Part shown: positions 1-64,000 of the stretch, one piece after another
Position numbering within the stretch: the first letter of the stretch is position 1
How the letters are laid out: each line of letters starts with the position of its first letter
NCBI GenBank assembly: GCA_000310025.1
Contig: FN649743.1
Span: 431,641-495,640, forward strand
Origin: Ectocarpus siliculosus
Lineage: Eukaryota; Sar; Phaeophyceae; Ectocarpales; Ectocarpaceae
DNA: 64,000 nt
Direction of reading: 5' to 3'
Program-made: the position numbers and the translations under genes
The notes under the pieces: model-generated
The model's input: the letters and a program-made list of their open reading frames with translations, nothing else
Database searches by the model: none
What the model was told of the DNA's origin: nothing

Positions 1-565
1 AAGGGGGGGGGGGGGGGGGGGGTGTACTCATAGTCGTGCATGCCGTAGTCGTTTGACCATTGACCTCGCATCCCTACAAAGCCGGGACGGAGCACGCCGG
101 GTTCTCACCGGACCAGGCTCTCACATCACCAAGCGCGAAGCGCCGTGAGGTATTTGGCGAGTCGCATGAAGGGTGAGCTGCATCCTGCTAAGGGTGGTCG
201 GCATCTTGTGCTTACTTGCTTGCGTACGGATGACAGCTACGTATGACTTAATTTATTTTCTGGTGCTTTCACTTCCAGAGACAGTTGTAAGCACTGTGTA
301 ACTGCCTCGAGGAAGCTTGACCATTTTAACACAACGTGGTGCGATCATCCCCCGTTGCGCGGAGTGAGGTTTCTCGACCCCGCACAACATGATCTACTCG
401 ACCACCATTATGGTTACCGCCAAAAAAAAAACCAGAGGTAAAAAAAAAAGACGGTAACCTGGTTGCCGAGTTCACGAAGTGAATTGGCTTGTTTTACAAC
501 GTCGTTGCCAAGCGACGAAAACCCAATCCCGAGGGGGGGGGGTACCGGGAGGGGGGGGGTTAGAA
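1..565. repeat. G-tract-bounded dispersed repeat (family A), copy 1
   Basis: A run of about 20 G is followed by a unique body of about 510 bp that recurs nearly identically at 29757-30302 and 59929-60537. Shared landmarks are a start reading tactcatagtcgtgcatgcc, an A-rich spacer flanked by the complementary words ggttaccg and cggtaacc, and an end with a small stem (cgtcgttg/caagcgacg). The right end again runs into G-tracts. The left edge may be cut by the window start. It has no coding capacity I trust. The target-site duplications seen around copies 2 and 3 suggest a mobile, probably non-autonomous element. Confidence 0.8.
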
Positions 566-2399
566 AATTTACTGTACAACGAAACGATTCAATTGATAAT
601 CCGCACCGGCAACTTCAAATCTGCACCGGCGGCGTCGGTGTGATGCCGTCGGTGTTAAGTCTCCGGGGTACGAAAAGCCTAGCAATACATTACGATCGCA
701 CGCCGTTGCCATTACACGCACAATTAATTACGGTATGTGCTACAGATGTACATAGCGCCCGCCCCCAAAAAACTCTACTGTAGTTTTGAGGGAGGCCGGG
801 GTGTACAGTAGGATCCCTCTTTTCTTGGGCTACACGAAAAAAATGCCCGCTACTGCTCAAGTTCTCATTTTGATACCATGTTGAGCATCAAGTCCTTTAC
901 CGGCAAGCTCTGAACGGGTGATATCTGTGACTGCCTTTTTGGACGATCCGCACTGCTGGGGATTGGATCGGAGACAGCGGATCGTGGTATGCTGCTGTAT
1001 GCATAAAGTCCATCCGGTTAAATTTTGCCACAACGTGACCCCCACTTTTTCTCGCTCAATTTTGAGAGTTGAAACGTGAAACAAAGTTGGCAAGCACCGA
1101 CCATGATTCATCGAAATCCGGTGTAAACGAAAAATCGGCGAAAATAACCGGTTGTTTTGAAAAAATAACCCCGAAATTACCCCGAAACGACCCGAAACTA
1201 CCCTAAAATTGTCCCGAAACGGCACACATTGCCCCGAAACGCTCCAGCGCACAATCTGAAGTGACCAGGTTGGTTGTGGCCCCCGTCGATTATCCGTGCT
1301 TGTTTCTCCCCCCCTCTCAGCACCCTCTCCGCAACAGCAAAAAAGCAACACTTGTTCTACAGAGATAAATATGTCAAGATAGATACGTGACCTCTCCCGC
1401 CCGAACGACAGCTGCCGAGGTCGCCGTCACTGCTGTGTTGGCTGCTGCTGCTGCTGTGGTCCTCTTCGTCTCCTTCATAACACGTGTCGTTGTCATGTTG
1501 TGATGGAGTGTCCGCAGCTTCCGCAGCGAGTAGTTCTGCAGGTGGCCGTCTCGCGCCGAACCGGCCACCACCTGGTCTTGTTTGGAAGCTGCTACGCTTC
1601 TTTCGTTTGCCGGGAGGACGCCCAGCCATGTGTGGGCTCGTGTGGGCCCTTGTGGGGGCGTGTGGTACTACTGCTGTATGAGGTGGATGGTGGTGTGTCG
1701 TGTGGTCATGCGTGGCGGTGTGTGAACACACAAACCTTTGAAGGGCCATATGTCGTCAAAAAAAATCTTTGGAAAAAAATAAAAAATGTATGTCGTGGGT
1801 GCAGGTCCAATTCGTCCGAATCCGTTGAGTTTTCAAATTCCTGTTGTATTCTTGTCCCTTACCTAGATCATTCAATGTAAGTATTGGATTGGGTTGGGTG
1901 AGGCCTCCTGCACCGACAGGAGGGCCTCGCCGTGAAGTAACTCTTCGGGCTGGGCATACAGATCGCAATATGCCCAGACCCGAAGCGTTTGAATGATCAG
2001 CAAGTTCATGAATAGAAACAGTATTCGTAGGGCGGGTGGGATGGTCTCAAATATTTATTCTTTCTCCTCTGCCCCGGCGTATTTCGGGAGAGAGAAAGGG
2101 GACTGAACAAGGTAGAGTCATTTTCCAACATGCTTCATGGGATATCTGACTCTTCCCGATTTCGTTCCGAAATCCGGATTCGTCTCAAATCCGACATTAC
2201 TGTTGTATTCTTGTCCCTTACCTAGATCATTCAATGTAAGTATTGGATTGGGTTGGGTGAGGCCTCCTGCACCGGCCTGTGGTCCCGCCCATTACTTTCC
2301 TGTTGATTGTCTGATCTGCCATATATTGCTTTGACCACACAAGCCTCTAAGGTAGGTCTCTCCCCACCCAAACTTTCTTATTTCCGCGGCACGCACACG
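566..2399. other. Intergenic DNA with short duplications, no gene recognised
   Basis: I see no convincing exon here. A stretch of about 70 bp beginning ttgtattcttgtcccttacc occurs twice in direct orientation (about 1843-1914 and 2202-2273). Another stretch of about 135 bp (2066-2200) recurs at 11516-11655. Around 1150-1240 there is a locally repeated word of the type ccgaaac. These look like fragments of dispersed repeats. Confidence 0.6.
2066..2200 (+). repeat. Dispersed 135-bp repeat, copy 1
   Basis: The segment from ccggcgtatttcgggagaga through the words for ttcgttccgaaatccggatt is almost identical to 11516-11655, with only scattered substitutions. Both copies lie in repeat-rich DNA and neither has a convincing reading frame. 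It may be the remnant of a transposon end. Confidence 0.7.
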
Positions 2400-3830
2400 T
2401 AGAAAATCGAATGTATGCGTGGCCGGCCGACAATCGGCAACGTGTTTTAGTCAGGGTAGTAGTCGCTACGCCTCGTCTTGGAACCCGCCGTTCCTACACT
2501 AGTAGGCGCCAAGTGCGACGCTATCGGTACGCCGCCCGGCAATTTTTCATGATAACAGCGATTGCAGGTCCATCCAGCAACTGTGCCACACATCCCCCGT
2601 TCCTAAAACATGACGTAGGGTTCTACGAGAGGACTACGACACGGGTCGCCCGACCGCGTAACAGGGTCCCAGCTGCCGTCTTGCCCCAACTGCTTTTGGA
2701 TCGCCATCTTCAACTTGGACACGATCCCTTTCTGCATCGACGCGGCTGTGTACTGTTAGCGCATTGCGAAACTAGAAGGCATGCGCGAAATTGTATCATA
2801 CCTAGTCTATACGCCAAAGCATGGCTCTGTCGTGCACCCACTTGGTGCCTCTACGTTATGTGCCCAAGAATCAGAGGCATTCGAACGCGTCTTGGTCCGA
2901 GGCCTGCGTTCAGCAACAACGTTGTTCGGTCGCCGAAGCCATGAGAACGACGGCGACCAGCCGCACATTCTCCCAGAGAGCACGGAAAACCCTCGGGGTT
3001 TAGACGAACGATGCTTTCGCGCCAGGGCAGCGAGATACCATCAGCGACGACATTAGCAGCCACTGGGTACTCGATCTGTAGCTCCAACAAACGCGACGTC
3101 GATGAACCCTTGAGCCCGCTGCAAGTCAGTCGGAAAGCGCACACGGAAAGAGTCGCGACAACTGGTACAACGCAAACATCTCCTTGTTGATGTGCTTGTG
3201 CAGCCAATCAGTTGGGATCACACCACCAGTGCGGTACTGGGCTCCCCCGATGTTGACAAAACGCCACCCCAGCCTAGGGAAGACGCGTCCGATGATGCGT
3301 CAAGTTGGACGATGAGGGTGGCTTGCTCGCTGTCAGGGCCTTTCGTGCGAGGAAACCGTCAGAGAAAGACGCTTTTTGGAACTCTTCCCGCAGATGCGTT
3401 AGCGTTACATGCCAGATCGACCCGACTTTGGATGGTTTTGACCATCTGGGAAGGACGGCAACGTCGCATGCGTCCAAAGTAACGCCAGTCGGATCACCAC
3501 AGTCATGGTCATTCACTTGCCCCCAACGCGTTGCGGGGTTCGACAAGCATCCATCGGCGAGAGCAGTTCGTAGTATGGCACGTGGCTTGTCCAGCTTTTT
3601 CTAGGGAATCCGGAACGTCATCGTGTCTGAATCGCAGATGATATCGAAGTATTGAAGGCCGTGACTGGCCCAAAACTCGCACTTCTTGAATGACAGGAAC
3701 TGTCGAGATCCCCCCCCCCCTCCCCCCTCCCGTTTTTTTTTTTTTTTTTTGAAGGGGAAACCTGGGCGCTGAGAACTGACAGCACGGGTTCCCGTCAACA
3801 TAGAAAGGCACACAGCATTCTCTATATATT
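2400..3830 (-). mobile_element. Fossil retroelement pol fragment, DIRS-like (tentative)
   Basis: Read on the minus strand, several short frames carry pieces that resemble the end of a reverse transcriptase (a SDTMTFRIP-type strand followed by a KLDKPRAILR-type helix near 3570-3680) and, downstream, the end of an RNase H domain with the motif NVVADGIS (near 3020-3060). This order and the RT thumb style fit tyrosine-recombinase (DIRS-type) retroelements better than copia or gypsy, but the family is uncertain. The copy is clearly broken, with several breaks, and I found neither terminal repeats nor an integrase region. It is a fossil. Confidence 0.5.
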
Positions 3831-4920
3831 TCCTTTTCGGGGCCCAATTTGTATGGCCGCGTGTGAAATTACGTTACGAAGCAAACGTCGATTCGATGCT
3901 GTGTATCCAGGCGTACCGTCGAGAAAACATGACAGCGCACGGACCAACTAACACAACGTTTCGCCGGGCTTATCCAAGTGTAAGTCTACCTACTCACAGA
4001 CGGGATTGTTAGCTACGGCGGAGTTGGTGTGCATATAGGTTGGTGTTAGTTGGGCGTGCACCACGAGGTACGTCAGTACGCGAGAGGCACGGGAACTAAT
4101 TCGGCATGTGACCATGTGGTGTTTACATAAAACAACCCGGAAGATCACTACTTACTATTATGTGGTTGTGTGGTGTGCGCGTTGGACGCGCAACCCCAAG
4201 GGAAAAAGGCACCACCGAACGGCATGTATTTGTGTGGTAAGCACGTTGGACACGCAATCCCAAAGGAAAAAGGCACCACCGGACGGCCATATGTGGCCTA
4301 TGTATGAGGCACAAGCTACATGAGATACAAGACAGCACGTGACGGGCGCCCCGATATTCCCCAGTTGGGAGGGATACCTCCAACGCGGTCGCATGCGATG
4401 CGGGTGAGGTCAGGTAATATGTATATTATCCGCCATTACGGCAAAGGGATGGCGTAATTGTAATGGCGTAGTGGTACAACGGCGTGTACAGCCAATGAGA
4501 CGTAGCGGCAGGACACCGGCAGCGGCGCGCCGCGACGACACCAATTCATCACAGCGACAACAGCTGTGAGACGATCAATAACCACATCAGCGCGGGGAAA
4601 TGCAGCAGTAACCTCGTGAGTACAACTGTATGTGCAATAGATGCATAAGCGTGTGTAACAGTCACCAAGGGGGGACTGTAACCAAGGAAACCACGCCAGC
4701 GTGTGGTTCTACAGCATTGTCCGACATGAACGATCGAACGGCGTGTACCAGCCAACACAACGCAAACATTCTGCGGGGAAATATGAGCGTGTTTTGTGTG
4801 CAAGGATATCGTCATGAGGCCAACTCCTTTCGCCATAATAGCTGGACAACGGTGTAGCAGTCAACCAATGTAGCGTTTTTTTTTTTTTTCTGACAATCAC
4901 ATCGGCAGTGTACAGCAGTG
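3831..4920. other. Intergenic repeat-rich DNA before the satellite array
   Basis: No gene recognised. A unit of about 67 bp, with the core ggaaaaaggcaccaccg, is repeated in tandem at about 4167-4290. From about 4860 the sequence already contains the words (catcggc, cagtgacaaacaccaaacaa) that recur just beyond the right end of the 157-bp array. This suggests that the array grew inside one ancestral sequence. Confidence 0.55.
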
Positions 4921-6965
4921 ACAAACACCAAACAAATCTACCGACGGTCGCAAGCATAGCGGCGTATGCTATAGGCAGAGTCTGCTGCGGGCAAAACATC
5001 GGCGTGTCTTGCAGGGATTTCGTCATGAGGCAACTGCTTGTGCAATGATGGCTATACAATGGCGTGTAACAGCCAACAATGGTAACAAACAAATCTACCG
5101 ACGGTCGCAAGCATAGCGGCGTATGCTATAGGCAGGGTCTGCTGCGGGCAAAACATCGGCGTGTCTTGCAGGGATTTCGTCATGAGGCAACTGCTTGTGC
5201 AATGATGGCTATACAACGGCGTGTAACAGCCAACAATGGTAACAAACAAATCTACCGACGGTCGCAAGCATAGCGGCGTATGCTATAGGCAGGGTCTGCT
5301 GCGGGCAAAACATCAGCGTGTCTTGCAGGGATTTCGTCATGAGGCAACTGCTTGTGCAATGATGGCTATACAACGGCGTGTAACAGCCAACAATGGTAAC
5401 AAACAAATCTACCGACGGTCGCAAGCATAGCGGCGTATGCTTTAGGCAGGGTCTGCTGCGGGCAAAACATCAGCGTGTCTTGCAGGGATTTCGTCATAAG
5501 GCAACTGCTTGTGCAATGATGGCTATACAACGGCGTGTAAAAGCCAACAATTGTAACAAACAAATCTACCGACGGTCGCAAGCATAGCGGCGTATGCTAT
5601 AGGCAGGGTCTGCTGCGGGCAAAATATCGGCGTGTCTTGCAGGGATTTCGTCATGAGGCAACTGCTTGTGCAATGATGGCTATACAACGGCGTGTAAAAG
5701 CCAACAATTGTAACAAACAAATCTACCGACGGTCGCAAGCATAGCGGCGTATGCTATAGGCAGGGTCTGCTGCGGGCAAAATATCGGCGTGTCTTGCAGG
5801 GATTTCGTCATGAGGCAACTGCTTGTGCAATGATGGCTATACAACGGCGTGTAACAGCCAACAATTGTAACAAACAAATCTACCGACGGTCGCAAGCATA
5901 GCGGCGTATGCTATAGGCAGGGTCTGCTGCGGGCAAAACATCAGCGTGTCTTGCAGGGATTTCGTCATGAGGCAACTGCTTGTGCAATGATGGCTATACA
6001 ACGGCGTGTAACAGCCAACAATTGTAACAAACAAATCTACCGACGGTCGCAAGCATAGCGGCGTATGCTTTAGGCAGGGTCTGCTGCGGGCAAAACATCA
6101 GCGTGTCTTGCAGGGATTTCGTCATGAGGCAACTGCTTGTGCAATGATGGCTATACAACGGCGTGTAAAAGCCAACAATTGTAACAAACAAATCTACCGA
6201 CGGTCGCAAGCATAGCGGCGTATGCTTTAGGCAGGGTCTGCTGCGGGCAAAACATCAGCGTGTCTTGCAGGGATTTCGTCAAGAGGCAACTGCTTGTGCA
6301 ATGATGGCTATACAACGGCGTGTAACAGCCAACAATTTTAACAAACAAATCTACCGACGGTCGCAAGCATAGCGGCGTATGCTATAGGCAGGGTCTGCTG
6401 CGGGCAAAACATCAGCGTGTCTTGCAGGGATTTCGTCATGAGGCAACTGCTTGTGCAATGATGGCTATACAACGGCATGTAACAGCCAACAACGGTAACA
6501 AACAAATCTACCGACGGTCGCAAGCATAGCGGCGTATGCTATAGGCAGAGTCTGCTGCGGGCAAAACATCAGCGTGTCTTGCAGGGATTTCGTCATGAGG
6601 CAACTGCTTGTGCAATGATGGCTATACAACGGCGTGTAACAGCCAACAATTGTAACAAACAAATCTACCGACGGTCGCAAGCATAGCGGCGTATGCTATA
6701 GGCAGAGTCTGCTGCGGGCAAAACATCAGCGTGTCTTGCAGGGATTTCGCCATGAGGCAACTGCTTGTGCAATCATGGCGATACAACGGCGTGTAAAAGC
6801 TAACAGTTGTAACAAACAAATCCACCGACGGTCGCAAGCATAGCGGCGTATGCTATAGGCAGGGTCTGCTGCGGGCAAAACATCAGCGTGTCTTGCAGGG
6901 ATTTCGTCGTAAGGCAACTGCTTGTGCAGTGATAGCTATGCAACGGCGTGTAACAGCCAACAATT
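4921..6965. repeat. Tandem array, 157-bp unit, about 13 copies
   Basis: The unit contains caaatctaccgacggtcgca and then tagcggcgtatgct, gcgggcaaaacatc, ttgcagggatttcgtcatga and gcgtgtaacagccaac. It repeats at exactly 157-bp spacing (for example 5052, 5209, 5366, 5523, 5680 and so on). Copies differ by only a few substitutions and keep length, which points to recent amplification or homogenisation. The many 71-residue open frames across it are a by-product of the unit having no stop in one minus-strand frame; I do not regard them as genes. Confidence 0.95.
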
Positions 6966-7176
6966 GTAGCGGTGAGGCAACTGAGAATCACATCGGCATG
7001 TGTACCGCAGTGATAAACACCAAACAAAACATCAGCGTGCCTGTGGGCAGTGTGCAGAGGTTTCGTCAAGAAGAAATTGCGTGTCATATAATAGCTAGGC
7101 AACGGACCGGTGAGGCAAAACAACCTCACCGGTATGTGTGGGAGGACATCATCAGTTACCAACACCAATAATCCAA

Positions 7177-7608
7177 GGGTGTGTTAAATAAAGTATTACT
7201 AAACGCCGTACTCAGACTATTTTGAGTAAGTATACTCAAACTCGGTTGGCGAGTACGGCTGAATAGGTTTGAAATACTTACTACAGTACATATTGCGCTG
7301 GAGTACGGAGGGATGAGTTATTTTCGAAAAACTTACTCACAGGCTTTATTCTATGTAGTAAAAGTTGAGTATTTGTGAAACACTTACTCAAGGATTTTCT
7401 CAAGGTTGCGTAATAATACTCGAGTAGCTGGTACGCATGAGTAGATTTTGAAGTACTTACTCAATCTCCTGAATATCGATGAGCATTTTGAAATACTTAC
7501 GCAAAGGCTTGAGTGTTTTGTTGAGTATTTTGGAATTAACACGCAAGGAAATACTCAACGGATCAAGTTGAACGGATGAGTAAAATACTTTATTTACTAA
7601 ACACACCC
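7177..7608. mobile_element. MITE with GGGTGTGTT termini
   Basis: The left end gggtgtgttaaataaagtat and the right end (reverse complement gggtgtgtttagtaaataaa) are imperfect terminal inverted repeats enclosing about 430 bp. The interior is AT-richer than its surroundings and dominated by repeats of the type gagta/tactca. There is no coding frame. The termini recall hAT or Harbinger-type MITEs, but I could not define a target-site duplication, so the superfamily is left open. Confidence 0.65.
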
Positions 7609-8142
7609 TGGCAGAGAATCCACACACCAATAATCAGAGCACCCCTTCAAATGCAATATCTAGAGGGATGCGATAAGACCCAAGGAACGGTCTGTGCGAT
7701 AATAATAGCGGCACCCGGCATACATGTATAGCAGCCAACAGACAAACTCATCATGTGTATGTGAGTGTGCAGCGGGCGTCATGTGAAATAACCGCACCGC
7801 CGTAACAGCCAGAAAGGCGTAACGAACGGTAGTCACTGACAACAACAAACGGTGCGTGTGTTCCGCAGCTACCACCGTAGAGGGCGGAATTATGGACGGG
7901 CAACGTACATATTACATATGTATAGTATGCGGTAACCAACTATTCATGATGTTTCGAGTACAAGTCCACACCACGTGTGCCACAGCGGCGCAAGCTTGTG
8001 CAATAAGCAGCGGCGTGTGTGTGCAGAAGCGTGCAATTGGACCCAAAAAAAAAAAAAAAAAAATGTGTGTGTATGTATGCAGTAGCGTGCAAGTGCAACC
8101 AGGCGGTCGCACGGATTTGAATTTGACTACAAATAAATAATT
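7609..8142. other. Spacer between MITE and fold-back element
   Basis: No gene seen. It contains a short poly-A tract near 8045-8062 and words shared with the region right of the fold-back element (gcagccaacagacaaac, cgtgtgtgtgcag types). Confidence 0.5.
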
Positions 8143-9664
8143 GGGAAAACGACACAACAGGGTATACCCTGGTCGAAAAGCGACACACCTGGGTACACAG
8201 TCATTAACAGAAGTAAATGCATTCATATGATTGGTCAGCGCCCAATTTCACCCCGGTACGTCCGAAAAGGCGCAGGGTATACCCTGCTGTGTCTACTTTT
8301 CTCACCAACTGTACCCTGTTTTCGAAAGTGTACCCTGACCTGACGGGAAATAAGACCCATTCATCGATCATTTCCCCCGCAGGAATCTTCCCAACTCCTT
8401 TTCCTCTCTAACCATGGGGTACCAAACGGCGAATCTTCCCACCCAATAACAACCATGGCAACGCGGCAGGAATCAGTTTCCGCCCCTGCCAAACAACACC
8501 AACCATTAACTCTTCCGCTCTAAATCAACAATGGCCGGGCACTACCCCAGCACAGCAGTTGTTCCGTTTGGAAACATGCACACACGTGTACAATACCCCG
8601 TGCACCACTGCTTGCTGCAGTCTATATGCGACATGCACGGGTCACGTTACGAAAGCGAGACCGATTGACATGCATATATATATATGACATGCATATATAT
8701 ATATGCATGTATGGACACAGCACTACACGGGTAACGTTGGGCGCCGCCACTCCCTCCTGCCTGTGCCGTGTGTGCGTGGGTGTGTTGTCTGTTGTGTCTC
8801 AATTGCGATGTGTTTCTTGCTTGAATTACTAGTACTGCTGTAACAGCAGCGGTCGCGCTTACCAGCCGACCAAGCCGACCAACCAATCAATGTATGTAGT
8901 AAGAAGTCGTCAGGCTTCAGCGGGATGAGCCGATGAAATACACCGCGAGCACAGGGAGGGTGATTGAGTTGGACGACACAGTCCTGCTGCTAGAGTTGTT
9001 AGCACTCGCTCCTCCTTCCATGATTGATGTCAAGGGCGTGTCTGTGTGTGATGTTGCTGCCTCTCTCCTCCGCCCGCTCAGCGCAGCGCCACACATCATC
9101 GGCACATACATGCATATATATATGCATGTCAACCATGCTGGATCGGTCTCGCTTTCGTAGCGTGGCCCGTGCATGTCGCATATAGACTGCAGCAAGCAGT
9201 GGTGCACGGGGTATTGTACACGTGTGTGCATGTTTCCAAACGGAACAACTGCTGTGCTGGGGTAGTGCCCGGCCATTGTTGATTTAGAGCGGAAGAGTTA
9301 ATGGTTGGTGTTGTTTGGCAGGGGCGGAAACTGATTCCTGCCGCGTTGCCATGGTTGTTATTGGGTGGGAAGATTCGCCGTTTGGTACCCCATGGTTAGA
9401 GAGGAAAAGGAGTTGGGAAGATTCCTGCGGGGGAAATGATTGATGAATGGGTCTTATTTCCCGTCAGGTCAGGGTACACTTCCGAAAACAGGGTACAGTT
9501 AGTGAGAAAAGTAGACACAGCAGGGTATACCCTGCGCCTTTTCGGACGTACCGGGGAGAAATTGGGCGCTGACCAATCATATGAATGCATTTACTGCTGT
9601 TAATGACTGTGTACCCAGGTGTGTCGCTTTTCGACTAGGGTATACCCTGTTGTGTCGTTTTCCC
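8143..9664. mobile_element. Fold-back element with arms of about 565 bp
   Basis: Sequence 8143-8712 is repeated as its reverse complement at 9104-9664, starting gggaaaacgacacaacaggg on each strand and ending at an AT-rich segment with tatatatgcatg words. The arms are about 95 percent alike by eye. Each arm contains internal copies of agggtataccct and its relatives. The loop of about 390 bp (8713-9103) has no clear gene. The mirrored 64-residue frames at 8217-8411 (+) and 9396-9590 (-) are simply the same arm sequence. I could not identify a target-site duplication. Confidence 0.85.
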
Positions 9665-11240
9665 TAGATGTTTCCGTGCCAAAGCAGACTGCGGAACATC
9701 TTCCGACATCCATACGGTACAAATGTACACATGCCCACCGACATCGCAGTGCAAACGTATGGTACGACCAGACCTCCCTCGTAGTCTTCTAAAGAGAAGC
9801 GCGCGAAGCTGCACAGCCATCAAGACGTAAGAGTCAAGGTGCTGACCACACCCATCAGCGCGTGTGCAGCAGCGATCAGCAGTCGATCCGTCCAAATCGA
9901 ACAAAACATTCGTGAGCACAACAACTGCGCATGCAAATAGACATACATAGCTGTAATGTAAACAACAGCAAATTAACCCCTTACAACAGCAAGGTGAAAC
10001 TGTAACTGTTGTATCGATAACAATCAAGGGAAAGGCAACAACCATTCCGGCGTGCGTGTGCAGCCGCACTCAGTCCAAACGAAATAAGACAGTCGTGAGC
10101 ACCGTGAGGACACGGCGTGTGCAAGAGGGATCGGAGAGCGGCCCAACGGTTTGCAATAGTTTGCAACATCCAACGAGACGTAACTAACTGTGGAACGTCT
10201 GACAGCAACATCGGCGTCTTATGTGCACCAACAGCTGTACCGTATCAGTGCAAAACGAACAAGACAGTCATCAGAGAACAAGCTGTGTCCGGCGACCCGC
10301 AGTCAAGCGAATTAATTGTGTTGATTGCGTGACCTTCATGGGAGAACGTCAACACAACGAACGGTGCGCGCACCGAATTGTATAAAACGAGAGTGTAGCT
10401 GAAGCAATAACCACACAACAAGAAGGAGGCACTCCTTCGTGGTGCGACCCCAGGCCGCCTCATCAGTGTGTATGGCAGACATACATGTGTGAGACCAAGC
10501 AGCCATGTGCGCCCCAGAGTTGTGGACAAACCGAACACCGAGCAGGTGTTCCACGGGCAACATTCGTGCGTGTGCCAACAGTGCTGCATCGTTCGCAACG
10601 GAACCATACAGCAGTGCCATCCGACACACGACGCGCGCGCATGTCTCTCCGCGCGAACAGACAGCCTAGCACGGGCATGACACGTAAACTTGGAGTACGA
10701 CGTCATACCCCGAAGAAAACTCGCACGCGAACCAACGGGTGCAGGTGTCAGCAAGAAAAAAAAAAAATCGTGTGTGTTCTTTTTTTTGTTTTTTTTTTCG
10801 ACAACTAGCCAGCCATAACGTAGTTCCGCAGAAATCAATGATGCATGTCCGCACATAAGACCACCATGGTTGCAGTGTCCACGTCAAGAATACCGCCAAA
10901 CACCATCCTGCACGCGGCACACGGACGGACACCGATATGGCGGTGCAGACAAGACGGTTAGACTATTGTGTGGCGAGACCTACCAGCGTAGTCTACATAT
11001 TTCGAAGGGCGTGGAGGAGGAAAACTCGCACCACAAAGATTGGCCCACAACTTGTACATGTGTGTGTGTGTTTTTTTTTTTTTTTCATTCCATTGGCACG
11101 AAGCGGGCGTCGCACCTCTGGTTTGTCGTGTGCCCAGTGAGCAGCGCTGTTGGAAGAAGCGGCACTCAGATGTGGGCACTCCCCCCAAACGCAAAAGCAC
11201 GTCCTCTAACGACGAGCCTTGATCGTTCAACTCATGCGGT
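9665..11240. other. Repeat-derived intergenic DNA
   Basis: No gene recognised. The style (caacatcggcgt, gcgtgtgcaagag, gtgaggacacggcgtgtg) resembles diverged relatives of the 157-bp unit, and there are T- and A-homopolymer runs at 10756-10798 and 11072-11087. It may be the right half of the same old repeat block that holds the array, the MITE and the fold-back element. Confidence 0.45.
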
Positions 11241-12373
11241 TGCGGTCAAAGGACCCCCCAGGGCCCAACGTAGCCCCCCCCCCGTGCCCGGCACCAGCGC
11301 GGTGTAGCACGGCGAAGCATAGGCCGCGATGGTCGCGTCCACGAACGTGGCCGTCTAGCGGTCAGGTTGAGGAGTGGAGGTAAACGCGGGCCCACCGGTG
11401 AGCGCGCAGTCGCTGTGGGGCCGAGAGAGCCACCGCCAAGCAGTCGCCGAAGCCGCCGCGGCGGAACGCCGCGTGTTGCGAGGCGGCCTGTTACTCTCTC
11501 AAGTATTTCCTTTCTCCTCGATAGCTCCGGCGTATTTCGGGAGAGAGAAAGGGGACTGAACAAGGTACAGTCATTTTCCAACATGCTTCATGGGATATCT
11601 GACTCTTCCCGATTTCGTTCCGAAATCCGGATTCGTCTCAAATCCGAGATTACATTGGTGCATTTCCCCCCGAAAAACGGTTTTCTGAGATCGCCTGGGA
11701 ATGCGCCTTTTGCCCATTTCTCCGTAGCATATCAGCGAAAAAAACACGGAGTTGGGTCGGCCTGACCTCCTCGACGTGGTACGCTCAAAACCGGTCAAGA
11801 AAAAAATCAGACCTCACATTCGACCAAATATAACCAATCAAAATCTTGCAAATCTCGGCAAAATTACGATACCCTAACTTCATAAAAAATTAAAACAAAA
11901 AATCTGTTCCGATCAAACGATCCGCCTCAAACAGAGCTTTCTTATGATATAAAATGTGTCACTGGAGGGTACGTCAGTCACTCGGAATCAATTCCAGAGT
12001 GATCTTGGGAGGTCGTGGCAAGATTTAGCGGATGGACTCTATTATTACTGTACATGGCAAATACATAGATCCAGATTTATTTGCGGACCTTGCGGACAAC
12101 AGCCGCTGGCTTCGACAGCACGGCCTTGGCAACAGGTAGGTCTGGGCATGCAAAGCGCATGCCGATACTCCATGATGTCTTCTACTGCTGTACAGTGTCC
12201 TTGACAGATAGTACAGATTGGTAATGCGGGCCGGATATGAAAAAAGTGCGAGTGAACCAGAGTGAACCAAGGTGACTTCTCCCTTCTTCCCCTCGCTCCT
12301 CGACAAGCTTTTGCTTAGACATGGGTTGTAGTGAAGGGGGGGGTCTTTCTGGCGAGCAGGGCTAGACTCACCC
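11241..12373. other. Intergenic DNA with a second copy of the 135-bp repeat
   Basis: Positions 11516-11655 repeat 2066-2200. Positions 11800-11960 are notably AT-rich. A short minus-strand frame near 11280-11350 (reading TFVDATIAAYASPCYTALV) looks protein-like but has no supporting context. Confidence 0.45.
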
Positions 12374-12597
12374 TCAAGGGATGACCGAAACCTTCTTGCT
12401 GCTACGCTCCGCCGCGAGGCGTGCGTGTGGTGGTTTAGTTGGGTCGGCACTGATGGGGTCAGGCGGGAAAATGTAGATGCGCGGGCCTTTCTGGCCGTCG
12501 GCGTAGGCAGCGATGCCCATCTCATTTTTGTGCGCGGAGGCAGACATCATCAGAAAGGTGGACGGGCACTTCACGGCCCTAGGTTTGCTAGAGGGAG
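12374..12597 (-). CDS. Possible terminal exon of an unknown gene
   Basis: A minus-strand frame opens after a possible acceptor (cactacag just above 12597) and ends in TGA at 12374. It gives about 74 residues with protein-like composition, including KCPSTFLMMSASAHKNEMG and GPRIYIFPPDP. No upstream exon with matching phase could be recognised, and the plus strand near 12701-12982 offers a competing frame. I do not recognise the family. It could be a fragment captured by a repeat. Confidence 0.25.
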
Positions 12598-14003
12598 CTG
12601 TAGTGCCTCAGTAACCTGGCTTCGCCATCAAAGGAGGAGGGAGCAAGTGGCGACGAGCTGAACTGGGCTGGTTGACCCTTCGGCGCGAGAATTTTTATTT
12701 TTTCAGACCAAGAACCTTGAGTGCAACGAGGGAGAAAGCGAGGAACCGACTGGGAAGGACAGCAACGAGAGCATGTACGGACGGAGCAGATCGAGTGGCG
12801 TTCTGCTCGGGCTGACTACAGCGGCGCCGGATGGAGCAGCGGCACCGGAGCATGCGGACGACATCGACCCTTGGGGCACGGAGAAACATTTCTATTCTGT
12901 CTGTCTGTGTTGTCATTTTTTTCGTTTTTTTTCTGACTTTCGGTGTTGGTTTTGTGTGATGACGTCGTCACTGGTTTTGTAGAGAGAACCGTCAGAGATG
13001 GCGTGGCTAACCCGGGTGCCTTGGTTTTGTGCCTGATCGTGGAAGACCCCTTCAATGTGGAACGATTCTTAGCTAGTGTCGATATTTTCACTGCAGTGCC
13101 TAACACAGACGATCGGGAGAGATTCGGGTGATTGTCAATTACTATCATGGCCTGGTTTGTTGTTCTTTTTCACTGTACGTCCGCAGACACATTCTGACAG
13201 CACTTCAGACAGCAGCTTTGTGCCCCGCCAGCTTCTTGTTCCATGCCTACCATGGTGTTTTTGTACAGACAGCACTTCAGACAGCAGTATGCTGTAGTCG
13301 GCAATGTCGTTTTGGTACAGAGTGTGACAGGCAGGGGGTGATGCTACTGTAGTCGAACGGTGGGACGGACGTGCAGTAGTTCAGTTTTTTTAGGCACGCA
13401 TATGCGGTGCTCCAGGGATTTTAGGTGTACCCCTTCGGGCTCTTGTATACCTTGTTCTTTTACGTGTGTGTGCGTGTTCTTTACATCCTCAGATGGCTCT
13501 AGCACTCTCGTGACCACGGGCTCAGAGTCTTCGCTAGATTTTGGCATTTAGCAATTGGCATACGGTTTAATGTGAAGACAACAACAACAACAACAACAAG
13601 GTGAACATCAATTGGTTGGCACAGATGACATATATATTCAAGTTGGTTGATACACTGCTCCGCTGCTGCTGCTTGCTGTAGGGGTAGACTACATGTGTGT
13701 GCGTGTGCGGAGGAACTGCTGCTGTAGATGTACACGATATGCTGTTGGAGGCAAGCCCCAACCGTTGCTCTGTTTCGCGATTCACGGAGGTTGCGTTGCG
13801 CAACACTTCCCGATTGGTCCGTGAACTTCAATGTCCTTCCGTTGTGCGACCCGTCAACACAAACAGCAGTCACAGTCAAAATTTGAAACAAACGGTTGGG
13901 CGGTACGCCTTTTTCCAGCCTGCATACCCCCCTGAAGAGGAGGACAGCAGGAGCAGGGCAAGAACGAGAGTTAGGCAGAGAGAGACGAGAGGGCGAGGGA
14001 GAG
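12598..14003. other. Upstream region of the BTB-TLDc gene
   Basis: No gene firmly supported. A plus-strand frame 12701-12982 follows a ttttttcag acceptor and reads TKNLECNEGESEEPTGKDS at its start; it may be an orphan exon. A short (AAC)n microsatellite lies at 13577-13602. The last 100 bases before the TATA box are purine-rich (gag/agg words). Confidence 0.4.
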
Positions 14004-14010
14004 TATAAAG
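14004..14010 (+). promoter_or_regulatory. TATA box of the BTB-TLDc gene
   Basis: The motif tataaag follows a purine-rich stretch, about 180 bp before the first in-frame ATG at 14183. With a usual spacing of 25-35 bp, transcription would start near 14035, giving a 5' leader of about 150 bases. Confidence 0.5.
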
Positions 14011-14182
14011 GGCTACTGCAGGAGGAGGAGCATCAATACAAAGTTGTGATCTTCAGACGTCCGTGGGTTCAGCCGCAGACCCGCCGAAGGGGGCCAAGTT
14101 TTCGCCGGGGTACAGCCACTTCGCCCGCTGTGACTGCAGCAGGTGTGATCCACAACAAACAGCAACAGGAGGGCGGTGCATC

Positions 14183-15916
14183 ATGTCGCGTTGCCACATG
14201 AACGAGAATGATACCTTCTCGGCGACAGTAAACGCGTACTCCAAGGAAATGGAAGCAGTCCTTAGCCAGAGGCGGAAAGAGATGAGTCAGGCCTGGGAAG
14301 ACGTGGACCGGGGCTGGCACGAGCTCAACCAATGCAGAATCGACGCCGGCATCACCAAACCCTCTGGCTCCCAGCAAGGCATGCTGAGGTTGAACGTGGG
14401 TGGCTCGCATCTGAACTTCCGCCGCTGCATCCTTGCTGGCAGGAAAGAACCTTCGGCTACCTGGGCCCTGGGCAACCTGTTCGAGAGCGTGTGGGACGAC
14501 CGCCTCCCGCGAGACAGCGATGGACGGATCGTGCTCGACGAGTCTCCGGCTTGCGTCAAGCACCTCATTCACTCGCTCATAGAGAGCTCGGGAGCGGCAC
14601 CGGGCTCCCTACCCCGCGGTGATACCTTAGCCCTAGACGAGATGGTGTACCTGCCCTATGTCGCCCGCGCACTCGGGTTGTCGGCGTATATACCTCGGCA
14701 GGGTATGGAAGTAGTAGGCGGGACAACGAGCCTCAGCCACTGTGAGGTTGGGGAACTGACGGCAACTCTTCAGGGCTGGTGCCCTGGTAACCCCAACACC
14801 ATGCGACTGCTCTACCGCGCCTCTCGAGACGGCTGGAGTCCGTACCCGTTTCATGCTAGTTGCGGGAACAACAGCCCCAACACGATCACGTTGCTAAGGG
14901 TTGGCGCCAGCCAAAGCATCGTTGGCGGCTTCTCGAGCGTGCCTTGGAGTCCTCACGCATACGGTGGGGATTCGATCATGAGCTCTCTCGGGGCGTTCAT
15001 ATTCATGCTCAAAGATAGTGATATGGGAGGGCCCAACAGCTTTCAGCCAGTGAAATGGGGCAAAAGGGACAACAACGGGGGATGCGACGTGGTTGTCGGT
15101 GCCAGTCGCGGGCCTTACTTTGGACGAACCGACTTGGTGGTCAACTTCAACAACTACTTTCCTGTAACTCTTCAGGCACAGCCGTACAGTTACGACGTCC
15201 CGTCAGGCTCAACGTTCCCTAATCTCAACGGACAAACTATCACGGAAATCGAGGTATTTCAAGTGTATTCAGCGGCAGCAACTACATCGTCGCCTTCCAA
15301 ACGCCTCAAGATTCAGGGCCCAGAAGACACTCATGGCGCTGTGAGTACTAGCTCCACGAACACGGCCTCGCGGGAAGCAAACTCCGATGCAGAAACATTT
15401 GGCAATGCAATCGCCGGCGCCCTCATGGAGGAGCGAATCGCATTGCACCAAGCCGAAGCCGAGCTCGAACAAGCACACAGCAAAGCGGCGGCATCCGGCG
15501 ACGCGTTGGCAGCGGTCTACGGTCCCGAGGTCGCACGCGGTGCCATCGATACAGTGGTGGAGCTCAGCGTGCGGGGGACCAGGATGACGACCTTACGCTC
15601 GACTCTGCAGGCCTGCCGCGAGTCCGCCCTCGCCGCTTTGTTCAACGAGGACAAGTGGCCGCCCACCGACAAGGACGTGGACGAGCAAGGCCGACGTCTG
15701 ATCAACTGTAGCCCTGCCGTGTTTCAGAAGGTCTTGGACGTGCTGCGCATGAGGAAGCGCGCGGCCTGGGCAGCTTCTGACCGAGAATTGGCACATGTTC
15801 GTGTGGACGCAGCTGACCGCCCGGCGTTTGATAGTTTTGTCAACATGTACTTCCCGGGCTTCGAGAACTTCATCACGGACATGGTCGTTCCTCAAGGGTC
15901 TGCCCGGAGCGGCTAG
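14183..15916 (+). CDS. BTB-TLDc-BTB protein, single exon
   Basis: This is an uninterrupted frame of 577 codons plus stop. I take the ATG at 14183 because the open frame upstream of it contains no ATG. Residues about 15-60 look helical. A T1/KCTD-type BTB strand (MLRLNVGGSHLNFRR) starts near residue 67 and is followed by a helical part to about 170. A TLDc domain spans roughly residues 210-370, with GWSPYPFHASCGNN, GGFSSVPW, FIFMLKD and the end motif EIEVFQVY. A low-complexity linker with a likely nuclear-type basic patch (SPSKRLKIQ) and a helix follow, then a second BTB-like segment (VVELSVRGTRMTTLRSTL) from about 490 to the end. TLDc proteins are known from oxidation resistance and V-ATPase regulation, and KCTD-type BTB domains from oligomerisation and cullin-3 adaptors. 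Its actual role here is unknown. GC-rich codon use matches neighbouring exons. Confidence 0.88.
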   Translation: MSRCHMNENDTFSATVNAYSKEMEAVLSQRRKEMSQAWEDVDRGWHELNQCRIDAGITKPSGSQQGMLRLNVGGSHLNFRRCILAGRKEPSATWALGNLFESVWDDRLPRDSDGRIVLDESPACVKHLIHSLIESSGAAPGSLPRGDTLALDEMVYLPYVARALGLSAYIPRQGMEVVGGTTSLSHCEVGELTATLQGWCPGNPNTMRLLYRASRDGWSPYPFHASCGNNSPNTITLLRVGASQSIVGGFSSVPWSPHAYGGDSIMSSLGAFIFMLKDSDMGGPNSFQPVKWGKRDNNGGCDVVVGASRGPYFGRTDLVVNFNNYFPVTLQAQPYSYDVPSGSTFPNLNGQTITEIEVFQVYSAAATTSSPSKRLKIQGPEDTHGAVSTSSTNTASREANSDAETFGNAIAGALMEERIALHQAEAELEQAHSKAAASGDALAAVYGPEVARGAIDTVVELSVRGTRMTTLRSTLQACRESALAALFNEDKWPPTDKDVDEQGRRLINCSPAVFQKVLDVLRMRKRAAWAASDRELAHVRVDAADRPAFDSFVNMYFPGFENFITDMVVPQGSARSG

Positions 15917-16464
15917 TGCACCTCATGAGGCGTGGACCGAGGGTGAGACGTTGGTATATGTCGGTTGCGCCAGAGTGTTGCGGTGAGATCTTTCTGTAGG
16001 GTTAGAGATCTCCAAACTCAGGTGGTGTTGGTTGGCGCCAGTAGGATGATGCAATCGTTACCGTCGCGTGATGGGATTTGCAGTCGCGTGGGGCTGGAAT
16101 TCGCCTTGTCAACAGTGAGTCCGGTGATATGTGCTTTCAAATTCACTCGCTTCTGGCACCGACCGTCAATTGTTTGCTCTCCCCTCTTTTTTCCCTTTTG
16201 TCAGTGTGTTAAGGGCTGCCAAGACACGCCGCGCTGAGTCGGTTACTTCCTGCAACGACGTAGCTCACACCGGGCTTTGTTTGTGTGGGGGGGGAGGCGA
16301 AACAATGTCTCGCGTGGTGAGGGTTCTTATTTTGTTCCTGAGCTAGGCTCTGCCTTGTTTGCTATGCATATTTTCATATCACAAAGAGTTGGAAATGTGT
16401 GTTCTTTAACCGGAAACTAGTAACGCAGATGGTGACATATGTATGTAGTGGCCGACACCTTTGT
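15917..16464. other. Convergent 3' region
   Basis: The stop of the plus-strand BTB-TLDc gene (15916) and the stop of the minus-strand zinc-module exons (16465) face each other across about 550 bp. This space must hold both 3' UTRs. No further exon seen. Confidence 0.6.
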
Positions 16465-18800
16465 TCAGCCCGTGCGCAAATACTGGTGCGTTGATATCTT
16501 GATGTTGCCCATGGGTCGGGATTGGAAATTGTTGACGACTTCCTGCCCCGTTCATTCTCGCGTGCTGTTCCCCATGATTTTCTTATGTTTTGCTGTGGAT
16601 GTACTGGCCGTCTCTTGTTGTTGATATAGGTTAGCTTCAATCTGGGAGTGATTGGCAGCCAAAGAGAGTTCGTGCTTGTTTTGATGGCGTGGGCATAGCG
16701 GTGTTCGAAGATCAGAGAATGACGTACCGGGTAGAGTTCAGACGGTTTTTGCATTTGTGAGCAAAACGCCAATCTCTCAACAACAATCTTACCTCTAACT
16801 TGAAGTACTGCTGCAGCGCCGCCGCCTCGTCTCTTCGGATGTTGATGCACAAGTTGTAGTGGACGGATGGGAAGATGTTGACCTCCAGGTGCTTGAACAC
16901 GGACACCTGTAGAATTTCAAGGAATGATTTTCCCACCCATACAATAGTGAAACAATGCATTCAGCCAAACGCGATTGGGCGTGAAACAGAGTGGCGCGAG
17001 ACAAGGAGAAACTCATTCGCCTTCAGTTGGTGCTGGCTGCAGGCCAAAGGGTTGTAGGATTTTCATTCCGGCGGGCACTTCGCACTACTGTACTAATAGG
17101 ACACGCGTTTGCGGATGTATGTTGGCCGCATTGTTCCTTGTCAGCACACGCCTTCCTTGTCGCTCTTCGATGCCCCATTATAATGTGATTCGGGTCTTGT
17201 CACTCGCCTCGGTATTCCCGACGAGGACGGGCGGACCACCGTCTGCCCTGATAGATATCATTATTTCCTTTGGCTTATGCGGTCGGGCGGTGCAGCCTGT
17301 GGCCGTGCTGCCATCCTCGCTTCCGCAGCATGACCATCTCCCAGCTCGCCTTGCCCAGCATGCAAGCGAGAACAACGAGTGAACAACAGACGGAAATTCA
17401 TGGGAAAAAACGAACCGGAACAGTGCTGGCTGTGCGGCATCAAAGAACGGGCCGGTACTACCAAGTACTTCGAAAACACCAAGGCGTTTGGCGCATAACA
17501 ACTGCTGTCTTGCTTACCCTTGAGGCCTGGTGGCGTCGGTGGCATGGCCGACACCGTCGATCACGAATACACCGTCTTCACCGTCGCTGTCGCAGTGAAT
17601 TCTGGCAAAGTCAAACCGGTATGCGGACGTCAGGAGCCGAAGCGCGCGAGGAGCTTTGATCTACCAGTGGTGTGAACCGGAAGATTCCATGGCTCTCTCT
17701 ACTCCCTAGTTATGCCGACCGGTTTGAAAATTCACAAACTTTCTACTCTCTCCGGAAACTCATGTCACATGCAAAGTTTGGAATGTTTGGACATATTTCG
17801 GCCTGCTTGTTTTAGCACAACAGTGATTCTGTTCTGTTCTGTACAACCAAAGACAACGAAGAATTTTCAAAATACTTATGACCAGGACTCTCGAGACTTG
17901 ATTCATGTCGAAAAGGTGCGTAGCTCTGGATGAATATCCGATACGAGTTGAGCGTCATGGCCGTACCGTTGAAAATAGTACCGTAATACGCATATTGTAG
18001 GTTCATACCTGGATAGGCGATTCGATCAAATGAACAGAACTTCCGTAAATACCAAGGAGGTAGAATGCATCTCGAGTTTGACCAACGTGATTTGGTAGTG
18101 GTTTCGTGTCATGATAGAACCTAAGGCTTCTTGATTTCTTCACTAACCCTCCTCCATGCTGTTCGCTAAAACCGTGAAGACCAGGCCCATTGGCAGCGGG
18201 TCAGGGTCGTGTAGTTACCCCAGTGCATCACCCCCATGCCATCAATGCCACCACACGTCCCTTCAAACAACACGGCCACCGATGTACAATCACCCGACCC
18301 ACTCCTCATTCTGAAGAAAATAATTGCGCTGTAGCGAGCTCTATTGTTAGCTAGAATACGTGCAAGAGCAACGTATGGACCCTCACCCTTTCTTATACGG
18401 TACCCTTCAGAGCCATACCGAACATGCTTCATTCGAACCTGCAAGAATCCCACGCATTTTCCTCCGGAATGAACCTCTGCTTGCAAGAGGTGCAGACAGA
18501 CGTGGTCGACGGCTTGCTCGAATCTTGCAGCAGAGTGGGCGAAAGCACCGACCGCGAATCATACTTCACCCTCCCCTCCCTCCCGACGCCGATCCAACTA
18601 CTGCCACCACCACTTGACACGGACGATATATATCGTGAAGGCGAACGGGGCATCACCGCCGCCGCGGATACCGGAGAGGAAGAGACGCTTTGGCTCGGGT
18701 TGGCTTTGCCTTTTCCCGTCTGCTCTCCTCCTCCTCCGCCCCGTGCTCCTCTGTCTGTCGCCCCGGCCGGGGCGAGGCTTCGCACCCAAAGGCGCTCAAT
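16465..18800 (-). CDS. Zinc-module C-terminal exons (end of giant gene or separate gene)
   Basis: Five minus-strand exons join in phase: 18439-18800, 17518-17601, 17208-17349, 16793-16906 and 16465-16542 (stop). The first is Ser/Pro-rich and ends in CTSCKQRFIPEENAWDSC. The second supplies RIHCDSDGEDG, and the third GRWSCCGSEDG with GCTARPHKPKE. Together they give a C-x2-C, C-x2-H, CC, GC-x3-H layout typical of a CHORD-like zinc-binding fold. After it come ISIRADGGPPVLVGNTE, then VSVFKHLEVNIFPSVHYNL, then GNIKISTHQYLRTG and stop. The 17208 exon uses a GC donor (GAG then gcgagt), and the phase still fits. The VFKHLEVNIFP strand resembles the last strand of FMP27/SABRE proteins, which argues that these exons finish the giant gene. 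A link through an uncertain exon near 19.6-19.9 kb is unproven, so a separate gene is possible. Confidence 0.72.
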
Positions 18801-21800
18801 CTGAAACATGACGTTTTGTATGACGACCCCGGACTAGCGGACACCGGAGGGGCGGATGGAAGGGGGTCGGTGTGAGAAACGAAGAGCGGTGAAAAGGGGA
18901 GTTCGCCAAGGTCCATGTCCATGTGTTGCTCTCTCGATCACTGATGGTCTGGACACAATTGTTGCGTACTCCTGGAGTGAAACGATGAATAGTCCTCGTG
19001 GCCAACGGTTAACACCTCTTGTGCATAGACTCCAAAAGCCGAGGCATAATCATTCATCACATTGTTGTCACCAAGGTGCACTCAGAAATACTTTGACGCA
19101 ACGTGAAGTAGGTTGTGAACAGGTGAAACGGTTGGCTCGTCCGGGTCTCGCGGTCCGAGCCCGAGTCAAACTCTCCGCTTCACGCCGGCTACTTCACACG
19201 TAGGTTGTTTACCTCCCTCCGCGTCTGTACTACCATCGATCTGGATGTTCCATACATTCCCGGTCCTCATTTGATGTAGTTCAATCTCTCTCAGCTTTGT
19301 ATTTCTGCTCTGCCTACTCCAGCAAGCATTCATATACATGCCGCCAACGTCTTACCCCTTGTCCGCCTTGCGCCAGATAATTGTGCGTGGATGATAGGCC
19401 TGTCAGCCCCACTTCCATCTGGTCCGAGTGACGTCCCGCCTGCGTTTCATCATCATCATTCCTCAATCAATCATCATAGCGCAACAACTTGCTCGTCGTC
19501 AATGTCAACCATACGCAGGCTGCTTGGGCGTCGCCGTTGTACTGGCTCGATTTTCTATATGTTGTATTCATATATCAGCAGTCAGAAGTCCTGAGGCGAT
19601 CGACAAACTTCAGAGCTAAAACCCCGCTACGCCGAGCAATCCTGGCCCCTCCTCACTTTCTGTTCCGTCTTCGGTCCCATGGTCAGCCTCCATGTGCACT
19701 TCCCGATCCTGTATTCGAGGCGGGTGAGCTCCCGCGGTTGTCCATCCGCTGCTGACCCTGCCGTCGATGTCGGATTCCGTCCTCCTGCCTCCCCGACCCC
19801 TCCCGTCCGTATCCGAGGCGGCGTCACGGGGCACGACAGATTCGCTGTCGCTGTTGTTGCATTTGTTTCCGGTCGTGTTGTTGAGACAGGTCCCGCTGTT
19901 GCGGTGGGTGCCGGGTCTCCGACTGTTGATGAAGTAGCAGCGGCCGCGGCGATGGGAGAGGTACAGCCGGAGGAGGCCTGGGGGGGGATGGGCCCTCCTT
20001 CTCGCCGGGTTCTGCCGGTGTTCAAATATTTGGCATTGTGAATGGCGTTGATGTCCGTTTTGTTGCTGTTGCTGCGGGCCCAAGACCTGAGAGTCTCCTC
20101 CACAACATCCTTGAGGTAGCTCCTTCCGATATTTTTTACCGAAATTCGATGTGCAAGGGAGAAGGGCGACCGTCAGGTAGGATTGGGATTCGACCTAGCT
20201 TGGGGGTGAGAGAGAGATGAGAGAGAGATGAGAGAGAGATCGATGGTGTGAAACGGTGTGTAGCGACAGGGTACTTCCTTCCACTTCGGAGCGCGTTCTA
20301 GATATGGGGGAGAGTCTCAACTCGCCTCTTTCACCAAACACATATATAGTTTGGAACCGTGAACCATGTACCAGGTTTTCTCCATTTGAATCCACCTCGT
20401 GATTTCAGCATGGGTAGTCAATGCCCCCTCGGACAATTGCTACCCCTGCGGTGCTATTGCGAAGGCAAAAAAACATCGACAAGGGTGCCAGAGACTTTCC
20501 TGCAACTGGATCAATGTCAGCGAACGCGCGCGGGGCCGTATCTACCATCACGACCACGACACTATTGCAACTGACCGGCGCTTTTCACCGCTGTTGATGT
20601 TGATGTTGAGGCCGCCTTTGTTGCCCTCTGCGGTGAGGTTCACGGCTTCGCCTAACACCTTGTTTGCGATTGGTGCACCATGATGGTTGGGCGAAGGTGG
20701 AAGGGGAAAGGAGAAGGCAACAAAGAGCGGCCCCGAAGGTATACATGGGCGAATTCCATAGTGGAAGGAATGGAAACAACATGATTTTCTTTCTACCCAT
20801 GCTTGAGGCATCCCGGTCGACGCGAAGAGTATGGCGATATGACCAAAAGCACAAACAAGGCCACGAGGCATCATGGGCCGTTAGCTCGTAGAATCGACGT
20901 GCATTCGATTTCTTTCATAGCAACAGGCCAGGTCGAAAACTTGAAACTACGTCTGCAGCACTTCACAATGTCATAATGTTACCTTGAATTTCAACGGGGG
21001 TCGTTGGAACTTAACGTGTTTGGCAAGATTTCTCGTTATCCACGAAACTCACTGTACTGTAGGTTCTCCGCGGGGTTGGGCGACAAGAACCAGTAAAGAT
21101 CACGGACAAAGTACATCACCTCGCTGTCGATCAAACAAATGACGTTTCCAACAACGTCACCGAAATGGTACAAATCGACCCCGCTGTCCATGCCAGTTCA
21201 ACCGGTTCGACCATGGCTTCCTAGAAAATTGCCAAATGAATGACGTCGACACCTTTTCGCTATCGATGCAGCCTTCGGCCCTCCTCTGCCGTTTGCGCTC
21301 CCGAACCTTGCCGCGGAGCTCAAGAGGCGGCGGGACCAGCAACAAAGTATTCACGACGTCCAGCACCTCGAAGAACTGTCGTCAGATATACATTGCCGGA
21401 CGTAGCGCAAGGTGCACAAGGCGGTTCCGTATTAGATTCAATCAATCGTGTGACAGCTTGGCCGCTACGAAGCGTGCGGACGGTAACATACGCAACAACC
21501 TGCCCACGGTAGAGGACACGCAGAGCGAGTCGGTGTTCATTCTGTGGATGAAGCGTGTAGAGAATCACGACCGTTTGATCCTCAATGTGAGGGTGTGAGG
21601 GCTTGCTGTGCAATCCGTTCGGCGTTGGAAGACACAGAAACGGACAAACAGTGCAGACTGTTAATATTGCAGTCGAACCTACAGTAGGCAACAGCAGGAA
21701 ATTGGTGTTGCTTTCCCTTGGAGACATTTCGTCGGGACCATTAATCGGAAACAGTCCATCTGTACATCCCTACGAAGCCGGAATGAGGCGGGATTGCCGA

Positions 21801-24800
21801 CCGGGTAGGACTTTGTGGGGGCCCAGGTAGTCGTTGCAAGGGGGCCCTGACAATGCGTCTTGCTAGGGAATGATGATAAGTAGATCGGCGTAAAGACCCT
21901 TTCGTCGCCAGTCAAATGAAACGACGGGAGGACGAAGGTGCTCTTCCTTATCCACTAATCGGGCCCTTCGTTCTCATGGAAGTTTTCGCGAGCACAAATA
22001 CCATCCACCAGCGAATACTCACCTGTCGTATTTCGGGTTAGCCGAAAGACTAAGACTATGTAGGCAGAGCCCTGGCTTACTCTGTGCCTAGGAAGTACTT
22101 CATTACCTCAATAGCACACATGGATCAAAGCGCCAATATACCGCCGACATCCAAACCCGACTCGATATTGTCAATACCTGGCGTGAGTCCAGGTCCGAAG
22201 ACAGCTCAGGTACGTCCAAACGTAGTCTGTTTACGGGAGGCCGATTGACCCTCTTCAGCCCCACACCACCACCCGCATCACCGCTACCACCGCCGCCGCC
22301 GCCTCTCCCACCTCCGGTTGGCCCAGCGCTTGTGTTTCCACTCCCGACACGTCTTCCCGCCGATGACTTGCTCAAAGCCCGACGAAATCGCTCTTGTGAC
22401 TCGCGGAGGGGAAGCGTCTCGTGGTAAACGTACAGAGCATCGACCGAAAAGTGCCGCATGACCTAGAAGGTGTCCGAAAAGACGTTGTATAGATCAGAAA
22501 ACGAGGCAAAAGGCGGTATAAAACCACATTCCATGGGCAATGAGAAAATTGGCAACGCAAAGGACAAGGTAACGGCGAAAATCGGCAATCTAAACTAACC
22601 AACCGGAGAGAAATAATGGTCAGTTCGCGAGAGAATACATTGTTTGTGTTCTGCACATGTCAGGCACACACCACCGTACCACGCAACGCCCACAAGCACC
22701 GCTGTGCATAGTTTGCCACACCCACCCAAGGCATTGGCGATAAACGAGCCAACGAACCTACCTCTCGGAGCTCGTCCCTTTCTTCCGTCGCCCCGGCCGA
22801 GATCCCGCCGTCACCGCTCTCGCCACCACTTCCGGCGGCACTCCCGCGGCCCCCAAAACCCGATTCTTCTTTGGTCTTGCCCCTTCCGCCTCCAGCTGCA
22901 GACGCATCAAAAACCCCAGACGGAGACCGAGACTTGACAGGGCGGGAGTGCGACGGGGTGGGGATTCCGTCGTTGGAAAGTGGCACCGAAGGTGTGCGTA
23001 GTTGTGGCACGGTCTGTCTCCCAAATATCGCTTGGAAACGGACGAAGATGAAATCGAATCGACACACACAGCCGGACTCAGGCATGTGGTGCACGAGGAC
23101 AAACGTGACGCCAGTAATCGTAATCGGTTGCGTACTTTTCTCTCGCGACGTTCGGCCACCCACCCACCCCGCCCTCCGTCATGGAAATAACTTGCCGTGG
23201 CAACGTTTATTACGCCACATGTGCCTCCGGAAAACATTCGAACTAACAATGACACTTGGCGGTATACCCTACCCTGTGCCACTTAGCATATATCCCCTGC
23301 AACCGGACGCCGACACTGTCGAAATATGCATGTACGATTGCTTGACCGTGGCTACACCGCGCCGTCATGCACACGTGCCCCTCGTCGGTGGAATGAAGGA
23401 AAAACGTCACCAATGACAAACCCCGGAAGTGCATCATGTCCCCCATCCATACCTCGTCTGTCGAACGCCTAGCACCGTTCTCCGCGCACTCAGCCGCAGG
23501 TATGGAACCAGGCGCCCCGATTGTTGGCCGATCGATAGCCTCGCCGTCGGCACCGGTAGTGCCATCGTTTCTGTTACCAATCGACGTAGCCCCCGCCGTT
23601 CTTGCGGTCGGAGACGCCGGAGATGATGCCGGCGAAGGAGCAAAAAACCGTTTGGCCGGGCTGACATCTCGTCCCGTCTTGGTTTTTACCTCTGCCGCCC
23701 CCCCTTCTGCTCCTGTCGGCAAAAATGGTGATGTCACTGGCGGCGGTCCCGATGATGACGGTGAATTCCGCGTTCTGCCGACTGGGGGGGGCGAGTACCT
23801 CGCGGCGGCAGCGAGCGAGGACTTCGGTGCCCCGCTTCTCGGCGCTGGTGAGACTACGCCCTCAGTGGTTGCTGTTCCGTGCTCTACCCACCTGCCACAG
23901 GAGAGTAGTGGGTGTTGGGGGAAAGGTGGAGGACAGCAAGGGAGGCGGTTACGGGTTGGGTGTGGCGGGAGAACTCACTCCAAAAACGTCTCTGTACAAG
24001 ACCGCACATCAGCGTCGTGAAACAAGCTGAACCACCATAGATCAATGTAGTCGGTAGCCCTTACTGATGCCACCCATGGAACGTTGTGCGTGTGTCCAGA
24101 ATGTTATGCACTAATAGGAGTATATCGTATTTTGAGGCACACGCCTCCTGCTCTCTCCATGTAGACCGTGTTCATGCTTGTAGGCGTCCGCCATTGTTAC
24201 CAGGATACATCGAATGCCAGTGATTCTTCACGCTTTAGTGCCGTTTCTCTTCATCTTTGGGCTCCTCCGAGTTGGCCCTAAGAGCTGTATCCCAAGGGGC
24301 TTCGCCCCAACTCATCCTACCCACCCCGTGCCCAGTTTCCACTCTGTTGAGTCTCCTCAACTTCTTCGGGGTACCCATGCCGTGTCCACCATTCTTACAT
24401 GGTTCTGACTGCATTGGCCCATCCAACATGTGTTGGGTACAACTGTCTACTAATTTTTCCGAATAAGGTGAAACATCAGTCAATCGAAAAGTTGATGAGC
24501 AACGGCAGTCTCTCCCTTCGTGTGTTGGTGTCACTGTTATTGTTGTCACCTGTCAAGCCCTTCCTCTGAAACCGGAAGCGAGAAAACCCTTGCCTTCTCG
24601 AGCTTCACCTTGATATCCTTTCGTCTCAGGGAAGAGAAGTACCCCTATGTTGAAAAACCAACACAGCCGCAACATCGTAGCATGCGAGGAGCGAGGGAAC
24701 GACACCGTGCATTACATTGTGGGACGTCCTTTAGCCCACGAGGTTCTCCGAAGGGTGTCGTGGGCGCCTTGTTGTACTGAAAGGCGGCGTTCATCAGGAT

Positions 24801-27800
24801 TGACGAAAACGGGTTGTTGCTATTGCAGATGAGGCTTTTACGATGCCTCTTCGTTTTCTCTCCGAGGGTGCAGAGGGGTGGAATTGTCTTGTGGTGTAGA
24901 TGGAGGTCTTACTGTTGGTAAGACATTCCAGGAAAATTTTGGTGTAGCAAAAAACTCGCTCATGCGTTAATCTGCTTGACGGCATTCTGACCAAGCTACG
25001 TATCCGGAGTGTAGCCGTCCGAACGAGACTGCCGCAAGGATGGAAACAACATATCAAGATCGGGCGCTCTGTACCATCTCTAGGGCAAAGTTAGCGTCGA
25101 TCTGCAATCGACGCCTGTTGGCATAGTTATTGTGGGGAATCTGAATGAAAAATATCCGGTGTTTTGTAGTCTCACGGAGCGGAATGCCGACGCGCCCGGC
25201 GAGGCGGGAGAGGAGGACACCACCCCCCAGGTGCCGTAGGTCCTAGCCTCCACGTCCGCCCCCTCGGCACACAGAATCAGGGACGCGTTGTCGCCTAGGA
25301 GTTTTATCTGCCACCAACAACAACGCACGTTTTTCACAAGTCGCTATGAACGTGCACATGTTGGAAGTGTGAACGCAAACAGCAGTTGTGCGGGGAAGAA
25401 GGCAGTCGAGGGAGGGGTAGCGCGAACGGGCGCCAAGAGCCGGAAGTGCACGCGTGCCCACCTGCGAGGTGGTTCTACAAAGCTCTCGTGTGGCGTAGGT
25501 CGGGTTTGATACTCGTCGGACCATGCCTGTGCATACTTGTTCCTACGTTGGTATCATGTGTAGCAACTGTAGACGCTTTCGCACCCCCTACTTACATAGG
25601 GTGTGTGACATTGTCTGTCTCTTACATTGGTTGGGAGAAAAAGGCAACCATAGGTTTGCGCCTTACTGGTTGGAAGGTCCGGGCATGCAGTCAGCAAGCA
25701 CCGTAGAGCGTTGGTTTACCTGTGGGTTCTTGAGATGCACCTCGAATTCAATGTGCCGTTTCCCCGGCGCGCCGTCCGATCCCTGAGTCCCACCACCGCC
25801 ACCATGGTTGCTTCCGCCCGCCCGAGCGGTGGTCTCCCCGCCAATGACAACGCCTTTCGACTCTCGTCGCGGGGATCCCGATTGGCGTGGCGAGACGGAG
25901 CTGATGTCTCGAGGGAGGGAAGACGGGGAAAAGGAAGAAACTAGCCGTCCTCGGTGCGCTGGAGAACCCGCCCAACCTCCCGTGGAGGCTGCTGCTGCTG
26001 CGGTCGCGGATGATGATGAATGAATGTCTCCTTTATTGTTTGGGCTTGTGGGCTGTTTCTGGTCCCGCGTCGGTTGATTGAAGTTCTCGTTCAACCTGCA
26101 AATGGTTTGGTATCGGGAGAAGGGGGCCGGGAAGACCGGGGCGGAAAAGGGTCGCGGACGGGAAGTCCGGGGGTCAAGAAGGGACAGGCGCGGCGGGTGG
26201 GGTGCAGACGCAGTGAGGGAGGGCCATGTGGCGGTCGGTAAAACATGGCCTTGGACAGTTAATCGTGTACGTGTCTTTAGTTTTCTTCTCTCAATCTTGG
26301 ATCGTGCTGTCTGGATGACCAACAATACCAATTCAGTCTCGACGACGGGGAATAATTGCAACTCCAACGCTAGGTATCGATCGGGCAGCACAAAATGACA
26401 CGCCGTCAGTCGAAAGAGGGACAAGAAATGCGAACATCACACAGGCATTCGATTGGCCTCGTTGTGAGAAGGTGCATACCACGCGCGGTCTAGTCTCGGT
26501 TGCGTAGTCAGGCTAATTGACTCGGGCGCCAACCTCAAGCAATATTACTCCCAGTCCATGAGGTATGCAAACAATCACATGTTGAAGACGAATTGATCGA
26601 TGGCGTTGGTTCTACCATACACGGCTGGACGGTATTGCAGACATGTAGTGTAGTGTGTGTATCGCCAGTTCGAGGAGATGGGTCATGTCAGCAGGGTACG
26701 TACTTCATTGGGAGTTGTATCACGCGGGTTCATCATCGACAAGAACGAGAGCCGCACCAATGGGCGCACCAACGAAGCTGAGTTTTGGTCCGATACCGCA
26801 CTCACCAATGCAAGAGGGAGTTCGGGTCGTCGTTTCCCTCCCGCCTTCCTCCCCGTGGAGAAGATACGCTTTCCATTGCCGGGCTTGCCATGAAGCTAAG
26901 CTCTGACCCGGCGGAAGATGCTTCCCGGCTTCGATCGGGGCTTCTGTGCGGTAGGAAGAGGCGAAGCAAGTTGACAAGATAAATTCTTCCAATTATGTTT
27001 AGGGTTGGACATGAAACGATCGAAATGACGCTGAGGATATCGTAAAGCAGGGAATAGAGCTCAACGTTGGGGTCCAATCTTTCGCAACGGAAAGAATTTT
27101 TCTAGGTCGGACTATTGTTGTGGATTTGTATGGCCAAGGGACAAGTGGCCATTCATCTTTCCAGCATCAGGTCTGTGGCTACGAAGGGCTCTTTTGAGCA
27201 AAGAGGCTGTGATACGGGATAGGGACACGCTGCCCTACTTGAGCCTGCCACTCAAAGAGGAGATATCACTGCATGCGGAAAAGTGGGTGGGACTCCTTCA
27301 AGTGATGTGCCCAAGGGCTGAGGAGAGAGTTTCTTATCTGCTGCAAGGAAGACATGGGGGTGAAGGAGTCCGAGGTTGACTGACAACCGTTTGCTACTCG
27401 ATGCGATTCGATTGTCCTTGTGTCGGGCAGATCGCTGCAGTCTCGGACAAGTACCTTGCGACGAAGGCTGCTGGACTCCTGATGGTTTCCGGGCTACGCC
27501 CCCCCTCCGTGTCTATCCTGGGGGGAGTGGAGCGAAAGCGACAGGGTGATCGCGAATTTTCACCACCACCATCGTTTCCGTCGCCTTGCTCGCCGCTTTC
27601 CTTCTCCCCTTCGCTCCCCCCTTCTTCGTCGCGAGAGTAACCGCTACCGTTAGGGCTACGCGAGCTTTGTTGCTTCTCTTTCGAGCCGACGGCAGCACTG
27701 TTGCTACGCCCACCACCATCTTCACTACCGCACGCTGCTTCTGAAAGCGCTTGGGTTCGAACAGGCGAGCTGGTGGCGCTCTTGGGCATGCGGATGCCAC

Positions 27801-30800
27801 CGCCGCTGCCGCCGCCGCCGCCGCCGCCGCCGCCACCGGTCCCTTCGGGTATTGTGGCCGGTAGAACCGCGTTCAAGCGCAACACTGGGTTTCCAGGATC
27901 AGAGGCCCTCCTAGCAGTCACCCCGCCACCGCCGCTCCCGTTGGCACCTTGAGAGGGAGACACAAAAGAGGACGGTCGCCACCTGCCGGAACGCGACAAC
28001 CCGCTAGCGGCGGAATCCGCGCTGGCGTTGTCGGGGGCGGGAGCGCGCCTCTTGGCGCTAGCGGTTTCGTTGACGTCGCGGAATGGTGCTGAGTCGTCTT
28101 CTTCTCCGGAGTGAGAGGCACACTGGGGCGTCGTGAACGACTCCACAGCATCGGAAATGAACAAAAACTGAGGGCGAAATGCGGGTGGGTGGTGTGGGGC
28201 CACGCGAAAATGGCGATACGCGGAGGGAGGCGGGAGGGGAAGATGGGGAGTAAGGAGCAACGTTGGTGGTAGGCGCCAATCAACTTATTACGTCGAGAAA
28301 AGAGATTCCACATACAGTGGGTGGCTCGGTATCATGCCGGTGGTTGACAGCCGATACCACCGGCATTATAGCGGGAGACTGGCATTACATAGAATCGGCC
28401 TCTATAATGCCGATTCCAGCATTGCTGAGGGTCTAGGGATTCCGCTATACTGCCGGTACCGGCATTACAAAAGAAACCGTCTACCACAAAACGTGTAGCA
28501 CACACCACAAGCATCAGGTGATGGGGGGAAAATGACAGTGGATGCTGTGACAGGAGGTTTGGTAAGCATTCCGCGATCGAGCAGATTTCAGAAGAGGCGC
28601 GTGCATCTAAGGGCCGCCGCATGTTTGCTCATCCCTCCATGCATCTTTGGTTCTATCCCTTGATACTTATTTTTTCGCAGAGCTGCTCAGCAGTGTCTGT
28701 GCACCAACTCTTCCTTGACGTATAATATTCACCTCTGGTGCCTCCCCGTCACTCACTCGCTAAAACACACATGATATATATCGTACGCAAATATCGAGAA
28801 ATAAAATGAAGCAACAAACAGTACGAAAATAAACATCTGAACACACCCATTTACTACGTGGCGCATAACCGGCGAATACCCGCTCACACAGAACAAGGAA
28901 AAAAAAACAACAGAGAAAACCCAGCTACTAGTGGTCAGGCTGCTGGTTCTGGTGTTTGGCTAACAACGGCAACCAACCGTACGACGCACAAACCTACCAA
29001 CAGGTTCCACCGAACAAACAACCAAACTACTTATTAGGATGCTGAATCGACTCAAAAACTAGCAGGCATGCATCAGATCTTGTCGAAGTAGCCCCTCATG
29101 ATGCGGTAAGGTACAGCTGGTAGGGGTATATGGCCTCGAAGTGTGTGTGTGTGGTGGTGTGCTGTGTGTACAGTCCTGATGTGTGTGCAAGCAATCTTGA
29201 GAACCGGCATTATTCACTGGCCAGCTATTCGCTGGCCAACAACCCCCAGAACCGGCATTTTACCGGCTTGAAGTTGTGCCAGCCGATTTCCCCGGCATCA
29301 TGGCTGGCAACCGGCCTTATTTCGACCGGCATTATATCGGGCCACCTACTGTATCAAATAGGGGGTAATAGAACGAGAGAGGGGGCGGGAGGTTTGGAGC
29401 CTCGTTTCGACTAATTGTCTTTCTGGTTCCGGAGCTGTCTTTCGCTAAATCATGGTTAGCGCTGGAAAACACGTTGGGCACTGCACCCAATCCTCCGATG
29501 CCCCGGTTCTGAAGGAGGGTTGGCATCAAGACGAAGGAATTGTCCCTCCTCCGCGTCGGAGAGGCGCACGTGGCATCGGCGCGCTGTGCCTGAATCTAGT
29601 AGGCAACGTGTACTCTGTGACATCCTTTTCGCAGCTAATGGACAACGCAACACGGATATTTGTCAGTTTCGCGTGAGGGGACGTACATCTCGATCGAACG
29701 TGGAACTCATCACCCATGTTATCGAAGTTTCGCCGGTAGTAGGCGGGGGTCGTAGTAGGGGGGGGGGGGGGGGGTACTCATAGTCGTGCATGCCGTAGTC
29801 GTTTGACCATTGACCTCGCATCCCTACAAAGCCGGGACGGAGCACGCCGGGTTCTCACCGGACCAGGCTCTCACATCACCAAGCGCGAAGCGCCGTGAGG
29901 TATTTGGCGAGTCGCATGAAGGGTGAGCTGCATCCTGCTAAGGGTGTTCGGCATCTTGTGCTTACTTCCTTGCGTACGGATGACAGCTACGTATGACTTA
30001 ATTTATTTCCTGGTGCTTTCACTTCCAGAGACAGTTGTAAGCACTGTGTAACTGCCTCGAGGATGCTTGACCATTTTAACACAACGTGGTGCGATCATCC
30101 CCCGTTGCGCGGAGTGAGGTTTCTCGACCCCGCACAACATGATCTACTCGACCACCATTATGGTTACCGCCAAAAAAAAAAAACGAGGTAAAAAAAAAAA
30201 AACGGTAACCTGGTTGCCGAGTTCACGAAGTGAATTGGCCTGTTTTACAACGTCGTTGCGAAGCGACGAAAACCCAACCCCGATGGCAAACACCGGGGGG
30301 GGCGTAGTAGGGGGGGGGATCCGTCCACCTTCCCCGTGGAACCGCCACACGGCAGCAACAAGAACAAACTCTGCTTGCGGCGTGAGCCACGCTCAGGATT
30401 CTCACACCACGCCCTGCCTCTGCCCTCTCCACTCACCACGCTGTCTCTAATCTCCAGCGTCCACACCAGTCGGAGGCCGTCCAACACAACCAAGTTCGTT
30501 GCCCCCGGATTGGCAACGACGTCTTTCTCTCCCGAGGTTCTCGGGGGGGGAGCTACGGCGACTTTCCGGTCAGGCACCGCACCGTCGGGGGCCGACGACG
30601 TTGCCGTTCCCGGTCGTGGCGGTAGCAGCGGGGTGCGAGGAGAAAGGGGTGGGGTGGGGCCTGACTTCGACGGCGGCTTCGCCGAAGGGGACGCACACGA
30701 TGCCCGACGACGGGGAAACCTGACGTTCTTTATGTTCCCTCTCCGGGGGCTCCGCGACGCGTCCTCGGGGGGGGTAGTCACGGCTTCCTCGCGCGCCGCT

Positions 30801-33800
30801 CCTCCTTCCCCCCCGGTTGCTTTCGGCGGTGCTGCTGCAGCGGGCGGTGGTATCACGAGCCTCGCCGCCGACCGGATTCTTCCCACGCTGTTGCCCAATA
30901 AGCCGGCGGCGAGCTTTGGTTGTTGCCGGAGACCTTCGGCGTCTGGTGGGACGTCGGCTGCAGCAGGCGACTGGTTCTCTCCGGCGTTGTGGCTGTTCTT
31001 GGCTTTGTCATTTCCAAATGCACTAGCGTCACAAGTAGCGGCAGCGGCGTTGTCGCCGTCCGTAGGACTTCCGCTCCCGGGGGCCGCCGGTACAGAAACC
31101 ATTGATCCCTTCGCAGCAGCAGAGGGTTTCCCCGTGACGCCAGCATTGGCGCGGGGGCGCGGAGGAAGAGGGGGAGGACGAGAATGAGGGCTAGGGCAAG
31201 GCACAAGCCCGCCACCGACCGGCAAGCCGAGTTTTCTTGCGTTCCTCGTCGCCCCCGCCGTCGCTACGCCTACCGTTGTACCTTCGGCCACGCCAGCAGT
31301 TCTTGGCGTTGTAGCTGATGCTGCTGCTGCTGTTGCTGCTGCTGCTCCTGCTGCCGCCACTGGTGCTGCTGGTGGAGGTTTGGGCCCGCCCTTTCTTTGG
31401 AAAACGAGTTGCTCGGCCCGAAGGATGGCGTTCTTGTCAGCAGCGCCTGCAAGGGAGCGGTCTAGAGAAGCGAAGAGGTCGGTGCTCTCTCGTTGCCGGC
31501 CGGCCTTTCGTGGAGCGACAAGTGGATTGGGGGAACGTGCCGTACGTGCGAAGGGAAGGGTAGCGGGTGGATGAAAGAGTGGTGGATTGGTGGGCTGTAT
31601 TTCGCAGTCGGATGTTGGAATGAATATGCTTAGGTAGAGCAGATCGAGAAATGATTCCCATAGCCCAGCATGAATCGACCGCGTTAAGCAACACTCCGAA
31701 TAAGAGTAAGTATGTTTCGTGAGTTTTAGTTCAGACGACCACAAACTCTTCGACGTGTTGTGGTGCGAGCCTATAGACCCTCTTGAAGGTACGCCTGCGA
31801 TTCCGACGCCTTTCGAGCATATCTGAACATTCTCTACCTTGCCATGAGTAGGCGTGGTGGGGAGGCGAGGAGTACCCCGGCTGTCACGGTAAGATAAGCG
31901 CCGACCGATCCACAGGCGAGACAGCCTTTGCCCTCCGAAAGAAGGAGGGGACGGGGGCAAGCTCTCCCCTCCTTCGCCACTCTCGCGGCGACTATCGGCG
32001 TGCGAGGGGTCGTCGAGGGCGACGTCGAGTCGAGAAAGACGGACAGCATAGAGGCGCAGCTCGACGTGTTTCCCACTGGCGCTGCTGTCGCCGATGCTGC
32101 CGCTGGTTGAGGCATCGATACTGTTCGTATGGAGGGGGGCGGGCAAGCGAAAATGGTTGAAGGATGGTAGACCTACCAAGAAGGAGAAAAATTCGACCCT
32201 GGCGGGCAAGGTGTATGCCACGAATGTCATTTTAATTAAGCACCAAAGCTATTATGATAGCTTATTTCACACGACGTGGTTCGTGATTGCCGGGGTAACG
32301 ATGATCAACCAGTAACCGGTTCATATTCTGCGGCCGCACGACCTGCACACCCACTGCCAGTTGGAAGCTGCGAAACATGTGGGTCTACTGCGAAACGTAC
32401 CACGGGCAGCTATTCGGAAGCCAACCTCAACGTACACGCGCGGTAGGGGAACAAGAAAACCCAACACCCAACCATGACATAGAGAGTCAACCAACCTGTC
32501 AATGTCCAACGCAAATCCGTCACGGTTGTCGGCTCCTCTCCACGTCGCGAGGGCGAGCCCGCGCACGGACGCGCGCACGCTCACGGACTCGACCAGCGTT
32601 AAGATGTTGGCTTCCTCGGGGTCCTCGGTAGGCTCCGAGACGCCCGCCGTAGGTCTCTGTGCGGTTTGAGGAGTTGACGTCGTTGCTGCTGAGGACGCAG
32701 CCGCCGTCGCCCCGTGTCTCGAGTTTTCCCCCGGCGGCGTTGCGGAGGACATCTCCGCCTCGTAGTCGTCGGTGGCGGCGGCGGCGGTGCCGGCGATTGG
32801 GAGTGGCATGAACCACTGGATGAGGTCGAGGCGCAAGGCTATCCAGAAACCCTGCCCGAAAACGTGCTCTTCTCTCTCCCCCTGAGGCGAGAGGAGCGGC
32901 GGAACGCAAGCAGCGCCGACGAAAGAGACGCGAAAGGATGACAAACGAAGCAGAGTGAAGGAGAAATCAAGAAACGGATAGGAATCAGTCAATCATGAGG
33001 TCGAGTAGCACCACTCACGCCGACACGAAGAAATTTCGATTGATGCCCATACCGCAGTGCGACACTTTGCCAGTATTCCGCCCGAAAAACGCAGGTCTTG
33101 GTCAGGTGTTCTCATCACATGCACCGTCCGTCAGTCGAATGGGGGAAAGCGAGAGACCTCGCTCCCCAGCAGCATCTGGCAGGAGTTCTACGTACAAATC
33201 TTATTGTACAAGACGTTTCTACCTGTGCAGGTTCCGCGTTGAAGGAATCCCTTGCCTCTCCTTGGCAACCAGACGGCCGCGAAGGACAAGACGCAGGCCC
33301 ACTGAACCTCCCTCCCGCTGCTGCCGCCGAATCTAATTCCGCAAATCCAGACAGGCCACCGGCGGTTTCGTTGTCATCGTTCGCCGTGATAAAGAGCGAC
33401 GGGAATGGTTGCCGTCTCGATGTATGTTCTTGTCCCCCTTCTCCCTCTTCCTCTCCTCCACCACCAACGCTACCTCCTCCCTCTTCGTTGCTCCTGCTGC
33501 CAACGGTGCTGCTGCGGTCGGCGAGCGCCTCAACCTCGCCCCCACCGCCATCGAACACTTGCCGCGCGATGCTCAGCTTGTCTCCCCGCCTCGCTTCAGC
33601 CTGCTCCAGAGGAGCCTGTTCTTCTAGCTTATCGTTAACGGTCCTGGAACGCCTTCGCCTCATGTCCGAAAGGAACCCGCTGCCGGTTACATTACCGTGG
33701 CCCGCCACCTCGGGTGCCTTCGCCCTCCTCCACCGCCGGGGCCGCAAGGGCCCGTCCGAGTCAGCGCGTTGGTGGCGGTGCGCGCGGAGCCCGCTGCAGG

Positions 33801-36800
33801 TGTCGCTCCCGCCCGCGTCGTCGTCGTCCTCCTCCTTGTCCTCCTCGCCCATTGGTTTGCTCCTAGGGAAGGAGTTAGGCCTCCTGGCGTGATCATCGCC
33901 GCTGCTGCTGCCGTTGTTTCTGGGGACACGTTTCAGGGTTCCCCCGTGGACGGGTGATATCCCGAGACTGCCGCCGCCGCCGCTGCTGCTGATTGTCCTC
34001 CTTACGGGTACGGGACTCGTAGCGCGGGATACACACGTTCCTCCCTGTCCCTGCGGAGATTGTCTGTCGCCGCCGCCGCCGCCGATCTTGTCCGGCGATA
34101 TTTCCGCCGAGACCTTGAGTTTCAGACCTGTCGCTCGGTAGGGCGCCCACAAGTCGCTGTGACCGTTGGTGCCCGTGGCAGTGGCGGAGTTGTTGGTCTC
34201 ACTACGGTTCCCTTCGACGGACGGATTGGCAGGACGAGATGCCGGTATCGGCGGGGAACAAAACCCAGCCCCTCCGCCGGAAGAGACGCCGGAAGAGACG
34301 CCGGAAGAGACGCCGGAGGTGGCGGTGGCGGTGGCGGTGGTGGTGGCAATGGCGGCGGCACTGCCAGCGACCGCGCCCCTTCCGTCTTCTCTGCCCTGGC
34401 CGACCGTACCGGCAGTCGAAATAATCTCGAGGTGGTGGCCGTTGGGACCGGCGTGTCCCGCACAGGTCCATGCGATGTCTAGTATCACCATTATCTCCGC
34501 AACGAAGGCGACGCTGGCAAAACGGGGGCAATAAAAAGAGCGGGTGCCATTGACATGAGAAACGTTGAAGTGTATCTAGAGGTCATGCTTCGTGATGCCG
34601 TCGCCTGACGCACGTTTACAACGGGTGTGACGTTCACCCCCTCGCCTCGTTCTTGCGTTCACCAGACCCAGAGTCTCGGTGAATTTCGAGCCATCCTACC
34701 TGCACAACTGCTGGATAACACTGGTACCACTTTGCGCTCACTCCCGCTCTCACCTGTGCCGCGCGCCGAAAATGCCGCCACTGTCACCCAGGCCCTTAGC
34801 TGTCCCGCCGTTGCCGCCGTCGAGGACATCTCCTACCCCCCGCTTCGCCTGGAAAGCGGGGCAATCCATTCGCATCACTCCTCCCACGTTGCTGCTGGGG
34901 AGGCCGCTAACGAAGGGTGCTACCCCCACCGAGTTGGACGGCGAAAGCGACGGAAAACTGCAGCGTCCTTCCTGTTGGCGTTGCGGGTGCGAAGAATTTT
35001 CCTCGGAGGAGAAGGCGTCTGCTGCGACGGCCGCCGCTGAGCCCAACGCGGCAGCGGCGCTTGTTCTTCTACCGTAGACGTTGCCACTACAGCCCCCGCT
35101 GCCGCGTTCGCGGTCGAGCCCGGACAACGGGCACGGAGGAGTTTTGTTGGGATGCTGGTATCGCCTTGAGGCTGGTCGGATCCGCGTGTTCTGCCCTCTG
35201 CTTACAGGGCTCTGACAAGGGCTGGCGTGCGAACTGCTGCTTCCTCGCCGGCGAAGATCTGCGGGCGGGCCTGATGCTGACGGCAACGGAAAAAAGAATA
35301 CAGTTGGGGGGCGAGGGAAAGCTCAGCAGCGAAAGTTCCGCCGCCGGACCACCGCCAGCCCAAACTGTTGGTGCGAAGCTACTCCCGTCCAGGGAGGAGA
35401 AAATCGAGTTGCACGATTTCTTCTCGAGATGTTGCAATCTATCGGAAAAGAAACGGGCCGCGTCAATAACCGCTGAATGAAGCACCTAAGGGTATCTTTC
35501 TGTATCGCAGCCGTTTCTGCGACCCGATATCGCGCGGGAACGGAGAGGGGTTCACGGTGAGCATAGAGTGACTAAGGTCGACTTGATGCGTGGATGTGGA
35601 ACCGTCTGTAAGACGTGTGGAGAGGTTGAACGCATTTTCAAAGGATCTCAACCGCGGTGCCGGTAGGGCGGACAACAAGGCGGACACATTGTGGATTTCG
35701 AGAAGCCTGCGAAGTTGACTACGCCCTTGCTGTTCTCTGTCTTCAGCATTTTCTCCTTGAGACTGTCTCCGGCCCGTAAAGTATGCCGGACGGCTAGTGG
35801 AGCTGCTTGGTGGCAGGGTGCTGCTGGAACTCACCTACGTCCTCCATTCTAAGCACCTCCGCAGGGGGCCGGGCTGGGGTGGAAAGCAAGGTGTGTTGCA
35901 GGTTCAGGTCCAGATGTCCACAAGTGTACGCCACCTAAGAACGGCAAAGAGAGAACAAAAGGTATGAGCTAAACCCTTGAAGGTAAGGCGAGCACCTAAG
36001 TCACCCACCCTTCAAGACCCGGACCGACAAGTCCAGATGACCCACGGCTTCCCCGCCTTATCGCTGTACAAAACCGGGAGCGTTTACACCCGTGCCAACC
36101 TGTTCGTGCGAAACCGATATGACCACTCACTTGTAAATACACGTGTAGACATATGCAGCCAAAATAGTTACGTGACGTACCTTAGCTTTGGACACCAGCA
36201 GCCTCAAACTCGCCCCGAGTGCAGCCGGTGAGCGGCCAAGCAGCGCAGTGACTTCCACCTTGTCCGCGTCGAGAGAAAGCTGTCCATGCAAGAGGCATCT
36301 GTCATCATCCAACCGGATCATACAACCACGCAACCGGAACACATATGAGCGTGTTCATGATTCGAGGCCGTGAGTGGGAGCTAACTCGGTGCGCGCATGC
36401 ACCCATTTGTCAACAACAAGGAAACGGGATGGACCCGATGCTGCTGGTCGCGCCATTTTCTGCGCACACCAGCAAAAAAAACCTTGGCCTGAAGTCGGTC
36501 GACGAAATGGTCGCAAACTATATCGACGTACCAAGGATCTGTGCCACCCCAAAGCTCTCAAGTAATAGAGCTGAGCTATGTAGAGTTATCGAAGAAGGGA
36601 ACGGATCGTGGTCGGGCGGATAGCCTCCATGAACGGTACTCAAACTCAAACGCGCGCGCGCCCGGTCGTCCCACCCTACCTCAGCCTATCCCAGAACTCC
36701 ACATGCGGCGCCGGTACTGCTGTGGGGGCGGTGGACGGTGTGTGATCGGCCGCGCCTTCCCGGCATCCATCGTCTTTCTCTCCATCCACCCCCCCCCCTT

Positions 36801-37937
36801 GGTCTTCGTCCGTCTCCTTAACCTTGCCATCCTCCAGCGTAGTCGACGACTCGAGCCTCACGTCGGAAGGTGACGAAGAGTACACGGACTCCGTCGCACC
36901 GGGGCGCCGTTGATCGCAGCCTCCATTATCGGTCGCGGCCACCCCTGTCGCCGTTGAATCGTGTTCCTCTTGGTTCGACAACGACGGCTGAAGGCGAACC
37001 AGGGCTTCGACGAGTTCAATAACTGTGTCTTTCAGACACGCGCCCTAGACGTAATTCAGCAGTTTTGGAGAAAGGGCGGAACATGAAGAGAGAAAGGAAA
37101 CGTGAAGGTTGCGGGTTCTTGCGGGAGGGCGTTGTGTTGTTGGATGCCCGACGTACCGAACCGAACATTCCGTGCGCACGTACGCCTTCTTCCGTCTCTG
37201 TATCCCCCATCCTACCAACGGGTGTTGCGCGCGGCGTTCCGTCGCTCGAGAGGCTGGTTCCTCGTCTCCGGCTTACCGCCCAAAATCCGTCGGTTACGTG
37301 GACTATATCTCGTACTCAACTTTCGTTGATTGCCCGTCGGGGTGTCGATGCTCGTTGAAGCAACCATACACACGCTCTCAACCCCCGCAGCTACCACACC
37401 CCGCTCCCGTTGCCTGTCTGTCGTTACATAACTCACGTGCACGAAGGTCACTCCTTTTACGCCACCCCCGAGGTCGCCGTACAGTTTCCCTGCAGTGCCG
37501 TCCGACCGGACCGAGAACTCAGCGTGGTTCGTCGTCGGATCGACGCGGCAGCCACCACCATCGCCATAGCACCAATCTTGTCCTCGTCGCAGCAGGACCA
37601 CCTCCGGTGCAGTTGCTGGTGACTGGTCCGCCTCCCTCCATGCCCCATCCGCGGCAGTGCCGTCATTGGGATCTATGGCGGTGCCTGGGCTTGTTGCTGC
37701 TGCTGCTGCTGCTGACACCGCAGCCACTCTTGCTAGTGGATGATGTCGAGAGGATGACGATAGGCGAGTGTACTCGTAGCGGCGCGTGCTGTTCGTCCCA
37801 GCAATCGCAACTTGATTGGACCGGGAATCAGGTTTCGAGGGAGGGGTAGGGGGATTGAGGGCCGTTCGACAAAACGACTGTACTGAGGGTCACAGCATAT
37901 TAAAGAGCCTACAATACCCATAGCGACGGCATTAGCG

Positions 37938-37977
<40 letters not shown>

Positions 37978-40900
37978 CGACGACGACTAAGACGACGACG
38001 ACGACGACATCTACACTTAACACAACAATTACGGCTGTCACCTCTCGCGAAAAGGCCATCCACGACGACGTTGTCTGCGGTCAAGTACGGCACCGGCAGC
38101 CCGTCCAGGTATACGGCGGTAGACGATAAAGAGAGTTTCCCCCACCCCCCCATCGCCTGCCCGTATGTCACGGGCCCTGCTAAGCGAGAGAGTAACGAAT
38201 GGGACACATTGCGCGAAAAGGACGATGTCAGGTGTGCCGAAAGTCCGTGTTGTCGTGTTGACACTTTACGCGCTATTGAATCCCTTGGTCTCAAAAGAAA
38301 TGTTGCCAAGGTAAAAACTTTCTCGCTCGCGAGCAAAATCTGTTCTTTCTTATTTGGAGATGGGATGGCGATAGCTTTGCGATGGGTTGCCGGGTGCTAA
38401 GTATGTCCCCCTTGCGCTGAGGTTGTGCGTGAGGAGGGTATCCATCGATCGTTTGTGCCTCTACCGCCAGCTTGTCGAAGAAAGAAAAAAATATTTGCCT
38501 CGTCCTTCGTAGGGCCCCTCTTGAAGGTGCTCAAGATGCTCAAATTCCTCGCGTGGAGACCCTTCGAATGCATCAAAGAGCAGACGTATTGAGGAACACA
38601 CGTGACGCCGAGCACTAGCCGTGCCTAGGAACAGGGTGGTTGTATCTTAGGTACAGTATAGTGGGGGTGCTGGTGCTTGCATTGTGTAGCTTATGGCCCC
38701 AGGCCTACAAAATAGCAGCCCCCCTGTTTTCCTTCAACAATGCGCGGGGCGACAGCGATGCAGAAATATAGTGTCGCCCGAACTTGGAGCACGCTGCCTT
38801 TGGCAGGGTTGTCATCAATACGTCGCCAGCTTGGTTGTCAAGGCAGCCCTAACTTCGATGTCTCCATGCACCGCACTAACTAACCTGGATGCTCGTCAAG
38901 CTCCCGAACCGCGGCGAGCAGCGTCGGCTGAGGTTCTTTTCGCGAAAGCTGGCGATGCCGACGAGTATCCACCCGTCCGTGAGTTGAATCACACACGGTA
39001 CCAGGCCCAGTTCGTTGGGACAAAGGTGCACAAGGGAGCGGGAAGATACAGTGGTCATTGAAATTGGGCGTGAAGGTGGTGGAGACGCACGGGATACTGC
39101 GGCAAGACGGTGGGCAACGGTTTCGAGCTGCGAACTACCCTTCTTGCGTGTGCGTACGCCGTGCGGAATAATCTTATGTCTAGGCACCTTTCAGTGTAGA
39201 TCAAGCGGCAGCAACGACGAGCGCCAGAGGCAAGCTAACGATGCAAGTCGCTCCTGTCCATCGGGTAAGCACGGACGACACCTTCTATCGAAATTTTCCT
39301 GTACCGGAAGAGCGAACGCATCAGGGCTCCTGCCTGCCTCGTCGCCTCCCCTCTCCCGCCTTTTGCGCTTAGACCACACGACATGATACAACCCTCATCA
39401 CGACAACAAGCAAATCCCGAATTTGCCTATCTTGCGCTGTCAATTCGTCGTGGAGACGACTGGCTTCGGCTTACCTCGAAACTGATTTCGCCGAGAGTGA
39501 GCACCGCCAGCGGTTTCGCCCTCGCTTCATTTCCGCCAAACCCGTCCCCTCGAGCTTTGCGGGCACTCTCTGTCTCCGAAACCCGGTCGCCTACATTTCT
39601 ACCTCTGTTTGTGTCGATGCCGAAACCTCTACCGTCGCCAACCCCTCCCTCTTCATCGCCGCCTTCACCCTCGGGAACCTGTGTGATTCGCTTGCTGCGA
39701 CGCTTGGGGGTGTCGGCTCCGGTGGCCGCCGGGCTGGTTGAGCTCCGGCGGGTGGTCGGCCTGGCGTTATCTCCGCCCCCGTGATCGCTGAGATCGCTCC
39801 CGCTGCCGCTGCTGCCGAACCCGAGAAGGGAGGAGAGGCTCGCACCGCTCTGCCTCAAGCCCTTAAAGATCGCTCTCGGGTGCTGCGGCCACGGCATGCT
39901 GCTGCTGTTGCTGCTGTTGCCGCGTCCCCCTCCGCCGGCGCCGCCTCCCGAACCCGCGGCATCGCCACCGATGCTACCGCTCCCTCGGCCCAGGTGTAGC
40001 GCGGAAAAAAATCCCGAACCACTGTGACGGCCTTCGCTTGTGCTAGCGGTGCTCACGAACGTGACCGCTCCTTGCCGCTGGAGTTTTGAGCGTGGGAGTG
40101 GAGACGGAGGAGAACTCGAGGGAGAGGCTGGCGGGGGAGAAATGGGTGGCGGCATTCGCTCTGGCGGTGGTTCCCTTTCCAGGTGGAGGGTGAACCCTCC
40201 CAGTAGGACGGACGTGGCGCAAGAGTCCGACGGCGAAGAGGGAGAAGTCTCGCCTGGGCGTTGGGTTCCACCACCGATTTGGTGAACCCGCGGGCAGGCC
40301 GTAGGGGTGATACCAGCCGGGGTGAATCGGAGCATGGTGCGCGATGAGGAGCAAGTGGAGTGTAGAAATTGTTTCCAAGACGAATACATGTTGACTTGGC
40401 ATCCGCCCAAACAAGACATAGGCTAATCGTCTCGAAATAATCGATTTCCCATCGTTCATGGTGCCGTTTGCGTGCAGCAGAGAAGGGTGACTACACCGGA
40501 GGTGACCCACGATTTGCGAAAGAACGAGTGTGGGAAAGGTCTGTGCCAGAGAGTTACCATTGTGTGGAAGATCTCCAGCACGAATCTCATCTCCACCCTC
40601 CACCGCCGACAAGGTTGGCGAGAATCCAGTCGTCGCCGTACTAGCATTGCAGGAATGCTACAATGGAATGATGATCGCAGGAATACGTCATGGAGCATGG
40701 TATCCCATAGGTCTACGTATTTCTATGAACCTCACCTAGAGCTTCCTGAATCCCCTTCCACTGCAGAATCGCCGCGAGCTGCAAGTCACCCAGCTGAAAT
40801 CGAGGGGGTAAAGACACCGCTATGTGCCCCGCGCGTACCTCGATGCCCATCCTCGACCACAACGGCGGCTGCGACAGTTCCTCTCCCACGCCTCCGTCCC

Positions 40901-43900
40901 CGCTTCTATGTCCTCGCGCCCCCGCGCTCCCTCGTTGTGCTTTCACGTCGAGAGAGCAAGTATTTTCCGTTCCTCGATTCTCGTCCCGGCTTCTTGCAGT
41001 AGCGCTGCACCCGTTGTCGCTGTCGTTGCTTTGGCCCCGGCGGACTCCCCCCGCTCCTCCTTTCGGCCCAGCCCCCGGCTCACCACTACCGCTGCTGAGC
41101 GTGGCCGAAGCAGCACCACCAGTCGCAGCCGAGGCAAGCGACTCGTGCTGCTGTTGACGGGGCAAAGACCAATCAAGGCTTCGTCGGAACCTGAAGGAGC
41201 TGATGGCGACTATTCTGGTCATTCTGGCAAGGCTGTCGTCGCCATCGCCCGGGTGACCGTCACCGGCGCCCTCGTTGTCACCGCCGACTCCGTCCCCTTT
41301 CGACCCCGTAGCCTCTCCGTCTTCCCCCCCTGTCTTCTCCTCGCCCACTGCACCTTGCGCCTGAGAACGTTCCTCGACAAGTGGTTTGGCGCCGCCACTA
41401 TGACCACTCCTTGTCGCCGGTTCCATCAATCCACACCATGTCCGTCGCCGATGCTCCCGACACGCAGGGATGGCCTCTCCTTCGTTCCTTGCCGCGGTGG
41501 CGGAGACTCCCACCGCTGCTGCCGTCGACGGCCTTTCGTCATCACCTTTCGGAAATCTATCCATGTCTGTCTTATCTTCGTGGGGGTCAGTACGAGGAGA
41601 GGCTGCGGTTGGAGCACAACTGCCATCGTCTCCTGCCCCTTCTTGCCATGCTCCGCTAGACGCGAAGCGAAGACCGGGCTGTTGTGTGAGGTCGGCCTGC
41701 AGTGGTCGCGGTGAAGGTACCAGGATTTCCAGTAAGTCTGCGTCCATTGTCGTCTTGGCGTCGTGGTCCGGCGCCGGGTTATCATCCTGCGGCGTCGATG
41801 ACCTGCCATTGTCCCTCCTTCCTTCTCCTTGATTTTTTTCACGTGGACGATATGACGGAAAAACTGTCTTCGCTAGTGGATTCCGATCATGGCCAGAGTC
41901 AGTATTGGAGTCCCGATGTTCTCCCTGGTGCTTCTCCTTCTTCATGCTCATCTTGAAGTTAGCGAGGCGGACGACCGCCCGGTGGTGACACCATGGGGCA
42001 TGTGACGGCGCCGACGAAGCGGGAAAACACGGGGCTCCTTCCTTGCCGCCGGCGTGGTCGCTGTCCAGGCTACGGGGTCGACCTTCCGTTGCCGGATGCA
42101 GGGAAGAATGATCGTCTGGAGACGAGGTGGAAGAGGAGGAGGAGGAGGAGGAGCGCGAGGGGCGCACCAGCGGTCGCTGGGACGGAGGCGGCGACCGTAG
42201 CGGGCGGCCTTCCGTCACCTCCGAAAGCGCGCAGCGGAGGTAAGCTCCACGCAAGAGCACTCGTCTTGTGAACTCTACCGGGGGCGGCGGCGGTGGGAGG
42301 CCCACGAGGTGGTCGATTGTCAATACCAATCGCTGGGACAGACGTAGGAGCCTGCGTTGGGCGAGGTTTCAGGGGGAGGGAATCAGGCATGGGTTGCTGG
42401 CCTTAAGGTTTTTAGTGATATAGTGACCGCGAAAGGAATTCGGCCAAGTAACAATGTTTTCAGGAGTAATTCACACACCATCTGCCGGCATCTACAGCAG
42501 GTTTTCATCTGCAACCCTAACGCCTGCTCTCAACGCACGACACGTGCCACTGCGTTTCTAGCCTTCCGAAACATGAACATGACCCATTTCGCGCTCTTGG
42601 TTTGGGCATGCAACGTCTCACATGCAGTGAACCGAGCCAGACCACGCCATGTCTGTCCGATCAATGATAATATTCTCTGCCTTTACTGCTCCCCTTGCTG
42701 CAGGCGGCGGAGGCGAGCACGGGATCGCTCCCTCTCCTCCAACAGGCGCCGCTGAGGCCGCCGTCGCAACATGACCATCGCCGCCTCTCGTTGCCGCAGC
42801 AGTGGGCTGACCGCTCCCGTCGTCATCAACCTCCTCGGTATCACCGGTGGCACCGTTGCGGCCGCCGGGTTTCGCTTGAGTGTCGTTGCCGGTCGCTTTG
42901 GCGTCGGGTGCGAGTCCGAGAACCAGTGGTACATTGGCAACGCGGACCTACGCGACAGTGGTAGCGGGTAGAGTTGAGTTAAGCTCCTTTCTCGCGAACG
43001 GTGTGGGTGTGCATTGGCACAATGCGAACAAGAGGTTCTCTTCCAATTTGCTACGAAACATTGACAACGCAAGGGAGAATACGATGCATTTTGGTGCTGG
43101 CCTAGACTGCATTGTGGTCCTCCCTTGCCAGTCCAGGGCATGCATGGCATCGCAAGATCAACAGGTCGATGACGATAAATCACAAGACTACACAGAAAAC
43201 CAGCCCGGTACCGCAAGTTTTGTTCCTTCTGAAAAGAAGCGTGTCCCGATCGAAACGATGTTTGTTGACCAATCTGCTCGCTCCTGCACATGCCACCAAA
43301 CTGCATGGTAATATTGTGTACATGCTTGACATTCGCAACAACAATACCACAACCGCAACACTACCAGCACGATGCCATTTCAAACCATACCTGAGCGAAG
43401 GAGAGCCCTACTAAATTGACGATATGCTCGCAGTACTCCTCTCCGATGCTCTCAGTCCCAGACACCTTTTTCCGCGACGGAAGAGATCATAACAGCAGCG
43501 CGGGAAAGTCCTCTGTCACAGCGAAGACCGTGAGGGCCTGAAATCGGTAGCCATGAAACTTGTATGTGTACGCTGTATTCCCTCAAGCGGCTGCAAAGGA
43601 AATTTGAGCACAACGGCAAGTAGATGGCCTATGCGAGAGCTGTCTGTTTCGCCACTTCGAAGTAAGATAAGCTCCTCCCTCCCAGCAATCCTTTCGCTCA
43701 CACGCGATAGAGCAACTCCAACTCGATGTCCTACAGTAGTTCAATTTGAGGAACCTCTAGGTACTTGTGGCTTGAGTACAACAACAGGGCGATTAGACGC
43801 CATGGCGTCTTGGTTCGACGCTCGAGGTGTGTCTTGATATCACTGCAGCAGGTGCAAAACGAGACGTCCACCGCGCCGGCATTTGCATGCACATACCTCC

Positions 43901-46900
43901 TTGCATGAAACCGCCATCGTAGCCCTTGCCGTCCTTCCCAAGGAGTCTTTCTCCACCACCTTGTCCATGCGCACGCCGCGGAGTTCCAGCTTGAGGCGGC
44001 TCCATGTCGTGGCGTCGCCGTCGTCTTTGGCACGGCCTTCGGCAAAGCCTAACGGAACTCCTTCGGGGCAACCTTCCGTAGACGTTTCGACGAAGCCTAT
44101 TGTAGCGGCGTTGTCGTCCCGATTGTTGCTGTTGTTGTGGCCGTTGTCTCCGTTACGAGCGCCGCCTTGGGGGTGAAGAGGGCAGCCGGTGAAAATGGCC
44201 GAGTCCCGCATTCTCGAAGCCGCCGTTGCAGACGCCGCGAAGGGAGGAGGAAGCCTGTCCGCGAGGGAAACGCTCGCCCGAGAGCACTGCATCAGGCGCG
44301 CGGGAAGGTCGAGGACTGGTGTGAAAGGAAAGGAATTTAGGGACAATACTGAAGCTGAACCTTCCTTTCGGATAGCTTATTCAAAGGAGAGAACCAATAC
44401 TAGAGCAGCAGTACTTGTGCAGCAGCTAGTTGCGCTTTTATTTCTAGCGACGCTTGCAACGGGACCCTTTGATCGATCTCAGAGGAAAGGGGGAAAGGGG
44501 GAGAACGGTTGCGAATCGATCGAGAGCGACTGCATCATCCATAGCTCCTCATTTCTTTCCCATTACATGCCGCTTCAAAGAGTTCGCATGCCTTTCGAAG
44601 AAAGAGATGCATCGAGGGGGTAGTGGTGAACGTGGGCCACTTGCTGCTAGATTTTAACGTGTTGTAGGTGGTAGGTGGTTTCGAATTGTAGGAGAACGCA
44701 CGTAAGGCGCGACGTCGCCGAGAACAAATTGTGTGAATACCCACTCGCACATGCAAATAATCAGGCTCGCCTTGAACAACATAGAGGTGTCTTGCACCAC
44801 GGCGACCGAGTCCGAGCGCGAGCCTCCCAACGAACGGAGCAGCTTGTCGCAGGGAGCCGGGATGCGGCTCTTGCCGCGATGCTCGGTTTGTCCCTTTCGT
44901 TTGCGCAGACAGCGACAAATCCCGAGAGTGCATGGGAAGGGGGGTGCGGCGGAGAGGTGTAATTGTGTGTTAACGTGTTTAAGACAATGTTCCCCCTCTC
45001 GAACCGTTCAGTCCGTTGGTCATCAGACGTGTGGATTACTTCCGCGCATGATACTAGTGGCTACGACAGACCTACTGTAGCACGGCGACGGGTGCAAAGT
45101 AAACTGGGTAGTAAGCTAAGTAGACTCATGCGGTCGGCAGCTGGCTTTTTTTCGTATAACTCTTGCCGTACCTGTTGTACACTAACGTTGTCCGCCTCAA
45201 AGTCGAACCATCCCGGGTGCCCACGCCGTCTTTTCCCGCCAAGGCCAGCTACCTTCTCTTCTCTGGGTTCCCTAGCTATGGTGGGAGGGTTTTCGATGAA
45301 CTCCTCTACAGCAACCCTCACGGTGTCAATCGACACAATCTTTTGAGGACCGTCGGTCCTCGCTTGGGGTGTGCCACCTGTGCCGTTGTAGATTGTTGTC
45401 CCGTTCCGAAAGCAAGACGCCAACGCATGCAACGGTAACGTACGATCGTGGTGGTAGGGCCGGGGGAGTGTTCGTGGGGGGTGACGATGCAGCCACCTGA
45501 ACCTGAACACACCGGTTGTTTTCAGAACTATTAATGTGACCAAAAACAGCAGTAGTCAGTCAGAGGAACTTAAAGTTCAACCCTTGCAGCAATTAAAGGC
45601 TTGCGCTCTGTAGTCCTTTGTTCAAGGCAGACAGAACACACGCGCCGTGTCCTGTTGATAAGCCTGCCGTCAACAACTCGACCGTGACACAGTCGACAAC
45701 AGTGACGTGAACGAACAGAGAGGAAGCGGGGAGATGGGTTTCAACGGAGTGGGGGAATGTTTTGATTCTAGTGTCGGGATTCATGTATCGCGACAAAACT
45801 TTCTCTCACCAGCGAGGATCAGATTCGTTCTCCGTTGTATCATCGCCGTCAACGCTCCTGCCTCGTGCACACCCCGCAGGTTAAACCACCCCGCCAGCCC
45901 AGCGTCCACAGTGCCGGTTACCGCGCTTGCTTCGACCTTGACCTCGAGTACTTGGAAGTCCACGGTGTCAGAGGAAGAACCCAGCTGTGGCGACGGCCAC
46001 ATTAGCGGCAGCCGCTCTCGGCTCATCAGCCACTGGCGAAAATTTCGGAGGTTTCCAAGGAGCGTTCGCAGGCACCCCGGCAGCAGCGCAGACGACGACG
46101 GTCCTGAGGGCAGCGGCGGAAGCGACTGCTGTTGAGGCAGCAGACCGTTTGGCGGTTGTTCGATCGGGACCTTGTGCTTCGGTGCCTGCTTCGGTGTGAA
46201 GACGATGGTGGGGGCTGCGGAGAGGCTCCTGACCACGACACAGGACAAGCTTGTTGCAGATTCTTCCGCGCCATGCTTCGCCGCCCCCACTACCGCCTCC
46301 TCCGCCCCTCCCGAAGGGCGGCACTGGACACTGAGCTCGCCGAGGCGCACCAAGGCCCGACCACCAGTTGGGTCCGAGAATTGCATTGAGCTGCGCGTCC
46401 AAAGCATCTTCCGGACGGCTCTCGCCAGCCTGAGCTTCGTGCCGTCCTCTTCGTCCTCATCGGTTGGAGCGAGAGTTCTCCAGGTCACGTCCAGAGCGTT
46501 GTTCCCTGAAGATCCTTGCGCTTCTTCTTCCGCATCTGTAGATGTGGTGGAGGTGGTAGCGGGGAAATCCGGAGCTTCCCCGCCATTGCCGCGACCGAAG
46601 ATCTCGAGCCTACCCAACCGGCCAGACATGACGCCGTCCGCCGCAGGCGTACCGTCGCCGTTCCTTGCGCGATCATCGCTGCACATGAGGGTGAAAACGC
46701 CTATCGATAGCGACGCACACGCCGGCACTAACCTGGCATCCACAACGACGTTAAGGCCTCTAGGAGGCGCGTCCGTGTTTCCCGATGGCGGCTGGGATGA
46801 CGACCCGGAGTACCTTTGCTCTCCCCGCACTTTCTCTTCGGCTCCCGCCGCCGCCGCCGCCTCCACCTCCACCACTGCCTGTGCTGCCCCTTCCAATGTC

Positions 46901-49215
46901 TCGTTGTGCTCGTCAGACTCACAAGCAGAGGTAGTGGGGCCCAGGGCACCGGGGGTCGATACATCTTCAAGAATTGATTTGGCAACCCTCGAGTCATCGT
47001 CCAGCCCTGCTGACGACCCTTCGACGAAGGTCGGTCCTTCGCTCCTGTTAGCCCGTTTAGCGCTGTCGTTGGCGATACCTTCGTGAACGCTACTACTCGA
47101 GTCATTGGCCGGTGCCTCCAAGTTTCCTTGCGATGCTCGTAGGTCTTGTCTGCGAATCGTTGGTGCGCCGCTCCCGTGGACGCCGCCACCGCTAGGGTGC
47201 TCCGCGACTGATGGTGTTGCCTTCTCGAAATGCTGTTCACGCGCGTTGCCGCCGTTCTGCCGACAAGAGGGATCGCTCTCATCCAGCGAGATCGACTGCG
47301 GTATACTGCCCTGTGCTTGATGATCTTTCGCCCGTCTTTGGATCGCTAGCAAGCTTTCTAGCCAGGATAATTCTGAGACGGCATCGACTCTCCCCAGCGA
47401 GATAGTAAGGGAATGCAGTCCCTGAAACTGCCTTGTCTGGAAATTGTGTAAAGCCGGAAAGCCACCTGCGAGGAAACTGGGACACGAATGGTATGTGGGC
47501 AGGGATACAATATCGTCATGCACTACGATAGGGGGATGTTGCACGCCAGCACATAGCCGCACCGCAATAGAAAGAGGTTGCACAAAGAAAACAGCAGCAT
47601 AAATTTGTCGGTCAAAATGGGAGCATTGGGTCTAGGCTTGTAGACACTAGCAACGCCTGGAGGGGGGGAGGGGTGACACAACAGCACATGAAAATCTCAT
47701 CGCCTCCATGATGCTTGAAAGTAAACTGCAGGTGAGAGTCAGCAGCCAGCCGTAGTCAACGTACCCTTTCGCCTCCGGGCGAGAGCAGTCAGCCACAACT
47801 GCGATGTGAAGGCCGTCCAATGTGATGGAGAGTCTGTGTGCACTCCTACTTCCACCACTGAAGTGCGGCGATGTTGGCGGCGGCGGTTTTCCCTCAGCCG
47901 GCGCGCTATTTCTCGGGTACATTCTTGTCACCCCGTGTCTCCTGCGCCGCGGTTTGACCTCGGCTTCAATGGCGGACTCCACGAGCTTGATCTGTTGGAA
48001 TCGAAATGACACCTTCTCCCAGCGCGTGCAATGCATCGAAAACGGAGTCGCGTCGCGACAGAAATGGGAGGATTGTCAAGTTTCTCGACTTCTGTTTGAG
48101 CAGGTGATTGGTGCTTTGGTGGGGTGAAACGAGGGGCTGTAACGGTGCGGCTCTTACCCAAGAATTTGGTGGCCTAGATTTGAGGGTTCGATTTTCACCA
48201 AAGTATATACTTACAAACTTGAACCCTACATTGTACCCTACGGCTGCTACTGCGTATTTCATATTCAAGAGGACAAAATGCACCAGGGAAGGGGGGTCTG
48301 TAGAAGTGCGGAACTTTCTCGAGTGCATCTGCCGCATGTAGCGGTAGTGAATTCACGGTTGAATGAGCAAAAGCAAAGGGTAACTTCCCAACGCGTGTAT
48401 ACCCAATCAGTCTAGATGAGACCACGCACCGTTAGGCAAGACGATCGCTTGGAAACGAAGCCCACCAGCCGCATTCCCGTGAACTCGATCGCCCGAACTC
48501 CAATACCCGCATGGGTAGCAGCGGCTTTTCTTGCGCAACCACCATCTTTGAGAGGATCATCGCCGTTGCCGTCGTCCTTATGTTCAGAACCCGCCGGCCG
48601 TGTACCACAAGTCCCAGCTTGATCGGAGGTAGCTAACTCCACCCGCAGATCACAAACTTCCATCGCAACGAACCGTGCCCAAAGCAGCGCGGCTGCAGGT
48701 AGACTTGGAGGCTTCTTCTGGTTGCTGCCCTCCTCGAGGTTGGAGTTGATCGAACTTTTTCCGGGTCTGGCCGTCTCTTTGGTGGCATAAGAGGGCTCGA
48801 GCAAGGAAGCAGGTAGTGACACACTCGCGTTCTCCACAGTGAGCACGATGGCCTTACCCTTGCCCTTTTGCAGAGGCTGCCGTAGTATCATCTGCTTCAG
48901 GCGCCGAAACCCAAAGGAAAGCCTTCCGATCCGCACAATGACCCCATCCGACAAACGGACCTCGACGCCCCGAAAATAAAAGCGGAGACTAATGCTCTGG
49001 AACGTGATCGAGGTGATCGTTGTTCTTGGTGCTGATACATTGTGTTCGCCATTTTCTCCCCCTGCCGCCGGGTGCCGAGAGCAGACCCCGCCGCTCGCTT
49101 TTTGGTCTCGAAGGAAGTACTTCAGCCCTGCGCTCACAATCCACGCGCTTAGTTCTCTCTGAAATACGGCGGCGGTCACCGCAAGGCCGACAAGGCCTGG
49201 CAGCAACGCTCCCAT
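16465..49215 (-). CDS. BLTP2: Giant bridge-like lipid-transfer protein gene (SABRE/Hobbit/FMP27, BLTP2 family)
   Basis: One minus-strand gene of about 29-33 kb with more than 30 exons; segment entries give exon coordinates. Family members are rod-like proteins with a hydrophobic groove that move lipids at ER-plasma membrane contacts. Landmarks appear in family order: an N-terminal membrane helix and the first groove repeat (49.2-48.4 kb), the GFWDK-type motif FWDRLRCLLHG (exon junction 36680/36298), the strand LDIAWTC (34.45 kb), VVLDGLRLVWTLEIRDS (30.45 kb), EVHLKNPQ-IKLL (25.72/25.31 kb) and FFEVLDVVNTLLL (21.37 kb). Predicted length is well over 4,000 residues against about 2,100-2,700 in animals, plants and yeast. 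The excess comes from Gly/Ser/Pro/Asp-rich inserts. The start at 49215 is followed at once by a hydrophobic helix and faces the divergent psbM-like gene. Whether 18.8-16.5 kb belongs to it is open. Confidence 0.8.
20576..28167 (-). CDS. BLTP2-like gene, exons 21-32
   Basis: Exons read with matching phase: 27455-28167, 26806-27078, 25720-26095, 25176-25307, 24550-24617, 23979-24026, 23411-23891, 22762 to about 23145, 22178-22462, 21253-21375 and tentatively 20576-20658. An extra exon between 26806 and 26095 is possible. 27455-28167 starts FLFISDAVESF and then carries a Gly-run insert. The junction EVHLKNPQ / IKLLGDNASLILCAEGA matches the NPQ segment of the family. 22178-22462 starts MRHFSVDALYVYHE. 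21253-21375 reads FFEVLDVVNTLLLVPPPLE, the well-kept helix that precedes the C-terminal coiled region. Between 19.6 and 20.0 kb a charged frame (ELTRLEYRIGKCTWRL) could be the next, coiled-coil exon, but I could not fix its borders. Confidence 0.72.
28315..29351. mobile_element. Tc1/mariner-type MITE in an intron of the giant gene
   Basis: The left end cagtgggtggctcggtatca and the right end (reverse complement cagtaggtggcccgatataa) form imperfect terminal inverted repeats of about 30 bp, each preceded or followed by TA, the target duplication of the Tc1/mariner superfamily. Both subterminal regions are packed with the word accggcattat and variants, in both orientations. The AT-richer centre has no transposase. 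The element lies between the exons ending at 30437 and starting at 28167, leaving both splice sites intact. Confidence 0.75.
29757..30302. repeat. G-tract-bounded dispersed repeat (family A), copy 2
   Basis: Almost identical to copy 1 (1-565) over the full body. The word cgtagtagggggg occurs on both sides (29750-29763 and 30303-30317), a likely target-site duplication of about 13-14 bp. It lies in the intron directly downstream of the exon ending at 30437. The small number of differences from copy 1 suggests recent movement. Confidence 0.82.
30437..35276 (-). CDS. BLTP2-like gene, exons 16-20
   Basis: Exons: 34754-35276, 33223-34513, 32496-32881, 31838-32120 and 30437-31594. Phases agree throughout (2, 0, 2, 0, 0 at the exon ends). 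33223-34513 starts VAFVAEIMVILDIAWTCAG, a strand well kept in SABRE and Hobbit, and later has FLSDMRRRRSRT. It also contains three tandem copies of a 15-bp unit (around 34273-34317) coding for Gly-Val-Ser-Ser type repeats. 32496-32881 has LIQWFMPLPIAG and ends in GFALDIDR. 30437-31594 has a basic, Ala/Pro-rich insert of about 250 residues and then VVLDGLRLVWTLEIRDSV, another family landmark. Its donor at 30437 lies only 135 bp from a copy of the G-tract repeat in the following intron. Confidence 0.82.
35835..42272 (-). CDS. BLTP2-like gene, middle exons 9-15 with the GFWDK-type motif
   Basis: Exons: 40736-42272, 39475-40196, 38042-38156, 37437-37711, 36680-37044, 36181-36298 and 35835-35934, all in matching phase. 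The first exon is about 510 residues, mostly low complexity with Asp/Gly/Ser-rich repeats, but its end (GIEVRAGHIAVSLPPRFQLG) is a clean groove strand. 39475-40196 ends LAVLTLGEISFEV. 38042-38156 gives LSSTAVYLDGLPVPYL. The pair 36680-37044 and 36181-36298 forms the diagnostic stretch FWDRLR-CLLHGQLSL, matching the FMP27 GFWDK domain in which a tryptophan-aspartate pair is followed by LxxxLHG. 35835-35934 gives TCGHLDLNLQHTLL. Introns are short apart from those near 38-40 kb. An (AAC)n microsatellite sits in the intron between 38042 and 37711. Confidence 0.8.
37938..37978. repeat. (AAC)n microsatellite in an intron
   Basis: About 13 uninterrupted aac units followed by a gac-rich stretch to about 38008. 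It lies between the exons ending at 38042 and starting at 37711. Confidence 0.9.
42687..49215 (-). CDS. BLTP2-like gene, N-terminal exons 1-8
   Basis: Exons joined by donor, acceptor and phase: 48430-49215, 47765-47991, 45810-47476, 45172-45377, 44741-44893, 43897-44286, 43391-43465 and 42687-42947. Exon 1 starts MGALLPGLVGLAVTAAVF, a membrane anchor as expected for the N-terminus of this family, and continues with the first groove strands (TSITFQSISLRFYFRGVEV, IGRLSFGFRRLK). Exon 3 carries QGLHSLTISLG, then a disordered acidic/Ser-rich insert of about 250 residues, then further strands (NVVVDARLVPACASLSIG). Exon 5 reads VVQDTSMLFKASLIICMC. Exon 8 begins VRVANVPLVLGLAP and then turns disordered. 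Acceptors of exons 5-7 are weak and could shift by a few bases. A competing minus frame over exon 8 was rejected because its phase does not fit. Confidence 0.78.
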
Positions 49216-49622
49216 GATGCACGTTAGGTCGGAACCATCCGGGTATCACCTACAGTACTTTGTATGTGTGGAGGGTCGGCTGGTTGGCTCTCGCAACCCG
49301 TTGCCTTTCCGCGACTCATGTTTCATTGTTGTGCGCTTGCTACGCACATGTTGCGTGATACAAAGAGCAGTGCGCAACAGACTTGAACATAAACGATATG
49401 ACGGTAGACGAAAGACAGACTGGCGGTTACAGAGGACGCCAGTCTACCACTACAAACTCCCCCAACGCCAGGGGGGTAAATGATATTGTTTGCGTACCCC
49501 CCCCATCTTGGGGCTTCAAGCCTGATGCCCCTGGTCTGTCAACAAAATTGCCTCTCCGCTCCCAAGGAATCCCACGCTAGCCTTCTCGCCCTCTACACTC
49601 CAAACTCCACACATCTTTTACC
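49216..49622. promoter_or_regulatory. Shared divergent promoter region
   Basis: 407 bp separate the start codons of the giant minus-strand gene (49215) and the plus-strand psbM-like gene (49623). No clear TATA box is visible in either direction. The 60 bases before the plus-strand ATG are C/T-rich (ctctacactccaaactccac). The region is likely a bidirectional promoter, inferred from arrangement only. Confidence 0.45.
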
Positions 49623-52603
49623 ATGGCTTTTAAGGCGTTCGCTGTGTTGGTGGCTCTGTGCCTTGTTTCGCTGGCGTCTGGGTTCGTCGCACCAACTGCC
49701 GTCGCACGGAATGGTGAGTCTCCTCTGCTTGGTGTTCATGCGATTGATTCCTGGGACAGTATGTTCAAGTGTGTTTCCTCGCTGCGAGGGTTCGGTATAG
49801 CCCGTCCCCCTCCCCAAGACTGATCCCCGGCGAACAGGGCCTTTGGCGCGCCATGCGTATCCAGCTCAATTGCGGCGGGAAGCCGCACGAATCCGTCCGT
49901 GTGCATGCATGAAGCGAACCGGGCGCGCGCTGAAATAGCGATGGCTGTGTCTTGGTTTTACTGAGGGCGAAGGAATGTCGCGGGGTCACAGATTCATGCT
50001 CTCCTCCTCGTTATGGTCGCCCCAACGCAAGGATAGCAGGACTACCCCAACTCCCCTCGGTAACGGAGTCGCTGCGGATTACACCGGTCGCTCTGTCTGC
50101 AATCCGCCTCCTTTTTGACCAGTATCTCTGGTGTGTCTGCGTAAACACACGGAGGACCTCCGTTTTTTCTGACTCGTTCGGGTGGTTCTTGCGGTCGTTC
50201 CTTTTTTTTTCCCTACGCACGGCTGCTGCGCGTACATACATCCCACATACCAAGGTCAAATACGATTGCGTTGCTGAATCAAACGTGTTTACGACGAAGC
50301 CTGGTGCAAGGCATGGCTATGCTTGACACTCGGGCGAAGCCGCCCTGACAAGCTGGAAAATTTATCATCTAGGTTGAAAACCAAACAGCAGGATGCTCAA
50401 GCGCTCACACTGCTGTCACCAATAAACGGCAATGGTATGTTGAACCTCCCGACGGCTTCAAACATGAGCGAAATACGCACCGCCTCACACTGAAAGCTGA
50501 CTCACCCCGGCTGCGTTACGGCTGTCGTAAGATTGTTGCCGCGTGGGCCTGGACGGGAATAGACATGCCCATGAGTTGGTTGCTGGTGGTGGCCTTGCGT
50601 GTGTGTACCCTTGGCATGGTAGTTTGCTGTGTACAAGCGCCAGTCAGGAACGCAAACAGCATTGTGGCAGGCAGTCCACGGAAGATAGCAGTCCCCCTTT
50701 TGCAGCAGACGCCGATACTACACAGCAGTAGCCGACACCTTAACCGGCGAGGAGACCTAACAACATTTTGCTGTACCTGCAGATCAAAAGCTCCCCGTCA
50801 CTGAACCCTTCTCCTCTAGGTTTCGCGACACAAACGGGCATCCATGGGGTTGGTGTATGCACGCGTCCGCGATGGTTTGTTTTCTGCTGTGGTCAGAAGT
50901 CCGTGTTCCAGCCGATACCCTCAGATTGAGACAGAGATGGGACTGAATGGGCTGACGCCATGTTCTTTGAACCCACATTTTTGCGTTCACGCGGGGTTAC
51001 CCGGTGTTCTTTTTTGGAGAGAACCAAGCAAGCGCTAGCAGTTGTCAAGAGGGACGGGGGAGTTATTTCCGAGACCGCAGTTTCAGCTATTATGACGAAG
51101 TAAAAATAGAGCGAGCCTCGCCGCTGCCTCATCCCCACACCTGGAGTAATGAAATGTAAACTCTGGCTTGGCCTTGTTGTGCTACATGGCCCGTGTGACA
51201 TCGGCGGTTGTGCTGCCTGCTATTTACTTACATGTAAGTGAACATTTGCAAAGAGAGTACAAGATGACAGCAGTGCGGGTAGTGGTCAATTCGTCCAAAG
51301 AGCAGTCCTCACCCCGTTCAATATTTTGGTGGTGTTCCTGGACAGGTGCTCACTACACAAGTGTTGCTGTCGCATTTATCACAGTTTCGTTTATATTTTG
51401 CAATTCGAAGCAACTTGTTTCCTCAGGCCTGCTGTCATGTGTTTTTTTTTCGACATCTGAACCTTAAAACCCTCGGTGCGATGATGGGCTTTTTGTATCG
51501 TGGCGCCGAAAATGATGCTTTCTGAAGTAAACAGCTACCATTTATGCGACACATTCAGCGGTCTCGAGAGACCAATACACACGTATGTTAGGTACTTGTT
51601 TTTCTCAACAGATCAAAATGGGCGGTCTGCATGCATGTGGCGTTGGAAACATGTACGCCAGGGACAGGGTAGTCGTTGTGGTGCATTTGGAACTGTCTAC
51701 CGTTGTTGGCTGGGTATCCCTGCACGTGTTTATGCCCTCAGTTGCGCTAATCCTCTACAACGATTTGTACACCGGGTGGTGCCGACCGTGTATGATCATA
51801 CACGCATTTCACGACTGCGAGTTACCTAACCCCTCTGCCATGAAAACCGGGGAGAGGGTATATATATTGGTCAGGATTACGTCGTGGGGATGTGGCAGAT
51901 AGATAGGTATACGAGTGAAAGCGCAAAGCATCATTCGTCATTGTTATTTTTTGGGTTGGCGCATAACTTGCTCGTGGACCCTCTGAAATCCCCCGCAGAA
52001 CGATTGGCGAAGAGTTCACGGTGTGGTATGCACAGCTTCCCCCGAACAGACACGTTTCATCCTGGCCTATCGCGTTGAACATGGTCAGACCCCGGTGTCA
52101 GCAACATGGGCGTTGTGATTTTGTACCAGGCCATGTTGTACAGTTTCTTGTCAACCGAGAATGCTCGGCGCCTGCCGCGGCAAGGACCAAAACCAACCCA
52201 CATCCAGCTCATCTCGCGATTTGAGGACATGCCCAGTTGTGCATGCATACATACATCCCTAACGACCCCCCCCCCTCCCCTCCGATGTTCCGGCTATCGT
52301 AACCCTACAGTGGCGATGAAGCAGGCCGTTCAGATGAGCGCAAAGTCCAGCTTGCCGGCGGCGGCCGTCCCTGCGGCTGCACTCGGGGCGGCGGCGGCGG
52401 TCTGCTCCCCGCTCGCCTCCTTCGCGGCCGACCCGTCCAGCGCGCTGGCGCAGCTCCCCACCGAGCTCCTCGCGGACAACGGCACTGCCACCCTCGCGAT
52501 CGTCGTGGGCATGTTCATCCCGTGCTCGTTCCTCATCACGCTGTACTTCGGTACCGAGCAGAAGAAGAAGGGCGTCATCGAGGGGCAAGAGATGAACAAG
52601 TAG
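49623..52603 (+). CDS. psbM: Plastid-targeted single-helix protein, probable nuclear PsbM
   Basis: Two exons, 49623-49713 and 52311-52603, join across a 2.6-kb intron (AATG then gtgagt; ccctacag then TGGCG) in phase 1, giving 127 residues. Residues 1-20 are a signal peptide (MAFKAFAVLVALCLVSLASG) followed by FVAP, the ASAFAP-type site of complex red plastids. A transit peptide rich in Ala/Ser/Lys follows, then a second hydrophobic Ala-rich stretch ending SFAA-DPSS, which looks like a thylakoid-transfer cleavage site. The mature part of about 58 residues has one membrane helix, TLAIVVGMFIPCSFLITLYF, then a charged tail. The P-x2-F-L-x3-Y-x2-T pattern matches the helix of photosystem II subunit PsbM (VPTAFLLIIYVKT). 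As far as I recall, psbM is missing from red-lineage plastid genomes. Another small photosystem subunit cannot be excluded. Confidence 0.72.
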
Positions 52604-53603
52604 AGGGAAGGAAGAAGAATGATGACAGTTAATTTTTTCTTTTTTTTCGTCCTGTTGCACGAGAGCCCGTTTTTTTGTCCCCGGGGGTGTGTGACGACGT
52701 GGCTTTTGACCAGTAGGGTCATGATCTGATGGATGGATAGATTGGACGAATAAGCGCGGGCCGTAAGTTTTTTCGGTGCTGGCAACGGTTTTGGTTCTTT
52801 CTCGAATAGACGTAAAAGGATTGGATTGTGAGCGCGAACGCCTTCCGGGTCTCGTCTGTTGTAGTTCTGCGTTTTTTCGGTGCTCTGTATGCATGTTTGG
52901 CCTGCAGCGTCAATAGCGGCAGGAAGAGCAACAAAGAAGCCGGCGTACTGGGGGGGCAAAAAATATCAAAAATATTGCAAGATTTTGTTAGATTCCAGAT
53001 TCTTGGCCTCGGCTCTGGTGTGTTAGAGTGTTTTATCCGGTTTCTATTTTAGAAGCGGGGGGGGTGGCTTATCAATGAGCACGCGGGAAAAATACGATCG
53101 GGGGCAGTTGTGGTGTAGGTGTTGGTGCGGAAGCCCCCCGCAGTCGTCCCGTGCGCGGTTAAGTACGTGGAACAGAACAACGTACGTGCCCTTTGCCGCG
53201 ATAAAGGTTTTCGGAAGGGTTTTGTCGCCCGCACAAGCTCGCTGAGAAAAGGAAGAAATTATTTTTCGCCTCTGTTTTTGTGTTTTTTTTGTGCGGGGTT
53301 TGCGCAGTGGGAGAACGGGCGCTTGCGTCCGTTTTTACCTGTGATTCCTTCGACGTTTTTGTGGACCCCCCACCCCTTAATGAAAATATCCACGAAATCT
53401 GTCTTCTGTTTTATCCTTCGAGACTGTCCTGCGGATGGATACCGGGTGAACGTTCTGGCTCGCGTGTCTGGTTGTATTTTCTAACGACGCCCAGCAGAGA
53501 TCGAACCTTGAACACCGAACCTGACCCTCTTTTTTCTGGAGGCAGTTGGCGCACGTGGCCGTTCTTGGTTGACGAGCGAGCTAAGGTTCACGCCGTCGAC
53601 CCT
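52604..53603. other. 3' region of the psbM-like gene and spacer
   Basis: Downstream of the stop at 52603 the sequence is T-rich for about 200 bp (3' UTR). No further gene is supported up to 53603. Confidence 0.5.
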
Positions 53604-53777
53604 TCAATATACACATTCATCAAGTAGATCGTGCAAGAGCTGCTCTTCGTTTGTGTCACGGATGAGCGAGGCTATGATCAGCGATTCAAACTGCTCGGCT
53701 GCACTCGCTTCTAGCAAAACGCGAACCTTGTACGACTGTAGATCGTCGGAGTCCCAGTCGCGACAAGGGAGACGCAT
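53604..53777 (-). CDS. Small ORF, 57 residues, unknown
   Basis: A minus-strand ATG at 53777 opens a frame of 57 codons and a TGA. The product is acidic and helical with a protein-like heptad pattern (DLQSYKVRVLLEASAAEQF, SLIIASLIRDTNEEQLLHD). An in-frame stop lies directly before the ATG with no AG between them, so it cannot be a simple downstream exon and is either a complete small gene or a chance frame. The composition, without low-complexity bias, is unlike random frames here. No family recognised. Confidence 0.4.
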   Translation of the reverse strand: MRLPCRDWDSDDLQSYKVRVLLEASAAEQFESLIIASLIRDTNEEQLLHDLLDECVY

Positions 53778-54746
53778 TCACACAGCATGCCGCACGACCA
53801 AACTCTCAAGCCACACTTCATGGCGAAATCCGGAGCGTCAATCGGATTTTCTCCGTTTCTTTTACGATTGCGTGCCTCCGGCGAGTCAACAAGTCGTTGC
53901 GCAACACTTGCCCAAAGAGAGTTGAGCGGCCGCGTATCTGTCCGAAATCTTGGCGTGAACAACTCGTCTTGTGCGGTGGGCTGATGTGGAGTCCGGCCAA
54001 AGATAACAGGCAAAGCGCTCAATTCGCTTGTTGTTGGATGTCTTCCTACACTTCCCCGCGTGCATGCACATCGATCGCCGGATGAAGCGCCACGTGATTT
54101 GTGTGGCCGCGTCTCTACCGACCTCTTCTTGATGCATTGGGACCTCGATGCAAAAGTGTCCTGGTGTTGGATTTATCCCTTTGCAAGCGGGTGATGATGC
54201 AGGATGAGTTGTATATTGACTCCGAGGGGGAAGAAACGATGGAGATGGATCACCAGGAGCATGGTGGATGGGACGAGAATGAGCGATCTTGACAGTAACC
54301 ATGGACGACGATGAATTTGAAGGACCGAAGATACGAGACGAAGGCAGAGGAATTTAAGTGGTGAGGACTATGGGCTGCGATCCATCAGACGTTCCATGCA
54401 TGCATACGTTCGTTGACAGCGACAAATGGAGGGATACATCTTCAGAGCAAAATGAGTGGCAGTGGAGAGAGAGTTCCAGGATAATAACCGCGGAGAGAGG
54501 CGAACAACGTGCTCAAGCCCCCGTTGGAAGTCACATAGCGAGCAACCCACTGCAGGGCAAGCTTTAGCACAGGAGCATGCATGCATGTAAAGCAGCCCGA
54601 ATATTACTGGTGTGGTGTAGCACGCTGTCATCCAATCTCCTCCGCACCCTCCTACCGGGCAGCCCGCGGTAAGAAGCAAGCGTGTTCGTTTGCGTCCTTA
54701 CGCGATCAGACTGACGTTTTTTCAATTGGCCAGCAGGAAGCAAAGA

Positions 54747-54779
<33 letters not shown>

Positions 54780-55833
54780 TTCGAGTTGTCTTAACGAATG
54801 AGGAGGGAAGCGAGGGATAGAAACAAGTATGGAGGATGGAAGAGATGGTGAGGAAGGGAGGAATATTAGTGAGCCAGATGACCTTCCGCACAACAAACGC
54901 CGGAGATAAAGAGAGTTACCTGTAATGGTACAATAGATAAATGTGTTTTCGAGGAGAGTACATATAGTGAACACAAGGAAGAAACGAGTGAACAACAACA
55001 TGCCACTGGGGACCAGAACAACAAGCAAGAGTGCAAAGTAACGGCCTTCGGTGTATCTAGACACGTGCGGTTGTCTTCGTTTGCTACCGTTTCTTTTTCC
55101 AGAGGAGCATAGCCTAGCCTCCCCCATGACGCCCCCTCACGGGGTTCCAGATCATGGTCTTGAGAGCAAGCATTTTCTGTTTTCAGCCGCACTGAGACTG
55201 GCGAATTAATTGGTCCGCCGGTTACATAGCGCGGTCCACGAAGGCACCATAAAGTGTTCGCGCGTACCCATGAGCAGTCCGGAAATGCAACCACATCGTC
55301 TCCCGCACGGAACTACGCCACAGCGCGCGTTACGCGACAAAACGAGCGCATTACATCGTCGTCCAGTAAATTTGCCGGTATCGAGAAAAGTGTGCAGTGC
55401 GTGCTCCTTCAATGGCTTGAAGACATACTTAAAGAACGAACTATTTAGTCTATTTCTGAACGATGGTCGCGTTGTACTTTAGGAAAGAAGAGTCTACCGG
55501 TCAGCTCCCCGCCCCCTCCCTTGTCGCAATCAACCAAACAACCAACCCACCTGAAGGCAAACAGAGCAACCAGACAAGCAAGCGACCACACACAGCACTA
55601 TTGCATAAAATATACTTCTTCGTACGTACGTTAGTTTGATGATGAATCAATCAACCGATATATCAGGCCCCGGGCCGACGCTTCTATCATACGGTGGCCT
55701 ACCTCATCGATGCATATTGCCGACGGCCAAGAGAAAAATGACCCACCTCCGTAGAGGGTGTGGTGCACACGGCTACGTACTATACTGCTGCGCGGCCGGT
55801 TTAAACTCGCTGTGATCACCAGCGGCACCGCCA
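53778..55833. other. Intergenic, no gene supported
   Basis: A plus-strand frame ending at 54292 (reading MMQDELYIDSEGEETMEMD) is protein-like but isolated. A perfect (AC)n microsatellite of about 14 units lies at 54750-54776. The rest holds nothing I can name. Confidence 0.45.
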
Positions 55834-58116
55834 CTACCGAAGGGTGCCGGTTAGCGGGGATCTCCACGCTCCATCCCCTCCCTCGGGGGGGTCATCGTAG
55901 GAAGCGTGTTTCCCCTTGACGCACCCCGGGTGGGAAGGGTCGGTCTCTCCGCAGCAAGACCAGAAGTACTCCAGGCCGGAGGTGTCGACGTCGTTGATAC
56001 GGTTCAGTCGCCCGCTGAACAGACCCGGGTGATACCTGCTTGTTGTTGCGGTGATGGTGATGGTGGTAGTCGTGGTGTTGTAGTTGGTCCGAAAGCACCC
56101 GAGTGCATGGAGGGGGGAACGAGTTGAGGGGGTGGGTGCGGAGACAGAACCAGCAGAGGCAGGACAAATAATTATAGGCAGACAGGCAGTTAGGTCGACA
56201 GGGAGAAAAAGAGGGGGGTAGAGGGAGGAAGGAGGAGGAGGAGGAGGAGGAGGAGACGAAAAAGAAACTCAGTAAGGAAGGGGGCCGAACAAACCGTCTT
56301 CAGGCAAGCTCATCTATGTTGTTATGTTCTTCAAAAAACACGCTGGGATCCAAGCACGTGCGCGAAGTCCCGGCAAAAAAAACATCGAGGGCCAGCACCA
56401 ACTTCTTCCGTTCGTGTCGAAGAATCTCATCGACACAACCCTGCGCCCATCCCCCCCATCCACATCGCTCAGGTTCTGCCCAAGACATACGGACACCATC
56501 AACCACGTCGGTACACCCGAACAAACAGGAGGTGAACAGCTAATAGCTCACGCATCCGACGGACCCACAGCCTAGAACTCACGAGCAAGATCCGTCCACG
56601 TTGTCGTCTGGGTTGAATTGTTGCTTGCAGTTACGGCAGGTGGACGTGGCCGTAGAGGTTCTCACTACGTCGCCTCCGGTTGCCGCTGTAGCCTCACCGT
56701 CGCCGCTCTTTGTTGCGACTACCACTTGTCCTGACGAGGGTTAGTTGTCGAATAAATACATTTGTCGTTAGTTCCACGGCAGAACAAAACGTCGTATGCA
56801 TAGATATTTCGTTGGTTCCACGGGGGATTGAAAAGGCGCGCGGCGGGGGGGGGGGGGCGAACTCTTATGTTTTGCATGCCTTAGCGGATAGACCATTGAC
56901 CACGCGTCCTCGAGAGGACGGAGCACTGTTCCCACAGGATCGATCACCGATGGCCAATCGTTCCTTCCTACTTTGCCAAAGGTGGCTCAAAAAATGTCGT
57001 CCCTAGTCTATCTATCCTATCGATATCACTTCCCGCCTCTTCAACCCACTTCCTATGCCCCAGTAGGGCTACCGTCTTTTCCTCGCTATTCCATGTCTCT
57101 AACATCTCCCTGTACCTTCCTTCTATGTTGTCCCAGTTCAGTCATGTACACTCCCTCTCCTTGTACAACGAATACTCCGCAACTACATGACCCGGTCTTC
57201 GCACTCGGCTTCGCAATCACATTTGAACTTGTCGTCTTCATCGTCGCCTTCCGAAACCTTCGTCTACGTTCTCGAAGGCCAATGTCGCCGGCCCTGAATT
57301 TGACCTTGAGCTTTGTCCCTGCATCCATTGGTCCGTGTAGGTACTCCTTGAACCCTATTCCAACATTCCGTACACTTCTAGATCCTCCTTTCGTTGGTTT
57401 CTTCTTCTCTCTCAGCACAAGCAACAGATATCTTCTCCTTGAACCGTGCGAGCGCCGTGGAGGGGGGGGGGGATGAGACTCTCGCGAAATAGTAGCGGCG
57501 AACACTACAACATGTACAGATGTGTGGTGTTCCTCTATCCAATCGTGGGTTACCGCTTTCCGCATGGTTGATGCCAACCACCATCATTGGTGCGACACAT
57601 GACACACATGCGGCCATCCTGATGAGTTGCAGGAACCTCTGTTCGGACGTGTGCTCGGTACAAGGACTACAAGCAGTAGGGAGGTAGTGTACATAAAACA
57701 AGCAGTGCCTCCGTTGGTCGACCATTCTCTGTATAGCCGATACTCCGAGTAGGCAGTTTGGTGCAGTGCACGAGGTGTTGGGTTTCTATTGTAGTCCGAA
57801 AAAAACATTCCAGCATTAACTGTTGTAGGGTGTTTGTGTGAAAGGAAAGCACTGCTAGAGAGTGTGTTGGACTATTACACTTCGAAAGATATTCCGCAAA
57901 AAAGGTCCACAGCAGTACACATGACCTGCGTGCGCACCCACCTCCTTGCCGCGCGCCTGTTGTTCTGCAGCAACCCCTTGTTCCCGTCATACCCGACCGA
58001 CCAGCAGCGACAGCGAACTGAGGTGCACCAAGGAAGCCTTCGGATCCTGGAGTAACCCCCACGAGCGCCGCAGCAAGCAGCACCAGGCACGACGCGCTAC
58101 GCCGTGACCAAAACAT
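55834..58116 (-). CDS. Plastid-targeted zinc-module protein, three exons
   Basis: Exons 57942-58116, 56583-56730 and 55834-56035 join in phases 1 and 2 with consensus sites (AAGGAG then gtgggt; ctcgtcag; TGCTC then gtgagt; aagcag) to give 174 residues. Residues 1-26 are a signal peptide (MFWSRRSASCLVLLAAALVG) followed by EGFLGAPQFA, a Phe-containing variant of the ASAFAP plastid signal. After a Gly/Thr-rich transit part comes TCRNCKQQFNPDDNVDGSC, then SYHPGLFSGRLNRI, YFWSCCGETDPSHPGC and KGKHASYD. The ligands are therefore C-x2-C, C-x2-H, CC and GC-x3-H, a CHORD-like zinc-binding layout. The tail is short and Gly/Pro-rich. The same module occurs in exons 17.2-18.8 kb. Intron 1 has been entered by repeat B and a fossil element. 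The function is unknown; the targeting is inferred from the presequence. Confidence 0.78.
56232..56263. repeat. (GGA)n microsatellite
   Basis: About nine gga units within a purine-rich tract, located in intron 2 of the plastid zinc-module gene. Confidence 0.85.
56838..57000 (+). repeat. G-tract-bounded repeat (family B), copy 1
   Basis: A G-run is followed by gcatgccttagcggatagac and cctcgagaggacggagcac, ending near gccaatcgttccttcctac. The same sequence occurs inverted at 62150-62313, differing at only a few positions. The first 45 bases are related to those of family A. It sits in intron 1 of the plastid zinc-module gene. Confidence 0.8.
57001..57580 (-). mobile_element. Fossil transposable-element coding fragment
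   Basis: The minus strand carries a decayed coding region, the first part of which (57001-57145) is homologous to the end of the window (63830-64000, plus strand). Acidic, Cys-containing pieces follow upstream. The element family cannot be assigned from this piece. It is a broken fossil lying directly next to repeat B, suggesting that the two belonged to the same element. Confidence 0.55.
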
Positions 58117-59928
58117 GAGCGAGTTTTGAAAGGGAGGGTTGAACCTCCAAGAGAGCGTACTTCGCCTAAAACTACTGCTGCAATCCCGCAGCCAGCAGGA
58201 TAACACGCTTGAAGCGACAGAGATGAAAAGAAAGGGAGACGGGATGCCCAGTCCAAGGGGAGGGGTAAGGGAAGAACGACAGGAAGATAGCAGATGGAGA
58301 GAGTGTGTAAGCAGTGGGTGTTCTGCTCCGAGGCAGCCCAGCAGCATCCAGCTTGTGTGATCTCCGAGATCTCCCATGTCCAGCGTCCCCGTACCAGACA
58401 TGCCTTAGACACCGAGGACACCACTAGAACCGCGGCCTGTTCTCGGTGGCTTTTGCCCGACTGCTGCTGCTGTGTCTGGTGGTTTCTGCGGCCCGCCCAC
58501 AAGCCAAACTTGGGCCCACTCTCCTCTACCCGCCTGTGCACAGTTCGATGAGGGCTTTGCTGAGGAGTTGCGGCCTGACGGCCCTGCTCAAGCTTGCAGG
58601 GTGAGCAAAACGAAAACATGTGTACTCCACATTTCGACCCAACTGCTACATGGCCACCACCATGCGGCACTGCTGCTTTGCAGCAACAGTTCCCTTGTGT
58701 GCGTTCGGTAGAAAAAGAGGGCTACCGCATCCCACCATGTGTGTGTCGGTGTTGGCGTAGTCTGAGGAGTCGTGGCGAGGAAAGGATCTGCCGAGAAAAA
58801 GACCCATGGTTGTCCCATCCGCCAGTCAGTGGTGCTAAAGCAACACCGCATGCTGCTCTCCTCTCCCTCTCTACACGGTCGACTGACTGCTGCTGTGCCA
58901 ACGTAGTGGACGTGACCCACCGTGTGTGGGTCACCCACCTGTAGTAGGCCGCCCTGGTAAATGAGCATGGGAGATCGCTCTGACGTAAGCTTCGGCTGGC
59001 CGTCGCCACAGCAATCACGTACCCCCCCCCCCCCCCGAAAGACGCAAGCAGTGCGCAGTAGACTAGAGCTGTATGCATAGGTGACGAGAGATACCGCACA
59101 CCCTGGGCCGATTTTCAAAAGCAGACTACTGCTGCTCTAAGGCAAATCATACAATGATGTAATATCGAAGGATGGAACCAAAGCGATAGTCGGACATGAG
59201 GCGAACGGGCGACATTACAGTACTTCGTACCGTGCAGGTCATACACAAGAGTACACCGTCACACGTACCTCACATTCCAACAATCCAGCTCCGCAATTGG
59301 CGCATGGTATATATAGGGGTGTTTGATTTAATTAATTGTTTTTGGGTTTAGGGAGTACATACACCGTACCACCGAGGAAGAGGATGCAAGATCAAATGAT
59401 TACTTTCGGAAAGATCTCGACGAAGACCGTGTCATACTGCGGAGTAACCGAGCTTTGAAGATCGGTCCAGGGGTGTGTGGTATCTTTTGTCACCTATACA
59501 CAGTACGGCGGTAATGGATGCATGGATGCCACCAGGCCGGTCTCTCGATTGCTTGCTTGGTTCATGTTCAAGTAGTTGATTCAACAACCTTTGCCGAAGT
59601 GCAGTTTTCCCTCGAGCGCGTGGCGGCCCTGATAGTGCGCCGCTGCTGCTAGTTCTGCTGCTGTCTCGCCCGTCGCAACCCACGTCACGTTCTGCGACGA
59701 ATATCGGCGAAAGACAGAACTCCGGTAGGAACGTAATCTCGTGTCTCTCGGTAGGCTACTGAAGACTCATAGTTCGTAATTAGCATACTTTCTGCCTCAA
59801 AAATTACCGTAAAGCACTTACTTCGTACGTTTTAAACGATACGAGTCACCGCCCAATCGCAGTCACCGCACGGTGACTCTGTTTTTAGTGGAGAGTAGTC
59901 AAGGTTTGAGAAATCGGTCCAGGGGGGG
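58117..59928. other. Upstream region of the plastid zinc-module gene and spacer
   Basis: No gene supported. C-runs occur near 59020-59037. The segment 59456-59505 (atcggtccagggg... cacctatacacag) resembles 60538-60590, the right flank of repeat A copy 3, so the insertion target was itself a repeat. Confidence 0.45.
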
Positions 59929-60537
59929 GGCGGGGGGGGGGGGGTACTCATAGTCGTGCATGCCGTAGTCGTTAGACCGTTGACCTCGCATCCCTACAAA
60001 GCCGGGACGGAGCACGCCGGGTTCTCACCGGACCAGGCTCTCACATCACCAAGCGCGAAGCGCCGTGAGGTATTCGGCGAGTCGCATGAAGGGTGCGCTG
60101 CATCCTGCTAAGGGTGTTCGGGATCTTGTGCTTACTTCCTTGCGTACGAATGACAGCTGCGTATGGCTTAATTTATTTTCTGGCGCTTTCACTTCCAGAG
60201 ACAGTTGTAAGCGCTTTGTAACTGCCTCGAGGGTGCTTGACCAATTGAACACAACGTGCGATTATCCCCTTTGCGCGGAGTGAGGGTTCTCGACCCCGCA
60301 CAGAATAATCTACTCGACCACCATTCATGGTTACCGCAAACAAAAAACAAAGGCAAAAAAAACAAGCGGTAACCTGGTTGCCGAGCTCACGAAGTGACTT
60401 GGCTTGTTTTACTACGTCGTTGCCAAGCGACGAAAACCCAACCCCGATGGCAAACACCGGGGGGGGTGGCTTGTTTTACAACGTCGTTGCCAAGCGACGA
60501 AAACCCAACCCCGATGGCAAACACCGGGAGAGGGGAG
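59929..60537. repeat. G-tract-bounded dispersed repeat (family A), copy 3
   Basis: This is a full copy but more diverged from copies 1 and 2 than they are from each other. The final segment of about 60 bp (ttgttttacaacgtcgttgc to aacaccggg) is present twice in tandem. The word aatcggtccaggggg flanks both ends (59912 and 60538), a target-site duplication of about 15-17 bp. Confidence 0.82.
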
Positions 60538-60769
60538 AATCGGTCCAGGGGGGGGGGGGAGTATCTTCCGTCACCTACGGATACAGTCACATGCAACGAC
60601 GGCTATCGACAGCGCACGCCTCCTTCTTTTCCCCGCTCCACGCTGCTGGATGACACCAGTATCTGCTTTCGTCTCCCGCCTCCACTTGATGTTTGTTTCG
60701 GTACAAAGAAAACCTCTATGCGTCATTGGTGCCTGTTGTGTTTGTTTGTCCCTCTGTTGGCGTTGACAG

Positions 60770-61146
60770 GTGCCAATCGTTCTGGGTGAGCGCTCGAACC
60801 CGCCTAGCTCAACACCAGACGCCTTCTGCTTCTGCGGCTCGGACCTGCATGTAAGTGGGATGCCTACTGCGGCTGTGTGCCCCATGGTCGGTGCATGGGG
60901 AGGGGGGGGGCGGTTAGGGCGAGGAACGGCCCGAGAGGAGAAGGGGGGGCGGGGGCGGGTCCGTGTAGGTGAGATGTCTACTGGGGGACAAGAGACTCAC
61001 GGAGGAGGGGAGGGGGGGGGAGAGGGATTCGCATGATGAAGTTGGCCTACTTTGCTGTCTTCAAGATTATCCTAGGCGATCCGAGTCCGGCCGGCAACAT
61101 ACATGCGTGGAAGGCAGCAAAGAACTACCCAGATTTCCCACAACAA
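60770..61146 (+). CDS. Two candidate exons of an unknown plus-strand gene
   Basis: 60770-60850 lies between a strong acceptor (cctctgttggcgttgacag) and a consensus donor (gtaagt) and codes 27 residues (VPIVLGERSNPPSS ... CFCGSDLH). 61066-61146 lies between tgtcttcaag and gtacgc and codes IILGDPSPAGNIHAWKAAK and a few more. Both are phase 0 at both ends, so they can be joined. They may be 5' exons of the gene at 61500-62639, but the phase there does not match directly. Family unknown. Confidence 0.35.
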
Positions 61147-61499
61147 GTACGCACGACCGGCACTTATCTTCCGTCTGTTTTCGTACAGCAGTACGTCAAA
61201 ACACAGGTTGGTCATTTGTCTTGACGCTAAGAATCCATTACTATTTTTCCCGGCCTCTCACCTCGTGCATTAGATAATTTATAGCCTAATTAATTCGTGT
61301 ATTATAGCTTAATCAATTCATCGCGCTTTTGGTAGAAAGAAAAGATAAATAAAGGGAGCCACCCCTTTTTTGGATGAGTTTTACCGAAAATGTGTGTGTT
61401 TGCATGTTTGTTGAGGCATACATATATACAAGGGCGATCGAATACATATATATACATGTGTGCCGACGAGCACGTGCAAACCCATCTCACTCGACGCAG

Positions 61500-62639
61500 G
61501 TCTTTCGTGGAAGCGGAAAAGGTTAAGGGGTTTGCCAGATCGCGGGGGCCCTTCCGACGGTCGGCGACCCGTCTCGCCTCCACAGGTACGATATGTAACA
61601 AACAACAACTGCTGTTGCTGGATGTTTTTTGGAACGTTCCTGGATCCGTTCTTCATCCCGTACAGTTTGCGCCTGCACATTTGAACCTCTTTTTTTGGTC
61701 CAGACTGTAGTTTCTTGTTTTCTCTGTATGGGATACCGCAACAGCGACTACTGTATAGCTTTTAGTGTGGGCTTCTTGGCTGAGCATCTGTTCTGATGGC
61801 CAACTTCTTAATTTGCGCATTATTTTTCAGCCTGAATTTCTTAATTCCAAGGTTCATGAGTGCGGGCGCCAAGTGCATAGATGCATCGTGTTGGGAATCG
61901 GACACCACTTCCCGCGGCTGCTGGTTACGGCCCTCCTTTCCGTAGCAGCAGCAGCGGTAGCCAGAACAGCTGCGCGGGCAGGAGACGTGGTGATGCCCGC
62001 GCAGCATGACCGGCATCAGGATCGGAAGAGAACCGTTGCAGCAGCAGCAGATCAGTAGGAACGTAGGAGCCGCCCCCACTCTCTAGGTGGGTGCCCACGC
62101 CAGGTTTTGTTCCAACGAACGCACGCAGGCGATTGTAAGCACGCGGTGACACCAATGCTGCTGCGTTTGGTCCCCCCACCAGTAGGAAGGAACGATTGGC
62201 CATCGGTGATCGGTCCTGTGGGAACAATGCTCCGTCCTCTCGAGGACGCGTGGTCAATAGTCTACCCGCTAAGGCATGCAAACCATAAAAGTACGCCCCC
62301 CCCCCCCCCCCCCCCACCAGCCCCTGTTAATACGCGTTGCTGTCTCGACTACCACGCTTGCCTACGGTAGTACCTCCAACAACGCTTATCTCCAATACAA
62401 ACACCCTACCGCCAACAGCCGGGGCGGAGACCACATCCACGATCTCCACCAGCTCCGGCCCCCCGACGGACGCCGCCTCCTCCCTGGAGTTCAACTCCGA
62501 GGAGGCCTACCACGACCACCTCGAGGGGCAAGGCAAGCTCCCGCTGGGGTTCCGGGTGGGCACCGACGGGCTCCGCTTCGTGCCCAAGGAGGTCCCGACG
62601 GAGGTGACGATGAACGTCACGGCGATCGTCCTTGACGAG
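61500..62639 (+). CDS. 5' exons of an ArgJ-like gene (glutamate N-acetyltransferase family, tentative)
   Basis: Exons 61500-61585 and 62419-62639 join in phase 1. The first gives a basic Arg/Ser-rich stretch (KGFARSRGPFRRSATRLAS) typical of an organellar presequence. The second gives an acid-poor linker, then FNSEEAYHDHLEGQGKLP and LGFRVGTDGLRFVPKEV, ending NVTAIVLDE. The LPxGFxV ... IVLDE pattern recalls the start of ArgJ-type ornithine acetyltransferases (LPKGFRFAG ... IVSDEPA), which make N-acetylglutamate for arginine synthesis. The donor appears to be GC type (GAG then gcgagt). The catalytic part is not in the window. A different enzyme with a similar N-terminus is possible. Confidence 0.45.
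62150..62313 (-). repeat. G-tract-bounded repeat (family B), inverted copy 2
   Basis: Reverse complement of 56838-57000, ending in a C-run at 62296-62314. It lies in the intron just before the 62419 exon of the ArgJ-like gene. Confidence 0.8.
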
Positions 62640-63611
62640 GCGAGTATATATGGTATGACGCAAGATAGCACCCGCCCCGCATAAGATGACGCAAGATAAC
62701 ACCCCCCCCCACCGCGTAAGATAAGATATGACATCCCCCCACACAGCGTACAACACCCGGTGATATATATTTTTTATCTGAAGCCCAAATGATGTCCCAG
62801 CGATGTGTTAGCTAGTGTCGTATTTGGGTAGTAGGTACATAATAGTATTTTTCGGAACAATAGCGGCGAGCAGTGTGTATGGCAGATGCGCGACCCGACC
62901 TGTCGCAAGTGTCTTTTTCGCCAGGGGGGGGCAGGGGGCAAAGAAGGTGTATTTTTCTGGGAGCAATGATGAAGCAAGCTGCTTCTATGTTACGTAGACA
63001 CTGCGCCGTGTCCCCTGTGAAGGTTACATTTTACAATGCACGACACAACGGAGGGATTCTCCCCGATATTTTGTCGTCGACCCAATAGAGGACTACAGGG
63101 GATGTTTGTAAAATGTAAGTTACCTATACAGATGTTTTTGTACTTAGTACCAGCTGGCATCACTGGTATAAATCATCAGTGTATAGACTTAAAAAGACTC
63201 GAAATAAGTCCAATACCCAGCCGGTTTCCCTCCACTCACTGAAAAGACTCCACCACATCCCGTTCGACTGTGGGTATATCTTGAATGGGTAGCCTTTCTG
63301 TGTGTGTTTTTATTGTTCCTTAATTAAGTATGTACCATCATGTTTCATCGTTGGCTTCGGTCTAGTCTGGTGCTTGTGGTACGTTTTTCGGTGTTGGGTT
63401 GGAAGCTAAAGCTACGCGGTCGGCGTGATCCCACGTGAGGGGTGCTGTGCCAAACGCCCATAAGACTCTTGGAAATTAACTTCCAGTCTGCCCGGCTGGG
63501 GTTTCGCTATAGCAGGACCTACTCCTACCGCGAACCGCACTCCTTACGGCGAACCCTGCTGACAAACTGATTGATCGGGGAAGCGACGCAGAGGAGAGAC
63601 AGACGCACAGG

Positions 63612-63616
<5 letters not shown>
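62640..63616. other. Intron of the ArgJ-like gene or spacer
   Basis: The start holds a short imperfect duplication (gatgacgcaagataacaccc and relatives, 62653-62712). No further exon of the ArgJ-like gene was recognised before the window ends. Confidence 0.4.

Positions 63617-63618
<2 letters not shown>

Positions 63619-63667
<49 letters not shown>
63619..63667. repeat. (AG)n microsatellite
   Basis: About 24 uninterrupted ag units. Confidence 0.95.
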
Positions 63668-63672
<5 letters not shown>

Positions 63673-63687
63673 TAGGATGGTTTTTTG

Positions 63688-63792
63688 TCGGTCAATGGCC
63701 TTGTGGCGAACGGCGGGCACAACGCAATGAGAACCCGCCCCCGGTGGTGAATGGTCGAACAACCAAGGCATGCAATGAGTATGCCCCCCCCC
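63688..63792 (-). repeat. G-tract repeat terminus (family C, related to A and B)
   Basis: On the minus strand it reads a G-run, then catactcattgcatgccttg and ttcgaccattcacc, the same order of words that starts families A and B. It directly precedes the fossil coding fragment at the window end, as family B does at 57 kb. Confidence 0.6.
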
Positions 63793-63814
63793 ACCCACCC
63801 ACCCACCCACCCGT

Positions 63815-64000
63815 GGTACGAAGAGGAGAGGGAAGTGTACATGACCGAGCTGGGAAAAATAGAAGGGAGGTACAGGGAGATGTTTGAGGCATGGAATAGA
63901 GAGGAGAGGACGGTAGCTGTACTGGGGAGTAGGAAGTGGGTTGAAAAGGCGGGAAGGGATATCGTTAGGATAGACAGACTAGGGAAGACATTTTTGAGCC
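63815..64000 (+). mobile_element. Fossil transposable-element fragment, cut by window end
   Basis: Homologous to 57001-57145 (minus strand). The translated piece includes VYMTELGKIEGRYREMF and KAGRDIVRIDRLGKTF. Only the margin of the element is in view, so its family and whether it is whole cannot be judged. Confidence 0.5.

What the first reader, a model, noticed from the sequence alone, without database searches (positions are those of the whole stretch)
16465..18800. CHORD-like zinc module next to or inside a lipid-transfer protein gene
Five minus-strand exons with matching phases give CxxC, CxxH, CC and GCxxxH followed by HKPKE, a Gly-Pro-rich strand and VFKHLEVNIFP. If they belong to the BLTP2-like gene, this is a lipid-transfer protein with a zinc module placed just before its last groove strand, which I do not know from animal, plant or yeast members. 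If not, it is an undescribed small protein family.
Basis: partly seen in the sequence, partly recalled or inferred. Interest (0 to 1): 0.75.

Follow-up and report, generated by a model that had tools for sequence, protein, structure and literature searches.

The report
Zinc module inside a lipid-bridge gene
In what looks like an algal genome, a long gene for a protein of the kind that carries lipids between membranes appears to have a small zinc-binding module, of a type known from other eukaryotic proteins, built into a loop near its far end, where it may help the protein grip a partner.

Summary
Four minus-strand exons (18833-18439, 17601-17518, 17349-17208, 16906-16793) join in frame and give all eight zinc ligands of a CHORD domain in order (C-x2-C-x13-C-x2-H-x32-CC-x10-C-x4-H). 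A second copy, module B, lies about 37 kb away in its own small gene (58116-55834). It matches the CHORD domain of CHORDC1 (E 2.3e-5) and is split by an intron at the same place and phase. Module A is most likely inside the Hobbit/BLTP2-like gene: one exon holds a Hobbit-like strand plus the first module half, another the second half plus the next strand. It sits in a 165-residue insert where the Hobbit profile has about 22 positions (2108-2129). A condensed model of selected exons reaches Hobbit at 26.5 bits (E 1.1e-6, cut-off 24.5), but a longer model gives 21.0 and single pieces stay below the cut-off; support for the two fusion exons one by one is modest. No transcript or relative could be checked. 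Best reading: an ER-anchored lipid bridge with a built-in zinc docking module near its distal end. RAR1's Hsp90 contacts are mostly missing, so it is CHORD/Btk-like, not a canonical CHORD. New variant of a known kind.

The parts
18439..18833 (-). Exon: Hobbit-like strand (SGVVIQNVMFQIERLWVRSLAP), low-complexity linker, first half of module A (CTSCKQRFIPEENAWDSC). Start could be 18800.
   Evidence: Open in one of three frames over 395 nt; anchored Hobbit score 155.4 bits against 149.4, 151.4 and 143.8 for three shuffles
17518..17601 (-). Exon: middle of module A (R)IHCDSDGEDGVFVIDGVGHATDATRPQG, with the H of C-x2-H
   Evidence: Phase 2 to 2, acceptor 4.3, donor 6.1
17208..17349 (-). Exon: second half of module A (WSCCG..GCTARPH) followed by Hobbit-like strand EIMISIRADGGPPVLVGNTE; GC donor
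   Evidence: anchored Hobbit score 157.6 against 148.6, 156.9 and 152.0 for shuffles (weak)
16793..16906 (-). Exon: VSVFKHLEVNIFPSVHYNLCINIRRDEAAALQQYFKLE, Hobbit-like strand after the module
   Evidence: Acceptor 6.3, donor 7.2; with the strand before it adds 13.8 bits to a Hobbit anchor, extending the match to profile 2156, against -0.8 to +1.6 for three shuffles
19356..19439 (-). Exon upstream of the module: AGRHSDQMEVGLTGLSSTHNYLAQGGQG
   Evidence: Phase 0 to 0; anchored Hobbit score 144.2 against 138.7 for one shuffle
19657..20172 (-). Exon whose 3' end (RELTRLEYRIGKCTWRLT) is Hobbit-like; its 5' limit is not settled
   Evidence: Anchored Hobbit score 74.6 against 63.9, 61.0 and 61.4 for shuffles
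21253..21375 (-). Exon FFEVLDVVNTLLLVPPP..., Hobbit profile up to 1930
   Evidence: Pfam Hobbit, with the next exon in this list: E 0.013, E 0.0027; below the cut-off alone
22178..22462 (-). Exon ending in RLRLDVPELSSDLDSRQ, Hobbit profile from about 1892
   Evidence: Same matches; joins the exon at 21375 in phase 0
35835..36298 (-). Two exons (36298-36181, 35934-35835), FWDRLRCLLHGQLSLDADKVEV..., Hobbit profile 1244-1292
   Evidence: Pfam E 0.0045, 14.5 bits
48466..49215 (-). Likely first coding exon of the Hobbit-like gene: hydrophobic helix then strands (MGALLPGLVGLAVTAAVFQRELSAWIVSAGLKYFLR...)
   Evidence: Read from the sequence; no Pfam match; AlphaFold model too poor to use (pLDDT 38.0)
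16166..16249 (-). Possible last exon: EVTDSARRVLAALNTLTKGKKEGRANN and stop
   Evidence: Acceptor 3.7, phase 0; Hobbit test inconclusive (106.0 against 102.9, 104.5 and 104.9 for shuffles)
55834..58116 (-). Module B gene, three exons (58116-57942, 56730-56583, 56035-55834), 174 aa, one CHORD-like module, presequence-like N-terminus
   Evidence: PDB 2yrt E 2.3e-5; Pfam BTK E 0.0014 and CHORD E 0.03, both below their cut-offs

Best explanation
The gene on the minus strand from about 49.2 to 16.2-16.8 kb encodes a Hobbit/BLTP2-like bridge protein, and a CHORD/Btk-type double-zinc module sits in a 165-residue insert in a loop between two conserved strands near its C-terminal end. Mechanism (inferred): an N-terminal hydrophobic helix holds the protein in the ER, the beta groove carries lipids, and the zinc module projects from the rod near its distal end as a protein-docking knob that helps to choose or hold the acceptor membrane, a job done in human BLTP2 by other projecting loops and a basic tail (FAM102-binding hairpin, SH3-binding loop; PMC12406788, passages). 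Shown: ligands, phases, shared exons with Hobbit-like strands. Inferred: zinc binding, lipid transfer, position in space, partner.
For: All eight CHORD ligands in order with C-x13-C-x2-H and C-x4-H conserved (ligand numbers of RAR1 from passages of PMC2935968). Module B hits 2yrt at E 2.3e-5, the A+B profile at E 2e-6 with both halves in register, A and B E 1e-8. Same intron position and phase in both modules (phase 2, directly after the third Cys). Flanks fit consecutive stretches of PF10344: RELTRLEYRIGKCTWRLT 74.6 bits against 61.0-63.9 for three shuffles, the next 44 residues 119.7 against 105.8-109.5, the stretch after the module 95.6 against 81.0-83.4. Collinear weaker matches at profile 1244-1292 and 1894-1929; condensed 281-aa model 26.5 bits, E 1.1e-6, above the 24.5 cut-off. 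The first and last module halves lie on exons that also carry these strands.
Against: The longer condensed model (1462 aa) gives 21.0 bits, below the cut-off. Five of seven gene pieces gave no Hobbit match. The 78-aa stretch before the module with only a downstream anchor gave no gain (90.9 against 91.2, 94.7, 91.2 for shuffles and 93.3 for the anchor alone). Per exon the margins are small, least for EIMISIRADGGPPVLVGNTE (157.6 against a best shuffle of 156.9). The recalled BLTP2 sequence did not pick these exons out of 1945 window ORFs by phmmer. The stretch 21253-19.7 kb has no settled exons, so continuity is not proven, and the family's last block was not found for certain.
Confidence: 0.6

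Rival explanations
1. Module A belongs to a separate small gene downstream of the Hobbit-like gene, starting for example at the ATG in NVMFQIERL (about 18809).
For: The stretch 21253-19.7 kb holds no exon chain that I could settle; an in-frame ATG exists; a free-standing small module protein exists in the same window (module B gene).
Against: Stretches both before and after the module score in PF10344 at consecutive positions, so such a gene would itself have to carry a piece of Hobbit; exons 20172-19657, 19439-19356 and 18833-18439 join in phase 0.
Confidence: 0.17
2. The module is in the lipid-bridge protein but only stabilises a long loop, with no partner of its own.
For: Module A has lost the HPG motif that B keeps (HCD in A, HPG in B), and lacks most known CHORD contact residues.
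Against: All eight ligands are kept and it is a folded type of module known elsewhere for protein contacts (PMC2935968, PMC12129344, passages).
Confidence: 0.13
3. The module is a true CHORD that recruits Hsp90 or SGT1, as in RAR1.
For: Best solved-structure match is a CHORD; the Trp before CC is kept.
Against: RAR1's His188-Asp189 loop and the Phe204, Phe207 and Met208 between CC and GC have no counterpart in A or B, nor does Trp217 (residues from passages of PMC2935968; compared by eye). Pfam CHORD is below its cut-off for B and silent for A.
Confidence: 0.04
4. The join is wrong: one or more exons are not spliced together and no complete module is made.
For: GC donor at 17208, weak donor at 18439 (3.1), weak acceptor at 17349 (1.2), neutral codon scores of part of the module.
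Against: Module B, found independently, has the same order of motifs and the same intron place; 0 of 200,000 shuffles show the pattern.
Confidence: 0.06

Closest known systems
Hobbit/FMP27/BLTP2 family (Pfam PF10344)
   Same: Collinear matches at profile 1244-1292, 1892-1930 and, by anchored tests, 2051-2156; very long gene with a hydrophobic N-terminal stretch
   Different: 165-residue insert with a zinc module where the profile has about 22 positions (2108-2129); family's last block (2259-2360) not found for certain. In Levine 2022 (PMC7613979, passages) the Hobbit accessory part named is a helical bundle, and 'zinc' does not occur in the main text
CHORD domain (CHORDC1 PDB 2yrt; RAR1 PDB 2xcm; Pfam PF04968)
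   Same: Eight ligands in the same order; C-x13-C-x2-H; W before CC; GC-x4-H
   Different: C-x2-C instead of C-x4-C; CC-x9/10-C instead of CC-x15-C; single; most Hsp90 and Sgt1 contact residues absent; below Pfam's cut-off
Single CHORD of Rex3/REXO1 exonucleases (PMC12129344, passages)
   Same: A single, divergent CHORD fused to an unrelated large protein
   Different: Different host protein; sequence not compared here
Btk motif (Pfam PF00779)
   Same: WSCCG...GC half matches weakly (A 15.9 bits, B 20.1 bits)
   Different: Below the cut-off of 24; the modules have a second zinc site. That CHORD and Btk fingers are related is the title of Kaur and Subramanian 2018, seen only in a reference list
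Accessory domains in VPS13 loops (UBA, lectin, PH, C2; PMC7613979, passages)
   Same: Folded non-groove domain inserted in a loop of a lipid bridge
   Different: Other bridge family, other domain

Membership tests
CHORD | Eight Cys/His zinc ligands in the order C, C, C, H, CC, C, H | tested here: met
   Both modules
CHORD | RAR1 spacing C-x4-C-x13-C-x2-H-x14-CC-x15-C-x4-H | tested here: not met
   x13, x2 and final x4 kept; first pair x2, H to CC x32 (A) or x24 (B), CC to C x10 (A) or x9 (B)
CHORD | Pfam PF04968 curated cut-off (24.6 bits) | tested here: not met
   B gene 15.4 bits, E 0.03; A no match
CHORD | Similarity to a solved CHORD structure by sequence | tested here: met
   2yrt: B E 2.3e-5, A+B profile E 2e-6; A alone E 0.52, behind three unrelated repeat proteins
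CHORD | Hsp90-contact residues (His188, Asp189, Phe204, Phe207, Met208 of RAR1) | tested here: not met
   Compared by eye using residue numbers in passages of PMC2935968; Trp194 is kept, and a Phe precedes the loop in both
CHORD | Two zinc ions bound | not testable with these tools
   -
Btk motif | Pfam PF00779 curated cut-off (24 bits) | tested here: not met
   A 15.9, B 20.1 bits as fragments; 12.5 (A) and 18.9 (B) in longer models
Hobbit/BLTP2 | Pfam PF10344 curated cut-off (24.5 bits) | tested here: inconclusive
   Condensed 281-aa model of selected exons 26.5 bits; longer 1462-aa model 21.0; single pieces 13-15.3
Hobbit/BLTP2 | C-terminal conserved stretch (profile about 2051-2156) on both sides of the module | tested here: met
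   Anchored scores above all shuffles, three per test: two tests; stretch after the module. Not met for the 78-aa stretch with only a downstream anchor
Hobbit/BLTP2 | Last conserved block (profile 2259-2360) | tested here: inconclusive
   A candidate peptide scored 71.1 against 65.0, 62.6 and 65.9 for shuffles, but without a settled exon; tail candidate 106.0 against 102.9-104.9
Hobbit/BLTP2 | N-terminal transmembrane helix | tested here: inconclusive
   Hydrophobic start read from sequence; helix 5-41 in a model of pLDDT 38

The most novel reading that the evidence does not exclude
A lineage of algae has rebuilt the distal end of the BLTP2 bridge: a CHORD/Btk-type zinc module, gained as an exon-split unit of the same origin as the small presequence-bearing module B protein encoded 37 kb away, serves as a built-in, possibly zinc- or redox-sensitive, docking head that sets where ER lipids are delivered.
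Probability: 0.25. Interest if true: 0.65.

Novelty: new variant of a known kind. Interest (0 to 1): 0.45.

Why it matters
How BLTP2-type bridges choose the acceptor membrane is an active question; in humans adaptors and a basic tail do it (PMC12406788, passages). A bridge with the docking module in the same chain would make that step testable in one protein, and would show that Hobbit proteins, like VPS13, can take up folded accessory domains. It also shows a CHORD-like module, known mostly from co-chaperones and Rex3 nucleases, in a membrane-contact setting.

Tried and rejected
Gene finding: my simple HMM fused everything from 63.0 to 0.1 kb into one gene of 5312 codons and chose another frame at 19922-19657 and 19439-19356, so its continuity is no evidence; exons near the module were set by hand. 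Relatives: four viral-contig scans and one genome-contig scan. Two loci came back, both judged chance: L001 (a short RADGGPP match in a phage-like contig) and L002 (the frame around the match reads as a membrane transporter in a Bacteroides MAG). Hobbit in the genome of L002: 0 of 1, controls 0 of 14, which says nothing about absence. PDB search with a 199-aa flank construct: no match. Single-sequence AlphaFold models were useless (pLDDT 45.2 and 38.0), so no fold search was run. Rfam and tRNA scans: none. Phmmer of the recalled BLTP2 sequence against window ORFs did not favour the exons. Pairwise scores against it: 22 of 2000 shuffles reach the stretch before the module, 9 of 2000 the stretch after it.

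Considered and rejected: 16465-16641 as a certain fifth exon; the module as a canonical Hsp90-binding CHORD; literature absence as proof. Nine literature searches showed no report of a zinc module in a Hobbit/BLTP2 protein in their listings, which are partial (for instance 20 of 1276); the seven papers listed have no 'zinc finger'.

Full report
What is there. On the minus strand a long gene starts near 49215 with a hydrophobic stretch (MGALLPGLVGLAVTAAVFQRELSAWIVSAGLKYFLR) and runs to 16.8-16.2 kb. A plus-strand BTB_2 gene (14198-15916, 25.4 bits, E 1.8e-5) faces its 3' end.

The module. Exons 18833-18439 (or from 18800), 17601-17518, 17349-17208 and 16906-16793 join in frame and give C-x2-C-x13-C-x2-H-x32-CC-x10-C-x4-H. 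RAR1's CHORD has C-x4-C-x13-C-x2-H-x14-CC-x15-C-x4-H, from ligand numbers in passages of PMC2935968. One of 1944 other ORFs in the window shares CC.{7,18}GC.{4}H: module B, in a three-exon gene at 58116-55834. B hits the CHORD of CHORDC1 (2yrt, E 2.3e-5); A alone reaches it only at E 0.52, behind three unrelated repeat proteins; a profile of both reaches E 2e-6 with both halves in register. A and B are 25/73 identical (E 1e-8 for that comparison). In both, an intron in phase 2 follows the third cysteine: GAT TCT TGC AG| in A, GGA TCT TGC TC| in B (sequences). Together these make chance unlikely. The weak points are the GC donor at 17208, weak sites at 18439 and 17349, and codon scores near zero for part of the module.

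Is it inside the lipid-bridge gene? Pfam Hobbit (PF10344, 2372 positions) matches collinear pieces: 1244-1292 (E 0.0045) and 1894-1929 (E 0.0027), each below the cut-off; five other pieces of the gene gave nothing. A condensed model of selected exons without the insert reaches 26.5 bits (E 1.1e-6, cut-off 24.5); a longer one with it 21.0 bits (E 4.9e-5). I then replaced parts of it by window peptides and by shuffles of them. RELTRLEYRIGKCTWRLT scored 74.6 bits against 63.9, 61.0 and 61.4 (without it 61.7); the 44 residues from exons 19439 and 18833 scored 119.7 against 108.7, 105.8 and 109.5; the stretch after the module 95.6 against 82.0, 81.0 and 83.4 (anchor alone 81.8), extending the match to 2156. 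The 78-aa stretch before the module with only a downstream anchor gave no gain (90.9 against 91.2, 94.7 and 91.2; anchor 93.3). Exon by exon: 18833 strand 155.4 against 149.4, 151.4 and 143.8; 17349 strand 157.6 against 148.6, 156.9 and 152.0; 19439 144.2 against 138.7. So the flanks fit consecutive Hobbit positions, and the two outer module halves lie in exons that also carry these strands. By this register the insert of 165 residues between LAP and EIM replaces about 22 positions (2108-2129). Continuity with the exons at 21253 and above is inferred: the stretch 21253-19.7 kb has no settled exons.

How it most likely works. BLTP2 proteins are ER-anchored bridges; in human BLTP2 a projecting two-helix hairpin binds FAM102, another loop binds SH3 proteins, and the basic last 59 residues help to reach the plasma membrane (passages of PMC12406788). 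A folded zinc module on a loop near the distal end most simply adds a docking site there. Shown: ligand pattern, phases, common exons. Inferred: zinc, fold, outward position, partner. The RAR1 type of Hsp90 binding is unlikely: of the contacts named, the Trp before CC is kept, but the His-Asp pair and the Phe and Met residues between CC and GC are missing in A and B; so is the Sgt1-contacting Trp217.

Known or new. VPS13 proteins carry folded accessory domains in their loops, and single divergent CHORDs occur in Rex3/REXO1 (passages of PMC7613979 and PMC12129344). For Hobbit, the passages name a helical bundle, and 'zinc' does not occur in the main text of PMC7613979. Nine searches found no report of a zinc module in a Hobbit protein in their listings, which is not proof. 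No relative could be examined: the sequence collections on hand are of viruses, plasmids and prokaryotes. I therefore call it a new variant of a known kind.

Noticed in passing
58116-55834 (minus strand): Three-exon gene for a 174-aa protein with one CHORD-like module (module B) and an N-terminus that looks, by eye, like a signal plus plastid-type presequence (MFWSRRSASCLVLLAAALVGVTPGSEGFLGAPQF). A plastid-directed CHORD-like protein would be unusual.
   Followed up: partly
49623-52599 (plus strand): Small gene between the module B gene and the Hobbit-like gene: presequence-like first exon (MAFKAFAVLVALCLVSLASGFVAPTAVAR) and a later exon with a weak Pfam PsbM match (15.1 bits, E 0.021, cut-off 24); possibly a nuclear-encoded photosystem II subunit.
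   Followed up: partly
14198-15916 (plus strand): Gene model with a BTB_2 match (25.4 bits, cut-off 21.4), facing the 3' end of the Hobbit-like gene.
   Followed up: partly
16793-15917 (minus strand): The last block of the Hobbit family was not found for certain; a peptide LWLPITPRLKLTYINNK scored 5-8 bits above its shuffles but has no settled exon. The protein may end early or have small undetected exons.
   Followed up: partly
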